Source: Thelephora terrestris
Lineage: Eukaryota > Basidiomycota > Agaricomycetes > Thelephorales > Thelephoraceae
Direction of reading: 5' to 3'
Length of the DNA stretch: 64,000 nt
Assembly (NCBI GenBank): GCA_015956445.1
Contig: WIUZ02000002.1
Span: forward strand, 1,178,001-1,242,000
The position numbers and the translations under genes were made by a program. The notes beneath the pieces are model-generated. The model saw nothing but the letters and a program-made list of their open reading frames with translations. It did not search any database and had not been told where the DNA came from. Positions 1-64,000 of this stretch are shown in pieces. Position 1 is the first letter of the stretch, and each line of letters opens with the position of its first letter.

Positions 1-1135
1 GACGACACCTTGGTGGGCCTGAGGGAACGTTGGCAATCCATCTTCGCTGCTAATGATGATCCAACCGACTTGCGTGCCAAGTTCAGAACGAGCTTAATCA
101 ATTTGGCCGTCAGCTACGCGCGGTTGGTAGCACTGTCGATTGGGATGAAACGACATGGAGGAAGCACAGAAGACCCGTTCATTATGCGGTGTTGGCATGC
201 GGCCCGCGCCGTTTGCTTCGTTGTGGTGAACGAGTTGAACTCCCCGGAAATGAGTGAGTGACGAAGCCTTTTGTGCCGTGCAACTACGCTCACGTAACCT
301 CCCAGGGATATTCCTGAGGCACGGGCCTGATTCTCAGAGCGTATTCGTGACTTTCGCATCCGCGTTTATAATAAGGGTGATTTCCACGATCGACTGTGGC
401 TAGAGCTCGTTGCTGATTGGCCCTATCAGCTGCTTCAACCCAAGTACATACCCTGGTTCACACGAGAACAGCGACAGGAGAGTTATGACTTGATTCAAAA
501 GGTCATAGATGCTCTCGGATCACCTGAGATAGCCGTAGATGACAGACACGGGCCCAAACTCTACTCGAGATTACTCACAGGTCTACTTGCTACCGTCAAT
601 CTTGATGCGCCGTATCCTGTGAAGAGGGGAACGAGCCACACGCGAAGGCCATCATCCAAGAACTCGTCGTTGTCGTCCAGCTCTCCAAGCAGGTCTTCGG
701 TTTCTCCCCTCATGCCGAACGCGATGCACCTTGAAGCCGACAGGATTTACCAGATTCAAGCAGATGAAGGACAAGGCTCGTCTGAACGTGGATCCACTGA
801 TGACTCTCCTTCATCTATGAAGGGGTTGAACGTGCAGGATTTCTTCGCCCCGCCATTACCATTTGATGGGGAGTTGTTGCACTCGGTGCAAAACTTGACC
901 AATTCGACAGAGTGGGAGGGCTTGGCGTTGCCTGGTATGTGCTGCCCCTGTGGGGTTGGTGTTACATAACCCTAATGCTGACTGTGCCTATCTAGGATGG
1001 AATTGGATGGATGGTTTGCAACCGTCTGGGGAGACGCAGAGTGGTATGGGGCCGTTCGGAAATTGCTCACCGCTCCCTGTGCCGGATGTATTTGCGGCCG
1101 TGGATTTTCCTGCCCCCGGTTTCCAAACGTATTGA
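1..1135 (+). CDS. Fungal-specific transcription factor, C-terminal part (5' cut by window edge)
   Basis: The reading frame is open from base 1 and runs through four exons: 1-253, 306-376, 430-934 and 996-1135, with introns of 52, 53 and 61 bases that all have GT..AG borders. The protein contains stretches I recognise from the fungal_trans (middle homology) domain of basidiomycete Zn2Cys6 regulators: a SYARLVALSIGM-like helix, a VFVTFASAF helix and the segment SPEIAVDDRHGPKLYSRLL. A Ser-rich linker follows, then a short tail ending DFPAPGFQTY before TGA. The DNA-binding zinc cluster would lie upstream of the window and is not seen. The expected role is a nuclear sequence-specific regulator; the target genes cannot be inferred. 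Frame continuity across all three introns argues for an intact gene. Confidence 0.82.
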
Positions 1136-1652
1136 AATCTGATCAACCGCTCTGCTGCGATCTCCTCGTGGTTTTTTGGATCTTACTGCGGGTGTGATGC
1201 ATTTTGAGTAATAAAAGGGATTTGCGCGTTTGAACGCTGGTAGGGGGGAGCGATGTATGATTTAGGGTTTGAGTATTTCTGTATATGTACGCCCATGATG
1301 TTATAGGATACTCTGAGGTTGGATTGTGTCACTCGGACTTTTGCTCGGTTCAATTCCTATGAATTTGGAGGCTGCTATGCTTTACTCTATCTCGAATTCT
1401 GCAGCCAATTCATCTTCACGGCCGTCACAAAGCGATGAATTCATCGTTATTACGTAATAGATCCAGCCTCAGTGGCTGTGTGTACTATTCCGAATTTCTT
1501 GGCGAGAACGCGTTCGGGTGAGCGCAGATCGCACACTCGGTCGCTTCCGTAAGACTCTGAACACAGCTTTTTACTCCTTTTAATCCATCCCAGTGCAATC
1601 GTCTTCCCCTCATTCACCCCCACTCACACTTGAACTTCCCTGCTATCCTGCC
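1136..1652. other. Intergenic region between transcription factor and C2-protein gene
   Basis: No coding signal or repeat is visible. The last 80 bases before the next ATG are pyrimidine-rich (ctccttttaatcc.. and ccccctcattcacc-like runs), as is common just upstream of basidiomycete start codons. A convincing TATA box was not found. Confidence 0.5.
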
Positions 1653-3387
1653 ATGAGCAAGGAAATCGGAATGTTGGCCGTCGTGGTCCTCAAAGCCAGG
1701 AACCTTCACGACCGCCACTCGTTCTATAAGCAAGACCCATACGCCAAAGTCACCTTGAACGGCAAGACTTACGAGACCCCGCCGGATGTTAAAGGCGGAC
1801 AACGCCCCGAATGGGACGCCGAGTTCAGGTTTCCTGTTTATGCCGCCAAGAGTGACTCTGCGAGGCAGATGGAGGTGACTTGTTGGAGGGCCGAACCGAG
1901 GCAACACGAGGAGATCGGAAAGGGTAAAGTCGACATCAGTGACACCCTTAAGAGCGGGGAGTTTGATGGTGAGTGTGAATCGTTTTTCGTTCTCAGTGCT
2001 CAGCGTGGCGGACCCGGAAGGCTGACGGCATGCACCTTCATTTCTTTACGCGACCTTGGCGTTTGAACGCGAAGATTGGGTGACGATAAACGACGTTTCG
2101 GGAACTTACAGGGGGGAGATTTACTTGGAAATGACTTTCTTTGCATCGGGGCCGCCACCGCTGGAACGGAGGCCGTCGAAGCTCCCGCCACAGGAGAGAT
2201 TGCAGCGTCTGAAGCAAAGCGCCGCCCCAGTCACCGCCGGCGGAAATTTGGCGGTTCCGGGAGGCGCCAATTTTCACCAATCGTCCCCGCCCAAGGACAA
2301 ACCCCTCCTGACTGTTCACGAGTTTGAGGCGCCTGGACCGTCGTTGCCTCCGACTTTACGTCCAGGTACAGATTTCGGTGTATCCAAAGGACATGGGCGT
2401 CGTTCTAGTGAATATACGTCGCCGGTCAGTTCCAGGCCACCCCCGTCTCTGGCTCCAGGTCGGCCTCCTGCCCACCGGAACGATTCCAATCCGTTTAGGA
2501 ACCCGGGACTACACGGTCGGACTCAGTCGGGTGGTGGATTTAGCTCATCGTACTCCCCCCCTCGTGAAAGCAACTTTCCTCCCAGTCTCTCGCATTCTCC
2601 ACCGAGGCAATCCCGACCCGAGTACAATTCTTATGTTTCTGAACCCGCACCGTCCAGTATCCCGGGATCTACATATTTCCCTTCTCCGTACGTCACGACT
2701 CCGCCAGAGCCAACGCCCTACAATGGGTTCACGAGCGGAGCCAGTTACAGTCCACCCCGGCACAGCGCACCTCTACACAACCCACCTCAGACACTCATCC
2801 CAGCGACCTCAACACACAATCACACTTTGAGCTTCCCATCAGTATCGCCACGACCTCCTTCCCCCCAATTCCACCCGCCACAGTCGACCTCGCCGTATTC
2901 TGTTCCGCAGTCGACTTATCTTTCATCTCAACCCGGATATCCACAGCCACAATCCACTTATCCACCACCGCCGCAACCGGGGTATCCCATGCAGGCACCG
3001 CCCCAATTTCCTTCACACCATCAGACGTTCCACGCCCAGCCTCAAGGTGCATACACCGCGTATGAGCATCTCTCCCCCCCACTAGGTTCAGCACAACGAT
3101 CGTTCTTTGTGAGGCAAGATTCTGTTGGGGAATTGCCTGATCCTTCCTTGTCGCAGAGGTATGCCTCACCATTGCCGCTTCCGAACGATGGGTTTTCAGC
3201 ACGGAGTCACTCCCCGTTCCCTGTGCCGACCGTGCCGCCTGTAGCACCCCCACCGCATCCCGTCCCGAGCCCGTTTAGCCCGAGCGCAGAATTCGAGAGG
3301 GAGTTGCAGAGGAAGAGGGAGCAGGAGGAGAGGGACGCGGATTATGCGAGACAGCTGGATTTCGAATTGAATTTGGGGGGTGCTTAA
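1653..3387 (+). CDS. C2-domain protein with proline-rich tail, Fic1/Inn1-like (cytokinesis)
   Basis: Two exons, 1653-1968 and 2075-3387, join in frame across a GTGAGT..AAG intron. I chose the ATG beginning MSKEIGMLAVVVLKARNL because this is the usual start of the family; an in-frame upstream ATG at 1593 adds only a low-complexity leader. Residues 1 to about 125 form a C2 domain (KARNLHDRHSFYKQDPYAKV, then VKGGQRPEWDAEFRF and YRGEIYLEMTF). The remaining 400 or so residues are rich in Pro, Ser, Tyr and Gln with many PxxP-type motifs, ending in a charged helix with YARQLDFELN. In yeasts, ingression proteins Fic1 and Inn1 combine C2 with PxxP motifs that recruit SH3 proteins to the division ring. 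By analogy this one would act at septa; the calcium-binding Asp set is not complete, so membrane binding may be calcium-independent. Confidence 0.85.
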
Positions 3388-3503
3388 TTGGACTGAGCCT
3401 GGGTGTGGGACATTCCTAATCGTTGTCGTTGTGGAACGGCTTTGAAAGGAAGTCGTGAAGATCTCATTGAGTGGGACCACATCTACTTACGTGCTGTACA
3501 TGG

Positions 3504-3793
3504 GCTACGAGTCTGTTAGCGTCTTATGACTGATTCTATGCGTACCTGATCTCATGCTTATATGTGTACTATATCCTCTCTTTGGGAATCGACTGTGATT
3601 CGGCACGCCCTTTTTCGAGGACACCACCACATGCTCACACTTCGGTCACCCCTTCTTCGCCCTCATTTTTTGTTTCCCACAGGAACCGGGTTTCCGATCC
3701 AGTTTTGTGGGACCCACCCGCCCACGCAGCTGTCTCAGATTCCGAAGGCCTGATAACCCTGCGGGGCTCTCGCCTGACGCTTCCTCTCTTTGC
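3504..3793. repeat. Dispersed repeat of about 290 bp, copy 1
   Basis: This segment, just after the C2-protein gene, is repeated at 8942-9213 in the same orientation with high similarity from gctacgagtctgttagcg to cttcctctctttgc. Shared blocks include gtcttatgactgattctatg, cttcttcgccctcattttttg and cacaggaaccgggtt. No terminal inverted repeats or target duplications were found, and neither copy has a convincing ORF. The family is unassigned; a SINE- or MITE-like origin is possible. Confidence 0.65.
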
Positions 3794-4283
3794 GTAACGC
3801 AAAGATTACTATGAACTGAGACCAGGCAATGTCGGTTGTTGATCTCCGCTCAGATGAGCGCTAGATCACTATAGATAGTTATCATCTTTTCGCCAATTCG
3901 GAGAGGGTGGGAGAACATCGATATCCGAAGCTCTAAACCAGCGTTATATTATCACAAATACAGATCTTGAATACAACATGATTGTGAGAGACCGAGAACA
4001 GTTACACGACAAACCCGACAGCAGAAACAAAAAAATTTACATCATTCACAGAAAAAAAAACAGTCCAAAGCACTGGCCGGCATGGCATAGCATGGTCCCA
4101 TAGACTCCCCGTCAAGGGGGGGAAGGAAGCTTGTAAAGCGGTGTAGATCATGAGGGTGGTGTCAGTGAAATTGAATCAATAACGTCTGGAAAAGCCTTCG
4201 AAGCCCGAAGCGTGAAGCGTGGCATATCTCTTCTAGTGGGGAAGTTATGTTCGTTGGTTGATGCTTCCCCTCAACGGGTAAAA
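3794..4283. other. Intergenic, no feature recognised
   Basis: AT-richer than its surroundings (for example 3945-4060, with several A-runs). It holds the 3' flank of the minus-strand gene that ends at 4284. No ORF, tRNA or repeat was recognised. Confidence 0.4.
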
Positions 4284-5891
4284 TTACACTCCCGAGGTGC
4301 CAGGATTCAGGCGGCAACTTTGACCATGGAGTGTCCCCGTATCGACGTGGGTCGGCGGATTTGAGGTATCATATGTAGGAGGTGGGAAGGCTGGGGTACC
4401 AGATTGCAGACCGGAACCTTGACCATGAAGTCTCTCCGTATCGACGTAGGTCGGCGGCGGTTTCGGGGCCTCATACGCAGGAGGTGGGCAGGTCGTCAAT
4501 TCGGTGGGATTCTACAGAAAAAGTGAATCAGGGGATACAGAGGGTAAGTCGCCCCACAAAAGACGAACCGGCTCAAGGTTAGGCGATGTTTGTTGTTCCC
4601 GTATATGCTCCAGAGTTTCTTGACGGCGGGGTAGTTTGCGTCTCCCACCCCGCTTCGTTTTTTTTCAAAAACAAAGGATGATTGGAAAAGAAAAAAATCC
4701 GATGAGGAACAGAATTACTACGAATAATAGAGAACCAACGGATAACCCGTTACCAAGGGATCAGCATCTCGTAGAATGATCGAACTCACACAAGGCCGTG
4801 TATAAAGCTTTTCTCCCTTTACTGAGACCGCCAGTTTGTTTAGGTGTCGCTTCTGGGTCCCCTATTCCACAATCTAGTCAACGGAGCCTGACTAGAAGCA
4901 GGCACGAAGATACGGGGCTTACTGCCGATAGCCTCAGCCACAGTAGCATTGTAATCCTGGTCTGGGAGCGTCTTGAGGGCCGAGAAGAAACCAGGTGAGA
5001 CTGTGTGGCTCGGTCGACAGCTAGAGGATGGACACACGACGTACCGTGATATTGTAGAATGCCCATCGCGGTATCGCGGTCCCATTTGGAATGTCAAAGG
5101 GATACCTTTAGAAAGATTCCGTTAGCTTCCGCGCAGAGGCCCACCGGTAAAAGTGCATTAGTGAGGCTTACTGCGCCACGTGAGTGGTGTTACACTCGTG
5201 GGCCCACTCAATCCACCTGCATGGGCACAAGAAAAGATCGTCAGTGCACACAGAAGCGAACGCGCAATACGTCAAGACGAACGAATAGGATTGACCGCCC
5301 TGACACGTCATGCACGCCATAATAAGACTGGGTAAATGTGGTCCTAAAAGTGCGCCCAAGATTCGGTCAACCGATTGCATTGTAGCCACCAGTAGCAACG
5401 GGTGGCGCACCTGTAAGTGACCGTATCGCATTCACATTTGAGACCATCCAAGCGCCCTACCTGTGGTGGGGTATAGAACGATCCGTTCAGTGACTGTGGA
5501 CCATTTGTATCTGGAGGAAACGAAAAAAAACGACGCAAAATCAGAAGGGGGAAGGCTTCGGCGATCGACCCGTGTGTATACATACTACGCACCGGATCCA
5601 TTGCGACACGCGGCCTGCAGTATAGAAGCAACATGGCAGGGATCTTGCCCAAGCGAATTCTGATTCTACAAAACACGCACATGCCGTTCACACATAAGTA
5701 TCCATGAGGGTGAAAAAGCACCCCGCATAACTAAATTGGAAGTGAGCCACTGAGGAGAACATACCCAATTCCAACCCGTATTACACGAGGCCGCTACGGA
5801 TGGCGACTGGGCCCACGCTCCGGGTGAAAGAGGATAGACCGCAGATAGCGCAAAAAAACAGTGCCGCCGCCCAGAGTCGTTTCGATTCCAT
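4284..5891 (-). pseudogene. Cysteine-rich single-pass membrane protein, decaying paralogue of the 57-64 kb family
   Basis: On the minus strand the exons reproduce, in order, every block of the tandem family at 57-64 kb: AWAQ..CNTGWNW, then QNSLGQDPCHVASIL, FYTPPQ.., CECDTVTY, MACMTCQGGQSYS, WIEWAHECNTT, YPFDIPNGTAIPRWAFYNIT, a membrane segment GLSVGSLLFVVILFLIGFF, and a cytoplasmic tail with a twice-repeated PPP(A/T)Y..PP.Y/HVDT unit. Splice borders agree with the paralogues. Two lesions are visible: a T7 run in the signal-peptide exon (near 5852-5858) puts the ATG at 5891 out of frame with AWAQ, and an in-frame TGA (4677-4675) follows the membrane segment. Either the gene is decaying or these are assembly errors. 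Family function is unknown; the ectodomain is expected outside the cell. Confidence 0.7.
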
Positions 5892-6192
5892 GACTGAGGG
5901 TCGTTGGAGAAAGGGTGGGAGCATGAACGGTGGGCATGTAAAGCGCTCAAGCACTCTTTATATCTTTCAGCTCGAGCGGAAATGCAGTGCGATTTCAGGG
6001 AAACCGTGAGCCCTCGCAGCGGTCTGCTGCTGTGCGGCTTTGTGTTATCGTCCCCTTCTAGATCACGTCGGATTCCCACATCTCAGTGAATTTGAGGCTG
6101 AATGCCCTGTAAGTCTGTGACGACCAACTTGTCACAGCGTCATAGAGTCCCTGGAGTCCATTGCCAAGTGCCACCGATCGGATTCCATTTAG

Positions 6193-8418
6193 CAACCCCT
6201 TCAACATGATCTTCTACGGCTGCACGCCGAAGTCATCAACACCATCCACGGTCTCATCTGTGCCTCGATGCAGCGGGCTCCTCCTGCGAAGCTCAACCGT
6301 GTGTTTGTGTCGAAGGACCCCAAGGCAGAGCCTGCCACTACGCCCCAGGAAGCGATGGACCCTCGGCAGCAGGCCCACATAAACGAGCTCACTGAGGAGC
6401 TACGCACCGCGGGGCCGTGCAAAAAACTCCGCGATGAACTTTCACAACCAAAAACTCACGGAGGCTCAAGCTTGGAAGACCGGGACAGAACTCACGAGGG
6501 TATCGTATCAGGCTTCTCAGGCGCGACTGTCGCTGTTATTGGATATGGAGAGGAGGAATGTGCTTTCTGGAGAGGATGCGGTGAGGCGTGAGAAGGTGGC
6601 GAAGACCCAGAGGGACTATCGCCTGGCCTTGTTCCAGCAGAAGCTTAGGGTTATTGACCTGCAGGAGACGTTGGAGGCGGAGCGGGAGGAGCGGGAGAGG
6701 GGTGACCAGGAGTACAAGGAGTTACGGGAGAAGCATGCAGAAGTGATTGAGAAGTATGGGAAGCTGAAAGGCAAGTACTCGACTCTGCTGGCCAAGAGTG
6801 CAGAGGTGTACCGCGAATTGGAGCGGTCGGGGACAAAGAGGGGTGAAGTAGAGGTGCGTGCTCGATGGTGGCCACCCGTATCTGAACTGATTACCACGTT
6901 TCAAAAAGGATGACGTCTCGCGTCTTGAAGAGGAGGTTAAAAACCTCAAAGCGGCCGCGGACACTCTGAAATCTTCCCTTAAACGGGAGACTTTACGATT
7001 CGAAGGAATCAAGAACGAGAAGGACGAGCTCGAGAATGCCAGCGCTGAACTCAAGCGGAGTAACGCGGACCTGAAACGTCAGGTGGACAAGTGGCAAAGT
7101 CTGGAGAACAAGGAGGGTACGGAAACCGAGAAGCTGAGGAAAGAGCGGATCGCTTTAGAAGTCAAGCTTCGAGAACTGGAAGCTCGACTCTCTGAGAAGG
7201 AGCAGAATCTGGCAGAGGAGGTCGAGGTCAAGGAAGCGAAGATTGGGAAGTTTCGCGCCCGCCTTCAGGACTACGTTGTACGCTCCGGTTTTCGTCCCTA
7301 CCCTGCACTTATTTCTCAAACTCAGCGTATTTTTTTCTACTAGATTGCCGACAAGGAATCTCGGGAGTTCATCGCGCAACTGGAGGGGACGTGTGAGGGG
7401 CTCAGACAAACGGTCGCCACACTCAGGGAGCAGAACGTCAAGCTCAAAGCTGAGATCTCTACGGCAGAACAAGAGATAAAGATCTTCAACACGGTCGAAC
7501 GAAAGCACCGCGTGAGTCTTCCCCTGGTCCATGACGTGAGGATCTGACTAGTAGTTCAGAGCAAACCCGTTACGACACCGGACATGGATCTAACCGCCGA
7601 GGAAGAAGAACCACCTCGTCCACCATCGCCCAAGCCGAAAGCGGCCAAGAAAACCAAGTCTGACGTTGAGGGAGGACCCTCGAAGCCACCCCGATCAAAG
7701 AAGACGGCCCTTCCGCCGGAACCTGAGACCGAATCCGAAGAGGTCCATGAAGCCCCAAGGCCGAAGTCAAGACCAAAACCCGTCAAGAAACTGCCTTCAA
7801 CGGGCGTTAGTGAACCCTCTGAAGATGGCCTTAAACGCGGTCGAGGGAAGAAACAGGCTGAAGAGGATATGGAGAAGCCTAGGCCCAAGCCCAAGCCAAA
7901 GAAGAAGGCTCAAGCTCGTGAAGTGACTGAAGATAGCGATGTAGGGATCGAACCAGGACCCAGCAAGCCTAGGGGCAGGGGGAAGGCCAAGTCCACAGCC
8001 CCTCAAGAGTCGGTATCCGTTGCACCCAAGAAACGCGGAAGACCAAAGATCGCCACGGATGAAGAGGATCAACCACCGAAGAAGAAATCCGCAACGAAGA
8101 AGGCGGCGGGCCGACAAAGTGGGACGTCTCAACAAAGGGACGAGGAAGATGACGCAGAAGAAGAAGCTAAAGTCAAGAAGAAGAGAAAGCTGAGGATATT
8201 TGGTTCATCTCAACCCACGACGTTCGTGTGGAAGATCGACACCGATAAAGTACGTGGTGACCGTTCCCCGTTTCGTTTTCCGCATCGAGCTGATTGGAAT
8301 TTAGGTGGCTAACGGGTTGGATATTCCGACCGAGTTGAGCCCTATGAAGGAGGGTGAACCCTGCGCGGTTCCCAGGTCGATATTTTCCACAAGGACTAGT
8401 TCTTCGTTTGTGAGGTGA
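6193..8418 (+). CDS. Coiled-coil protein with Lys-rich AT-hook tail (5' end unresolved)
   Basis: Exons from about 6193: to 6853, 6909-7274, 7344-7511, 7560-8249 and 8305-8418, with four short GT..AG introns. Residues from about 80 to 380 are heptad-like coiled coil rich in E, K, R and L (QETLEAEREERERG, RLEEEVKNLKAAADTLK and similar). The tail is very rich in Lys, Pro and Arg and contains the AT-hook-like core KKRGRPK, ending in a conserved block TTFVWKIDTDK|VANGLDIPTELSPMKEG. A nuclear DNA- or chromatin-associated role is inferred from the AT hook only. Frame changes by one base near the A5 run at about 6449-6453. Upstream exons exist but I could not place the start. Three degraded copies of the 3' half lie at 9320, 12468 and 33546. 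I do not recognise a named family. Confidence 0.7.
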
Positions 8419-8941
8419 CACCTTTGGTTTTTGGATCTGGACGAAGAATGTCAGATGCTTCTGGTATAACCGGGTATAACACATTTTCCTAGTTTTATGA
8501 TGCTGTCTTGTTTATACTGGCTATAGGTAACCACATAGTATATGCTTGTATACCACTATTTTAAAGACTCGCGGACTCGTGGAGTTCTCACCCGCACTAT
8601 TTGCCTGGATGCTGTTTCAGACCTCACGACAAATTGAACGCAAGATTTGTTCCACAGGTGAGAGCACCGCACCGGGTTGTGAACATCAACTAATCAACGT
8701 TGTCAAGGTACGTATCCTCGAATCTGATACCTAGTACAACACCAACGGGCTGGTATCAGATACGAATAGGTATTTCTACGGTGGAAAACCGATGATTCAT
8801 CACACATTCTACGCAACTCGTTCTTCTGCCCTGCACTTGTTTTGGCATCACTTCGTGACTTTCCCCACACAACAAGCAACCACCTGATTTTTACCTCAAT
8901 TTGGAATTGTCTTCACCCATGGCTCTCAGATCTCAGTTTGC

Positions 8942-9213
8942 GCCACGAGTCTATGAGCGTCTTATGACTGATTCTATGTGTACCTGATTTCATGCTTATA
9001 TATCCTCTCTTTTCGAATCGATTGTGATTCGGCACGCCCTCTTTCGAGAAAATTACCACATGCTCACGCTTCGGTCGCCCCTTCTTCGCCCTCATTTTTT
9101 GTTTCCCACAGGAACCGGGTTGAGTCCGATACAGTTTCGTTGGACCCACCCGCCCACATTCCGAAGGCCTGATAGCCCTGCGGGGGCTCTCGCCCGACAC
9201 TTCCTCTCTTTGC
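8942..9213. repeat. Dispersed repeat of about 290 bp, copy 2
   Basis: Second copy of the repeat at 3504-3793, same orientation. It shares the blocks gattcggcacgccctctttc, cccttcttcgccctcatttt and ttccgaaggcctgatagccc. It lies downstream of the coiled-coil gene, as the first lies downstream of the C2 gene. Confidence 0.65.
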
Positions 9214-9319
9214 TTTCGTACCTCCGTAACTAATGAGACCTCAAATACATCCATGTCAACCTCGATTGAGCGTCCGGTGCTGACCAAGTACATGGTGATT
9301 CTCATCTTGTTTTCTCCGC

Positions 9320-9500
9320 AGGATTGATGCAACCGAGGTGACCAATAGGTTGGACACCCCAACCGGATGAAGGACGGTAAACTCTGCGCGATTCCCTGGT
9401 CAACTCTAGAGCTTTTTTATGCTGGCAGTCACGATTTCCGCTTGTATACTACTTTGCTCAAATCTCTGGGCTAAAAGAGTTCCTGCGGGCACCGGGGGAA
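9320..9500 (+). pseudogene. Highly decayed 3' end of the coiled-coil AT-hook gene
   Basis: The segment ggtgaccaataggttggaca..ggtaaactctgcgcgattcc matches, with many changes, the last exon at 8305-8400 (ggtggctaacgggttggata..), and the following cgcttgtatactactttgct..aaaagagttcctgcgggcac matches its 3' flank at 8545-8600. No coding capacity remains. It is the most degraded of four copies. Confidence 0.55.
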
Positions 9501-10090
9501 GAGTGCGATTACCCCTGGAGCAAATCTTGCATTCATCGTGTGCATGAGGTTTGAAACAGCTTTCGCGCGGATAATGCGATCAGAAAAACCTTGAATCAAC
9601 AACGGGGACAGTTCCCGTATCTTTGCTAACTACAGATGCCGAGGGGAGCGCCCTTGGCCGGGGTCGGGTCTACTTATTCAAGTTTCCGCAACTCCGCCTT
9701 CGGCGACTGCCACTCAGGTCCTCCAGAAAACCGACACAAGGATTCAAATATTCATGCCTCATGCGCTGCTCATGTAGAATCAGTGAATTTTCTGGGGTCT
9801 GTCGGCGAAGCTCAGATTTCTCAGGTTTTGCCGCATCCGGTTAGTCCTTAAGCAAAGGGCGACTTTCCGGTGGTCGTTCACTGTACAAAATTTCGCTAAG
9901 TACGCGAGTTTTTCCAATTGCTGGACGTTCACCCAACCGTTAGCAAACAAAAGTCAAAATACACCAACAACCCCAGATTTTTACAAACTTTATCCGCACG
10001 GTGATGGATAAATAAGGTGCCCACTGGAGGGCTTTACTTGCCTCGAACCGGAAGGAACTCTGCGGCTGACTCCGCGCTTGGAGTAAAGTT
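9501..10090. other. Intergenic region upstream of the kinase
   Basis: No gene. It holds a sequence ggtgcccactggagggcttt (10016) preceded by ataaataa (10009). This resembles the kinase promoter gtgaccacttgagggctcc (10292) preceded by tatatatag, so the proximal promoter may be duplicated with the minisatellite between the copies. Confidence 0.4.
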
Positions 10091-10192
10091 CGCAACTCCG
10101 CGCCTACAGCCTTCGCAACTCCGCGCTTACAGCCTTCGCACCTCCGCGCTTACAGTCTTCGCACCTCCGTGCTTACAGTCGCAACTCCGCCC
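10091..10192. repeat. 23-bp minisatellite in the kinase promoter
   Basis: About 4.5 direct copies of a 23-base unit (cgcaactccgcgcttacagc + ctt) with single-base variants such as cgcacctccg. The array ends about 150 bases before the kinase start codon. A related single unit (gcaactccgccttcggcg) occurs at 9690. Confidence 0.85.
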
Positions 10193-10279
10193 TTGGACCG
10201 GTCAGTGCTTGATGAAAGCCAACCCAACTTGCGCTTGCGGTCTCCGGAACCCCGCCGCAGAAGAAGACATAGCGATTCA

Positions 10280-10288
10280 CGTATATAT
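10280..10288 (+). promoter_or_regulatory. Probable TATA box of the kinase gene
   Basis: TATATATAG lies about 52 bases before the ATG at 10340, a normal spacing for a fungal core promoter with a short leader. Confidence 0.5.
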
Positions 10289-10339
10289 AGAGTGACCACT
10301 TGAGGGCTCCACCCGCAACCCCCTTGGCTCGCAAGAAAC

Positions 10340-11874
10340 ATGTCCTGCGAAGCAGATCGCTCCTGTACATCTCCTCTCCTTCCCCCCCATCAGGCCGATA
10401 ACTGGCTGATTGATCCATCCGACATCGAGTTCTGGACGAACGCCCAGTCTTTGGACTTTAATTCGAGCGAATATCTCTCAAAAGTTCAATCCCTGCTAAA
10501 CTCTCCGTCCAACGTCGCTCTCGCCCGGAGCTTCCATGGGAGGAAAGCCCAATTGGTCATTGATTTTCTTCACCAAGTGAGTTCTCCAAGTCATCTCAAC
10601 CATGCCCAGACAGATTCAAGTTGTGGCGCGAAACTCAGGCGCTTGCGAGGACACGTCTCGACGACGACCTTTGGCGGCAGAGCTTGCGACTCATTCGCAA
10701 GTTATCTAAAACACAGGGAATCCTACCCACGCCGTATATCCTTCAGAGGGAGGACATACACGTTGGGGAGATTCGCTTCGAAGGGGGATTCGGGATCGTG
10801 AGCGATGGAGAATACCAGGGGAACAACGTGGCCATCAAACTCATCAAGGTGGACGAGAGGGTCCACGACAAGGCTTTCAAGGTACCGTATCTTTGGCTAA
10901 CATTGCCGACCGCCGTCGTATAACTTTCTTCCAGCGGCTTTGTCGGGAGGTAATTGTTTGGAAACACTTATCACACCCAAACATCCTGCCTTTGCTCGGG
11001 GTCTCCATCTCTATCAACCCGCATAGCTTCCGGATTCTCACCGAATGGATGCCAAACGGTAATGTTTCGAGATACACTGAGGTCAATCCTACGGCCAACC
11101 GCTTACAACTGGTGAGGCCGATGAAAACTTCTCCATACTCCCTCTCTTCTTACTCAAGAACGTTCAGCTTTCCGAGGTCATGTCTGCCATGACCTACCTC
11201 CATGACCTCAAGGTTGTTCATGGTGATCTCAAGGCTGTATGTCCAACACCATCAAGGCTGCTTTCCCTTACTAACAAGTGAAGCAGGCGAATGTCCTCGT
11301 TGATCAAATGGGTGCCGCTCTTATCGCAGATTTCGGTCGTTTGACCATGGACAATCTTAGCGCTTTCCTTTCCGAATCCATTGATTCTTCCGGGGGGACG
11401 TACCGTTGGATGAGCCCAGAGCTGCTGCACTCAAAAATGTACGGCACGAAATGTCTTTTGACTCGCGAGTCTGACTGTTATGCCCTCGGGATGGTGATTT
11501 ACGAGGTAAGTTAGATGCATTCGTCGCAACGGTCCTCCGCTTACCCGCCCCAGGTTCTGACCGGTCTCAAACCATTTCATGGTATGCATGGACTCACGTT
11601 CATCATGTCTGTACTGGATCGAGGGGTTCATCCAGATAAGCCCCTCGATGCTGAAGCCTGGGGATTCTCTGACGCTCTTTGGGAACTGGTGATGTTATGT
11701 TGGAGCCACACGAGTTCAAGTAGACCGACCGCGCGGGAGCTACTCGACTACTTTTCCCGCGCGTCTCCCGATTGGGTTTCCCCTGCAGAGTACCCTGTCC
11801 CTGTGACCGAAGTATCCAGCACCGATTCGGGATCGGGTTGGTCCGGCTCTTTGCAGGGAGAGTTTGACGAGTGA
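10340..11874 (+). CDS. TKL-type protein kinase
   Basis: Six exons: 10340-10576, 10621-10881, 10935-11111, 11168-11236, 11287-11505 and 11554-11874, all with GT..AG introns and matching phases. The first 130 or so residues have no recognised domain. The kinase domain then shows a glycine loop (EGGFGIV), the ATP lysine in VAIKLIK, a catalytic loop VVHGDLKAANVL (HGD instead of HRD, usual in mushroom TKL kinases), the metal-binding DFG, an activation-segment end GTYRWMSPEL, and a final Arg in SSRPTARELL. All catalytic residues are present, so activity is expected. The architecture fits the TKL kinases expanded in Agaricomycetes; the substrate is unknown. A decayed copy lies at 45727-46190. Confidence 0.9.
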
Positions 11875-12164
11875 GGCATAGGCGCCGGTGACTTGATATA
11901 TATAGATGAATTAGTTGTTAATCCTGCCTTTGTACCACCTTTTGTGTTGTTGATACGGCCATGGATAAACTTGTAGCGGACATAGCACGAGGTTGGTTGG
12001 CGGCCTTGAGTTGATCAAGATCCCAAGGCAAAAGCCGGTCGCGTTATTTCTCCGGGAGTCCGAACGTGTGGCTGAGCCTGGGACTCGCGCCACCCTCTCG
12101 TGTCGCAACACTATACTCCTACGATTCCGTGACAAGCTGGAGTGCTCCACAATGCCTTAAACGG
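11875..12164. other. Spacer between kinase and CBS pseudogene
   Basis: 3' flank of the kinase; no ORF of note. It matches in position the 46190-46696 spacer of the duplicate locus, but I see little remaining sequence similarity. Confidence 0.4.
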
Positions 12165-12460
12165 TGTTAGCCACCCCCACCATACGTTTGGATAGGATTA
12201 CGAAGGACGCGGGGCTCAAGTGTAATCTTTGTACGTTGATTAGCCTTTCTGGTTCGTAATGCTCGAGCGCCCCTCGTGGCCGAATTTCTTAACGGTCGCT
12301 AACACGCTTTGCACAGAGGGTTTAGATTCCCTATGGGATCATTTTGGGCCAGTCGAAACGTGGGTTTTGCTAGGCATGGCGTTCACGGGCTTTTATCTCA
12401 AACTTTCTGTGGGTGAATGATCCTCCGGACTCACGAGTATATGAACAGACCGAAGATCAT
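12165..12460 (+). pseudogene. Cystathionine beta-synthase pseudogene fragment
   Basis: 12165-12226 matches the exon-1 end of the intact CBS gene (aggattacgaaggacgcggg against 46770). 12258-12460 then matches the region from intron 5 through exon 7 start (cccctcgtggccgaatttct; tccctatgggatcattttgg; cagaccgaagatcatggag against 47360-47560). The middle 500 or so bases, exons 2-5, are missing. Intron sequence is kept, so this is a degraded genomic copy and not a retrocopy. It lies downstream of the kinase on the same strand, exactly as the intact CBS lies downstream of the kinase pseudogene at 45.7 kb. Confidence 0.8.
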
Positions 12461-12467
12461 GGAGAAC

Positions 12468-13200
12468 ATGCAGGTTTCCTCGCCCACGCCGTTACTTCGC
12501 TAGCGCTTCCTGCCACGATACCGAAGATAGGTCTAGGGTGAACAATTATCCCCTCCCTCCTTCCATCGCCGAAGCTGAAGTCGACAGGAAAACCAAGCCT
12601 GATGATGGCTACCGACCCTCGAAACCGCTCCCCTCGAAGTAGGCTCCTCCGCCAGTACCTGAGACCAGGCCGTGATTTCAGCATCGGGTCTCCGAGGACC
12701 GCTTCGGATTCAAACTTGTCAAGAAGCAGCCGTCGACAGGCGTTGGTGAACCCGGTGGAGATGGCTCCAAACGCGGCCCAGGGAAGAGACCGACTGAAGA
12801 GGGCGTGGAGAAGCCTAGACCGAAGCCTAAGGGCAGGTGGAAGGCCAAGTCTACAGTCCTTCAAGAGCCGGTATCCGTTGCACCCAAGAAACGCGCAAGG
12901 TCAAAGACCACGGACGAGGATGGACCAGCCACCGAAGAAGAAATCCGCGACGCATAAGGCGGGGGGCCGACAAAGTGCGATGTCTCAACAGCGGGACGAG
13001 GAAGATGACGCAGAAGCTAAAGTCAAGAAGTATATGTGGTGACCGCCACCCATTCCGTTTGCCTCGTGGAGCTGACTGGAATCTAGGTGGCCAACGGGTT
13101 GGATATTCCGACCGAGTTGAGTACTATGAAGGGGGGTGGGCCCTGCGCGACTCCCAGGTCGATATGGTCTTCAAGGACTAGTTCTTCATTTGTGAGATGA
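12468..13200 (+). pseudogene. Coiled-coil AT-hook gene, broken copy 2 (3' half)
   Basis: Reproduces 7560-8418 with indels: aaccaagcctgatgatggct, gggaagagaccgactgaaga, gccggtatccgttgcaccca, gaagaaatccgcgacgcata, the last intron, and gtggccaacgggttggatat through tcttcatttgtgagatga. Frame is not maintained. The 3' flank (gatgctgtcttgtttatact, 13271) is also copied. The copied block starts at the same point as copy 3 at 33546, so these two share an intermediate. Confidence 0.85.
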
Positions 13201-13547
13201 CGTCTTTGGTTTTTGGGTCTGAGCGACGGTTGTCGGATCCTTTCGGTATAATGCATTTTCCGTGTTTTTATGATGCTGTCTTGTTTATACTGGCCATAGG
13301 TAATCACGGATTATACGCTTGTATCCCACTTTTCCAAAGATTCTCGGAGTTGGGGAGTTCGCAGCGCCGTGCGTTGCGTTCACCTGTGGAGCCAATCTTG
13401 CATCTGTCCTTGTCAGTGCTCTTTGGAACCCGTCGGTCGATGACTTTGAATGCGCCTTGGCGTGGCATGCTTGCCCGCCTTGGGGGTGGGGATTGATTCT
13501 TTCTGCCACACTGGTTATGCGCAGACTCGCTGCACCATTCGTGATAT

Positions 13548-16163
13548 CAAAAAATACAAGGGAAGTATAACTTTCACACGGTAGACAAAACTTATCTCTG
13601 ATTGGCTGGACAAACGTTAAACCTGATTGGCCGAACAACGTTTGATATCAATCTCCCTCTTTCGGCACTTTTATAATTTTATAACTGCCTGTATATTGGT
13701 ACTTAGTATCGGTATTTGTACACATACTGCATATCCGTATGGCGGTCAAAGTGCACAAAAAATAAACTCACCCACACGATGCAATTACTTCTTGCGAAAC
13801 CTGTCACTTCGTGCGAAAGTTGTCAGCCACCTTGCATGTTTTATCTTGCACCTCACACAAACATTCAGATCCCCCCTAAGGGGAATTTCCACCCTTTTCT
13901 GAACAAACCTAAAGGTAGGCAGACTTTTCTGCTGATTTGCCTGTTGTATAGAGGTATCTTCGGGTCAGTATTCCCAATTTTCTGGTCTTCGGAACGGCAT
14001 CGGGATTTTCCGAGACCTGTGATCCACTTGACATTGCCACAAACCAACATTGGGAAACCCATTGGGGCGTGATGTTGTCGCTGAGACTCCTGTTATGATA
14101 TTTCCGAGTCTGTCTTTACCCTCTAAGACTCGTGATAGCCTTCCTATGTTTGTTTTTACCCTATGTTATTTTCAACATATATTAGCAGTTAGAAGGAGTG
14201 CACGGGATTTTGTTTAGATGGAAAATAATCTCAGTGTGGAGAAATAAAACCATGCTGAGGGGTTGAAATGGGTGAAATATAGCGGGGTTTTCTACTGAGC
14301 GTAAAGCAGCATGTCTCAAAATGGGATGCGGTCAAGGCCGAAAACGGGCAAATAAATGATCAATGATATGTCGAAAATAACATAAGATAGGTACAAACAT
14401 AGAGGAAGGCTATCGCGAGTCTTAGAGGGTAAAGACAGACTCGGAAATATCATAACAGGAGTCTCAGTGACATGGCAGATGTTTAAGAATGTGACCCCGT
14501 CCACAATGGGCACACACAGAAGCTTCACTGGCGGCGTGGCCTCATGCACACATTTCATCAAGATATCAAGATCCTCAGGAATCCCAATAAGTGTTTGCCC
14601 CAGATATTCACAAGGAAATGATTTAGAAGGCTTTTGTTGTATCCACTTTAACCCGGCTCTATTTATTTCATAGCATATCATTAACTGTATCTAGGGTGTT
14701 CGGGTGTCCATTTCCAGTTACAGAGTTGCAGCTGGGTTAAACTATCCAGATTTTAGGGTTCAAGGTCCCTCACCACGGGCTGCGGCTAGTCAAAAAATAC
14801 AAGGGAAGTATAACTTTCACATGGTAGATAAAACTTATCTCTGATTGGCCAAACAATGTTTTATGATGTCTCCCTCTTTCGGCACTTTTATAATTTATAA
14901 CTGTCTGTAAGTATATCGGTAATGGGTGACTATCCACACGACTCTACATGGTTCTAGACATATTTTTCGAGCCTTATAAGGGAGATGATGGGACCCCGAC
15001 CGCTCTGTAGGGTCAGGAACACCGCGAAACTCGGCAACTGGCACCCTTCTACGACGGATATAATTATGTCTAGAATTGTGGATAGTCACCCAATATTGGT
15101 ATCTATATACATACTGCATATCTGTATGGCAGTCAAGGTGCAAAAAAAACTCACCCGTGCAATGCAATTACTTCTCGCGAAACCTGTCACCCCACACAAA
15201 ACTTGTCAGCCGCCTCGCATGGTTTATCTCGCACCTCACACGAACATTCAGATCCCCCTAAGGGGAATTTCTGCCCCTTTCCGAACAAACCCAAAGGTAG
15301 GCAGACTTTTCCGTCGGTTTGTCTGTTGTATAGAGGTATCTTTGGGGCAGTATTCCGCCTTCAGAACGGCATCGTGATTTTCCGAGACCTGTGATCCACT
15401 TGACATTGCCACAGGCCCACAAACCAACATTGGGAGGCCCACCGGGGCGCGATGTTGTCGCTGAGACTCCTGTCATAATATTTCCGAGTCTGTCTTTACC
15501 CTCTAAGACTTGCGATAGCCTTCCTGTGTGTTTTTTATCTTATGTTATTTTCGACATATTATTGATCACGGAAAATCCCGATGCTGTTCCAAAGACGGAA
15601 TACTGCCCCGAAGATACCGGAAAAGTCTGCCTACCTTTGCATTTGTTCGGAAAAGGGCGGAAGTTTCCCTTAGGGGGATCTGAATGTTTGTGCAAGGTGC
15701 GAGATAAAACACGCGAGGTGGCTGACAAGTTTCGTGTGAAGTGAGTGCTGAGTTTCGTGTAGGGTGACTGGCAGGTTTCGCAAGGAGTAATTACATTGCA
15801 CGGGTGAGTTTATTTTTTGTGCGCTTTGACAGCCATAGGCAGTCACACCAGATGTTCAAGAATGTGACCTTGTGCACAACGGGCACACACAGAAGCTTCA
15901 CTGGCATGGCCTCATGCACACGTCTCACCAAGATATCGAGATCCTCAAGAATCCCGATGAGTGTTTGCCCCAGAATTCACAAGGAAATGATTTAGAAGGC
16001 TTTTGTTGCATCCACTTTAACCTGGCTCTGTTTATTTTGTAGCATATTATCAAAGTACTGTGTCTAGGGTATCTTTGGGTGTCCATTCCCAGTTGCAGCT
16101 GAATAAACTATCCAGATTTTAGGGTTCAAGGTGCCTTATCACGGGTTGCGGCTAGTTCAACTG
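13548..16163. repeat. Tandemly duplicated 1.2-kb foldback repeat
   Basis: Two direct units start with tcaaaaaatacaagggaagt at 13551 and 14793 and end with gggttgcggctagt or gggctgcggctagt at about 14790 and 16155. Inside unit 2 the block 15125-15390 returns inverted at about 15560-15840, making a hairpin. Inside unit 1 the block at 14085-14180 returns inverted at 14345-14465. No transposase is present. Short ORFs here have no family resemblance. The class is unassigned; it was hit by a Harbinger MITE at 14924. Confidence 0.7.
14924..15091. mobile_element. Harbinger-type MITE (168 bp)
   Basis: Bounded by 15-bp perfect inverted repeats beginning GGGTGACTATCCACA and flanked by the 3-bp target duplication AAT (14921-14923 and 15092-15094). 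The other unit of the host repeat lacks it. Its left part (cttataaggg..gggacccc gaccgctct) and right part (ctggcacccttct..ggatagtcaccc) match the two ends of the 7.6-kb Harbinger element at 34474-42090, so it is an internally deleted relative that could be moved by that transposase. Confidence 0.85.
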
Positions 16164-16636
16164 AAGGGAACTGGTGCCTCGTAGTTGCACACACATTGTA
16201 CTGCCCAGCATATATACTTTCATGTTTTCGTGTTCTCGCATCTCAATCTAGGCTTCTAGGAACTCCAACTGAGGGCGTCTGCTAACGCAATTGACTTTTG
16301 TCGAGGTCTTTATGTCACGGTGGATGTAGGGCCCTAATAATATTACTCGTGTGGAACCTGTGTCTTGGTTTTTGAGATCTGGAGGTGGCTGAGGACAGGA
16401 GGTCAACACAAGCAGCTTAGGCTATGGATCAGGCTCCTCGGGGTCAAACGAGCCAGAGGTCAAGGGTGACCCCGAGACCCGGAAGAAAGCCGGGATGGGT
16501 CCTCGCAACTGGAGAGGCAACCTGGGAGTGCTCCTGGTGTACGAGGGGGCAAAGTTTTAAGTAGATTTCCATCTATTCCCTACCAACGAATGGTACACCG
16601 ACGGATCTGAGGAGGGTGTCCGTTGAGTCTGCACAG
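16164..16636. other. Unassigned, GC-rich transposon-like debris
   Basis: No intact ORF. The segment 16380-16560 (ggtggctgaggacaggaggt..) reads like the edge of an old retroelement, but nothing diagnostic remains. Confidence 0.3.
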
Positions 16637-18521
16637 GGTTCAGCTATTTTTTCTCCATCGGTCATGGGGCGTGCAATGGTGACAAACTCCCATGGGTCAT
16701 GGGGCATGCAACGTTGTACAACAGTATGAGTTCCCTATGCTGGGTTGCCCAAGGGTATAGATTTCCCATGGGTCATGGGTTGTACAAGGGTATAGGTTTC
16801 CCATGGGTCATGGGTTGTACAATGGTATTGATTCCCCATGGGTCATGGGTTGTACAACACTATTAATTCTCCATGGGTCATGGGTTGTACAACAGTATTG
16901 ATTTCCCATGGGTCATGGGTTGTACAAGAGCATGGATTGTACAGGGGTGTCTGTTCTCCCTGGGGCATGGAACATATGCCTATTCTAGGAAAGGTCATCA
17001 ATCATGAATCACCCAACAAGGACATATTTGATGGATTCCCAAAATAGAAAAGTTTCCTGGGTTATATAACAAGCTGTCGACTTTGAGAGTAATCCACTGT
17101 TTGTATGCCCAATAGAATATCTCTATTTGGGGTCCTAACCTAAACCTAAACCTAAACCTAACCTAACCCTAACCTAAACCTAAATATAAACATAAACACA
17201 AACCTAACCTGACCTAAACTAAACCTAACCTAAATCTAAACCTAACATTACCTAATCCTCACCTAACATAATCTAACCTAACCTAACCTAACCTAACCTA
17301 ACCTAACCTAACCTAACCTAACCTAACCTAACCTAACCTAACCTAACCTAACCTAACCTAACCTAACCTAACCTAACCTCACCTAAACTAACCTAACCTC
17401 ACCTAAACTAAGCCTAAAGCTAGCCCGGCCTCACACAAAGTAGCCCAGCCAACTTATCCTGAAGTAGTCCATCTAATCTAACACCTACCTAACATGCCCT
17501 GTTTCAACTCAACCTCATGTATGTCAGCCTAAGCTAATTTTCCCAGTTACCAACACATGAGTTGGCTAACATAAACATAAATCAAACTGTAGCCCTCTTC
17601 CCCCTCACACATCCTGTGCACAATCATTACTCAAGCAAACCAGGCAAAAAAATCTAGTGGACCTATAATCTCAGTGGTTGAACTTGGCTGACAAACATGC
17701 TTGCTGGGTTATTGTTGTACATATGTGTGCCTGTGGGCTAGCAGATCCACTAAACTGTCAGTCTAGGTAGACTTGAGTAGTGATTGTGCAGAGTATGGGG
17801 GGGGGCTGCAGTTTGCTTTATGTTTCTGTGACCCAGCTCACATTTTGGTAACTGGAACAAGGTAGCTTAGGCTGGCATTTATTAGGTTAGGTTGAAACAG
17901 GGCATGTTAGGTAGGTGTTAGATTAGATGGACTACTTCAGGATAAGTTGGCTGGGCTACTTTGTGTGAGGCCGGGCTAACTGTAGGCTTAGTTTAGGTGA
18001 GGTTAGGTTAGGTTAGGTTAGGTTAGGTTAGGTTAGGTTAGGTTTAGGTTTAGGTTTAGGTTTAGGTTTAGGTTTAGGTTAGGACCCCAAATAGAGATAT
18101 TCTATTGGGCATACAAACAGTGGATTACTCTCAAAGTCGACAGCTTGTTATATAACCCAGGAAACTTTTCTATTTTGGGAATCCATCAAAGATGTCCTTG
18201 TTGGGTGATTCATGATTGATGACCTTTCCTAGAATAGGCATATGTTCCATGCCCCAGGGAGAACAGACACCCCTGCACAACCCATGCTCTTGTACAACCC
18301 ATGACCCATGGAGAATCTATACCATTGCACAACCCATGACCCATGGAGAATTAATAGTGTTGTACAACCCATGACCCATGGGAAACCTATAGCGTTGTAC
18401 AACCCATGACCCATGGAGAATCTATAGCGTTGTACAACCCATGACCCATGGGGAATCAATACCATTGTACAACCCATGACCCATGGGAAACCTATACCCT
18501 TGTACAACCCATGACCCACAT
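16637..18521. repeat. Palindromic minisatellite block X1
   Basis: Left arm: from agggttcagctattttttct (16637) through about ten variants of a roughly 40-base unit containing ccatgggtcatgggttgtac, then a CCTAA array. The right arm is the inverse: a TTAGG array, then inverted units (ttgtacaacccatgacccat). The centre is near 17700. The arms match over unique blocks too (cctaacatgccctgtttcaa against its inverse at 17889). Open reading frames here (repeated MGHGLYN or WVMGCT) are by-products of the repeat. X1 abuts X2 and its right arm is shorter than its left. Confidence 0.85.
17138..17412. repeat. Interstitial telomere-like (CCTAA)n array
   Basis: More than 20 near-perfect CCTAA repeats between 17277 and 17380, flanked by degenerate CCTAAA repeats. 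The mirror array (TTAGG/TTTAGG)n is at 17990-18083. Fungal telomeres are normally TTAGGG, so this is telomere-like, not a standard telomere, and it lies inside a palindrome far from any end of this sequence. Confidence 0.85.
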
Positions 18522-18854
18522 AGGGCTCAGCTATCTTTTCTCCATGGGTCATGGACCATACATCGTGACAATTCTCCATGGGTCATGGGCCATGCAACGT
18601 TGTACAACACGTTGTACAACCCATGACCCATGGAGAAAAGATACCATTGTACAACCCATGACCCATGGGTAATGGAATAGTATCCGTTGCCCATGCCCCA
18701 TGGGTTGTACAATGGTATCTGTTGCCCATGCCCCATGGGTTGTATAACACTATCCCTTCCCCATGCCTCATGGGTTGTACAATGCTATCCTTTCCCCATG
18801 GGGCATGGGTTGTGCAACACTATCCAATTCCCATTGTCAGGGTTGTGGGCCTGC

Positions 18855-19478
18855 TTACTGTTTAGGGGACGCTAGAGGATTGGTGGACGGGTGAGGGGTG
18901 TCGGGACGAGTATTGAGAGGGGTTCCAGGAGTAGAAGTGAGAGGAGGAGGAATATCAAGCGAGAGTGGTGACTCGGATTGATAAGGGTGGAACGGCGAGT
19001 GATAGTCGTGGCAGAACTGATTTAGTTGCTGAATAAACGGGTCGAAGTCATGGTCGCTAAGGCGTTCAAAGCTCACGAGGTATTCTAGAACAGAATAAGG
19101 TAATTCAGTTGGAATTTCCCACCACAAGACAATAATGGCAGGAGAGTGGGTATGAACGTTAGTGGTGAGATGAATGCGGGGGTTAGGGAAGTAAAAGGCA
19201 GGGCTTATGCTGAAGTAAACAGTTGCTAGGACGCTTTCAGTGACGTCTGAGTTCCAGAGGAACTGATGGTCTGCTCCTAATAAGAACGGGGGAGTGGTGA
19301 CTCCGGAGTCGAGTGCTGCGAAGGGATGATAGTAGGGGAAATGAGTTAGTAAACCGGCAGTTCGGTTTACTTGAAGACTTCTGATGAGTTTATACTCCCA
19401 GACAGATCTTCTAGCGTCGGGTATAACGGGACGTTGAACTGGACTTGTGGAAGGGAAGGGGTTAGGAGCTCTGAACAT
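18855..19478 (-). CDS. Element family 1 ORF A (207 aa, unknown)
   Basis: Starts MFRAPNPFPSTSP and is homologous to 31220-31843 and to the frame beginning at 24636. Conserved stretches include VNRTAGLLTHFPYY, PPFLLGADHQFLWNSD, THSPAIIVLWWEIPTELPYS and EYLVSFERLSD, with a Pro/Ser/Thr-rich tail. There is no signal peptide, zinc finger or enzyme motif that I recognise. Protein-level conservation between copies suggests selection at least until recently. The gene ends about 20 bases from the element border. Confidence 0.7.
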   Translation of the reverse strand: MFRAPNPFPSTSPVQRPVIPDARRSVWEYKLIRSLQVNRTAGLLTHFPYYHPFAALDSGVTTPPFLLGADHQFLWNSDVTESVLATVYFSISPAFYFPNPRIHLTTNVHTHSPAIIVLWWEIPTELPYSVLEYLVSFERLSDHDFDPFIQQLNQFCHDYHSPFHPYQSESPLSLDIPPPLTSTPGTPLNTRPDTPHPSTNPLASPKQ

Positions 19479-20093
19479 ATACTAGCAGGAGGATTCCTGC
19501 TTGAAAGAGTCAGAAAGGAGTAAGGCACGAGGAGGATTCCTTGGCTTACTTTGTTTATTGAGATGGTAGGTAGAGGAGTACAGAAGAGATTGAAAATGGG
19601 GGAAAGAAAGGAGCGAACGCTCTTCCTTATATACCCAATCCTCTACAGGAGTCATTATTCTACAACGAACCAAACAGCGATCAACATGGTCTGTGCGTAG
19701 TTTAGGGCAGGGTAGATGAGTCAGAGAAGTGGGACCTTTAGAGCGACAAATGACGAACTACAATAGGGGAACAATAGCGAATGAGTTGTTTAAGAGTACA
19801 ATGGGGATTTCTCATGATCGATGGGGATTTCCCTCGTTTCATGGTAGCAGTAGAAGACTGATGGGGATTTCCCGTGATTGATGGGGATTTCTCGGATTTG
19901 ATGGGATCGTGATTGGGGCTGAGGGTTCGTTTATCCTAGTTGAGACGTCAATGAGTAATAGGTTATTGTTTTCCCTTTCCAGTTTTCTTCGAGTCAGGAT
20001 GTATTTAAGTCAGAGGGATTAATGATCGTTCCCCTCATCGTCTCTCTTCCACTCCCACCAACCAATCACTACTCCTCCAAACCATTTACTAAA

Positions 20094-20708
20094 ATGTCTG
20101 CTTATACTGCCAACGCTGCCCTTCTCAACGCCGCTGCCACCCCCTTTGACCTCGCCCCGTCTTTTGAGACGGATGCTCCCTTCGACGTGGAGCAACACTT
20201 GTATGACTCCCCCGCCAACATCGCTCACGATAACCAGGTAGCGGTGGACTTCTTGATTGCTCACGACGCTCCTGCCGAGTTTTGGGAACAAGCGGGATAC
20301 GAAGACCCCAGCAAGACCAAACGATGGGCTCCTGGAGTTACCCCCATGCAGGATGCGATGGAACAAGAGAGGGAGGACAGAATCTTGAAGTTGGAGAAGA
20401 GGATGGATGTTATGTATGTCGTCGTCAACAGTCTCAATGAAGACTTCTCTCACTTTGCTTTGGAACACTGGAAACCTTTCCAGGAATCTCTCCTCAGGTA
20501 CTTCGGTCATCGATGCCATGGAGCGTACTGCACCGATGCAACTCCTCACTCCCCCATCATCCCTCTGCCGTCTCCAGGACCAGGGAGTCCCTCTTCCTCA
20601 GTCCCCTCCTTGGAGTCCTGTTCCGAGTCGTCAGTTGGTGAAGAGGACCGAGAAGAAAAGTCACAAGAGTCCAATGACTCGTACTGGACAATGTTGTCGT
20701 CCCTCTGA
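20094..20708 (+). CDS. Element family 1 ORF B (coiled-coil, unknown)
   Basis: Starts MSAYTANAALLNAAATPF, about 90 bases after a gtatttaag TATA-like motif. The middle holds conserved APAEFWEQAGYEDP and a helix EQEREDRILKLEKRMDVMYV predicted as coiled coil, then FSHFALEHWKPFQESLLRYF and an acidic Ser-rich tail. Homologues are on the minus strand at 23321-24048 and 29824-30561; the C-terminus differs in length between copies. No known domain is recognised. It faces away from ORF A across a shared promoter region of about 600 bp. Confidence 0.7.
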   Translation: MSAYTANAALLNAAATPFDLAPSFETDAPFDVEQHLYDSPANIAHDNQVAVDFLIAHDAPAEFWEQAGYEDPSKTKRWAPGVTPMQDAMEQEREDRILKLEKRMDVMYVVVNSLNEDFSHFALEHWKPFQESLLRYFGHRCHGAYCTDATPHSPIIPLPSPGPGSPSSSVPSLESCSESSVGEEDREEKSQESNDSYWTMLSSL

Positions 20709-23320
20709 CAAGTCACGGCAGGTTCGAATGAAGTTGAAGGTGGAGGTAGCGGGTCTTCAGGATTGTTATGGGTTTGCATTAGTGAGCGAGGCGTTGATGG
20801 ACGTGAAGCGGGAGATGCATGATAGTCTGTTTCATGATGTGTTGGGATGCAGGGAGTGCTGGCAGGATCCGGTAATGCGAGTGTACTCGTACTGTCCTCA
20901 GAGCGTACATAACCCTCACCACTTCGCTCATCGTTGTCCGTTTGCTCAGGACTGTGCTTGTGATGTGGACCCTTTTGTCCTTGTTTAAGTTTGTAGTTCT
21001 TACTGGCCGCCTTTGTACTTTTACTACTACGAATAAGACCAATGTCTTGAATTACTTGTGTGATCTTGGCTACTATGTCACGCGTTTGTGACACCCATGC
21101 CCCATGGGTTGTACAACACTATCCATTTCCCATGCCCCATGGGTTGTACAATGCTATCCAATTCCCACGCCCCATGGGTTGTACATCACTATCCAATTCC
21201 CATGCACCATGGGTTGTACAACAGCATCTTGTGCCCATGGGGCATCAGTTGCAGAATGGTGTCCTTTCTCCATGTCCCATGGATTATATCACTATTCCAG
21301 GAAAGGAGATACTTTATAAATCAACCATTAGCTGTGTGAATTTGAAAAAAATTAGACTCTGTTTGTATGCATGATAGACCATATATCAGTTTGTGGCTCT
21401 AACCTAATGGAAACTAAACTTAACCTGATAATAGCCACAACCTAATCCTCAATCTAACCTGAGCCAATGTAAACTTGACCCATGAACCTAAGCCTAACCT
21501 AATCCTAAACCTGGTCTAATCCCAAATCTAACCCTAACCTGACCTGACCTAACCTAACCTAACCTTATCTGACCTGAACCTACACCTAACCTAACCTAAC
21601 CTAACCTAACCTATACCTAAACTAACCTATACCTAATCTAACCTGGTATGGGCAAACCTAACCTACCTATCATGACCTGTTTCAGCCTAATGTCATGTAT
21701 GCCAGCCAAGACTAACTTCACCCAGTTGCAAACATATGACTTGGGTCACAGGACCATAAAGCAAACTGCAGTCCCCTCACTCTGTGCCCAACCATCCCAT
21801 AAGCCCACAGATGCACATATATATCATCAGCAACCCAGCATCATGCTTATCACCCATGTTCAACCACAAACCACTCTCACCCTTTTTTCTGTGCTATCTC
21901 AAAGCCTAACCATAACTCTAGCTCACCCACCCATATTAATCCTTGTGTGGAATATGTTATAAGTCTATAAACCATATGTTTGTAGGCCACTTGCTTGTGG
22001 GCCCAAGAAGGTGGATGAACTTGAGTTGTGGTTTGTCTGTGAGATGGCACAGAACAAAGGGTGAGAGTGGTTTGTGGTTGAACATGGGTGATAAGCATGA
22101 TGCTGGGTTGCTGATGATATATATGTGCATCTGTGGGCTTATGGGATGGTTGGGCACAGAGTGAGGGGACTGCAGTTTGCTTTATGGTCCTGTGACCCAA
22201 GTCATATGTTTGCAACTGGGTGAAGTTAGTCTTGGCTGGCATACATGACATTAGGCTGAAACAGGTCATGATAGGTAGGTTAGGTTTGCCCATACCAGGT
22301 TAGATTAGGTATAGGTTAGTTTAGGTATAGGTTAGGTTAGGTTAGGTGTAGGTTCAGGTCAGATAAGGTTAGGTTAGGTTAGGTCAGGTCAGGTTAGGGT
22401 TAGATTTGGGATTAGACCAGGTTTAGGATTAGGTTAGGCTTAGGTTCATGGGTCAAGTTTACATTGGCTCAGGTTAGATTGAGGATTAGGTTGTGGCTAT
22501 TATCAGGTTAAGTTTAGTTTCCATTAGGTTAGAGCCACAAACTGATATATGGTCTATCATGCATACAAACAGAGTCTAATTTTTTTCAAATTCACACAGC
22601 TAATGGTTGATTTATAAAGTATCTCCTTTCCTGGAATAGTGATATAATCCATGGGACATGGAGAAAGGACACCATTCTGCAACTGATGCCCCATGGGCAC
22701 AAGATGCTGTTGTACAACCCATGGTGCATGGGAATTGGATAGTGATGTACAACCCATGGGGCATGGGAATTGGGTAGTGATGTACAACCCATGCCCCATG
22801 GGGAAAGGATAGGGTTGTACAACCCATGGGGCATGGGAATCAGATAGTGTTGTACAACCCATGACCCATGGGAAATGGATAGTGTTGTACAACCCATGCC
22901 CCATGGGGAATGGATAGCGTTGTACAACCCATGACCCATGAGGAACAGATAGTGTTGTACAACCCATGCCCCATGGAGAATGGATAGCATTGTACAACCC
23001 ATGAGGCATGGGGAAGGGATAGTGTTGTACAACCCATGGGGCATGGGCAACAGATACCATTGTACAACCCATGGGGCATGGGCACCGGATACTATTCCAT
23101 TACCCATGGGTCATGGGCTGTACAATGGTATCTTTTCTCCATGGGTCATGGGTTGTACAACGCGTTGTACAACATTGCATGGCCCATGACCCATGGAGAA
23201 AAGATAGCTGAACCCTGTGAGTGATGAGGGTTGTGTACGCTCTGAGGGCAGTACGAGTACACTCAAGTTACCGGATCCTGCCAACACTCCCTGCATCCCA
23301 TCACATCATGAAACGAACTG

Positions 23321-24048
23321 TCATGCATCTCCCGTTTCACGTCCGTCAACGCCGTGCTCATTAATGCAAACCCATAACGGTCCTGGAGACCCGCTACTTC
23401 CACCTTCAACTTCATTTGAACTTGACATGACTTGTCGGAGGGACGACAGCGTTGACCAGTACGAGTCATTGGACTCTTGTGACTTTTCTTCTGGGTCCTC
23501 TCCACCATCTGACGCCTCGGAACAAGACTCCAAGGAGGGGACTGAGGAAGAGGGACTCCCTGATCGTGAAGGTGGCGGAGGGACAATGGGGGAGTGAGGA
23601 GCTGCGTCGGTGCAGTATGCTCCGTGGCACCTATGGCCGAAGTACCTGAGGAGAGATTCCTGGAAAGGTTTCCAATGTTCCAAGGCAAAGTGAGAGAAGT
23701 CGTCATTAAGACTATTAACGACCACATACATGACATCCATCCTCTTCTCCAACTTCAAGATCCTATCCTCCCTCTCTTGCTCCATGGCGTCTTGCATGGG
23801 AGTAACCCCAGGAGCCCACCTACGAGTCCAGTTGGGATCTTCGTACCCAGCTTGTTCCCAGAACTCGGCAGGAGCATTGTGGGCGGTCAAGAAGTCGATC
23901 GCGACTTGGTTGTCATGGGCGATATTGGCAGGGGAGTCGTAAAGGTGTTGCTCCATGTGGATGGGAGCATCTGTCTCCACAGAAGGGGAGAAGTCAAAAG
24001 GGGTGGCGGCAGCATTGAGCAGCGCGTTGTTGGCAGCAAAGGCAGACA
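23321..24048 (-). CDS. Element family 1 ORF B, copy 2
   Basis: Homologue of 20094-20708 and 29824-30561, starting MSAFAANNALLNAAATPF and keeping APAEFWEQAGYEDP and the coiled-coil helix ILKLEKRMDVMYVVVNSL. The acidic tail is longer than in copy 1 and ends VDGRETGDA, as in copy 3. Function unknown. Confidence 0.65.
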
Positions 24049-25092
24049 TAGTAAGCAAGAGGGGTTTATGAGAGGGGTAGTAGCGGGTGATTTGATGGGA
24101 GTGGAAAAGAGACAATGAAGGGAAAGGACCAATACTCCCCTGGATTATATATGTCCAAATCAATAGGACACCAAAAGAGGAGAACAATAAGCCACCACTC
24201 ATTAAAATCCTAATTAGGATAAATGAACCCTCAGCCCCAATCCAGATCCAATCAAAACTCGAGAAATCCCCAGCACGCTTCCATTACTACCGTAAAACAT
24301 GAGAAATCCCCTAAATGCTTCCATCAGTTCAATCCTCTTATTGTTCCCATATTCGTAATTACCATTCGTCGTCCTAAGTTCCCCTGACCTGACTCATTCA
24401 ACCTACCCTAAACTACACACAGACCATGTTGATCCCTGTTTTGTTCGTTGTAGAATTATGACTCCTGTAGAGGATTGGGTATATAAGGAAGAGCGTTCGC
24501 TCCTTTCTTTTCCCCATTCTCAATCTCTTCTGTACTCCTCTACACACAATCTCAATAAACAAAGTAAGCTGAGGAATTCTCCTCACACCTTACTCCTTTC
24601 TGACTCATTCAAAGCAGGAATTCTCCTGCTAGTGTATGTTCAACGCCCCTAACCCATTCCCCTCTACCAGCCCCATCCAACGTCTGGTCATACCAGACGC
24701 CAGAAGATCTATCTGGGAGTATAAACTCATCAGAAGTCTTCAAGTAAACCGAACCGCCGGTTTACTTACTCATTTCCCTTATTATCGCCCCTTTGCGGCT
24801 CTCAACTCCAGAGTCACCACTCCACCTTTTCTCCTAGGAGCCGACCATCAGTTCCTTTGGAACTCAGATACTACTGAGAGTGTCCTAGTGACCGTCTACT
24901 TCAGTATAAGTCTGGCCTTCTACTTCCCTAACCCTCGCATTCACCTCACCACTAACGTTCACACTCATTCCCCTGCTATTATCGTCTTGTGGTGGGAGAT
25001 TCCAACTGAACTACCTTACTCAGTCCTAGAATATCTCGTAAGCTTCGAACGCCTCAGTGACCAAGACTTTGAACCGTTCATCCAGCAACTGA

Positions 25093-25986
25093 CACTGGGG
25101 GCAAGGGGTCAAATACCTGGTGGGTACATGCTGAACACATTGTGATCACAGTCAACAAGTGATCACAATGTGCCCAGTGGGGGAAATTTAAATACATTCA
25201 AAATGTGCCTGGCCATGTGAGTCCAATGTGCCCAGTAGGCACATTTTGATTGCAATCACAATGTACCCATCAATGTGATCTCAATGTGCCCACTGGGGAC
25301 ATTTTGATTGTGATCTCAATGTGCCTGCTGTGCACATGTTAATTTATTTCACAATGTTGTCCACAATGTGTCCAGCATGTGGCTGAGCCACTCATTCAAA
25401 ATTCTTTTAAAGATGATCCAGTGATGTGTCCATAATGTCCCCAGGGGGTTCTTTTTGAAGTAATCACAATGCAATCTCAATATTGTTCAATTTCACCATG
25501 AACTTTCAAAGAAATCACTATGTGTATGGCTGTACACATTCTAGACACATCACTGGATACTTTGTGAAAGAATTTTAAATGAGTGGCTCAGCCACATGCT
25601 GGACACATTGTGGACAACATTGTGAAAGAAACTATTATGTAATGAGCTGGGTACATTGGGAACACATTGATGGGAACATTGTGAAATAAATTAACATGTG
25701 CACAGCAGGCACATTGAGATCACATTGATGTGTACATTGAGATCACATTGATGTGTACATTGTGATCGCAATCAAAATGTCCCCAGTGGGCACATTGAGA
25801 TCACATTGATGGGTACATTGTGATTGCAATCAAAATGTGCCTACTGGGCACATTGGACTCACATGGCCAGGCACATTTTGAATGTATTTAAATTTCCCCC
25901 ACTGGGCACATTGTGATCACTTGTTGACTGTGATCACAATGTGTTCAGCATGTACCCACCAGGTATTTGACCCCTTGCCCCCAGTG
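25093..25986. mobile_element. CACTG-ended foldback DNA element (894 bp)
   Basis: The two halves are inverse copies over several hundred bases, starting CACTGGGGGCAAGGGGTCAA and ending with its inverse. The 3-bp duplication TGA flanks it (25090-25092 and 25987-25989), and the sister copies of the host element lack the insertion. The arms are made of shuffled caatgtgcccagtgggcaca-like motifs. A 3-bp duplication with CACT ends fits a non-autonomous CACTA (CMC/EnSpm) element. No transposase is present. Confidence 0.8.
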
Positions 25987-26177
25987 TGAGTCAGTTTTGT
26001 CAAGACTACCACTCATCTGTTCACCCTTATCAAACCGAGTCACCACTCGCTCTTGACATTCCTCCCTCCCTCACCTCCACACCCGGAACCCCCCTCAACG
26101 TTCGACTCGACACTCCTCACCTGTCCACTAATCCTCTAGCGCCCCTTTAAACAGTAAGCAGGCCCACAACCCTGACA

Positions 26178-26595
26178 AAGAGTTAGAATTAACTCAAGTT
26201 ATTTCAAACTCCCCCCCACCTGTTCATCGGTGGAATAGGGAACCCCCGCCTCATTGGCGTAGGTCTTACGGGTGGCGGCACGACAGTTGATACGGGAGAT
26301 GGTGGAGATGCCGTTGGCAACTTTGTAGGTATGGTTGTTTGGGAAAGACATGTTGGTAAGATGATAGGGAAGTTGCTGGTGTTGCTGATCAAGGATGGCT
26401 CCAAGAAGACGTCCTTCTTATAGCCTAGATCAGTGATCCTTCACGTGACCTACCTCGACGCACCTCATTGGTCTGGGTCACATCAACTTCCACCACTGTA
26501 CCATCATCGTTGGCTTACTACATCAAGCTGACACCTCGGTCCGCGGGACGGCCTTGGAAGAACTTTGTTCCGGAACGCCTAGAACATGCGCGCAC
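26178..26595 (-). other. Gap between elements, with a possible short exon on the minus strand
   Basis: On the minus strand an ATG at about 26352 opens a 50-residue frame, MSFPNNHTYKVANGIS followed by RKTYANEAGVPYSTDE. It is preceded by ctataagaagg, about 70 bases upstream. It could be the first exon of a gene disrupted by the neighbouring insertions. No family was recognised and no further exon was found. Confidence 0.3.
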
Positions 26596-29012
26596 TGTCA
26601 GGCCGACGCGACCTCTACAGTTCAATAGCACTCTTGCTATCCAAACCTATCACACGCAGGGGTCAAACACACAGTTATAACCCTGTTGCAAACCCAGGGA
26701 TATCGGAAGTCTCTTCACAGACTAGATTGGAGAAGAGGAGAAAGAAGGAGACAAGGGTCTTCAGGCACTCTTGCTCTAAGCACACAGCAGTAGAGGTCAT
26801 GGAGAGTCTGATGATAACAAATCTTAGGAGTACAGGCTAAACTACTCTGAGTATATATACTACTTAGATTTGTGATGTGACAGTGACATGTAACTACCCT
26901 AAAGATACAAACACAGACAAACATGGTCCGTGCGCAGCACTGCATGGTCTGTGCGTTACGTGGTGACTAATGCTACAAATTATCAGCTGATAAACGAAAG
27001 TGTGGCGGCCAATAGCAATTTGAGAGCATTACAGAGCAATTACAAAGCATGACGTAGCCTGGGAATATTCGGAAGGAATGTGGGTGTGACTGACTAACAG
27101 CCAATGGCAAAAGGGGAGCATATGACTAAGAAATAGGGGCATATGATGTCATGTGGGTCATGCGCAGTAAACAATAGAAATGATGACTCAACTCCTGAGT
27201 CGTGAAAGGGGCGTGGCATTTGGTATATAACCAAAGGGGGTTGGATGACTGGGTCTCTCAACAAACCTCCCTTTGTTACACACTCACAACATGCCTCGTG
27301 CTTCTACTCGCAATCCCACTCGTCGTTCCTCCTCCTACTCTCCTGTTCAGGAGAGTAACTACAACATCGACCGTTTCTCCCATGCCTGTCGGGATCCATC
27401 CCGTCCTTATCCCGCCTTGGGAGCTATCATGGATCGCACCGCCACCGCCGACCCAAATGAGGGGTTCTCTGATTTAGGTGGGGGCTCTGCTTGTGCGTTC
27501 CGGTTTAGGAAACCAAGCTAACTCCTTTTAGGTTTTAGGGACTTTCTCCAGGCCGCTCGAAGGGTGTCTCGGCGCAAGTTGGCGCGCATCGAGACCAACC
27601 CATATGCGAACGAACTCCTCAATAGGGGTGTTGAGTTCGTGACTGAATCCAACGAGACCTTCAACTCCGTGTTGGAGGCCAGCGTTCTCCATACGGGGAA
27701 CATTGGGTCCATGCTGATGGACGAAGTGGCTCACGTCAACGAGCGCATCGATGGTCGTCGTGAGGAGATTGAAGCGTTGGAGAACTGGAAGGAGGATATG
27801 CAAGGCGTCATTCATGGACAGGAAGATACCGTTGTTCGTCAGGGGGCCGACATTGATTTACTGAAGGTAAATGTGGGGTCGGGAGATAATTGGCTTCTCT
27901 AACCCAACATTTCCTTTTAGGGAGAAGTGACCACTCTCAAGGACTTGGTCCGGGCTCTGGTTACCAAGACCGGAGAATTGGAGGACGATAAGGTAACGGG
28001 TAGGGGTTGAAGGTTTTTAATGTCTTCTAACCCTATTCGTTTTAGGTTTGCCTTAGTTGTCGTATCTCCGAGTTGACCGGAGAAGTCCGGGATCTTCAAA
28101 GGAGGTGCAATGAGCCGGAGGTTCAAGTTGAAGAAGAGGAGCCGGAGGTTCCGTATCGGGCCGGGTCACCGATCATCCCTAATCGGGTTGAGTCGCCGCC
28201 CGCTCGTTTGTTGGTCCGTCATGAGAACAGGTTGGTTCCCATTGATGATGAGGTCATCGAGATCGGGAGCGACGAATTCTATCAGAACGTAGGAGTCGTT
28301 CGTAGGGACACTCCTCGTCCTGAGTTCGTTTCTACTCCTTGGGGTAGTCGCCGTCAATGGCCTGCTCTGGAGTATGATCCGTACGCCGAGTTCGTTCCCG
28401 ATAGCGAACCAAACTCTGATACGGAGCTTCCAGATTACGATGACTTGTCGGACGTGGACCCAAACGAGATCCAGGAGCAGAACTGGTTGAATGAGGAGTT
28501 GGTGAGATCGGCATTGGAAGTAGTACAAAGGATCCAAAGAGATATTGATTAGATAACTCTTTTGTACTGTTGGCTTTCAATGAATCTTCTATATTGTCTA
28601 TTGCGCGTGATCCATGAGTCGTAAAGCATAATGGTTTTCATAAGTCCAATCCAAGGGTCAGATTAATAAGCCGGTTGACTTCTGCGAGAGGTCAGCGCGC
28701 GACACTTATTAATACATCCCTTGTTGTCGGTAGCCTGAATATCTACTAGTCGTCCAGGGGCAACGGAGGGCCAGGTAGGGGGGATCTTCATATGAAGGTC
28801 CGCCGGTACATGTTCACGTATTATACCTCGGGTCTTCTGGGGTATCTTGACTAGTAGCACGTTCCACGTATTGGACTTTGAGTTGTTAAACATAGGGCAT
28901 ACTGCATAATAAACAGTTTACCGCCATGTTTAGGGCAGGGCACCAACTGACTTAGTGGTGATGAGGCGTTAAATAAAGGAAATGAAAGGGGGTAAACGGC
29001 GAAATCATCACA
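26596..29012 (+). mobile_element. TG..CA element family 2, copy 1 (2417 bp; LTR-like ends, spliced gene)
   Basis: Begins TGTCAGGCCG and ends CATCACA, flanked by the 5-bp duplication CGCAC (26591-26595 and 29013-29017). An inverted copy of almost identical length lies at 35867-38282 with its own duplication, so both borders are firm. It holds two TATA-like boxes (gtatatatac at 26852; ggtatataacc at 27221) and one four-exon gene. No reverse transcriptase or integrase is seen. LTR-type ends with 5-bp duplication suggest a very long solo LTR carrying a gene, or a non-autonomous passenger. It looks whole and young. Confidence 0.85.
27291..28552 (+). CDS. Element family 2 gene (four exons, coiled-coil, unknown)
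   Basis: Exons 27291-27477, 27532-27866, 27921-27992 and 28046-28552; each intron of about 50 bases ends in ccttttag or cgttttag. The protein starts MPRASTRNPTRRSSSYSP (basic, disordered), then a long helical region (RRKLARIETNPYANELL.., ENWKEDMQGVIHGQED.., GEVTTLKDLVRALV..) likely to form coiled coils, a RCNEPEVQVEEEEPE hinge, and an acidic tail with SDTELPDYDDLSDVDPNE ending IQRDID. No known domain. Both copies keep frame through four exons, which argues for selection or very recent spread. A structural or Gag-like role is possible but unproven. Confidence 0.75.
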
Positions 29013-29552
29013 CGCACTAAAAATAGGTCTCATGACCTTGACGACCCCTTTACAAACCCCTTTACGACCCTGATGACTCATTTATGACATCACGATAGCG
29101 ACCAACCCTGGACCCTGATCACACATGTGGACAGTCACATCACAGTCTCCTAACCGGAGGAAGGAATCACCGTTATTTGGAAGGAGTGCCTTAGACTCCT
29201 TTTGTTTAGCCAAGCGAATGTGGAAGTAGCTGTTAGCGTGAAACATCGGCGAATCTGTAATCCCTCATGTCCCATGAGTCTAGGCTCGACCTCCTCATGT
29301 TCGGACGTACGTTGAGGTTGCTACTAGTCCGTGATGCTGTTACCGCCTACTGACAACAAGGGATGATGCATGGTCCCTTATCTCGGAGCTGCTCGAAAAT
29401 TGCATGAAGCAATGAGAGGTTTCCACCTGACCCTTGGGTGTGATCCCCAGGTACTAACTTTCATGACCCCATGCCCCTCTTTCTTTTAGGACTAGTGTTA
29501 TCTTTACCCCTATGTTTCATGCGAACATTTCTTATCTTTTATGCAATCCTTC
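29013..29552. other. Repeat-island sequence with no gene
   Basis: No ORF of note. It resembles retroelement flank (cctactgacaacaagggatg is partly echoed in the family 2 element at 28716 and 36150). It continues on the other side of the 29553-31863 insertion. Confidence 0.3.
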
Positions 29553-29823
29553 TGTCACGAACGCGTGACATGGTAACAAAGATTGCACAAATAATCAAAG
29601 ACATTGGTCTTATTCAAACTAATAAAAGTACAAGGAGAACTTATGACAGTCGCAAATCTAAACCAATACAAAGGGATCTACGTCGCAAGCACAGTCCTGA
29701 GCAAAAGGGCAACGATGAGCAAAGTGGTGCGGATTATGCACGCTCTGAGGACAGTAGGAATACGCTCGCGTTACCGGGTCCACCCAACACTCCTGACATC
29801 CCAACACATCATGATACAAACTA

Positions 29824-30561
29824 TCATGCATCTCTCGCTTCACGTCCGACAAGGCCTCGCTCACTAATGCGAACCCATAGCGGTCTTGGAGACCCGCCAC
29901 TTCCACCTTCAACTTCATCCGAACCTGACGTGACTTGTCGGAGGGACGACAACGTTGACCAGAACGAGTCATCGGACTCTTGCGGTTCTTCTTCTTCTGG
30001 GACCTCTCCACCATCTGGCGAACTGGGGCAGGACTCCAGGGAGGGGATGGAGGGAGAGGAACGCCCTGATCCCGGTGGCGGCGAAGGGACGACTGGGGAC
30101 TTGCAAGGGGGGTCAGTGCAATAAGCCCCATGGCACTGGTGTCCGAAATATCGGAAGAGAGATGCCTGGAAAGGTCCCCAATGTTCCAAAGCAAAATGAG
30201 AGAAGTCCTCATTCAAGCTGTTCATGATGACGTACATAAGGTCCACACGTTTCTCCAGCTTCGCAATCCTATCCTCCCTCTCCCTCTCCATGGCGTCCAA
30301 CAAGAGAACGGCTCCAGGGTGTTGAGCCTGAACCTGAGGCCTAGAGAGCCGGGGGTCTTTGTACCCAGCTTGTTCCCAGAACTCGGCGGGAGCATTATGA
30401 GCGGTGAGGAAATTAATGGCGACCTGGTTGTCATGAGCGATGTTGGCGGGGGAGTCATACAAATGTTGCTCCACGTCGAAGGGAGCATCCGTCTTGAAGG
30501 ATGGAGTGAAGGGGGTGGTGGTGGCGTTGAGAACGGCGTTGTTGGCAACAAAAGCAGACAT
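29824..30561 (-). CDS. Element family 1 ORF B, copy 3
   Basis: 245 residues starting MSAFVANNAVLNATTTPF. It keeps FDVEQHLYDSPANIAHDNQV, APAEFWEQAGYKDP, the helix EREREDRIAKLEKRVDLMYV and FSHFALEHWGPFQASLFRYF. Differences from copies 1 and 2 are spread over the protein, so the copies are not recent duplicates of each other. Function unknown. Confidence 0.7.
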   Translation of the reverse strand: MSAFVANNAVLNATTTPFTPSFKTDAPFDVEQHLYDSPANIAHDNQVAINFLTAHNAPAEFWEQAGYKDPRLSRPQVQAQHPGAVLLLDAMEREREDRIAKLEKRVDLMYVIMNSLNEDFSHFALEHWGPFQASLFRYFGHQCHGAYCTDPPCKSPVVPSPPPGSGRSSPSIPSLESCPSSPDGGEVPEEEEPQESDDSFWSTLSSLRQVTSGSDEVEGGSGGSPRPLWVRISERGLVGREARDA

Positions 30562-31219
30562 AGTAAGAGTAAGTGTTTGGTGGGGAGAGTAGTGGTGGTG
30601 ATTGTGGGAGTGGAAAAGGGACGATGGAGGGAACGATCATTAATTCCCCTGACTTAAATACATCCTGACTCAAAGGAAAACCGGAAAGGGAAAACAATAA
30701 CCCATTATCCATTAAAGTCCGAATTAGGATAAACCAACCCTTAACCTCGATCGCGATACCATCAAACCCAGAGAAATCCCCATCAATCATGGGAAATCCC
30801 CACCACGCTTCTATTGCTACCATTTATCCAGAGAAATCCCCATTGATCACGGGAAATCCCCATCACGCTTCTATTACTACCATGAAACACGAGAAATCCC
30901 TGAATGCTTCCATCGACTCGCGCCTCTACTGTTCCCGTATTAGTAACTACCATCTGTCGCTCTAAGTCCCCCCCCATTCTGACTCATCTACCCTACCCTA
31001 AACTACGCACAGACCATGTTGATTCCTGTTTGATTCGTTGTAGAATAATGACTCCTGTAAAGGATTGGGTATATAAGGAAGAGCGTTCGCTCCTTCTTTC
31101 CCCCATTCTCAATCTCTTCTGTACTCCTCTACCCATAACCTGAATAAAAGTAAGCTGAGGAATTCTCCTCACATCTTACCTCTTCTGACTCATTTTAGCA
31201 GGAATCCTCCTGCCAGTGT

Positions 31220-31843
31220 ATGTTCAGTGTCCCTAATCCTTTCCCTTCTACCAGCCCAGTCCAGCGACCAGTCGTCCCCGACGCTAGAAGATCTATCTGG
31301 GAGTATAAGCTCATCAGAAGTCTTCAAGTAAACCGAACCGCCGGTTTACTCACCCATTTCCCTTACTACCGACCCTTTGCAGCTCTCGACGCTGGAGTTA
31401 CCACTCCTCCCTTTCTACTAGGGGCGGATCATCAATTCCTTTGGAATTCAGATCTTACTGAGAGCGTCCTTGCGACCGTCTACTTCAGTATCAGTCCGGC
31501 CTTCCACTTCCCCTCTCCACGTGTTCATCTCACAACTAATATTCATACTCATTCTCCGGCTATTATCGTTCTTTGGTGGGAAATCCCAACTGAGTTACCT
31601 TATTCTGTCATAGAATATCTCGTCAACTTCGAACGTCTTAGCGACCAAGACTTCGAACCGTTCGTGCAGCAACTCAATCAGTTCTGCCAAGACTATCACT
31701 CGCCCGTTCACCCCTGTCAGACCGAGTCACCTCTCTCTCTCGATATCCCTCCTCCCCTCGTCTCCACACCCGGAACCCCCTTCAAAACCAGACCCGACAC
31801 CCCTCACCCATCCGCTAATCCTCTAGCGCCCCACAAACAGTAA
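31220..31843 (+). CDS. Element family 1 ORF A, copy 3
   Basis: 207 residues, the same length as copy 1, starting MFSVPNPFPSTSPVQRPV and ending NPLAPHKQ. The core PPFLLGADHQFLWNSD and IVLWWEIPTELPYS is unchanged from copy 1. It starts about 150 bases after the TATATAAGG box and lies on the strand in which the element reads TG..CA with the box first. No known domain. Confidence 0.7.
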   Translation: MFSVPNPFPSTSPVQRPVVPDARRSIWEYKLIRSLQVNRTAGLLTHFPYYRPFAALDAGVTTPPFLLGADHQFLWNSDLTESVLATVYFSISPAFHFPSPRVHLTTNIHTHSPAIIVLWWEIPTELPYSVIEYLVNFERLSDQDFEPFVQQLNQFCQDYHSPVHPCQTESPLSLDIPPPLVSTPGTPFKTRPDTPHPSANPLAPHKQ

Positions 31844-31868
31844 GCAGGCCTACAACCCTGACACCTTC

Positions 31869-32617
31869 ACACGCTAGTAAGGCCCTTTGTCCTTTATTCT
31901 CCCACACGCCATATTTGTTCGCTTCCCTTACTTAGTGTTCCCACACTCCTTATCTCCCTTTGTTCTATCTTGATAAGGGTATATTAGGGTATTGACGTCA
32001 TGGCCACTCCTTTAGTATAAGTAGCAACTGTGGCTGTATCGTAGTACCTTAGTTTTGTTACCTCAGGAAATCCTCTGCCCTTCTCAGCCCAGTTGCAGTT
32101 AAGGACAAGTCAGAGTTTCTTGTTTGATCCAAGACATCCCCCATCTGCTCTCCCTCCCGCTCTGCGTGTCAACTGCGCCTTGTAACTATAGGATCTCAGC
32201 ATTTATATTAGAACACCTCGAGCGACCAGTCAATCACCTGGTGGAGTCATCAATCCTGTTGTAGGGATAAACCCTTGCTTGTTAAACCGAACAAAGTACA
32301 GTTTAGGTTGGGTTTCTCTTTAGGATTTCGACCTGACTTGTAGTGACCTCGGACAAACTACCGGAAGAATAGAGAAGTGATCTTTCTCTCACAGCTAGTT
32401 GGACTAGTGAGTACTCTGCGGAGTCGGCTCAGTGCACTGGTAGTTGTTGGGGTAGAGTGGCCCTGACAGAACCCTGCTCACCCTGTGGAGTTGTTAGTCA
32501 AGTTCATAGATCACTCAACCAGCCTGCTTAGCTTCTATACACTTAGTCTCTAAGCGAACCAACTGGGTCTAGTTACCTCTTGTATAGAACATAACACTAC
32601 ACCACCCACGAGCACGA
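31869..32617. other. LTR-like leader sequence, no gene
   Basis: Contains a TATA-like tttagtataagtagcaactg (32012) and oligopyrimidine tracts, but no ORF. It looks like old LTR or leader sequence of an unidentified retroelement; the other border was not found. Confidence 0.3.
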
Positions 32618-33313
32618 TGAACAGGGGATCTTCTGGGGGAGTTCCGTGAAGACAGAGGATCAGGGCCCAGAGAGTTCCTGTGAAGGTGGGTCCTAGGTTG
32701 TACAGTATCAAGAAACTCCTAGCAGTGACTGGGGAACAGTTGTGAAGAAAGCGCGAAGGTGGAGAGACCAGAAGAGAGCTAGGGACAAAGCAAGAAAAAC
32801 AGAGAGATTGTGAGAGTTCCAAAAGAGTTCTGAGGGTTCCGAGAGTTCCAAAGGGAAGATTTGACAAGGGAAGTGGAGAACACGAGGGGAAGACACTGAG
32901 GAAAGCAAGAAGACACTGGGGACGATGAGGGGATTAGAGCAAAGCTTCAGACTAGGAGGAGGGGAACATGGCTGACTGGACTTCAATAGGATGGATCACA
33001 ATGATCTCCAGAGTAGCTAGTACAGGATATATATACTAAGGTCTGCTCTGGGAAGGATCCAGAGAAGAAAGGGGGAAAACTGTGAAATATGGATATATGA
33101 TGCAATGGCAAAGTCATAGGAGAAGAGGAGAAAAGGGGAAAGTCATCATAAAGGGGGGGAACTAAGCAAAGGGGAAAGTCTTCTGGATAAGAGGAAGCTC
33201 TGGTGAAGAAGAGGGAGTTCTGAAGGTTGCAAAGAGGAAAAGCAAAGAGGAGGAATGAGGACTGAGGACAGCAAACATCAGAATCCCACATCCCCAGAAC
33301 AGGAGGCACTACA
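32618..33313. mobile_element. Solo-LTR-like repeat, copy 1 (about 0.7 kb)
   Basis: Runs from TGAACAGGGG to ..GCACTACA and is a direct repeat of 34743-35628 along most of its length (for example gttcctgtgaaggtgggtcc). TG..CA ends suggest a solo LTR; the flanks ACGA/ATGA could be a 4-bp duplication with one change. No coding capacity; old. Confidence 0.55.
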
Positions 33314-33545
33314 ATGACACCGGTGACGCATGGGGTGTGATGTTCCATAACCTTCTAGAATGTTCCAGCAAGTCCCAGGACGTCCAGTGCATTCCAGGGT
33401 GTTCCTGAACATTCTGTAACTTTCCATGAGTTCCTTGTCCTTATGTAATGTCATCCTATCTAATAAGGCCGTTATCTTGTTGTGGTGAATTATCATAAAC
33501 AATAACATGGTCTCCTCATGTCCAACAATGTGTTGGTTGCCACAC

Positions 33546-34290
33546 CTACAGCGTTACTTGGCAAGCAATCCCATTACCATACCAAAGCTGGATTTAGCTG
33601 TCATGGACAAATAATCTCCCCTTCTCCCCTTCATCGCTGAAGCTGCAGCTGATGGGGAAAACCAAGCCTGACGATGGCAACGGATGCTCAAAACCACTCC
33701 TCTTGAAGTAGGCTTCACCACCAGTACCTGGGACTGAATCCAAAGAGGTCCTTGAAGACCCAATGCTGAAGTCACTCATCAAGCGACAGCCATCAGTAGG
33801 TGTTTTTAACCTGCTAAAGGTTCTGAACACAACTGAGGTAAGAAGCCAACTGAAGGGGGCGTGGAGAAGCTCAGACCAAAGCCCAAGTTCATGAAGCAAC
33901 AAAGCTGGCAATGCAGGGGGTTGAAGAAGACGACCAAGGACCCAGCAAGTCTGGGGGCAGGGGGAAGGCCAAGTCTACAGTCCATCAACAGTTGGTATCT
34001 GATGCACCCAACGAACACAAAAGGCCAAGACCACCACAGACGAGGAACACATGATGAAGAAGGTGGCGGGCCGGCAAAGTGAGACACCTCAACAGAGAGA
34101 TGAGGAAGATGATGCTGAAGAGGAGGCTAAAGCCAAGAAGAGCAAGCTGAGGATATCTGGTTCATCTAAACGCGCGACATTCATTTGGATACTCTTCCAA
34201 ACAGGTTGAGTCCTACAAGGGAGGGAAACCTTTGCACGACTCTCAGGTCGATATCCTCTTCAAGGAATAGTCATTCTTTGTGAAACACCA
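33546..34290 (+). pseudogene. Coiled-coil AT-hook gene, broken copy 3 (3' half)
   Basis: Same block as copy 2 at 12468 (accaagcctgacgatggcaa; aggggcaggg-type run; gaagatgatgctgaagagga; ctctcaggtcgatatcctct), with more changes and no open frame. Like copy 2 it starts at the ..cagcgttact.. junction and ends with the 3' flank gatgccgtgttgtttg (34347). The Harbinger element is inserted just downstream of it. Confidence 0.8.
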
Positions 34291-34742
34291 CCATTGAGCT
34301 CTGCGTCTGAGCGGCCAATTTTGGTCCAACATATTTCTAGCTTTAAGATGCCGTGTTGTTTGTGGTGGGCAAGCCCGAATTATGCTCAGTGTAAACCACC
34401 CTCTTCGGAATTTTCAGCCTCGGAGAGTCCCTGCGATCGCTGGGATCAACAGCGCATTTACCTGAGACAGAGTGGGTGACTATCCATAGGGTTACACGCT
34501 GTACACATGAGTTTAGCGACATATCCAGGGACTTATAAGGCAGCTGCCAGGACCCTGACCGTTCTGTCGGGACAGTGATGTTGCCTCTAAACCGCGAATC
34601 TGGGACCTCTAAATCTATGGTGTTTGTGCCCCAAATTTTGTATGTATAACGCTCCGCGAACTTCCGAGCTCCTCGGAGCACGGATGTAGCCGGGTTCAAA
34701 ATGCTTGCCTTCAACATTCACATGTCTCTCCTCGCTGGCCGC

Positions 34743-35628
34743 TGAACAGGGATTCTTCTAGGGGATCTCCGTGGTGGCAGAGGATCGAGGCCCAGAGAGT
34801 TCCTGTGAAGGTGGGTCCTAGGTTGTACAGTGTCAAGGAACTCCAAGCAGCGACTGGGGAACAGTTGCGAAAAAAGCGCAAAGGTGGAGATACCAGAAGA
34901 GAGCTAGAGACAAAGCAAGAAGAACAGAGAGATCGCGAGAGTTCCGAAAGAGTTCCGAGGGGTTCCGAAGGGAAGATTCGACGAGAGGAGCAGAGAACAC
35001 TAGGGGAAGACACTGAGGAAAGCAAGAAGACACTGGGGACGACGAGGGGACTAGAGCAAAGCTTCAGACTAGGAGGAGGGGAACATGGCTGACTGGACTT
35101 CAATAGGATGGAGCGCCATGATCTCTGGAGTAGCTAGTACAGGATATATATACTAAGGTCTGCTCTGAGAAGGATCCAGAGAAGAAAGGAGGGAAACTGC
35201 GAAATAGGGACCTATGATGCAATGGCGAAGTCATAGGGGAAGAGGAGAAAAGGGGAAAGTCGTCATGAAAGGGGAAAGTCATCATAAAAGGGGGAAGTCA
35301 TCATAAAAGGGGGAACTAAGCAAAGGGGAAAGTCTTCTGGAGAAGAGGAAGCTCCGGCGAAGGAGAGGAAGCTCTGAAGAGGGAGAGGAAGCTCCGGCGA
35401 AGAGGAAGTTCGCAAAGAGGAAGCTCTGGTGAATAGGAAGCTCTGGCGAAGGAGGGAAGCTCTGGCGAAGAGGAGGAGGTTCCGAAGAGGAGGAGGTTCC
35501 GAAGGCGGTTCCGAAGGTTCCGAAGGTGGTTGCGAAGGTTGCGAAGGGGAGGAAAAGCGAAGAGGAGGAATGAGGATTGAGGACAGCAAACCTCAGAATC
35601 CCACATCCCCAGAACTGGAGGCACTACA
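34743..35628. mobile_element. Solo-LTR-like repeat, copy 2 (0.9 kb), inside Harbinger
   Basis: TGAACAGGGA..GCACTACA, direct repeat of 32618-33313, flanked by CCGC (34739-34742 and 35629-35632). It contains a purine-rich minisatellite of gaagctctggcgaag-like units at 35340-35560 that is much shorter in copy 1. It is inserted in non-coding Harbinger sequence. No coding capacity. Confidence 0.6.
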
Positions 35629-35866
35629 CCGCTGCCACACAGTTCCGCGTAGAGGCCAAAACAGCACTAGTGCGCCATCCACAATTAGCTTTAGGTTCCG
35701 CTCGGTGTGGAACCTTAAATGACGGCCAGCGTTACCGTGTCAAGCTCGTCAAACTCAAGTTCCGTGCAGGCGCTAGTTACCCACAACTCCGTCCGTGAGG
35801 GATGTCTGCTGTGTGCCTTCCGAAGGCCTATCTTGTCCTCAGGCCTCAGTCCTGGTTGGCAATCAT

Positions 35867-38282
35867 TGTGATGATTTCGCCGTTTACCCTCTTTCATTTC
35901 CACTATTTAACGCCTCATCACCACTAAGTCAGTTGGTGCCCTGCCCTAAACACGGCGGTAAACTGTTTATTATGCAGTACGCCCTATGTTTAACAACTCA
36001 AAGTCCAATACGTGGAACGTGCTACTAGTCAAGATACCCCAGAAGACCCGAGGTATAATACGTGAACATGTACCGGCGGACCTTCATATGAAGATCCCCC
36101 CTACCTGGCCCTCCGTTGCCCCTGGACGACTAGTAGATATTCAGGCTACCGACAACAAGGGATGTATTAATAAGTGTCGCGCGCTGACCTCTCGCAGAAG
36201 TCAACCGGCTTATTAATCTGACCCTTGGATTGGACTTATGAAAACCATTATGTTTTACGACTCATGGATCACACGCAATAGACAAAATAGAAAGAAGATT
36301 CATTGGAAGCCAACAGTACAAAAGAGTTATCTAATCAATATCTCTTTGGATCCTTTGTACTACTTCCAATGCCGATCTCACCAACTCCTCATTCAACCAG
36401 TTCTGCTCCTGGATCTCGTTTGGGTCCACGTCCGACAAGTCATCGTAATCTGGAAGCTCCGTATCAGAGTTTGGTTCACTATCGGGAATGAACTCGGCGT
36501 ACGGATCATACTCCAGAGCAGGCCATTGACGGCGACTACCCCAAGGAGTAGAAACGAACTCAGGACGAGGAGTGTCCCTACAGACGACTCCTACGTTCTG
36601 ATAGAATTCGTCGCTCCCGATCTCAATGACCTCATCATCAATCGGAACCAACCTGTTCTCGTGACGGACTAATAAACGAGCGGGCGGCGACTCAGCCCGG
36701 TTAGGAATGATCGGCGACCCGGCCCGATACGGAACCTCCGGCTCCTCTTCTTCAACTCGGACCTCCGGCTCGTTACACCTCCTCTGGAGATCTCGGACCT
36801 CTCCGGTCAACTCGGAGATACGATGAGTGAGGCGAACCTAAAGGAATAGGGTTAGAAGATAACAAAAACCTTCAACCCCTATCCCTTACCTTATCGTCCT
36901 CCAACTCTCCGGTCTTAGTAACCAGAGCCCGGACCAGATCCTTAAGGGTAGTTACCTCTCCCTAAAGGAAATGTTGGGTTAGAGAAGTCAATTATCTCCC
37001 AACCCCACATTTACCTTCAACAAATCAATGTCAGCCCCCTGCCGAACGATATTATCCTCTTGCCCATGAATGACACCTTGCATATCCTCTTTCCAATTCT
37101 CCAAGGCCTCTATCTCCTCGCGACGACCATCGATGCGCTCATTGACGTGAGCCACTTCATCCATTAACATGGACCCAACGTTCCCCGTATGAAGAACGCT
37201 GGCCTCCAACACAGAGTTGAAGGTCTCATTAGCTTCGGTCACGAACTCAACACCCCTATTGAGGAGTTCGTTCGCATACGGATTAGTCTCGATACGCGCC
37301 AACTTGCGCCGAGACACCCTACGAGCAGCTTGGAGAAAGTCCCTGAAACCTAAAAGGAGTTAGCTTGGTTTCCTAGATCAGAATGCGCAAGCAGGGCCCC
37401 CACCTAAGTCAGAGAACCCTTCCTTAGGGTCAGCGGTGGCGGTCCGGTCCATAACGGCTCCCAAAGTGGGATAAGGGCGAGACGGATCACGGCGGGCATG
37501 GGAGAAACGGTCGATGTTGAAGTTATTCTCCTGAACAGGAGAGTAAGAGGTAGAGCGACGGGTAGGAACACGAGTAGAGGCACGAGGCATGTTGGCTGTG
37601 TAACAAAGGTGGGTTTGTTGGAAGACCAGTCATCCAACCCCCTTTGGTTATATACCAAATGCCACGCCCCTTCCACGACTCAGGAGTTGAGTCATCATTT
37701 CTATTGTTTACTGCGCATGACCCATATGACATCATATGCCCCTATTTCTTAGTCATATGCTCCCCTTTTGCCATTGGCTGTTAGTCAGTCATACCCACAT
37801 TCCTTCCGAACATTCCCAGGCTACGTCATGCTTTGTAACTGCTTTGTAATGCTCTCAAATTGCTATTGGCCGCCACACTTTCGTTTATCAGCTGATAATT
37901 TGTAGCATTAGTCACCACGTAACGCACAGACCATGCAGTGCTGCGCACGGACCATGTTTGTCTGTGTTTGTATCTTTAGGGTAGTTACATGTCACTGTCA
38001 CATCACAAATCTAAGTAGTATATATACTCAGAGTAGTTTAGCCTGTACTCCTAAGATTTGTTATCATCAGACTCTCCATGACCTCTACTGCTGTGTGCTT
38101 AGAGCAAGAGTGCCTGAAGACCCTTGTCTCCTTCTTTCTCCTCTTATCCAATCTAGTCTGTGAAGAGACTTCCGATATCCCTGGGTTTGCAACAGGGTTA
38201 TAACTGTGTGTTTGATCCTTGTGTGCGATAGGTTTGGATAGCAAGAGTGCTATTGAACTGTAGAGGTCGCGTCGGCCTGACA
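35867..38282 (-). mobile_element. TG..CA element family 2, copy 2 (2416 bp), inside Harbinger
   Basis: Inverse copy of 26596-29012, one base shorter and nearly identical. It is flanked by its own 5-bp duplication ATCAT (35862-35866 and 38283-38287). Independent duplications show two separate insertions and not a segmental copy. It looks whole. Very young, judged by the scarcity of differences and by lying within the Harbinger element. Confidence 0.88.
36331..37590 (-). CDS. Element family 2 gene, copy 2
   Basis: Same four-exon gene as 27291-28552 on the minus strand: MPRASTRVPTRRSTSYSP.., then NPYANELLNRGVEFVTEANE, the coiled-coil region, and SDTELPDYDDLSDVDPNE to IQRDID. Differences are few and mostly conservative (for example HTGNVGSM for HTGNIGSM). 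All introns are retained, so the element does not pass through this gene's spliced mRNA. Function unknown. Confidence 0.75.
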
Positions 38283-38770
38283 ATCATGACTGAAGTTGTG
38301 AACTCGGCACAAAGCATGATCTGAGATGCACAGTGAGTTCCATGACTTACACATCCAAGATTTGGCCGCAGTGACCTCAAAATCAGGCACAAAAATCAAA
38401 ATCTATCACTAGGAAGCCTCTCGAGTGGAGGTAGGCACAGGTATGTTGACGTTTAATGTCAGGACACAGCTCGAGACCAACAGGATTTGGCTTAGATTGT
38501 AGGCGGCTTCCGCAATCCCACCAGCTTCCATCTTGCCGTTTGATGCTGGTAACCAAACGCGGGCTCCATCCTTCCAGCCTATGTCCTTGTGGGCTGGGCT
38601 TTTGTTCCTTCTGTGGGAGGATTTTCTAGATGCTACCCTATTGGTCTGGAACATCAGATACAAACCATATATAAAGGTTCATTGGACGGAGGGTGCAGCT
38701 CATCACCAATTTTCAGACTTACTTTCATCGCTCTTTTACTTCTCACAACCTTGCCTCACCTATATCAAAA

Positions 38771-40269
38771 ATGTCTCACCCCAAACTCCCCTATGATCGT
38801 CGGTTCCACGTTGACCGAACCACCGCTCAGACCTTCTTCCAGGAGCGTGTCAACAGCGATCGGACCACGTGGAGGCCACTCGAGCCATCTGACTTCCACC
38901 CACCTCACCCTGCTGCTCACAACATAGGAGTTCTCATGAGCCTATGCCCAATACCATCCGCTAACCCATCTGTGTGTTTGCAGGTTCTCTCGCACATCCC
39001 ACCCCCACCGGATCCTACGGTAACCTTTGATCCCTCCCTTCGGCAACTCGATCCCCCTCCCTCAACTCAGCCATCTATGAGGATCTCAGGCCGGGAAGTT
39101 GGCCAGGGTCGTACCTCTGCTTCTCCACCACCTCCGTCTCAAAGCCAACAAAATGTGAGGCAGGCTAGGAGGAATGATCGTGCCTATGATCCCATTTGCA
39201 CCGAGCGGTCTCAATCTCAGTGGGGGAGGACTCGTGGTGCCCCCAATTATTGACCTCGTGAAGTTGAGGTGCTCTTAGATCTTGTTGACAAGGAACTTCC
39301 TGTTGGTGCTAAGGGCTGGAATGTTGTTGGGGCCCGCTTTTGTGAGTGGGCAGCCAACACCGAACATCCTGCGCGGGCAGACCGCTCCTTGGAGATCAAG
39401 TACAAACAAGTGAGATGCCACTCATCATTCATTTATCCCTCGCTGATCATTGACATTACCAGCTCGTGAAGACGAGGAAGCCAACAGGTGATGGGGTCTG
39501 CCCACCTGAGGTCACTCGTGCCCATATCATCGATGACAGGATCCAGAGCAAGGTCGCCTGCCGGGATTTTGGCGATGATGACATTGCTGACTTCGACGGC
39601 AGTTCTGTCATCAGCAATGACCACCCAATGTCAGATGCTGGTGAGGAACTCAATGTTCCACCCGCTCGCACTCGGTGTGGCAAGCGTGTTCGGACCGTTC
39701 GAATTGAGGCACCACTCCCTCCCCGCAATGTAAACTGTCAGTCCTCCTCAAGGGGTATGGATTTCCTGGACAAGATCACGAAGTCTATCGATCCAGAGCA
39801 ACAGATCCAACGAGATTCTGACCGTGCTTCGACGATCTTTCAAGCCCAACAGGTCCTCCTCCTTCAATCCCAGATTCGAGATCTAAACCAGACAGTCCTA
39901 TCTCTCCGCACCCAACTCGATAGCTCTGAGCGCCGGAGGGCCGATGCTGACCGCAGAGCAGACCGACTCCAGAATCAAATCGACATCAACTTGGCCATTA
40001 CTCGTGCACGTCTGTACCGGTCTACTGAAGTCCCTACCTCTTGTCACAACCCAATATCCATATCCTCCTCCTCTGCTTCCTCAACCCCAGACCATGATCG
40101 TCGTTGGGAGGCTACTTTCAATGATGGTGGGAGATGTTCATGGTTTGGAGGTGTTGACAGGCTCCCCTTTGGTGAGGATGTTGTTGAGGTAACACGGGTT
40201 CCATTGAGCCCACCTCTGCAATCCCTGCCCCAGTCTCCCACCTCCGATATGGAGGAGGCTGCTTTGTAG
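38771..40269 (+). CDS. Harbinger ORF1, Myb/SANT-like DNA-binding protein
   Basis: Starts MSHPKLPYDRRFHVDR. The block VEVLLDLVDKELPVGAKGWN..RSLEIKYKQ|LVKTRKPTGD matches the Myb/SANT-like domain of fungal Harbinger partners (Pfam DUF6818 from memory); it is split by an intron at 39410-39462. A coiled coil (QSQIRDLNQTVLSLRTQLDS) follows, then a Ser-rich tail. In PIF/Harbinger elements this partner binds the transposon ends and imports the transposase. An in-frame TGA at 39251-39253 sits between APNY and PREVEVLL with the frame unchanged on both sides, suggesting a single base change (perhaps from TGG) or an unrecognised intron; as it stands the DNA-binding domain is cut off. Confidence 0.75.
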
Positions 40270-40559
40270 ATTGAGCCCCAGGATTTTTTCAACCCTTCTT
40301 GCCACCCGTTTATTTCCCTTAACTCGATCCCTTTATTTATCTTGCCTTTCCTCACCGTTGTTGCTTTCCTTTACCCTGTCCAACTCAATGTCGCTCCTTC
40401 CAACTCTTTCCTTGAAACTCGTTCAACTCTATGTCACTCCTTCTGAATCTTTGTCTGAACTCTGTCCAACTCGTTGTCGCTCTTTGCCATTCCTTGTGTT
40501 CAGCATATGTTGTCACAAAAACACTATTTAAGCTCCGCTAGGACAATAGACCATGTCTT

Positions 40560-42008
40560 CTAATACCACTCCTCTTGGACATGGAACCTGCTAACACGGT
40601 CACGCTTTTTTTGGTCAGCGAACAGGATATGTTCGAATCCCTCCCACATCCAATCACTGCCATCTTCACGCCAGATTGGAACGTAGACGTTCCTGATTTG
40701 ATTGATCCCAACCGACCGCATTTGTAAATTGTGGAGGCGGAAACATGTCTCAATGAGATCCACACGCTTATCCATGTCCTCAATCCCCAAGGGTATCCTC
40801 AACCGACCAAAACTTCCCTGCAACTCTCGCATGCCCCATTCAGCTGTTTGGCGATAGGAGAGGATTGACCGTGAGAGCTCAAGGGCACGTCTTCGCTGAG
40901 CAGCACCCATCGGGAGTTTTTCGCCAGCCTTGAGTGGGACACGGATCTTTCCAGAAACCCGGTCATTATCCTGTGGGAATGCGGAGTCAGCAACAAGAGA
41001 GAACCCATCGGGTGTTTCGTTTTCTAACTTCACATAAATCCCCTCGGCAATGCGCAAGTCGTGCCAGCTGCCTGGACAATTTGTACGGCAGGCGATGATC
41101 TCTCCTGTGTGAAATATGAGCGTTTGAACGCCAACTGCCAGGACACCATTCAACATCCACAAACCTTTCGAGCTGAAGACAATCACAGAGCTAATAAAGT
41201 GACTATGTAGCCACCCATTGAAGGTTGCATTCTCAATCTCCATGTCAGCAGACACTTGGCATGGCAGGTTGAGGCCGTCGATTGACCCGAAAACACCTTG
41301 AAGGAGCGGGTGTCGCATTGAAACATACCCACTAAGCTCAAGGAACTCTTCACCTTGTGGCCAGGCAATGGCAGCACTGGGCATCTGCCTCAGTACCTTG
41401 ATGAGGATGGAAAGAGCAAACCACAGATACCTTGACACAGTTGAGGGTACGAGTGCAAAGATCTGTTGGAGGCTGACCTGGCGCATGGTTGATGAAAGCC
41501 AGTGAAGCACCAAGCCCAGACCACCCTCAGCATCTAGCAACCTCCTCCCAGCCCGAGGGTAACCTGCTGTATGTGTATCAGTGCAGGGAATCATGTGTGA
41601 ATACCAGAGATTTCCAAAACCGGCCTCGAGGATTGCGCGGAAGGTGGATGTGTTGATCCCCATTGTGGTGATGAAAGCGCGGTCTTCATAGCGTCTGTAC
41701 AGGCGTTTCCAGGGTGTTCCAAAGTGTGGGTTAGGGAGGAGGTTTGGACGTCCCAGGTACTGTCGACGAGGGCGCCGGTTTTCGATGGCCCAGGCGTGAT
41801 CCTCGTTCGAACCGATGATCAGAACCGCCGCGGCAAGTCGCATCTGACCTTGGGCTTCGGTTTCATGCTCAAGTTCAAGCCATTGCTGTAAGAGGAGGGT
41901 ATGGAAGAAGAGGTCGTCGTCGTCCATGGCTAAGGGTGGCTTGCCACGTAGCCCGAACCTCTGCAACCATAATACACGATCTATTTGATGAAATCCTACG
42001 GACAGCAA
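40560..42008 (-). CDS. Harbinger DDE transposase
   Basis: 482 residues without introns; MDDDDLFFHTLLLQQW at residue 28 may be the true start. Catalytic blocks of DDE_Tnp_4 are all visible: GSIDGLNLPC (first Asp), NCPGSWHDLRIAEG and SLVADSAFP (second Asp region), and AEWGMRELQGSFGRLRIPL (Glu). A helical N-terminal region with TMGINTSTFRAILE precedes them. The frame is fully open and all acidic residues are present, so it could be active, cutting at the GGGTGACTATCC ends and leaving 3-bp duplications. It faces ORF1 convergently with about 290 bp between. Confidence 0.9.
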   Translation of the reverse strand: MLSVGFHQIDRVLWLQRFGLRGKPPLAMDDDDLFFHTLLLQQWLELEHETEAQGQMRLAAAVLIIGSNEDHAWAIENRRPRRQYLGRPNLLPNPHFGTPWKRLYRRYEDRAFITTMGINTSTFRAILEAGFGNLWYSHMIPCTDTHTAGYPRAGRRLLDAEGGLGLVLHWLSSTMRQVSLQQIFALVPSTVSRYLWFALSILIKVLRQMPSAAIAWPQGEEFLELSGYVSMRHPLLQGVFGSIDGLNLPCQVSADMEIENATFNGWLHSHFISSVIVFSSKGLWMLNGVLAVGVQTLIFHTGEIIACRTNCPGSWHDLRIAEGIYVKLENETPDGFSLVADSAFPQDNDRVSGKIRVPLKAGEKLPMGAAQRRRALELSRSILSYRQTAEWGMRELQGSFGRLRIPLGIEDMDKRVDLIETCFRLHNLQMRSVGINQIRNVYVPIWREDGSDWMWEGFEHILFADQKKRDRVSRFHVQEEWY

Positions 42009-42091
42009 CAGAATAATGACTGATAAATCTCGGCTAGTGGCACCCTTCTGAAACAGTTATGTATATACCTAGTGTTACGGATAGTCACCCA

Positions 42092-43188
42092 GTGTAAGGA
42101 AACGAATTAAATCAAATCGCATTAACATCGACGTAGGCCAGTTACTGGACCGATCCCCCCGCTACAGTGTGTACTAATCGTAAAGAGGAACTACTTTCAG
42201 AGTAGGCAGACGGAAAGGACCGCGGTGAAGTCCAAGCTGATCAAGGCAGACACCACGGCGAGAAGTCCGACGCTGCGAAGAGAGTTAGCGAGAGATGTGG
42301 GGCAGCGGGAAGTGAAGAACTCACGCAATGGAGAGGAGGGCTGCTAAACCGGCGCACAGTTCGACAACCACAGCCAAGCAAGCGGCGAGGGCGACGTTGA
42401 CAGAAGCGTAGATGTCGATCAAGCCGTCACACCCGATGCACACATCGACATGGGCGGACAGAGCGGCTACAATTTTCTATAACAGCGGGTGAGTGGGCGG
42501 AAGGAGCACGAGAACTCGACCACTTACGACGACAACCTCGACGACAACCTCAACGAGGGCGGTGGAGGGAACTCCACCGTCACACCCTTTAACGACGGCC
42601 GTGCAAGCATCAATAGCGACAACCAGCTCGGCGACGACGGTGGCGGTGCAATCGTTGTCGGAGCACGAGGTGAACTTGGGAAGGATGGTGTCGCAGTGGT
42701 TGCTGAGGGTGGTGAAGGCGCTCTGGATGTCGTTGGTGGACCTCTTCGCAACGATCTCGGGGACAGCTCCAGCGATAGCCATGGCACCAGCGGCGAGGAC
42801 AGTGAAGATGGTGGAGAAACGCATGGTGAAGAGAGGCTGGAGAGAGGCTGGAGAGGCTGGAGAAGGTTACTTGGGATGAGTGCGACTGGAAGTGTCGATG
42901 AGATTTTTGACCAGAGCACCGTGCAGCTTTTATACTCAATCCCGGAACACGAGGTCGAGCCTCCGTCGGCGCTCCCCAAGCGAATGGGATACGTCCCCGA
43001 AAGACAAATACATTCATTAATCTCCTTTTGGTCGCGGTTGAGCTCTAGCCGGGCCAGTGTCTCAGCATTGGTACGTCGGCCAAGCGAGTCGAAAGTACGA
43101 CAGTGTTCCGAACGAACTTTCGTGACCGCGGGGGTTGCAGATCAATCGATCATCAGCAAACCGGCAGGCTCGCCTGTTCGGTAAGAAG
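42092..43188. repeat. Giant inverted repeat, arm 1 (1.1 kb)
   Basis: The inverse of 44241-45338. By eye the arms are essentially identical, with one single-base indel near 42150/45307. The inner border is sharp: both arms read ..ctgttcggtaagaag and then diverge. The outer border, gtgtaaggaaacg, starts inside the 3-bp duplication of the Harbinger element. The arm carries a complete secreted-protein gene with promoter. Confidence 0.92.
42197..42824 (-). CDS. Small secreted cysteine-containing protein, copy A
   Basis: Mirror copy of 44605-45232 with the same three exons on the minus strand (42528-42824, 42325-42476, 42197-42272) and the same 174-residue product. It begins with a signal peptide MRFSTIFTVLAAGAMAIAGA and has ten cysteines, none in the CC doublets of hydrophobins. 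The promoter TATAAAA is mirrored at 42928-42934. Both copies appear functional and would give twice the dose of the same protein. See the other copy for details. Confidence 0.8.
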
Positions 43189-44240
43189 GGGCTGGCGCTG
43201 CTCAATCCAACAGAGAATGCGATCGAAAGCTTATCCAACTCCCACGGCGACTCGTCACCAGATGACGTATGATAATTCGCTCGCTAAACCCCACCAAGGA
43301 CCTCATCGCAAGATCCGCAATCGGAAAAGTGAGGTTCTGAATGTGCGAGACCAATTAACCTCTTGAAAGCTGAATATGATTGAAACTGGGGCTTATGTTT
43401 CAGGTGTAGTGCATCATGCATCATGTCTCGAGCGTCGCTGGTACCCTGGCAGTTCCATGCCTTTCAACACGTTGCAGGTGCCACGTTTTTTCGGAGAGAG
43501 AGCGGAGAGGTCACGGCCACCTGGTCTTCAGTTCCAGAGGTTCTTTGGCACCTGTTGGAGCGCGAATGGATGCAAAATTCTTTGACGTGTGTATATGCCA
43601 AGCCTTCCGCGGAGATTGAATATCTGGTGACTGTGAACGACGGTCCCGTAAAGCCTTCGCTCGAACGACAGGGTCCAGGCGTGGCCGGGGGTTGCGCAGC
43701 GGTTGGAGGAATGCAGCCGACCACGGAAACTTCAGCAATCTGGCTGCCGAGTCGGCGAACGAGCGAGTCGGACGTGGAAGTCGAAGGGAAGTCACCGTAA
43801 ATCACCGCTGGTGCTCAAAACCCATTCAAAAAGCAGATCGACAAGCCTGTTGCCGAACAAGCGAGATGACAAGTTTGGTAATTCTGATGGGAGAAGTTGC
43901 TTCTATTGGGACGTGAAATGGAGGGAAGCTACGTGCCACTCTAACGCTTGCCATTGTGTCGTGGCATGCAGGGAACCTACCCGAATCAGTACGAACGACC
44001 GTTTGCATCCGTCGATGGTACGCTCTCTACAGGATTCGCTGGGAGTACCTCCCTCTCAGTATCAGATCGCACGCAGAAATCGACGCTCCGTCTCGTGCCA
44101 GTTTAAGAGTCAACGTCAGCAATGTGGCTGCACAGTTAGCGAGTAGGCGAGTCGGGACTAATATGTTTGAGCGGGGAAGTCGAATGGAAGTCATCAAAAA
44201 TCACCGCCCAGGAAGACCCGTTGAAGAATCGATCGACGAG
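43189..44240. other. Spacer between inverted-repeat arms, with internal direct repeat
   Basis: 1052 bases with no convincing gene. A block at 43675-43860 (gtcgaagggaagtcaccgta..gacaagcctgttgccgaaca) returns as 44105-44265 (gtcgaatggaagtcatcaaa..gacgagcttcttaccgaaca), which overlaps the arm-2 border, so the arm end lies within an older direct repeat. Confidence 0.5.
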
Positions 44241-44494
44241 CTTCTTACCGAACAGGCGAGCCTGCCGGTTTGCTGATGATCGATTGATCTGCAACCCCCG
44301 CGGTCACGAAAGTTCGTTCGGAACACTGTCGTACTTTCGACTCGCTTGGCCGACGTACCAATGCTGAGACACTGGCCCGGCTAGAGCTCAACCGCGACCA
44401 AAAGGAGATTAATGAATGTATTTGTCTTTCGGGGACGTATCCCATTCGCTTGGGGAGCGCCGACGGAGGCTCGACCTCGTGTTCCGGGATTGAG

Positions 44495-44501
44495 TATAAA
44501 A
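44495..44501 (+). promoter_or_regulatory. TATA box of secreted-protein gene copy B
   Basis: TATAAAA, 104 bases before the ATG at 44605, followed by a pyrimidine-rich leader with ctccagcctctccagcctct repeats. The same arrangement is mirrored upstream of copy A. Confidence 0.6.
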
Positions 44502-44604
44502 GCTGCACGGTGCTCTGGTCAAAAATCTCATCGACACTTCCAGTCGCACTCATCCCAAGTAACCTTCTCCAGCCTCTCCAGCCTCTCTCCAGCCTCTCTT
44601 CACC

Positions 44605-45232
44605 ATGCGTTTCTCCACCATCTTCACTGTCCTCGCCGCTGGTGCCATGGCTATCGCTGGAGCTGTCCCCGAGATCGTTGCGAAGAGGTCCACCAACGAC
44701 ATCCAGAGCGCCTTCACCACCCTCAGCAACCACTGCGACACCATCCTTCCCAAGTTCACCTCGTGCTCCGACAACGATTGCACCGCCACCGTCGTCGCCG
44801 AGCTGGTTGTCGCTATTGATGCTTGCACGGCCGTCGTTAAAGGGTGTGACGGTGGAGTTCCCTCCACCGCCCTCGTTGAGGTTGTCGTCGAGGTTGTCGT
44901 CGTAAGTGGTCGAGTTCTCGTGCTCCTTCCGCCCACTCACCCGCTGTTATAGAAAATTGTAGCCGCTCTGTCCGCCCATGTCGATGTGTGCATCGGGTGT
45001 GACGGCTTGATCGACATCTACGCTTCTGTCAACGTCGCCCTCGCCGCTTGCTTGGCTGTGGTTGTCGAACTGTGCGCCGGTTTAGCAGCCCTCCTCTCCA
45101 TTGCGTGAGTTCTTCACTTCCCGCTGCCCCACATCTCTCGCTAACTCTCTTCGCAGCGTCGGACTTCTCGCCGTGGTGTCTGCCTTGATCAGCTTGGACT
45201 TCACCGCGGTCCTTTCCGTCTGCCTACTCTGA
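44605..45232 (+). CDS. Small secreted cysteine-containing protein, copy B
   Basis: Three exons, 44605-44901, 44953-45104 and 45157-45232, give 174 residues. Residues 1-19 form a signal peptide; a dibasic-like AKRST at about 27-30 could be a propeptide cut. The mature part is hydrophobic, with ten Cys spread singly and helix-rich segments (DIQSAFTTLSNHCDTILPKF; ALSAHVDVCIGCDGLIDIYA). It is not a hydrophobin (no CC pairs). The N-terminal half vaguely recalls HsbA-like surface proteins. A secreted surface-active or effector-like role is a guess. The identical gene lies inverted at 42197-42824. Confidence 0.8.
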
Positions 45233-45726
45233 AAGTAGTTCCTCTTTACGATTAGTACACACTGTAGCGGGGGGATCGGTCCAGTAACTGGCCTACGTCG
45301 ATGTTAGATGCGATTTGATTTAATTCGTTTCCTTACACCTTTCCACACCCCATCGTTTATGGATCAGTTTCCTTCCCTTAACGCACAGGGCGTGGAGAAT
45401 AAATCTCCCCGTCATTGCCTTCTTGTAAGATTGGCACAGTCGCACGGTGGTTTTGGATCGTCTTGCTCTTGGGTCTGCCTGTAGCTTGCCAAGTTCCCTA
45501 GGCCTGAGAGAGTTTCCTTGTCACAAGCACCCAAAAACACGAGTGAACGAGCGTCCATCATCAAAGAACTGGCATGTGCCGTTACGCAATATGTTAGCGG
45601 CCACTGTGGTGCATGGACTTTGATTATCCAACTCTCACGGCTCCAGGGTGGTCAAATGTCACTCGGTGTGGGCCTCCGATGCGTTCATGGGCAAATCTGC
45701 AACCACTGGTCGCGGCCGAGTTCGCG
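45233..45726. other. Intergenic region after the inverted repeat
   Basis: No gene recognised. From about 45600 it may already contain unrecognisable kinase-derived sequence. Confidence 0.3.
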
Positions 45727-46190
45727 CTACGTCCAACAGTAGCATCAGGTGGATTTCCCTTACTCACATGCGGGGCAGGCGAATATCCTCGTTTATGAGA
45801 TGGGCATGACTGATCTTAGTGCTTTCCTGTCTGAATCTGTCGATTCTTCGGGGAGGACGTACTTTTGAATGAGCTCGGAGCTGGCGCGTTCGAAATAGTA
45901 CGGCGATAAATGTCGTCGGACTGTTATGCGCTCTGGATGTTGATTTACGAGGTGAGTTGGTTGCACTCTTCACGACTGCCTCTCACCCATATGTTCCAGG
46001 TTCTGACTGGTCTCAAACAACCAAAAATTCTCTGACACTTTTTTTGGGGGATTGGTGAGGTTTTGTGAGAACCACACGAGCTCAGGTAGGCCGTCCGCGC
46101 GGAATTTCCTTGATTCGCTTTCCCGCCCGTCTCCCGATTGCGATTGGTGACGCTCTTCGCAGGAAGAGGGTTTGACGGGCGAGGTACAGG
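45727..46190 (+). pseudogene. TKL kinase pseudogene (3' half)
   Basis: Matches 11237-11876 of the intact kinase: gcaggcgaatatcctcgttt, cttagtgctttcctgtctga, ttcttcggggaggacgtact, ctctggatgttgatttacga, the intron, ggttctgactggtctcaaac, and the end gtttgacgggcgaggtacag. Stops and deletions are frequent, and part of exon 6 is missing. It sits upstream of the intact CBS gene on the same strand, mirroring the kinase-CBS-fragment order at 10-12.5 kb. Confidence 0.85.
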
Positions 46191-46696
46191 CACTCGACAG
46201 ATGTTTTGAGCTATCCTAGTGTTGTATCACTCTCGCCTTGTCCAATTTGAACGATTGATTAATTATGTCGTGCCCCAGAGGCTTTGCTTAACGTTGGAAT
46301 TGATCTGCGGTAGGTGCGGCGAGCACTCACGTAACCGGGCCGAGGCCGCACCGACCGTCCGATGAAGAAGACAATCCGCGTTCGGTCTGCCCGCTGTTTC
46401 TGCCTCCGTTAAATCTGTTAATGTTATCCTATTTTCCCGTTCCACCTCTCCAGCTCTAAAACGACAGTTTGACATGATCAAGCTAAATTTCTAAGATACT
46501 TGCGTGAACATGAGTGAGCGCCAAACGTGGGGGAGGCCTATCCCGCCCTCCCAGCAGTTCCTCCTTCCGCCTCCGACCGAGGAATTGCTCCCAAGGTAAA
46601 GAGCCGGTCACGTTACTTCCTCGAAGGTTCGCGCCACTTCTTTGTCACAGCACACCACTTCAACAATCCTCCTCTTTGCAACCCCAAACTCCTACC

Positions 46697-48274
46697 ATGC
46701 CTCGGCAAGCTGGGATCCTCAACAGTGCTTTGGATGCTGTCGGTCACACGCCCCTCGTGCGTTTAGACAGGATCGCGAAGGACGCGGGGCTCAAATGCAA
46801 TTTATGTAAGTTGTTCAACATTCCCGGATCATCATCTTTGGGTCCCTTACGCAGCTTTCCGTCCGGCAGTGGGGAAGGTCGAATACATGTCCTCAGGAGG
46901 GTCCGTGAAGGATAGGATTGCAAAGCGGATGGTCGAAGCTGCGGAGGCGGAGGGCAAGTTAATCCCCGGAAAGAGTGTTGTTATCGAGCCCACGTCGGGT
47001 AACACCGGTGCGTGCCACCTCCCCACCCCTCACACCCTCCCGGACGTTTAAATCTTTCCGGTAGGTATTGGGCTGGCAATGGCCTGCGCTATCAAGGTAT
47101 TTGAGCCTTGGCAGAATGCTTGAATGGCTGCTGAATACGATAGATATAAGGGCTATTCGGTCATCATAACAATGCCTGAGAAGATGTCCATGGTACGTTG
47201 CGGCGGTTTCATCCGAAGTTCGGGGATTTACTGGTGAAACTACAGGAGAAGGAAGCCGCGTTGCGAGCGCTCGGGGCGGAAGTCGTGAGGACTCCCAATG
47301 AAGCTGCCTGGGACTCTCCCGAAAGCCATCTAGGTATGCGTCGAAGCAGGTTGCCAAGCACCCCTCGTGGCTGAATTCCTCAACGGTCGTTAACAGGCGT
47401 TGCTCAGAGGCTGCGAGACTCGATTCCCTATGGGATCATCCTGGACCAGTATCGGAACGTGGGTTTTTGTTGGTCAATGATGATCACGGACTTTTGTCTC
47501 AATCTTTCTGCAGGTGAATAACCCTTTGGCTCACGAGTTCACGACTGGGCCGGAGATCATCGAGGACGTAACGGATACCCCGTCGACACCATCGCGCCCT
47601 TCCTCCGGGAAGGTTGATGTCTTTGTTGCTGGTGCCGGGACTGGCGGAACTGTCACTGGTATCTCCCGTGCATTGAAGAAGCAACATAATCCCAAGTGCA
47701 TCGTAATTGGAGTCGATCCTGTGGGTGCTTCTGGCATTTTATCTGCTTTAGTCATTGACCGTTGCACTAGAAAGGAAGCGTCCTTGCGTACCCTGATACA
47801 TTAAACGACAAAGCAGATGACGGCATTCCCTACGTTGTCGAGGGCATCGGATATGATTTCATTCCTGATGTTTTGTCTCGTGGACCCGAGACCGTCGACC
47901 ACTGGATCAAAACGTCCGACGCTGAGGCCTATGCTGCGGTCAGACTTCTGATGAAGAAGGAAGGGCTACTCGTTGGCGGTAGTAGCGGGAGCTCTTTGGG
48001 TGGGACTTTGGCATGGTTCAAGACCGAAGCTGGGAAGAAGGTCGCGGATACGGAGGGATTGAACGTCGTGGTCCTCCTTCCTGACGGGTGAGTTTCATTG
48101 TGCTAACTGGAATCATCTGACCGTCGGTCAACTCACCAATGAATGTCCCTTAGGGTCCGGAATTATATAGGGAAGGAGTGGTTCCTTGATCTCTCTTTGA
48201 AAGGCGAACCTTCACCTCTCCTGCATCAGATCAAGGATATTCTGTGTCCCGGTATCGCCTCCCCGAAGCTTTGA
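46697..48274 (+). CDS. CYS4: Cystathionine beta-synthase, catalytic core only
   Basis: Nine exons: 46697-46805, 46870-47007, 47065-47096, 47151-47192, 47246-47333, 47397-47458, 47514-47724, 47775-48087 and 48154-48274, giving 371 residues. The PLP lysine lies in [14 protein letters not shown], the PLP loops are [14 protein letters not shown] and [14 protein letters not shown], and GGSSGSS binds the phosphate. [23 protein letters not shown] and [13 protein letters not shown] are typical of CBS, not bacterial-type cysteine synthase. It would condense serine with homocysteine in the cytosolic transsulfuration pathway. The C-terminal Bateman regulatory domain usual in eukaryotic CBS is absent; the protein ends soon after KEWFLD. 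The symbol follows the yeast orthologue. Confidence 0.88.
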
Positions 48275-49408
48275 TGATGCCTGGTTTTCATAGCGACCCC
48301 CCATAGACGATGATGACATTTTTCTTATTCAATGATTTGCGCCGGGTTTTTCTCTGGTGTTCTGCTGAGATTATGGGTCCCCAAAGCACGAACACCACCG
48401 GTCACTCTGCTACTTGTACAATATAGTTTTCGTGCCTTCTTGAAATGCACTGCCACGTCTGAGCACATGAATGAGTAAACGTGGGAATGGCTATGATCCA
48501 CGGCGGTCATCAGGCAACCGAATACATCCTAGCCCCTTCATCTTGAGGACACCATATCTGCGATCTACTCTATCGTCCATCTAGATTTTCATTCACCTAA
48601 CGGCAAAACTACCGGCCTCCACTCAGTCATAATGGCAACGTTGTTTTAGAGGGAACGGAATGATGAGCGTCAAACCACGTGATTAGGAAGATCCCATTGT
48701 TCGCCTCCGACGTAAGTTACTACTAGGATTTCGAGGGTGTTCAGTGGTCGCGGTCAGCGTCCAGCTCCCTTTCGGTCGTTCAGGGAACAAGGTCGCCCCT
48801 TCAACCTCTTCTCTCAAAGGCGTCCGCAGCTGTTTCGAGCTGACCGCAGGATCTTCTGATAGTTGATTCTCCGCGCCCTCAGGCCGTCGCTCACCAAGGA
48901 TACGTAAACTCCCACTGCTTTTTGTTCTTCGGTGAATTTTGTTCGGTCCCACCAGCTGTTCGGAGCGCGCTCAGGCCGAGATTCGGTACCACTGGTACTT
49001 CAATGAGCCAGTCCTCGTGGTACAGGCATGGTATTTTCGGCCGCGTGGATGGACGATGATGGACTTTTTTGATGGACGGATGGGGCTTACAATGCCTCTA
49101 AGGCAGGGAGCGGGCGAACGTCAATGAATGGCTATTGACGGCGGTTCAGAGCCGAGATGCGACCTTATTCTGGGGATATAAACCCTTTCACCACCCCGAT
49201 GTTGGGTTTCGTCGGATTCCGTCCCTCCCCCCCAACTGCGCCCTTGCCCACTTCCACCTCCACATTCTCTTTATCCTTTTTCATCGCGTCAGGAACGCTC
49301 TACACACCCTAGACCTTCTTTGCTACGACAAAAAAACTCTCCGCTCGTACCCCACTCGACTCCCTCCACCCCTCGCTACCACCACCCTCCACAACCACCC
49401 CGATCACC
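48275..49408. other. Intergenic region with a TATA box near the right end
   Basis: No gene was recognised across about 1.1 kb. A TATAAA box at 49177-49182 and pyrimidine-rich stretches after it probably belong to the small gene at 49409, implying a leader of about 200 bases. Confidence 0.45.
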
Positions 49409-49737
49409 ATGTCGATCCGTAGGAACGTCCGGGTTTCTTTTTTGCTCAATGATTCCGAGAGCTCTTTCGAACTGTGCGTATTTGAAAGCCCCCTTTTTCC
49501 AAACAAGGAACGCTAATCCGGTTTATGCTGATCAGGCAACAATCGCGTTCACCTTCTCCATTCCGCGAGCCGACGAAGTACATCGAGAGGCGGATCATCC
49601 GCGCGTGGAAAACGTTCACTCGTACCACCAGGAGAGCACCAAGGAACTCTGTCCTCCCTGAGGGCTTCGTCTTGATGACCTCCAAGAGGAGAAGCATCAT
49701 GATGGGTTCTCGGCCCAGAGCTGCTCCCCGCGTCTAG
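49409..49737 (+). CDS. Small basic protein (88 aa), hypothetical
   Basis: Exons 49409-49473 and 49536-49737, with a GTGCGT..ATCAG intron. The product starts MSIRRNVRVSFLLNDSES and continues QQSRSPSPFREPTKYIERRI, IRAWKTFTRTTRRAP and RPRAAPRV. It is strongly basic, with no membrane segment or signal peptide, and may be nuclear. It is too short for a standard domain. The reading frame crosses the intron cleanly and the gene has a TATA-containing promoter, so I think it is real. Confidence 0.6.
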
Positions 49738-50335
49738 TGTGATCGATGCACGCTCCTTGTCTCTCTCTCGATCCAGGGGGATCTCAACTATACCCCGTTT
49801 CAACCTCGTCACGCTCGCCAATCTACCACGACCAACCTTACATGTTCATATCCTAATATCTCCGCCATGGACACCTCTTTCCTATCTCCACGATTGTAAT
49901 GTCCGATTGTAGCTCTTAGATTCCCCTTTTTTCCGTCGCTTTTTCCCCGGAGCAGCTGAGACCAGGTGTTTTCAGTGTTTCCTCCAGTGTGTATAGTTTG
50001 GGACAATCTATGTCATCGGCCTTCCCCGGTCGTTTAATATACAGCATTTGACACTCATTTGGTCAGCGAGTGGGCCTCGAGGTGACGCGATCGCCATTCA
50101 TTAAACACTCCCGGTCATCCGATCTGTTTGAATGTCAGGGGTTTCGTACACTCAAACCCCCAGATATCGCGACTATGTGCATCATTCGAGCATCACCTTC
50201 ATTGGATTACTCATTCAACTCCACCGACCCACAGGGGCCGCACAACAAACGTATATATACCACAGCGTATTAGGAGGCAACTTACACAACCGTCACCGCT
50301 CAGTGAAATATCCTAGGCTGCCCTCTGAGTAGAAA
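49738..50335. other. Intergenic, no feature recognised
   Basis: 3' flank of the small gene and 5' flank of the Rossmann-fold gene. A gtatatatacc motif at 50250 lies about 85 bases before the next ATG and is a plausible TATA box. Confidence 0.4.
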
Positions 50336-51692
50336 ATGCCGAGCATTCTCTTTATCGGTGCGACTGGTATGTAAATGGCCTCATCCTACACAATATCTTT
50401 TCGTCTGGCTTCAAACGTTGAACATCTTGACCGTTTGTGCGGCCTTGGTTGACTAGGTTATATCGGAGGCACTGTCCTTGCCCATCTCATCCAACACCCT
50501 AAAAAGGCCGACTACGAGATCACCATTTACCTTCGCTCTGCCGAGAAGGCGAAGGGCTTTGAAAAGCTGGGATTCAAGACGGTTCTCGGATCTCTGGACG
50601 ATGTTGAAGTATCGGAAAAGCTTGCTGCTCGGTTTGATATCATTTTCCAGACCGTGGGTTCTTTGTGGATCATTCGGTTCACAGTGCTTGACCGATGACC
50701 GATAGGCGGATTCTGATCACCTCGAGGGAACCAAAGCCATTCTCAAGGGTTCCAAGGCTAGGTTCGAAAAGACAGGTGTTGTGCCGATCCTTATCCACAC
50801 TGTGAGTGTGACTTTTGTTGACGAATAACTCGGCCCATCGTATCGCATTTCTAGTCTGGCACCGGCGTCCTGACAGATAATGCTGGAGGAGACTATGAGG
50901 GCACCGAGATCCATTCTGATCTCGACATTCCCAAGATCGAGAGTTTGCCCGACACTCAGCCCCACAGAAGCGTTGATCTAGCCATCGTAGCCGCTGCGCA
51001 AGAAGGTATGGACCAGCAGAGATACTCTCTACAGAGCTAACCGCCGTTATATGCGTAGGATATGCGAAGACATGGATCGTCCTTCCGTCCACAATTTGGG
51101 GCCTTGCCGACAATGTCTTTGTCAAGGAGGGACTCCAAAAGCCTAACTCCCAACAGATCCCTGCCAGGATCAAGTTGGCATTGAAGTTGGGAAAAGCCGT
51201 TTATGTTGGTCAAGGCAAGAATCTATGGCCACATGTACATATCGACGAAGGTGAGGGGGGCGTTCGTTGCGCATAGTTTGGCGTCAACTGATGTAATTTG
51301 CAATACCATAAGTGGGCAAGTTCTACAGCATCCTCTTCGATGCCATCGTGTCCGGAAAGCAGCCAGCTTCCGGTCGTGAGGGATTCTACTTCCTTGAGAG
51401 CGGAGAGTACGCGCAACTCAATGCGGTCGAAGCAATAGCCAAGGCACTTTACGCGCGTGGGAAGGTCGCATCTCCGGAGGTTTCTCAGCTGACCGAAGCC
51501 GATTTGGGCCCGGAGTCGCACAAGTTCGTCCTCTACTTGGTGGGGATGGGAACAAATTGTCGTGCGAGGGGTGACCGTAGTCGGCAATTGGGGTGGAATC
51601 CTCCCCAGACCACGGAGGATTTCTACGCGGGCATCCAAGCCGACGTTGACTACATACTGGAGACTGGAGGAAAAAGGTCTCCCCACCTCTGA
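50336..51692 (+). CDS. NAD(P)-binding Rossmann-fold protein, NmrA/epimerase-like
   Basis: Six exons: 50336-50366, 50457-50653, 50706-50801, 50855-51005, 51059-51250 and 51313-51692. The N-terminus MPSILFIGAT|GYIGGTVL gives the nucleotide-binding Gly motif with a leading beta strand (GATGYIGG). Later IFQTADSDHLEGTKAIL and GVVPILIHTSGTGVL resemble atypical short-chain dehydrogenases, in which the SGTG loop lies near the active site. YAKTW could hold the catalytic Tyr..Lys pair in modified form. Length and motifs fit the mushroom family of NAD-dependent epimerase/NmrA-like proteins, either cytosolic oxidoreductases or redox sensors. The substrate is unknown. Confidence 0.85.
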
Positions 51693-52228
51693 ACCCGCGG
51701 CAAAAATCATTTGTAGGATCATTGATTCGCTTGTGCTCGGTTTATGTATGTACCGTGTAATGTAATATATCACACTCCCCGTTGCCGTTGTGGAGTATCT
51801 GCGGTGGAACTGATCATGAAACAGCGTTCTGATCGTGGGAATCGGTTGCCGTTCGGGGCGTCGTCAAGGCTGTCTTTAACTCCTCGCTTCGAATCGCCTC
51901 CCTCTAGTCTCAAAAGCGAATACTCGTACCGCAACGACCTCTGGAGGTAGGATCGACTGTCAGCAGCTCTGTTGTTCTCGCAGTGCTGCCTTTGCATGCA
52001 TAGTTGACCCTTCGGTTTTCGTGCGTACATTCCGTACGACTCGCATGTCACCTCTTCAATCTCAAAATATAGGCCACAGGGTTCTCTTCCTCAAGAAAAT
52101 CCATCCTTCCAAGTGTTGTACACTCTCGCCGTATACCCACGCAACGCCTCAGCCGCCTCTCGAGAGACTTTTCTCGCCCCACCCTCGTCGCTCTTTGTAA
52201 ACTTTCAAACTTCACCGGCCCCGCCACT
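51693..52228. other. Intergenic, no feature recognised
   Basis: No ORF or repeat of note. The last 180 bases are C/T-rich, as expected for the promoter and leader of the next gene. Confidence 0.4.
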
Positions 52229-53631
52229 ATGCGTGTGCATTATGCAAAACGTCAACAGAACACCGACATCACGGCCATACCTTCGGTCAGCGGTATCAGC
52301 GGTTACAAGACTGCAGCCAACCCGTCTGATTCTCAGCTCGTCGTTGGTACCAATACCGGCTCTGTCCCATCGGGTACCGACAGTCCTGACTTTGCACCTG
52401 GGTCTGTCTCTTTGTCTTTGACTCAATACCTCCATTCTGATGACCTTCAAATTTCTCTAGGAGCAGTATCGTCATAACATCTACTTCGACGACCAGTCTT
52501 TCACCCTCTCAAACCTCGACCGTGAGCCCCGACCTGTCAGGCGCCAAGTCCGTAATCTCGTTGTCAACTGTCATTGCTGTCTGCATTGGTGCCTTCGTTG
52601 GTGCTGGGATCCTCATTTGCCTCAGTATTTTGTTCTACCGCCGCTCCTCACGTCGCCCTCCGCCTCGGCGGTCGCGGCAACCACAAGCCCTTGCTTTATC
52701 TCACGGTGTTAACCCCGCTACCCCCTGGACTAAGTTTGATGACGGAGAGGACAAATGGGAGGGTCGGAATGAGATGTCTGAGAAGACAGGGCCTACAAAT
52801 ATCGTTCTTCCTCCCGTGTCTCAGCGAACGACGAGCCCACACTCCGCGGGGAAGACTCTGGCCGGTGACGATCACTTCGGAAGCGACTACGACATTGCCT
52901 CTCAGTCGGTGCCGTTCTCGCATTATCATCCCAAACTTCCGGAACAGACGGCGCTCGAACCCCCTCGTCCCGTTGGGGTAGATGATCATTCAAGGGAGTC
53001 CATCGAGGGTTCCACTGTCGGTACATTCTTATCCCTTGGTACTGTCCACATTGAGTCGGGGAAGATGTCCCCAACGTTCAATGTGGCGAAGACGACACCC
53101 GCCGCGACTTCATCGAAACTACATCAATGGGAGAGCGCGGAGGTGATTGACCCCGACGCCCACGCTCAAGAAGTCGAAATCCATCACGATCCCTTCTCGG
53201 ACAAATCCACCCCCACGCACTACAGCCCGACAGAGACGATCGGCGACAGGAGGAGCTTCCATAATCCTTTCTTCAACGCCCATCCCGGAGTCCATTCCCG
53301 ACGCCCGAGTGCTAGCAGGAAACAATCAACCATGTCTTTGTCTTCCGACCCGTTCAACAAGGACGATGTGACGATGGCGATGCCAAAACCGAGTTTTATC
53401 TCTCACACCGTGAACCATTCTTCATCTTCAGACGGGAGCGTTGGAAACGAGAAGGCGATACAAAATTTGATTGCTGCTTTGGACTTGTCACAGGAGGTCA
53501 TTGACGAGAGGATGAGGGTTGCGAGCATGCATCCGAGTGAGGCTTCGAGGTATTCGACGGTTATGGACAGTCCGGTTGGGTATGCCATCCCGATACCCGA
53601 GACGGAAGAGATAGGATTCTTCGTGCAATGA
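52229..53631 (+). CDS. Single-pass membrane protein with long cytoplasmic tail, hypothetical
   Basis: Exons 52229-52401 and 52461-53631 give 447 residues. A Ser/Thr-rich N-terminal part of about 90 residues (SIVITSTSTTSLSPSQ) suggests an O-glycosylated exterior; there is no strong N-terminal signal, so the membrane segment VIAVCIGAFVGAGILICLSILF (about 102-123) probably acts as the anchor. It is followed by a basic stop-transfer FYRRSSRRPPPRR. The tail is disordered, Ser/Pro-rich, and ends with a helix AIQNLIAALDLSQEVIDERMR seen in related mushroom proteins. A cell-wall sensor-like layout (compare Wsc/Mid) is suggested but no Wsc domain is present. Function unknown. Confidence 0.75.
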
Positions 53632-54659
53632 ACATTTCCCTCTTCTTCCCCGACCTCCTCCCCTCGTTTCTCTCCGCTGTTTTCGTTCATCCCCACCGTT
53701 TTCCCACTGCAACTTACCACCCCCATTACGTTCGCTCTTTTGGCCACCTCGCCGTCTTTGTTGGCCGTCTGCCTTAATCTCCGCACCATTCATTCGATTG
53801 CGCTCCGCCTCCCAGTGACGCACCAGCGGTCCTTTCTTCTCACTCGAAGAATCGGCACCTTCTTGACTTTTTTGACCCCTTTCCTGGGCTCCTTGCTGCG
53901 ACTCGGTGCGCCTCAACACTTCTTGCCGCTCTGCCACTCTTACGACTTCTCGGACCCCATAACGGTCATCAAACTCCCTCCACTTACCCGCTTCTACAGC
54001 ACATAGTTCGACGATTTTCCTTTTCGTCTTTTGCATATCCGCCAAACTCACATGTGCCCCCCACACGGACAACGCACACTCTTACCTGTATCCGTTGCTT
54101 TATTTATCTTTGCATCTCCAGAATGATGATTTTTGTCTCCCCCACCGCCGCTGCGCCGTCCCTGGTTCTTGGGATAACCCCCTGTTCGCTGATTCATTCC
54201 TTCGTTTATGTGGACTGTTCTGACGCAATGCCTTTTGTGCGTCGTTCTTTCTGCATTCAACTCCCTGCATCGTGCGCTTGGAATCGAGCCGATCTCCTTT
54301 ACCCCCCTACCGAGGCTGTGGATCACATCAAGGGGTTGCGGTGATCACGGTCTAGTTCAATCCCCTCCCTTATGCACCGCATCGGTTGATACCTACCGGC
54401 TGTGACGGCGATGTCTGGACATGAACTTTTTTTCTCTTTTTCTTGACTTGTAGATACACCTTCACCCCCACGCTCCTTGTCCGCTGCCTCCCGTTAAAGT
54501 ATCTTATATTTTACACACACACCGCTGTTGTATAGTACATAGAAGACAAAGTCTGATTTATACCCATCCCTCGCTCCGACCCGCGCATGTAAGGTGAAAG
54601 TGAAGCTCCGATGCATCCTGATCGCATTGACCCTACCGAATCCGACTGTGTGGCGTTTG
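53632..54659. other. Convergent intergenic region
   Basis: 3' flanks of the membrane protein (plus) and ASA1 (minus). No gene recognised; ORFs here are short and lack codon-like composition. Confidence 0.4.
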
Positions 54660-56400
54660 TCAGTGTTTTGGTTTGGAAAAGTCCATGAGCTCCCAGATGG
54701 ATATCCGACCGTCTTTTCCGCCCGCTACGAGCCACCGTCTCCTACCTTCGGTTTCAGAGTTGCTGAATTCCCCATCATCATCGGGATCATCATCGAGATC
54801 GTCGTCATTCACATTGTCACCTTCCCCAACTGGACCTAGCGTCACGCCGGTTTGAGATGCAGAAGCATGAGGCTTGGGTTGTGCGTTGCTGTGCGCGAAA
54901 GTTAGGGCCTGAACTCCGTTCTTGTGGTAATCGAGGGTCCCGAGGGATTTGAATGTCTTGATTGAATAGAGTCGTATCCTGTTTGAAAGTCGTACAAAGG
55001 AGATGGCTATCAGTTCCGCGATTGATGTAAATAATGGAGGCCACCGTCGGTTGTGGCGATGGAAGAAAGGAGAAAGACGTACTTGCCGTCCCACCCACCC
55101 AGGGCGCAGACTTTGTCAGAGCCGTGGATCGCAACGGATGCGTTTCCAGGGTGCTTCGTTCGAGCAATCGTGCAAGACGCTTCAACGTCGCTTGTGGCGT
55201 TCTATACACCTCGGTCATCGAACGTGGTTGCGAGTATATGGTTGATGGCTTACCTTTAGGTCGTAACGCCCAACTAGGTGATCTGCAGATACACTTAGAG
55301 CGATGGTGGAATTTCGTGAAACTGCCATCGCCATCACTGCGCGCAAAACCCATCAATTGAGCTTTCCACTTTGCCTGGAACAGGAACGACCACGCACCAG
55401 ATTCGGCGTGGAACCGTACGTTCCACAATTGTTCCCACCCAATACCCTCGATTGAATGGGATTTCCCGTCCGTGGGTCGAAAGGCCCAACACCCGACACT
55501 GCCCGCTTCGAAGGCCATCAACATCCTCAGTTCTGTTGCGGTGGAGATGGAAGGGTGAGGTGATCGGTGGAGATGGAGCGACATGATGATCCCTGCGGAT
55601 GCCGAGATGAGAAGACTAGCGAAGGCCTGAAGATACCACGACATACCCAATTCTGCTGTCTTAGGAAGTTTATGGTCTGCTGGTTTTCCGGGCTCTGTCG
55701 CGCCTTCGGTAGCGATCTCTTCGTCAAATTCCCCTAGTCCCGGTTTGCCTTTGCCTACAGCTGCGTGAAGACGTTGACAAGACGGGAGGCTCCAAACGTC
55801 TGCCTTTCATTTGTCAATATTAACCCCCTCAGGCCTCTCGGGCACAGTTTGGGTACGCATGACGTACCCAGGATGATTCTACGAGATTAGGTACAGCGAC
55901 GAGAAGTTCATCGTCCCGGCCGGTGTTGTAGTTGTAATTGACCCCCAGCATGGAGAACGGACAGAAGTTCAGAGCGTTGACATCGAGAGAGTACATGAGC
56001 TCTGGAACTGGGATTCCTTGGGGCAAAGCTGCGGAGCCTCCCAACGCCTCTACGTTGAACGTGGCATCCTTGATCTTCTTCCACACGTGCAGTTTGTTAT
56101 CCCTGCCGTGTCTGTTCGAGGAGAATGAGAAGATCAGCCGACGAGCGCCGAGTAGCACCAGGCGACTCACGAAACGATATATCGGTCAACACCTTCCCAT
56201 TCCTTCACTGCGAGAATGGAGCTCTCGTGCGCCTTCCACGAGACGAGCGCTCGTAATGTGCGCATCGCGGTCAAAACGACCAAACCGGCGGTATCTCCAG
56301 AGTAGAGCCTTTCGTTGTCATCTGAGACGTACAGTGAGCTAATTTGATCCTTGTGGCTCCTGAGGATGTGTTTTGGTGAAGGCGGGGGAGGGGCCGGCAT
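54660..56400 (-). CDS. ASA1: ASTRA-associated protein 1, WD-repeat protein
   Basis: The minus-strand ATG at 56400 starts MPAPPPPSPKHILRSHKDQI. Seven exons can be followed: LYVSDDNERLYSGDTAGLVV and LVSWKAHESSILAVKEW (WD repeats 1-2), HGRDNKLHVWKK, VPNLVESSW|VDVWSLPSCQRLHAA, a middle region with ASAGIIMSLHLH, MAMAVSRNSTIALSVSADHL, ARTKHPGNASVAIHGSD..CALGGWDGK|IRLYSIKTFKSLGTLDYHKN, an acidic insert, and LVAGGKDGRISIWEL at the end. The order and the motifs HGRDNKLHVW and GGWDGKIRLYS are those of fungal Asa1, a seven-bladed propeller that associates with the ASTRA chaperone complex (Tra1/Tel2-Tti1-Tti2) acting on PIKK kinases. The frame is intact through all introns that I placed. Confidence 0.88.
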
Positions 56401-56516
56401 TGTCCAAGGCGATCTAAGATGTTAGGAATCAATGACGATGAAAGACGTGAGCACCAGAGTTCTGAGATGGGTGGTGGTTCAGGCTACTTCTATGTTGATT
56501 GAAATAAGAACCCAAC

Positions 56517-56604
56517 GCATTAATGGGGTAGTGGTAACCTGGGTCGTTGCCACCAAGCGGCGCGCAGCGTCGACCCGCCGGGGGTTCGATTCCCTCTTAA
56601 TGCA
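56517..56604 (+). tRNA. tRNA-Gly (anticodon GCC) with 17-base intron
   Basis: The acceptor stem GCATTAA pairs with TTAATGC. The D stem is GGGT/ACCT, the anticodon stem GGTCG/CGACC, and the T arm GGGGG-TTCGATT-CCCTC. The anticodon loop reads TTGCCA, an intron (56553-56569), then T; anticodon GCC is at 56549-56551. A T5 run at 56609 serves as pol III terminator. It lies between ASA1 and the cysteine-rich gene cluster. Confidence 0.9.
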
Positions 56605-57168
56605 TACGTTTTTCTTTTTCATCTCCAGCGATTAAACCTAGGCGACACGGAAAATTATCTTTTCACATTCTACAGCTTAGGCACCGATTATTTGCAAGCA
56701 CAGAATGAGGTGGGTTTGATTCAGCCGAATGACAGATACTACGCGCGCCCTCGGATCGGGATGCGAATGAAGATGTTGGTTTCATCGCAGATCGCTCAAC
56801 GATCCCCGCCACCTCCATACCGCCCGGTTCCTGATCGTCGAGGCCAAATCTCACTGCGGACTAGCCACACGCGACGTGCTCTCGCTATGCGCCAACGCAC
56901 ACTCTTTCCCTCACGCACGTACCTGCGTGGCACCCGTAAGCATCCGGGCAGACTGGCAGCCGACCACAGTTGTTCTCAATTCGCTAGAAGTCCAACGTAA
57001 ACGACCGTACCGATTGACCTTGCCACGCAAGACACCACGGAAGCAAACTTGATCTGCGCAGTTGCTTCTGCCCTTCGGACGGTCGCTTTGCCTTCTCCGG
57101 CTCCAGCAACTCAATTGCACAGAACGGAATGCGGAGCACCGCTGCAGAGGTTGACTTTGCCTAGGCAG

Positions 57169-58465
57169 ATGCCTCGCTTTTCTTCACCAATGCTTTCTTC
57201 ACAGATGTCCTTGTTCCCGACCTTTCTACCTTCTACGACGGGGTTGGCCGCCCAGATGCAGATTGCCCAGTGTTTGTCTGGGTGGGAATGGGTACCTCAT
57301 CTTTTCCCTCTAGAAAATGGATGAGGTTCAAAATTCTAATCTTGTCGTCGCAGAACCGGAACTCTCTTGGCCAAGACCCTTGTGCGATAGCCACGATGCT
57401 AGATGCAAACTGTTATGGTGACGGTAAGCGACCTTGAATGCTCCTTCGTTCCTGAATCACGGTTCTTTCGAGGGGCAATTGCTGACTCTTGTTTGTGCAA
57501 CAGTCAACTACGCATACACAAAGGTTTACCCTGGAGGATCTTACGCTCCTCTCGATGTGGCTCGTACCAGAGGGATGGGCTGCGATTGCAACACAGTGAT
57601 GTATAGGTGAGAACTTCAAACCCCAACTCCTGCGATAGGTATCTCGGTTGTTCACCCACTGGGACCGCTGAGAAAAGTCTGTCCATGGCGTGCTCGAGTT
57701 GTCAAGGGGGAAATGTCTACCCGTAGGACCATTTCCGGCACAACGAAATATATTGGCCTCTGACGCTTTACGGATCTACCCAGGTGGGATGCATGGGCAA
57801 AAGGATGCAATGCAACCTCAATCTCGGTGTGAGTCCCTCCACTACCTCTCCTCCACTGATGTTTTCGCCGTATTCTTAATCACTCATCGAAAGGTATCCA
57901 AGTGGTATCCCACGAGGAACTGCCGTACCGCATTGGGCGTTTTATAATGTCACTGTACGTGATGTGAGCGCATGCGATTGATTGGGTGTTGATGGGCAGT
58001 CAAGCTGTTGAGTTATGGTCGATTCAACGACAGCGTCGCTCGAAACATCGGAAGTGAGTACGGTCGAGAGGTCGGGGCGATTCAGGCCTCTGACGGCCAC
58101 GGATTTCGCAGGGGATCCTGAAACGAATCCATCGGGTACGGTCCTAGCATCGACTGATACCAATGGAACCGTGGACGTTTTCGGTGGTCAGTCCCGTATC
58201 CCGTATTCAATTTGTCGTTCGGTTGGTCTGAAGTTTGGCGGTCGCAGCTGTGGTCGCAGGGGTCCTTGTGCTCCTCATCATTCTGGTCGTCGTATTCGTG
58301 GCCTTTCGGCGGTGGCGCAGGAAAAAAGACAATGCGTTACGAGGACAACGGAAACACCCGAGAGGATATGGGGCTCAGTGGAAATTTGTGAATCTCCCCC
58401 CAACGCGCCCTTCGAGCATCTCCGGTAGTGGGACGACATCACAGTCTTGTGCGGCCAAGCTCTGA
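57169..58465 (+). CDS. Cysteine-rich single-pass membrane protein, tandem paralogue 1
   Basis: About eight exons. MPRFSSPMLSS..GLAAQ is a weak signal peptide. Family blocks follow in order: CLSGWEW|NRNSLGQDPCAIATML, YAPLDVA.., CDCNTVMY, SMACSSCQGGNVY, WDAWAKGCNAT, YPSGIPRGTAVPHWAFYNVT, a Thr/Ser linker with N-glycosylation sites, a membrane segment VVAGVLVLLIILVVVFVAF, a basic RRWRRKKD stop, and a short tail GYGAQWKFVNLPP. Splice sites fall at the same places as in the paralogues. The ectodomain with paired Cys should be extracellular and disulfide-bonded; the role is unknown, perhaps cell-surface sensing. Intact as read. Confidence 0.78.
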
Positions 58466-59746
58466 TCCGTGAATTTCCGGCGCATGGCGCACATGCGGGT
58501 CGAAGGTACGTTTGATTTCAAGCTTTTGTGGAACTGTCGGCTGGATCTTCGAGACAGACAGATCGAGCGGGTGGGTGTTCGGGTCGCGAATTGTGCTGCT
58601 GTCAACGAGCGGGTTGATCCGTTCGTTCGCGAAGAAAAGACACAACTTGTTCCTGGAGAACAGGGAGAACAGTAGAAAGGTCTCGAGAGTCGATTGCATC
58701 CTAATTTGTAGTTGTGTGTACCACTCCCACTTAGCGGAGACGGATCAAAGCTAGAACTAGAGGATATGCGAATAATACTACGCTTCTTATTGGAACCACG
58801 CGCGTCTGCCTCTTGGGACCTGGTCAAGCTTGCGGGAGAACACACGGCAATTGCACCCAAGGTTTCTGTAGATCAAACGCACAAGCGTCCGTTTTTAGTT
58901 TTTATGGGGGGCACACTCAATTATGCCCTATGTCTCGTACGTGTGCTGTTGTTGAACATCCTCCTGCGGCCGCCCTATGTTGCTGTGTGCACCTTGCCGT
59001 TCGCGGCTACTGTATTGTGTGGCGGGCCTAGCCTACAGATCGGTGTGGTAGGAATCGTTTGCACGCCTACCCCGACCTGCCTCGCACTTTCGAGAATCTT
59101 TCGGCAGCTTCTGATATCCCAGAATCGATATTCATGTTTATGTTGATGTGGGAATCGCGGATCACGAATCATATAAAGTGCCGAGAAATGCACATACCGA
59201 TCGATCCCAGCAGTACTAGGGCATCAGCGGGAGGGGCCTTCACTGGTACTGCCAAGTAGTTCGCACCTCCACATGCCACCGGGATTCCGATTGAGGTTGG
59301 ATCTCACCAACGTGACGTGCACTCACTATTTTCCTTACCCCTGGCGGACCCCCTAATTGGGCACATTCTACGCCAATGACTGTTGGCGCCGCAAGGAATT
59401 TGGTGATGGATGAAGGCGTTTGATGAATGTGCATCACCTCGTGAGTAGCATGTATAAAAGGCACAAGCAAACTGACCAACGAGTAAGCGTGCCTTCCAAC
59501 GAACACCATTTTTTCTCGTGATCGCGAAAATGTCAATGCAAGCCACCATCTCGGACCGATACAGATGCTATTGAAAACCCTGATGCTCACGGGGGCATTT
59601 AGTCTCTCCGCGTTTCCAACAGATCCTTCCCTAGCGGCAATGACAGGTATTACGTGCGAGGCGACTGTGATTGCAGGTTCAGTCTTGGCAAATTCCTCGT
59701 TGTCCGCTACTCCTTCTCCTGCCCTCGACCCTTCCCCGTTTCCTCC
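58466..59746. other. Spacer between tandem paralogues
   Basis: No gene recognised. TATAAAA at 59453-59459 lies 288 bases before the next ATG; it may serve paralogue 2 with a long leader, or an upstream exon was missed (an ATG at 59565 opens MLLKTLMLTGAFSLSAF, which looks signal-like). Confidence 0.4.
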
Positions 59747-61128
59747 ATGCATTCGAGGACTTTGTTGGCTCGACTTTCGGCCGTTCTGGGTTTTGTTATG
59801 GGAGTGATGGCACAAGATGGGCCACCACAGTGCTTGCCTGGGTGGGAGTGGGTGCGTCATCTCAACGAGGGGGCAGATGCCCTTTGTCGGGTTGTCGGCG
59901 GGAAGAACTGAGAGCTCGTGGTGTCCTACCACCTTCCCGTTGCAGAATCAAAACTCTCTTGGCCAAGATCCCTGCACGATAGCCATGATGCTTGACTCTC
60001 ATTGTCGTGGTGATGGCGAGTGATCCCGATTGCCCCTTCGCTCTTCGAGGCCGATTACTCATCCTGGTTCGCGATCAGTCAGCTACCCGTACCCAAAGCT
60101 TAATCAAAGCGAATGGTATCTCCCTCCAAACAGGAGCAACATCGAAGACATGACCTGCGATTGCGACACTGTGATGTACAGGTAGGAAATTCGGACTTTC
60201 TTCGTGATGGCTACCTCGGTTTGTTTACTCATTGGACGCGTTCACACAACAGTCTGAACATGGCGTGCTCTACTTGCCAGGGTGGAATAAGTTACGGGTG
60301 GGGCGCATGGGACCAGGGCTGTGGCGCAGTGTTGATTTCGCAGTGAGTCCTTCCCCCTACGTTCCCTTTATCTGTGTGTCAAAGGCCTGCTGAATAAGCT
60401 ATGGAAAGGTATTCAGGGGATATCCCACAGGGGACCGCGATACCACATTGGGCGTTCTATAATGTTACGGTTCGTGGGCTTGGCAAATTCAAATGATTGG
60501 ATGTTGATGTCCGGTCAAGTTGTTGAGTAAACAGCAGTTTGATAACTTCAACGCCCAAGCCGTCGGGAGTGAGTATGGTCTGAAAGTCGAACCCACTCAA
60601 GCTTCTGACTGTTATCAAATCCCGCAGGGGACCCCGAGGCGAAGCCGACGCCACCGAATGTCACAGGTGCAGATCGTGGCGATGGTTCGAATAAGACTGC
60701 TCCTATCATCGGTGGTGGGTGCCTAGTCCTGATTTGTTTCTGTTGCTCTGTTGGTTTGAAACTCAGTGACTGTAGGCGTGGTCGGCGGAGTCGCGCTCAT
60801 CATCGCGGTCGCCGCCGTATTCTTCGGCTTTCGATGGTGGCAAAAGAACAAAGAAAAGAAGCTCCAAGAGCGGTGGGACTATCCAGGGGGATACGATGCT
60901 CGCTGGAAGACGCCACCCCATTCACCAGCTTCGGCAACGTACAGCCAAAGCTTCTCCACCGGACCAACTCTCGTTTCGAACCTTCCTTTCCAGCCATATG
61001 TAAGATTCTCCCCGCATTTTCCGGCTGGCGAGGATGACAGGCTGAGTGTTAGTGATCTCCAGACCCAACCTTCGGACCGGGCAATTACTTATGTCACACC
61101 CATCTCGGGCAGCGATGTTGGACGTTAA
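59747..61128 (+). CDS. Cysteine-rich single-pass membrane protein, tandem paralogue 2
   Basis: Signal peptide MHSRTLLARLSAVLGFVMGVMAQ, then CLPGWEW|NQNSLGQDPCTIAMML, EWYLPPNRSN.., CDCDTVMY, NMACSTCQGGISYGWGAWDQGC, YSGDIPQGTAIPHWAFYNVT, a linker with NVT and NKT sites, a membrane segment VVGGVALIIAVAAVFFGF, WWQKNKEKK, and a cytoplasmic tail of about 90 residues ending SGSDVGR. Two splice peculiarities: the intron that splits ..CQGG from W..W in the paralogues is absent here, and the intron after CRGDG begins GCGAGT, a GC donor. Otherwise intact. Same unknown surface role as its neighbours. Confidence 0.8.
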
Positions 61129-61789
61129 CCCACTCCCTTCCGACGAATATCCTTTGGGCCACGAGATTTTTTATGATCATGCATAAGAACCTGTATTTGA
61201 CGATGATATGATCCGTGACGTTTGGCCGGCCCATTTATGCTTATGTGCGTACAATTTTCTGATAATGGGATAGACCTACCCCGCCTCGCTGTCATACTTC
61301 TAACCCCCCCGTTCATAGTTTTTCCTCGGCCGATCAGACGGGGTCTGTCGTTTGCTTATCTGATTTGTTAACGTGGATTGCCCGCGAAACCGCCGCTCGG
61401 GGGAATCTACGCCACGGTAAGGAAGATACCTACTATTATCTGTAAACCTTCAAGCTCCTCTTCAATTTTTCTGTGGATTTGACACATCTTGGGAAGGCCG
61501 GTCGCAATGGTCTTCCCGGCTTATTTACGGTAGTAGACACTCCGCTATGTTCCCAGAGGTTCAACATAAACACTCCATTGGCTAGCTTGACACGAGACGC
61601 TACTGATGCAATCCTACGAGGTATAGCTCAGTCAGTCGTTTCCGGATTTCCAGTGGATCCTCTGCTTTGGCTCGCCTCAGTGGCCCCCGTGGAAGAGAAC
61701 GGATTGCCTCCCCAGGAGGTAGAGTCTGTCTGTCCGGATGAACCTTTAAACCTTTTAGCTGTCCTTGCCTGAGGCCTGTGCTCGACTTT
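61129..61789. other. Spacer between paralogue 2 and its pseudogene
   Basis: No gene recognised. An ORF of 99 codons at 61473-61772 lacks any family block. Confidence 0.4.
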
Positions 61790-62170
61790 CGCCCACTCTG
61801 AGACCTTTGGCGGGGTGAACTCAGCGCTTGCCCAGGTGGGTGTGGGTTTGTCAGCCTTTCCTTCGGGGAACCAAAATTCTCTTGACCAAGGTGCGTGCGT
61901 GGTAGGGGCAATACTTGGTGCAAGTTTTCATGGTGACTGTGGGTGAGCTCGATTATACCCGTGATTTTGGAGGGTCGATGGGTAACAGAAAAGAAGCCCC
62001 AAGGCTGATCGAACTGCTAAGAAGGATACGATAGTCAATGGAAAACGCTGCCTCGCAGTCCAGTTTTAGGCACGCACGAATCGAGCTTCACTGGACCAAC
62101 GATATTTACGAGCCTTTTGTGCGAGGCTTTCGTCCAACTTCTGAAGACAAGAGGCTGAATTTCAGCGGTT
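61790..62170 (+). pseudogene. Cysteine-rich membrane protein, broken tandem copy
   Basis: aaccaaaattctcttgacca at 61870 matches the NQNSLGQ exon of paralogue 2, running to gcaagttttcatggtgactg. After about 90 bases, ggatacgatagtcaatggaa (62025) matches the GYDARWKT tail exon and continues to the family C-terminus, with ccagttttaggcac..ttcactggaccaac echoing SPAS..FSTGPT. The middle (all other Cys blocks and the membrane segment) is missing, so a deletion has joined exon 2 to the last exon. Confidence 0.7.
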
Positions 62171-62289
62171 TACATGTCCCACCTCCTTAGTCCTTCGGAT
62201 CCGGCGGTTAGTCAAGTCGCGCAGACTCCCTTCCGGTGGAGACTCTTTGGGACAATCGAGCATAACAGCTTGCAGTTTGTGATCCGAGG

Positions 62290-62640
62290 AGTTCATTTGT
62301 CTCCATGTATGTACGACATTCCGTTGATGAGGTCGTGATTGAAACCGTCGGCGGCCGTTCCGCGAGCGCCCAGTCGCTCTCCGCCTGTGGCGGACGCCGG
62401 ACACGACCAGAAAGTTGTGATCCGATAATGTCCGGCGTTCGACAAACACGTTTTGTACGAAGTGGCCTTCTTTTTCAACGGATTGGCGGGCGATCCGAGA
62501 TGAATGGCAAGCATTTAGATGGTGGACGCTCAGGGTGTGTGCTCTTCCCCAGTCAAGCCGATGGTTTTCGAAAGGCTCCAAAGGAGTCAGGGATCGGAAA
62601 ATTGGACGAGACCCTTCGGAAGATGGGAGATGGTGGATGG
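62290..62640 (-). pseudogene. Possible kinase-derived fragment
   Basis: On the minus strand, in different frames, FVERRTLSDHNFLVVSGV resembles WKHLSHPNILPLLGVS of the TKL kinase, and further along LINGMSYIHGDK resembles MSAMTYLHDLKVVHGDLK. Spacing is about right for a kinase N-lobe to catalytic loop, but everything else is lost. Weak; it may be chance. Confidence 0.3.
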
Positions 62641-63303
62641 TCTACAACCCACTCGAAGTTTGGATTGAGCCACAGTACGAAAACATTGCGCCATTTGAAT
62701 AAAACGCGGAACGAACGTCCATATCACACAGGAAAGTTCGCCAGATACGCGGAACTGTTTCAGCAGAGCCGCTTGTGTTGGTGCGCGCGAGAAGTTCTGA
62801 GTTCGAGAACGGAGGGTCGAGCTCGAGTCCAGCCTGAAAGGCGAGAAGGAATCTGTGGGTGTCTGGGTGGCGTCTGGTAGGATTTGGGCTTCCGTTCAAA
62901 GTCCGTCGGGATTGTTTAAGTTTAGCTATGTTAAGCCTGTTCTCACGCGTTGATAAGGCGACTCAAGGCGGCGTTACTCTTTGTACTTGTGGTCTCACTG
63001 AATATTCAGGTAGCTTGGCCTTACAATCAACAGTCTAGTCTCTGGATAACCGGTCAAGGCCACTGCAGCCAAGTACCCCTGTGAATGCTGAACACGGACG
63101 ATGGTTTTTAATAGGCAGAAGAGATCAAAGATAACATAAGCACCGCCGACGCTCCGCCTATAAACGTGTGAACATTCCTGTCATTTTCCATCAGATCGTT
63201 ACGAATTGGGAAAAGGGCTGATTTTTGTGAAGCGGTTGGCTTTTGACCGCCCTGTTCCTTGTCCTTCTCCCTCCTTCACTCGTTCCCCTGATCGTTGCGA
63301 CTC
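62641..63303. other. Promoter region of paralogue 3
   Basis: No gene recognised. A TATAAA box at 63159-63164 lies 140 bases before the ATG at 63304, after which the sequence is C/T-rich. Confidence 0.5.
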
Positions 63304-64000
63304 ATGCTCCTCTCAAAGGTCCTCCCTCTCGTGGCCGTCTTCGCTTCCGGAGCATGGGCTCAGTTCGACATGGCTCAGTGTGCCTCTGGTTTTGACTGGG
63401 TAGGCGCTGCCCTTCCTTTAACGTATATGCAACGGCTAGACGTTCTGACGATTTTTCGTGGGCTGTAGAACAAAAACTCCTTGGGTCAGGATCCATGCAC
63501 CGTCGGTTCTACGTTGGACGCTTCCTGCCGTGGTCTCGGTGAGTTCACCCGCATTTTGTATAGCCGTCGCGCCGTTGACGAATGCGCTTGTATGTTTCCA
63601 GCGCAGTACACCTATCCGCCTCTCAATGCCTCCCAGTATTATCTTCCTCCTCAGACGAATCATACTGGTGACTTGACGTGCGACTGTAACACCGTGATGT
63701 ACAGGTACGGCTTTTGATCTCTTGAACGCGGTCCTGCGCTAATTTCCATGGGCGTTTAGTCTTTACATGGCCTGTGCTTCGTGCCAGGGTGGTACGATCT
63801 ACTCGTAAGACCTCGTTTTGCTACGACCGCCCAAGGGTTGCTAACCACTTTCACTCAGATGGACCCAATGGACACAGCAGTGTACAAGTGGAGTTTACAT
63901 CTCTTCGTGAGTATCTACTTTCCATCGCGGTTGTCTGCCATTGCTGAGGTCACTTGTTTAGGTACCCAGTTGATATCGCCCAAGGAACTGCCGTCCCGTA
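63304..64000 (+). CDS. Cysteine-rich single-pass membrane protein, tandem paralogue 3 (3' cut by window edge)
   Basis: A clear signal peptide MLLSKVLPLVAVFASGAWAQ is followed by CASGFDW|NKNSLGQDPCTVGSTL, YTYPPLNASQYYLPPQ, CDCNTVMY|SLYMACASCQGGTIYS|WTQWTQQCTSGVYIS|YPVDIAQGTAVP at the edge. Six exons are present; all introns are canonical GT..AG and include the W..W intron that paralogue 2 lacks. The best preserved of the cluster. The membrane segment and tail lie beyond the window. Confidence 0.85.

Follow-up and report, generated by a model that had tools for sequence, protein, structure and literature searches.

A two-gene repeat unit with LTR-like ends in Thelephora terrestris, probably the coding LTR of a Ty3/gypsy-type retrotransposon

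A unit of about 2.2–2.35 kb, referred to here as family 1, carries two divergent genes, A and B, and is present in approximately 300 copies in the 40.6-Mb genome of Thelephora terrestris. We consider it probable that this unit is the coding long terminal repeat (LTR) of a Ty3/gypsy-type (chromovirus-like) retrotransposon that is now seen as solo LTRs only. Positions given without a contig refer to the window, i.e. the whole stretch of 64,000 nucleotides that was analysed (C12:1178001-1242000).

Results

Borders and target duplications of the family-1 unit

Three copies of the unit lie in the window (Table 1). The borders of copies 1 and 3, and the duplications on both sides of each, are those that a first-pass annotation of the sequence had given, and copy 3 is a single unit with its own duplication. 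The annotation had also counted three ORF-bearing copies; this holds for copies 1 and 3, which are complete, but copy 2 is 5'-truncated, ends at 26177 and is interrupted. Its 3' end was also recovered in the end-pattern search described below (C12:1204158-1204177). The insert within copy 2, of ~0.9 kb, has 235-nt inverted ends that are 99% complementary.

Table 1. Features of the window and their positions.
Feature	Position	Strand	Remarks
Family-1 unit, copy 1	18835-21093	-	duplication CCCAT at 18830-18834 and 21094-21098
Copy 1 ORF A, 207 aa	18855-19478	-	
Copy 1 ORF B	20094-20988	+	intron 20414-20483
Family-1 unit, copy 2	23220-26177	+	5'-truncated; interrupted at ~25088-25991
Family-2 unit	26596-29012	- (..CCTGACA end as 3' end)	duplication CGCAC; inside family-3 LTR sequence; multi-exon gene on +
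5-bp target duplication CCTTC, left of copy 3	29548-29552	.	sequence and empty site
Family-1 unit, copy 3	29553-31863	+	LTR-like orientation, TGTCACG..AACCCTGACA
ORF B exon 2, spliced frame, Cys/His-rich tail	29658-30165	-	open reading
ORF B unspliced reading, 245 aa	29824-30561	-	open from MS start
ORF B intron, 70 nt	30166-30235	-	GTACGT..CTTTCCAG
ORF B exon 1	30236-30561	-	open reading
TATATAAGG box (TATA box of family 1), upstream of ORF A	31070-31078	+	
Probable 5'UTR intron of ORF A	31150-31201	+	GTAAG..CTGAC..TTTTAG/CAG
ORF A, 207 aa	31220-31843	+	U5-like part of unit
5-bp target duplication CCTTC, right of copy 3	31864-31868	.	sequence and empty site
Family-3 LTR, 3' part, target of copy 3 insertion	31864-32468	+	94.6% to proven LTR
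Family-2 unit, second	35867-38282	+	duplication ATCAT

The flanks of copy 3, joined with one CCTTC, aligned to family-3 LTR copies over 282–302 nt with 0–7 gap positions (12 loci, L004 and L023 being one place), and matched the LTRs of a full-length family-3 element (L042/L043) at 93.4% without gaps. Since the joined flanks form an unbroken family-3 LTR, the copy-3 insertion has a clean empty site. Joining the flanks of copy 1 likewise restored a 35-bp tandem array. The host of copy 1 consists of palindromic, foldback-like arrays of 35-bp repeats (CCCATGGGTCATGGGTTGTACAA type) at 16640-18850 and 21089-23200. Elsewhere in the window we observed a perfect 1066-nt inverted repeat (42123-43188 and 44241-45306, spacer 1052 nt) and, on the minus strand at 40563-42008, a 482-aa ORF with a DDE_Tnp_4 domain (E 4e-19), a DNA transposase gene.

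The genome was searched with copy 3 as query (1-2311), yielding 397 first-look candidates, of which 40 were scored, and 51 matches; 34 of the 51 matches listed, copy 3 included, covered the full length. For alignment, we employed 34 different units with both ends intact, leaving out partial copies and an identical palindromic twin. This twin belongs to a locus with identical units in opposite orientation (L017, G000:C13:553186-558334); equal-scoring units in opposite orientation were also seen at G000:C7:891375/910953, and both cases suggest palindromic duplications in the genome.

Among 58 units read at both ends, 57 had TGTCA..TGACA ends, the sole exception (C12b) ending in CGACA. The 5-bp duplication around the single unit was perfect in 54 of the 58 (30/34 aligned units, 14/14 units from neighbour pairs and 10/10 from the ORF A list), near in three (L007 and L027 match at 4 of 5 positions, L030 at 4 with a shift) and absent from one, L021, the only full-length unit among the 34 without any duplication. 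L021 was considered as a unit adjoining internal retrotransposon sequence and rejected, as it is flanked instead by two pieces of one family-2 copy. The integrase-type signature of these ends and duplications, first proposed from the window, is confirmed, and the borders did not fail in other copies. Within the perfect duplications, G was favoured at the first position (22/54) and C at the last (25/54), a weak palindromic preference of the kind often seen with integrases. By eye, the terminal inverted repeat comprises only TGTCA/TGACA, about 5 bp.

The 5' end (20 bp) was found at 301 places genome-wide and the 3' end at 317, allowing up to 2 mismatches (1 and 0 places, respectively, for the reversed controls; the first 100 places per pattern were listed). 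One family-1 unit was nested inside another at L015.

Genes A and B

Of the 34 units, 29 have an ORF A that stays open for 199 aa or more. A genome search with ORF A gave 414 candidates, and 141 of the best-scoring 150 matches had no internal stop, a sample that leans towards intact copies because only the best-scoring matches were included. The TATATAAGG box that the first-pass annotation had placed before ORF A is indeed there; it lies to the right of gene B, where the 34 aligned units vary least. The accompanying AATAAA is less constant: a pattern scan found the exact motif absent from 12 of 34 units, including one unit at the edge of the scanned stretch and L017, whose sole match lies elsewhere. 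The signals of the probable 5'UTR intron, GTAAG and CTRAC, occurred in 34/34 units, CTRAC having been scored partly by reading the sequences. Two short stretches that resemble hairpins and each other, GAGGAATTCTCCTC and GCAGGAATCCTCCTGC, lie around this intron and immediately ahead of the ORF A start (unit positions 1598-1663; 31150-31215 of the window); they recur in varied forms in most of the copies inspected.

The back-to-back arrangement of A and B described earlier is conserved, but B is not a single ORF, as a 70-nt intron shifts its frame. This intron has the same length in all 34 units and runs from GTAYGT (GTACAT in one copy) to TTCAG or TCCAG; it explains the frame change, for which a programmed frameshift had been considered. 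Upon its removal, the frame is open to the end (274–279 aa) in 28 of the 34 units, and the sequences of three public gene models (P0038, P0040 and P0042) fit such removal. With the intron kept, 29 of 32 units have a reading of 230 aa or more from the MS start, mostly 242–247 aa; it is longest in L023 and L027 (294 and 297 aa), ends at ~204 aa in window copy 1, and is recognisable in relatives 35–40% identical to L027. Judged from these reading frames, optional use of the 70-nt intron would give two proteins.

Neither ORF A nor ORF B had a match reaching Pfam cut-offs (two hits below their cut-offs appeared in the first ORF A/B search) or a convincing match to PDB sequences, and the only relatives found in protein searches were T. 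terrestris proteins or proteins without an organism name. Annotation lists some A/B copies as hypothetical proteins of the host. Structure models were of too low quality to be used (mean pLDDT 53 for A and 48 for the B tail). By eye, B has a head resembling a coiled coil and a tail rich in Cys and His, while no obvious acidic catalytic triad was seen in the ORF A alignment.

Variation among the 34 aligned units was strongly periodic, with the third codon position prevailing, in A and in both B frames. The comparison of dN/dS between copies, which had been put forward as a test of function, revealed strong purifying selection, with ratios of means of 0.067 for ORF A (561 pairs), 0.111 for the B head (30130-30561, 558 pairs) and 0.084 for the B tail (29661-29960, 561 pairs). 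Controls on A gave 1.8 in a shifted frame and 4.0 in antisense, and where the B frames overlap both were under partial constraint (0.60 and 0.41). On a tree (FastTree, parsimony changes), dN/dS was 0.09–0.12 on terminal and 0.07–0.10 on internal branches, and the neutral share of synonymous changes on terminal branches was roughly 1–3%, a rough estimate given possible recombination among copies. Since dN/dS stays this low on terminal branches, the family-1 copies look young.

Search for a full-length family-1 element

The first-pass annotation had proposed that paired units flanking a gag-pol region would identify family 1 as an LTR. Such pairs were not found. The 179 unit places compared, a merged subset of the ~300 copies taken from top-scoring lists and judged by position only, bracketed none of 144 rve hits with two units of one strand, and 16 of the 144 had any unit within 9 kb. 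Because these lists are a top-scoring subset, a rare full-length element could be missed. Neighbouring units were on the same strand no more commonly than on opposite strands (28 vs. 31). Ten same-strand neighbour pairs were chosen as LTR-pair candidates; 14 of their 20 units were readable at both ends, and all 14 were separate insertions with their own duplication, the other six having one end absent from the stretch read. Seven end pairs spaced 5.3–6.4 kb apart were considered as longer autonomous versions and rejected, as they are units with other elements nested in them, in six cases family 3. In a diverged subfamily (L026), no pair with pol was seen, and one same-strand neighbouring pair (C23:501163-505285) is a possible candidate. 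A weak rve hit at G000:C13:647738-648016 (+), in a 763-aa open frame, lies ~1 kb from the unit at C13:649041-651346.

Other families with long units in the same genome

Families 3 and 4 are true LTRs of Ty3/gypsy elements. Family 3 (641 first-look candidates), repeatedly nested in family-1 units, is represented on C11 (96422-109036, L042/L043) by a pair of 100% identical LTRs of 3299 bp around a 6-kb interior with RVT_1, RNase H, Integrase_H2C2, rve, Chromo and zf-CCHC matches, flanked by the duplication ATCCT. For seven other elements with the same pol type, the outer ends were predicted from the C11 copy and only these ends were read: four had them at the predicted places with matching duplications, two formed one tandem with a common middle LTR and matching outer duplications, and in one (C4) only the 3' end was at the predicted place. 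In family 4, whose pol type has 1301 aa, the LTRs of a pair at C12:1325805-1337501 (L058/L059) measure 2934 bp, are 99.93% identical and are flanked by GTTTT. As their LTRs are 100% and 99.93% identical, the C11 and C12 elements are very recent insertions; of the two, a chromodomain was demonstrated for the C11 element alone. Long LTRs are not universal in this genome, since a third pol type has a 188-bp repeat.

Among the 40 scored family-4 candidates, a second pair was found on C5, 33 of 37 full-length rows lacked a same-strand partner, and two full-length elements stood among 35 insertions; perfect 5-bp duplications were present in five of six further copies. Compared with these two in 35, the absence of full-length elements from family 1 gave P 0.14 for 0/58 and P 0.026 for 0/179 by Fisher's test, the latter sample having been judged by position only.

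On the antisense strand of the family-3 and family-4 LTRs we observed strong codon periodicity whose phase shifts along the LTR (16 sequences including fragments and 7 sequences, respectively). Such phase shifts are expected of exons, and the antisense regions are apparently multi-exon. The proteins predicted from them are similar in parts (E 1e-10 and 5e-9), although the mirror frame of that stretch matches too (3e-6). In family 4 a TATA box lies at 2455, just right of the antisense coding region; in families 2 and 3, the TATA pattern employed had no match on the LTR-sense strand.

Family 2 consists of 2.42-kb units (307 first-look candidates), and both copies in the window are single with 5-bp duplications. 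Codon periodicity (9 sequences including fragments) marks a region that is apparently multi-exon, that by eye has coiled-coil character, and that is antisense if the unit is read with ..CCTGACA at its 3' end. In its single copies, duplications and codon-periodic region, family 2 resembles family 1. No relation was detected between family-1 A/B and the LTR-gene exons collected from families 2–4 (hhalign probability <1%).

Discussion

A coding LTR as the best reading

The first-pass annotation had left two options, very long LTRs that encode two proteins or a separate class of gene-carrying elements. Neither is proven, but the former has gained strong, albeit indirect, support, since families 3 and 4 are proven LTRs of 3.3 and 2.9 kb with antisense coding regions. 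Like these LTRs, family 1 has TGTCA..CCTGACA ends, 5-bp duplications and a length in the range of 2–3.3 kb, occurs mostly as single copies, and bears an antisense, codon-periodic region of intron-bearing appearance, to the right of which lies a TATA box, as in family 4. We regard a long coding LTR as the best reading because family 1 matches them in its ends, in the length of the duplication, in size class and divergent layout, and in the predominance of single copies. Family 1 differs from families 3 and 4 in the additional sense ORF A in its U5-like part, in that no full-length parent was found and in that its proteins were unrelated in the comparison made; the last two differences are the reason why we call it LTR-like rather than a proven LTR.

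In LTR orientation, the unit would comprise a U3 with the antisense gene B, a central promoter with the TATATAAGG box, an R region and a U5 holding ORF A, so that a full element would contain the A/B pair twice. The integrase would insert this element with a 5-bp duplication, and LTR–LTR recombination would then remove gag-pol and leave one LTR with both genes, a route by which gene-bearing solo LTRs could accumulate to hundreds. If expressed, A and B would probably serve as accessory factors of the element, the form of the B protein being selected by use of the 70-nt intron.

Weighing of other explanations

The single units may instead be mobile two-gene cassettes with LTR-like ends that never formed LTR pairs. 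An integrase or integrase-like transposase, e.g. from resident chromoviruses, would then move their DNA in trans, and the two genes, with optional splicing of one yielding two overlapping proteins, would serve the spread of the unit. We regard this as rather unlikely, though it has several observations on its side: a perfect or near duplication surrounds one unit in 57 of 58 cases, the 179 unit places contain no pair, and the copies look young and are mostly intact, so that it is more surprising for gag-pol to have vanished from all sites read. Further, all 34 units retain the intron signals of both strands, so neither strand's spliced RNA was the template; however, introns would be retained just as well if unspliced genomic RNA served as template. 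Single copies also prevail in families 3 and 4, true LTRs of similar layout, and no integrase gene is tied to the units in the list of rve hits, where the hit at C13:647738 lies ~1 kb from one. The inverted repeat of only ~5 bp at the ends speaks against such cassettes as well, since known integrase-type DNA transposons are unlike family 1 in their terminal inverted repeats.

That A or B is itself an undescribed transposase of a self-sufficient DNA transposon is very improbable. No other conserved genes were seen in the unit, and purifying selection on A and B extends to the terminal branches, but this explanation is at odds with the lack of Pfam and convincing PDB matches and with the failure to see an obvious catalytic triad in A by eye. 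Host genes or chance repeats without mobility, to which the conservation of A and B and the annotation of some copies as hypothetical host proteins might point, can practically be dismissed in view of the target duplications and the empty site, which refute them, together with the L015 nesting and the ~300 copies; no case emerged of A and B as host genes outside a mobile context.

Implications and comparison with known systems

LTRs are usually regarded as control regions without coding content. Coding-type variation within demonstrated LTRs was observed in families 3 and 4, and the same would apply to family 1 if it is an LTR. Coding regions maintained by selection are present in the two proven LTR families and, judging by resemblance, in two further ones. 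As an LTR gene survives the recombination that forms solo LTRs, hundreds of these could keep supplying element proteins. Coding solo LTRs would then not be merely dead remains, and their genes would offer a possible reason for very long LTRs. Gene annotation seems to pass over families of this kind: in protein searches A falls in a single T. terrestris cluster with 3 members, whereas ORF A has 150 scored matches in the genome.

Passages of PMC3087523, PMC10974842 and PMC7550596, the last of which names T. terrestris in connection with LTR elements, describe no LTR-carried genes. Phrase searches of open-licence papers gave no account of genes inside fungal LTRs, which is weak evidence of absence but fits the initial statement that no named fungal element has this layout.

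Outside fungi, the mouse mammary tumour virus (MMTV), an animal retrovirus, has its superantigen (Sag) gene in U3, on the sense strand only. If family 1 is an LTR, Sag and the family-1 genes would be alike in that a protein gene lies inside the LTR and is present twice per provirus, whereas Sag is confined to the sense strand and U3. The HBZ gene of HTLV-1 is transcribed antisense from the 3' LTR, with its coding part mostly outside the LTR; family-1 B would resemble it as an antisense, spliced, LTR-linked regulatory gene, yet HBZ is not fungal. Ginger-type DNA transposons encode an integrase-like transposase of their own and end in long inverted repeats. They share with family 1 the single unit, integrase-like movement and TG..CA-like ends, but neither an integrase-like transposase (Pfam, A/B) nor long inverted repeats (by eye) were found in family 1. 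Finally, LTR retrotransposons of bdelloid rotifers carry additional ORFs (ORF3) of the element (PMC5408684); the passages on them make no mention of LTR-borne genes, and what they would have in common with family 1 is that both are ORFs captured by LTR elements.
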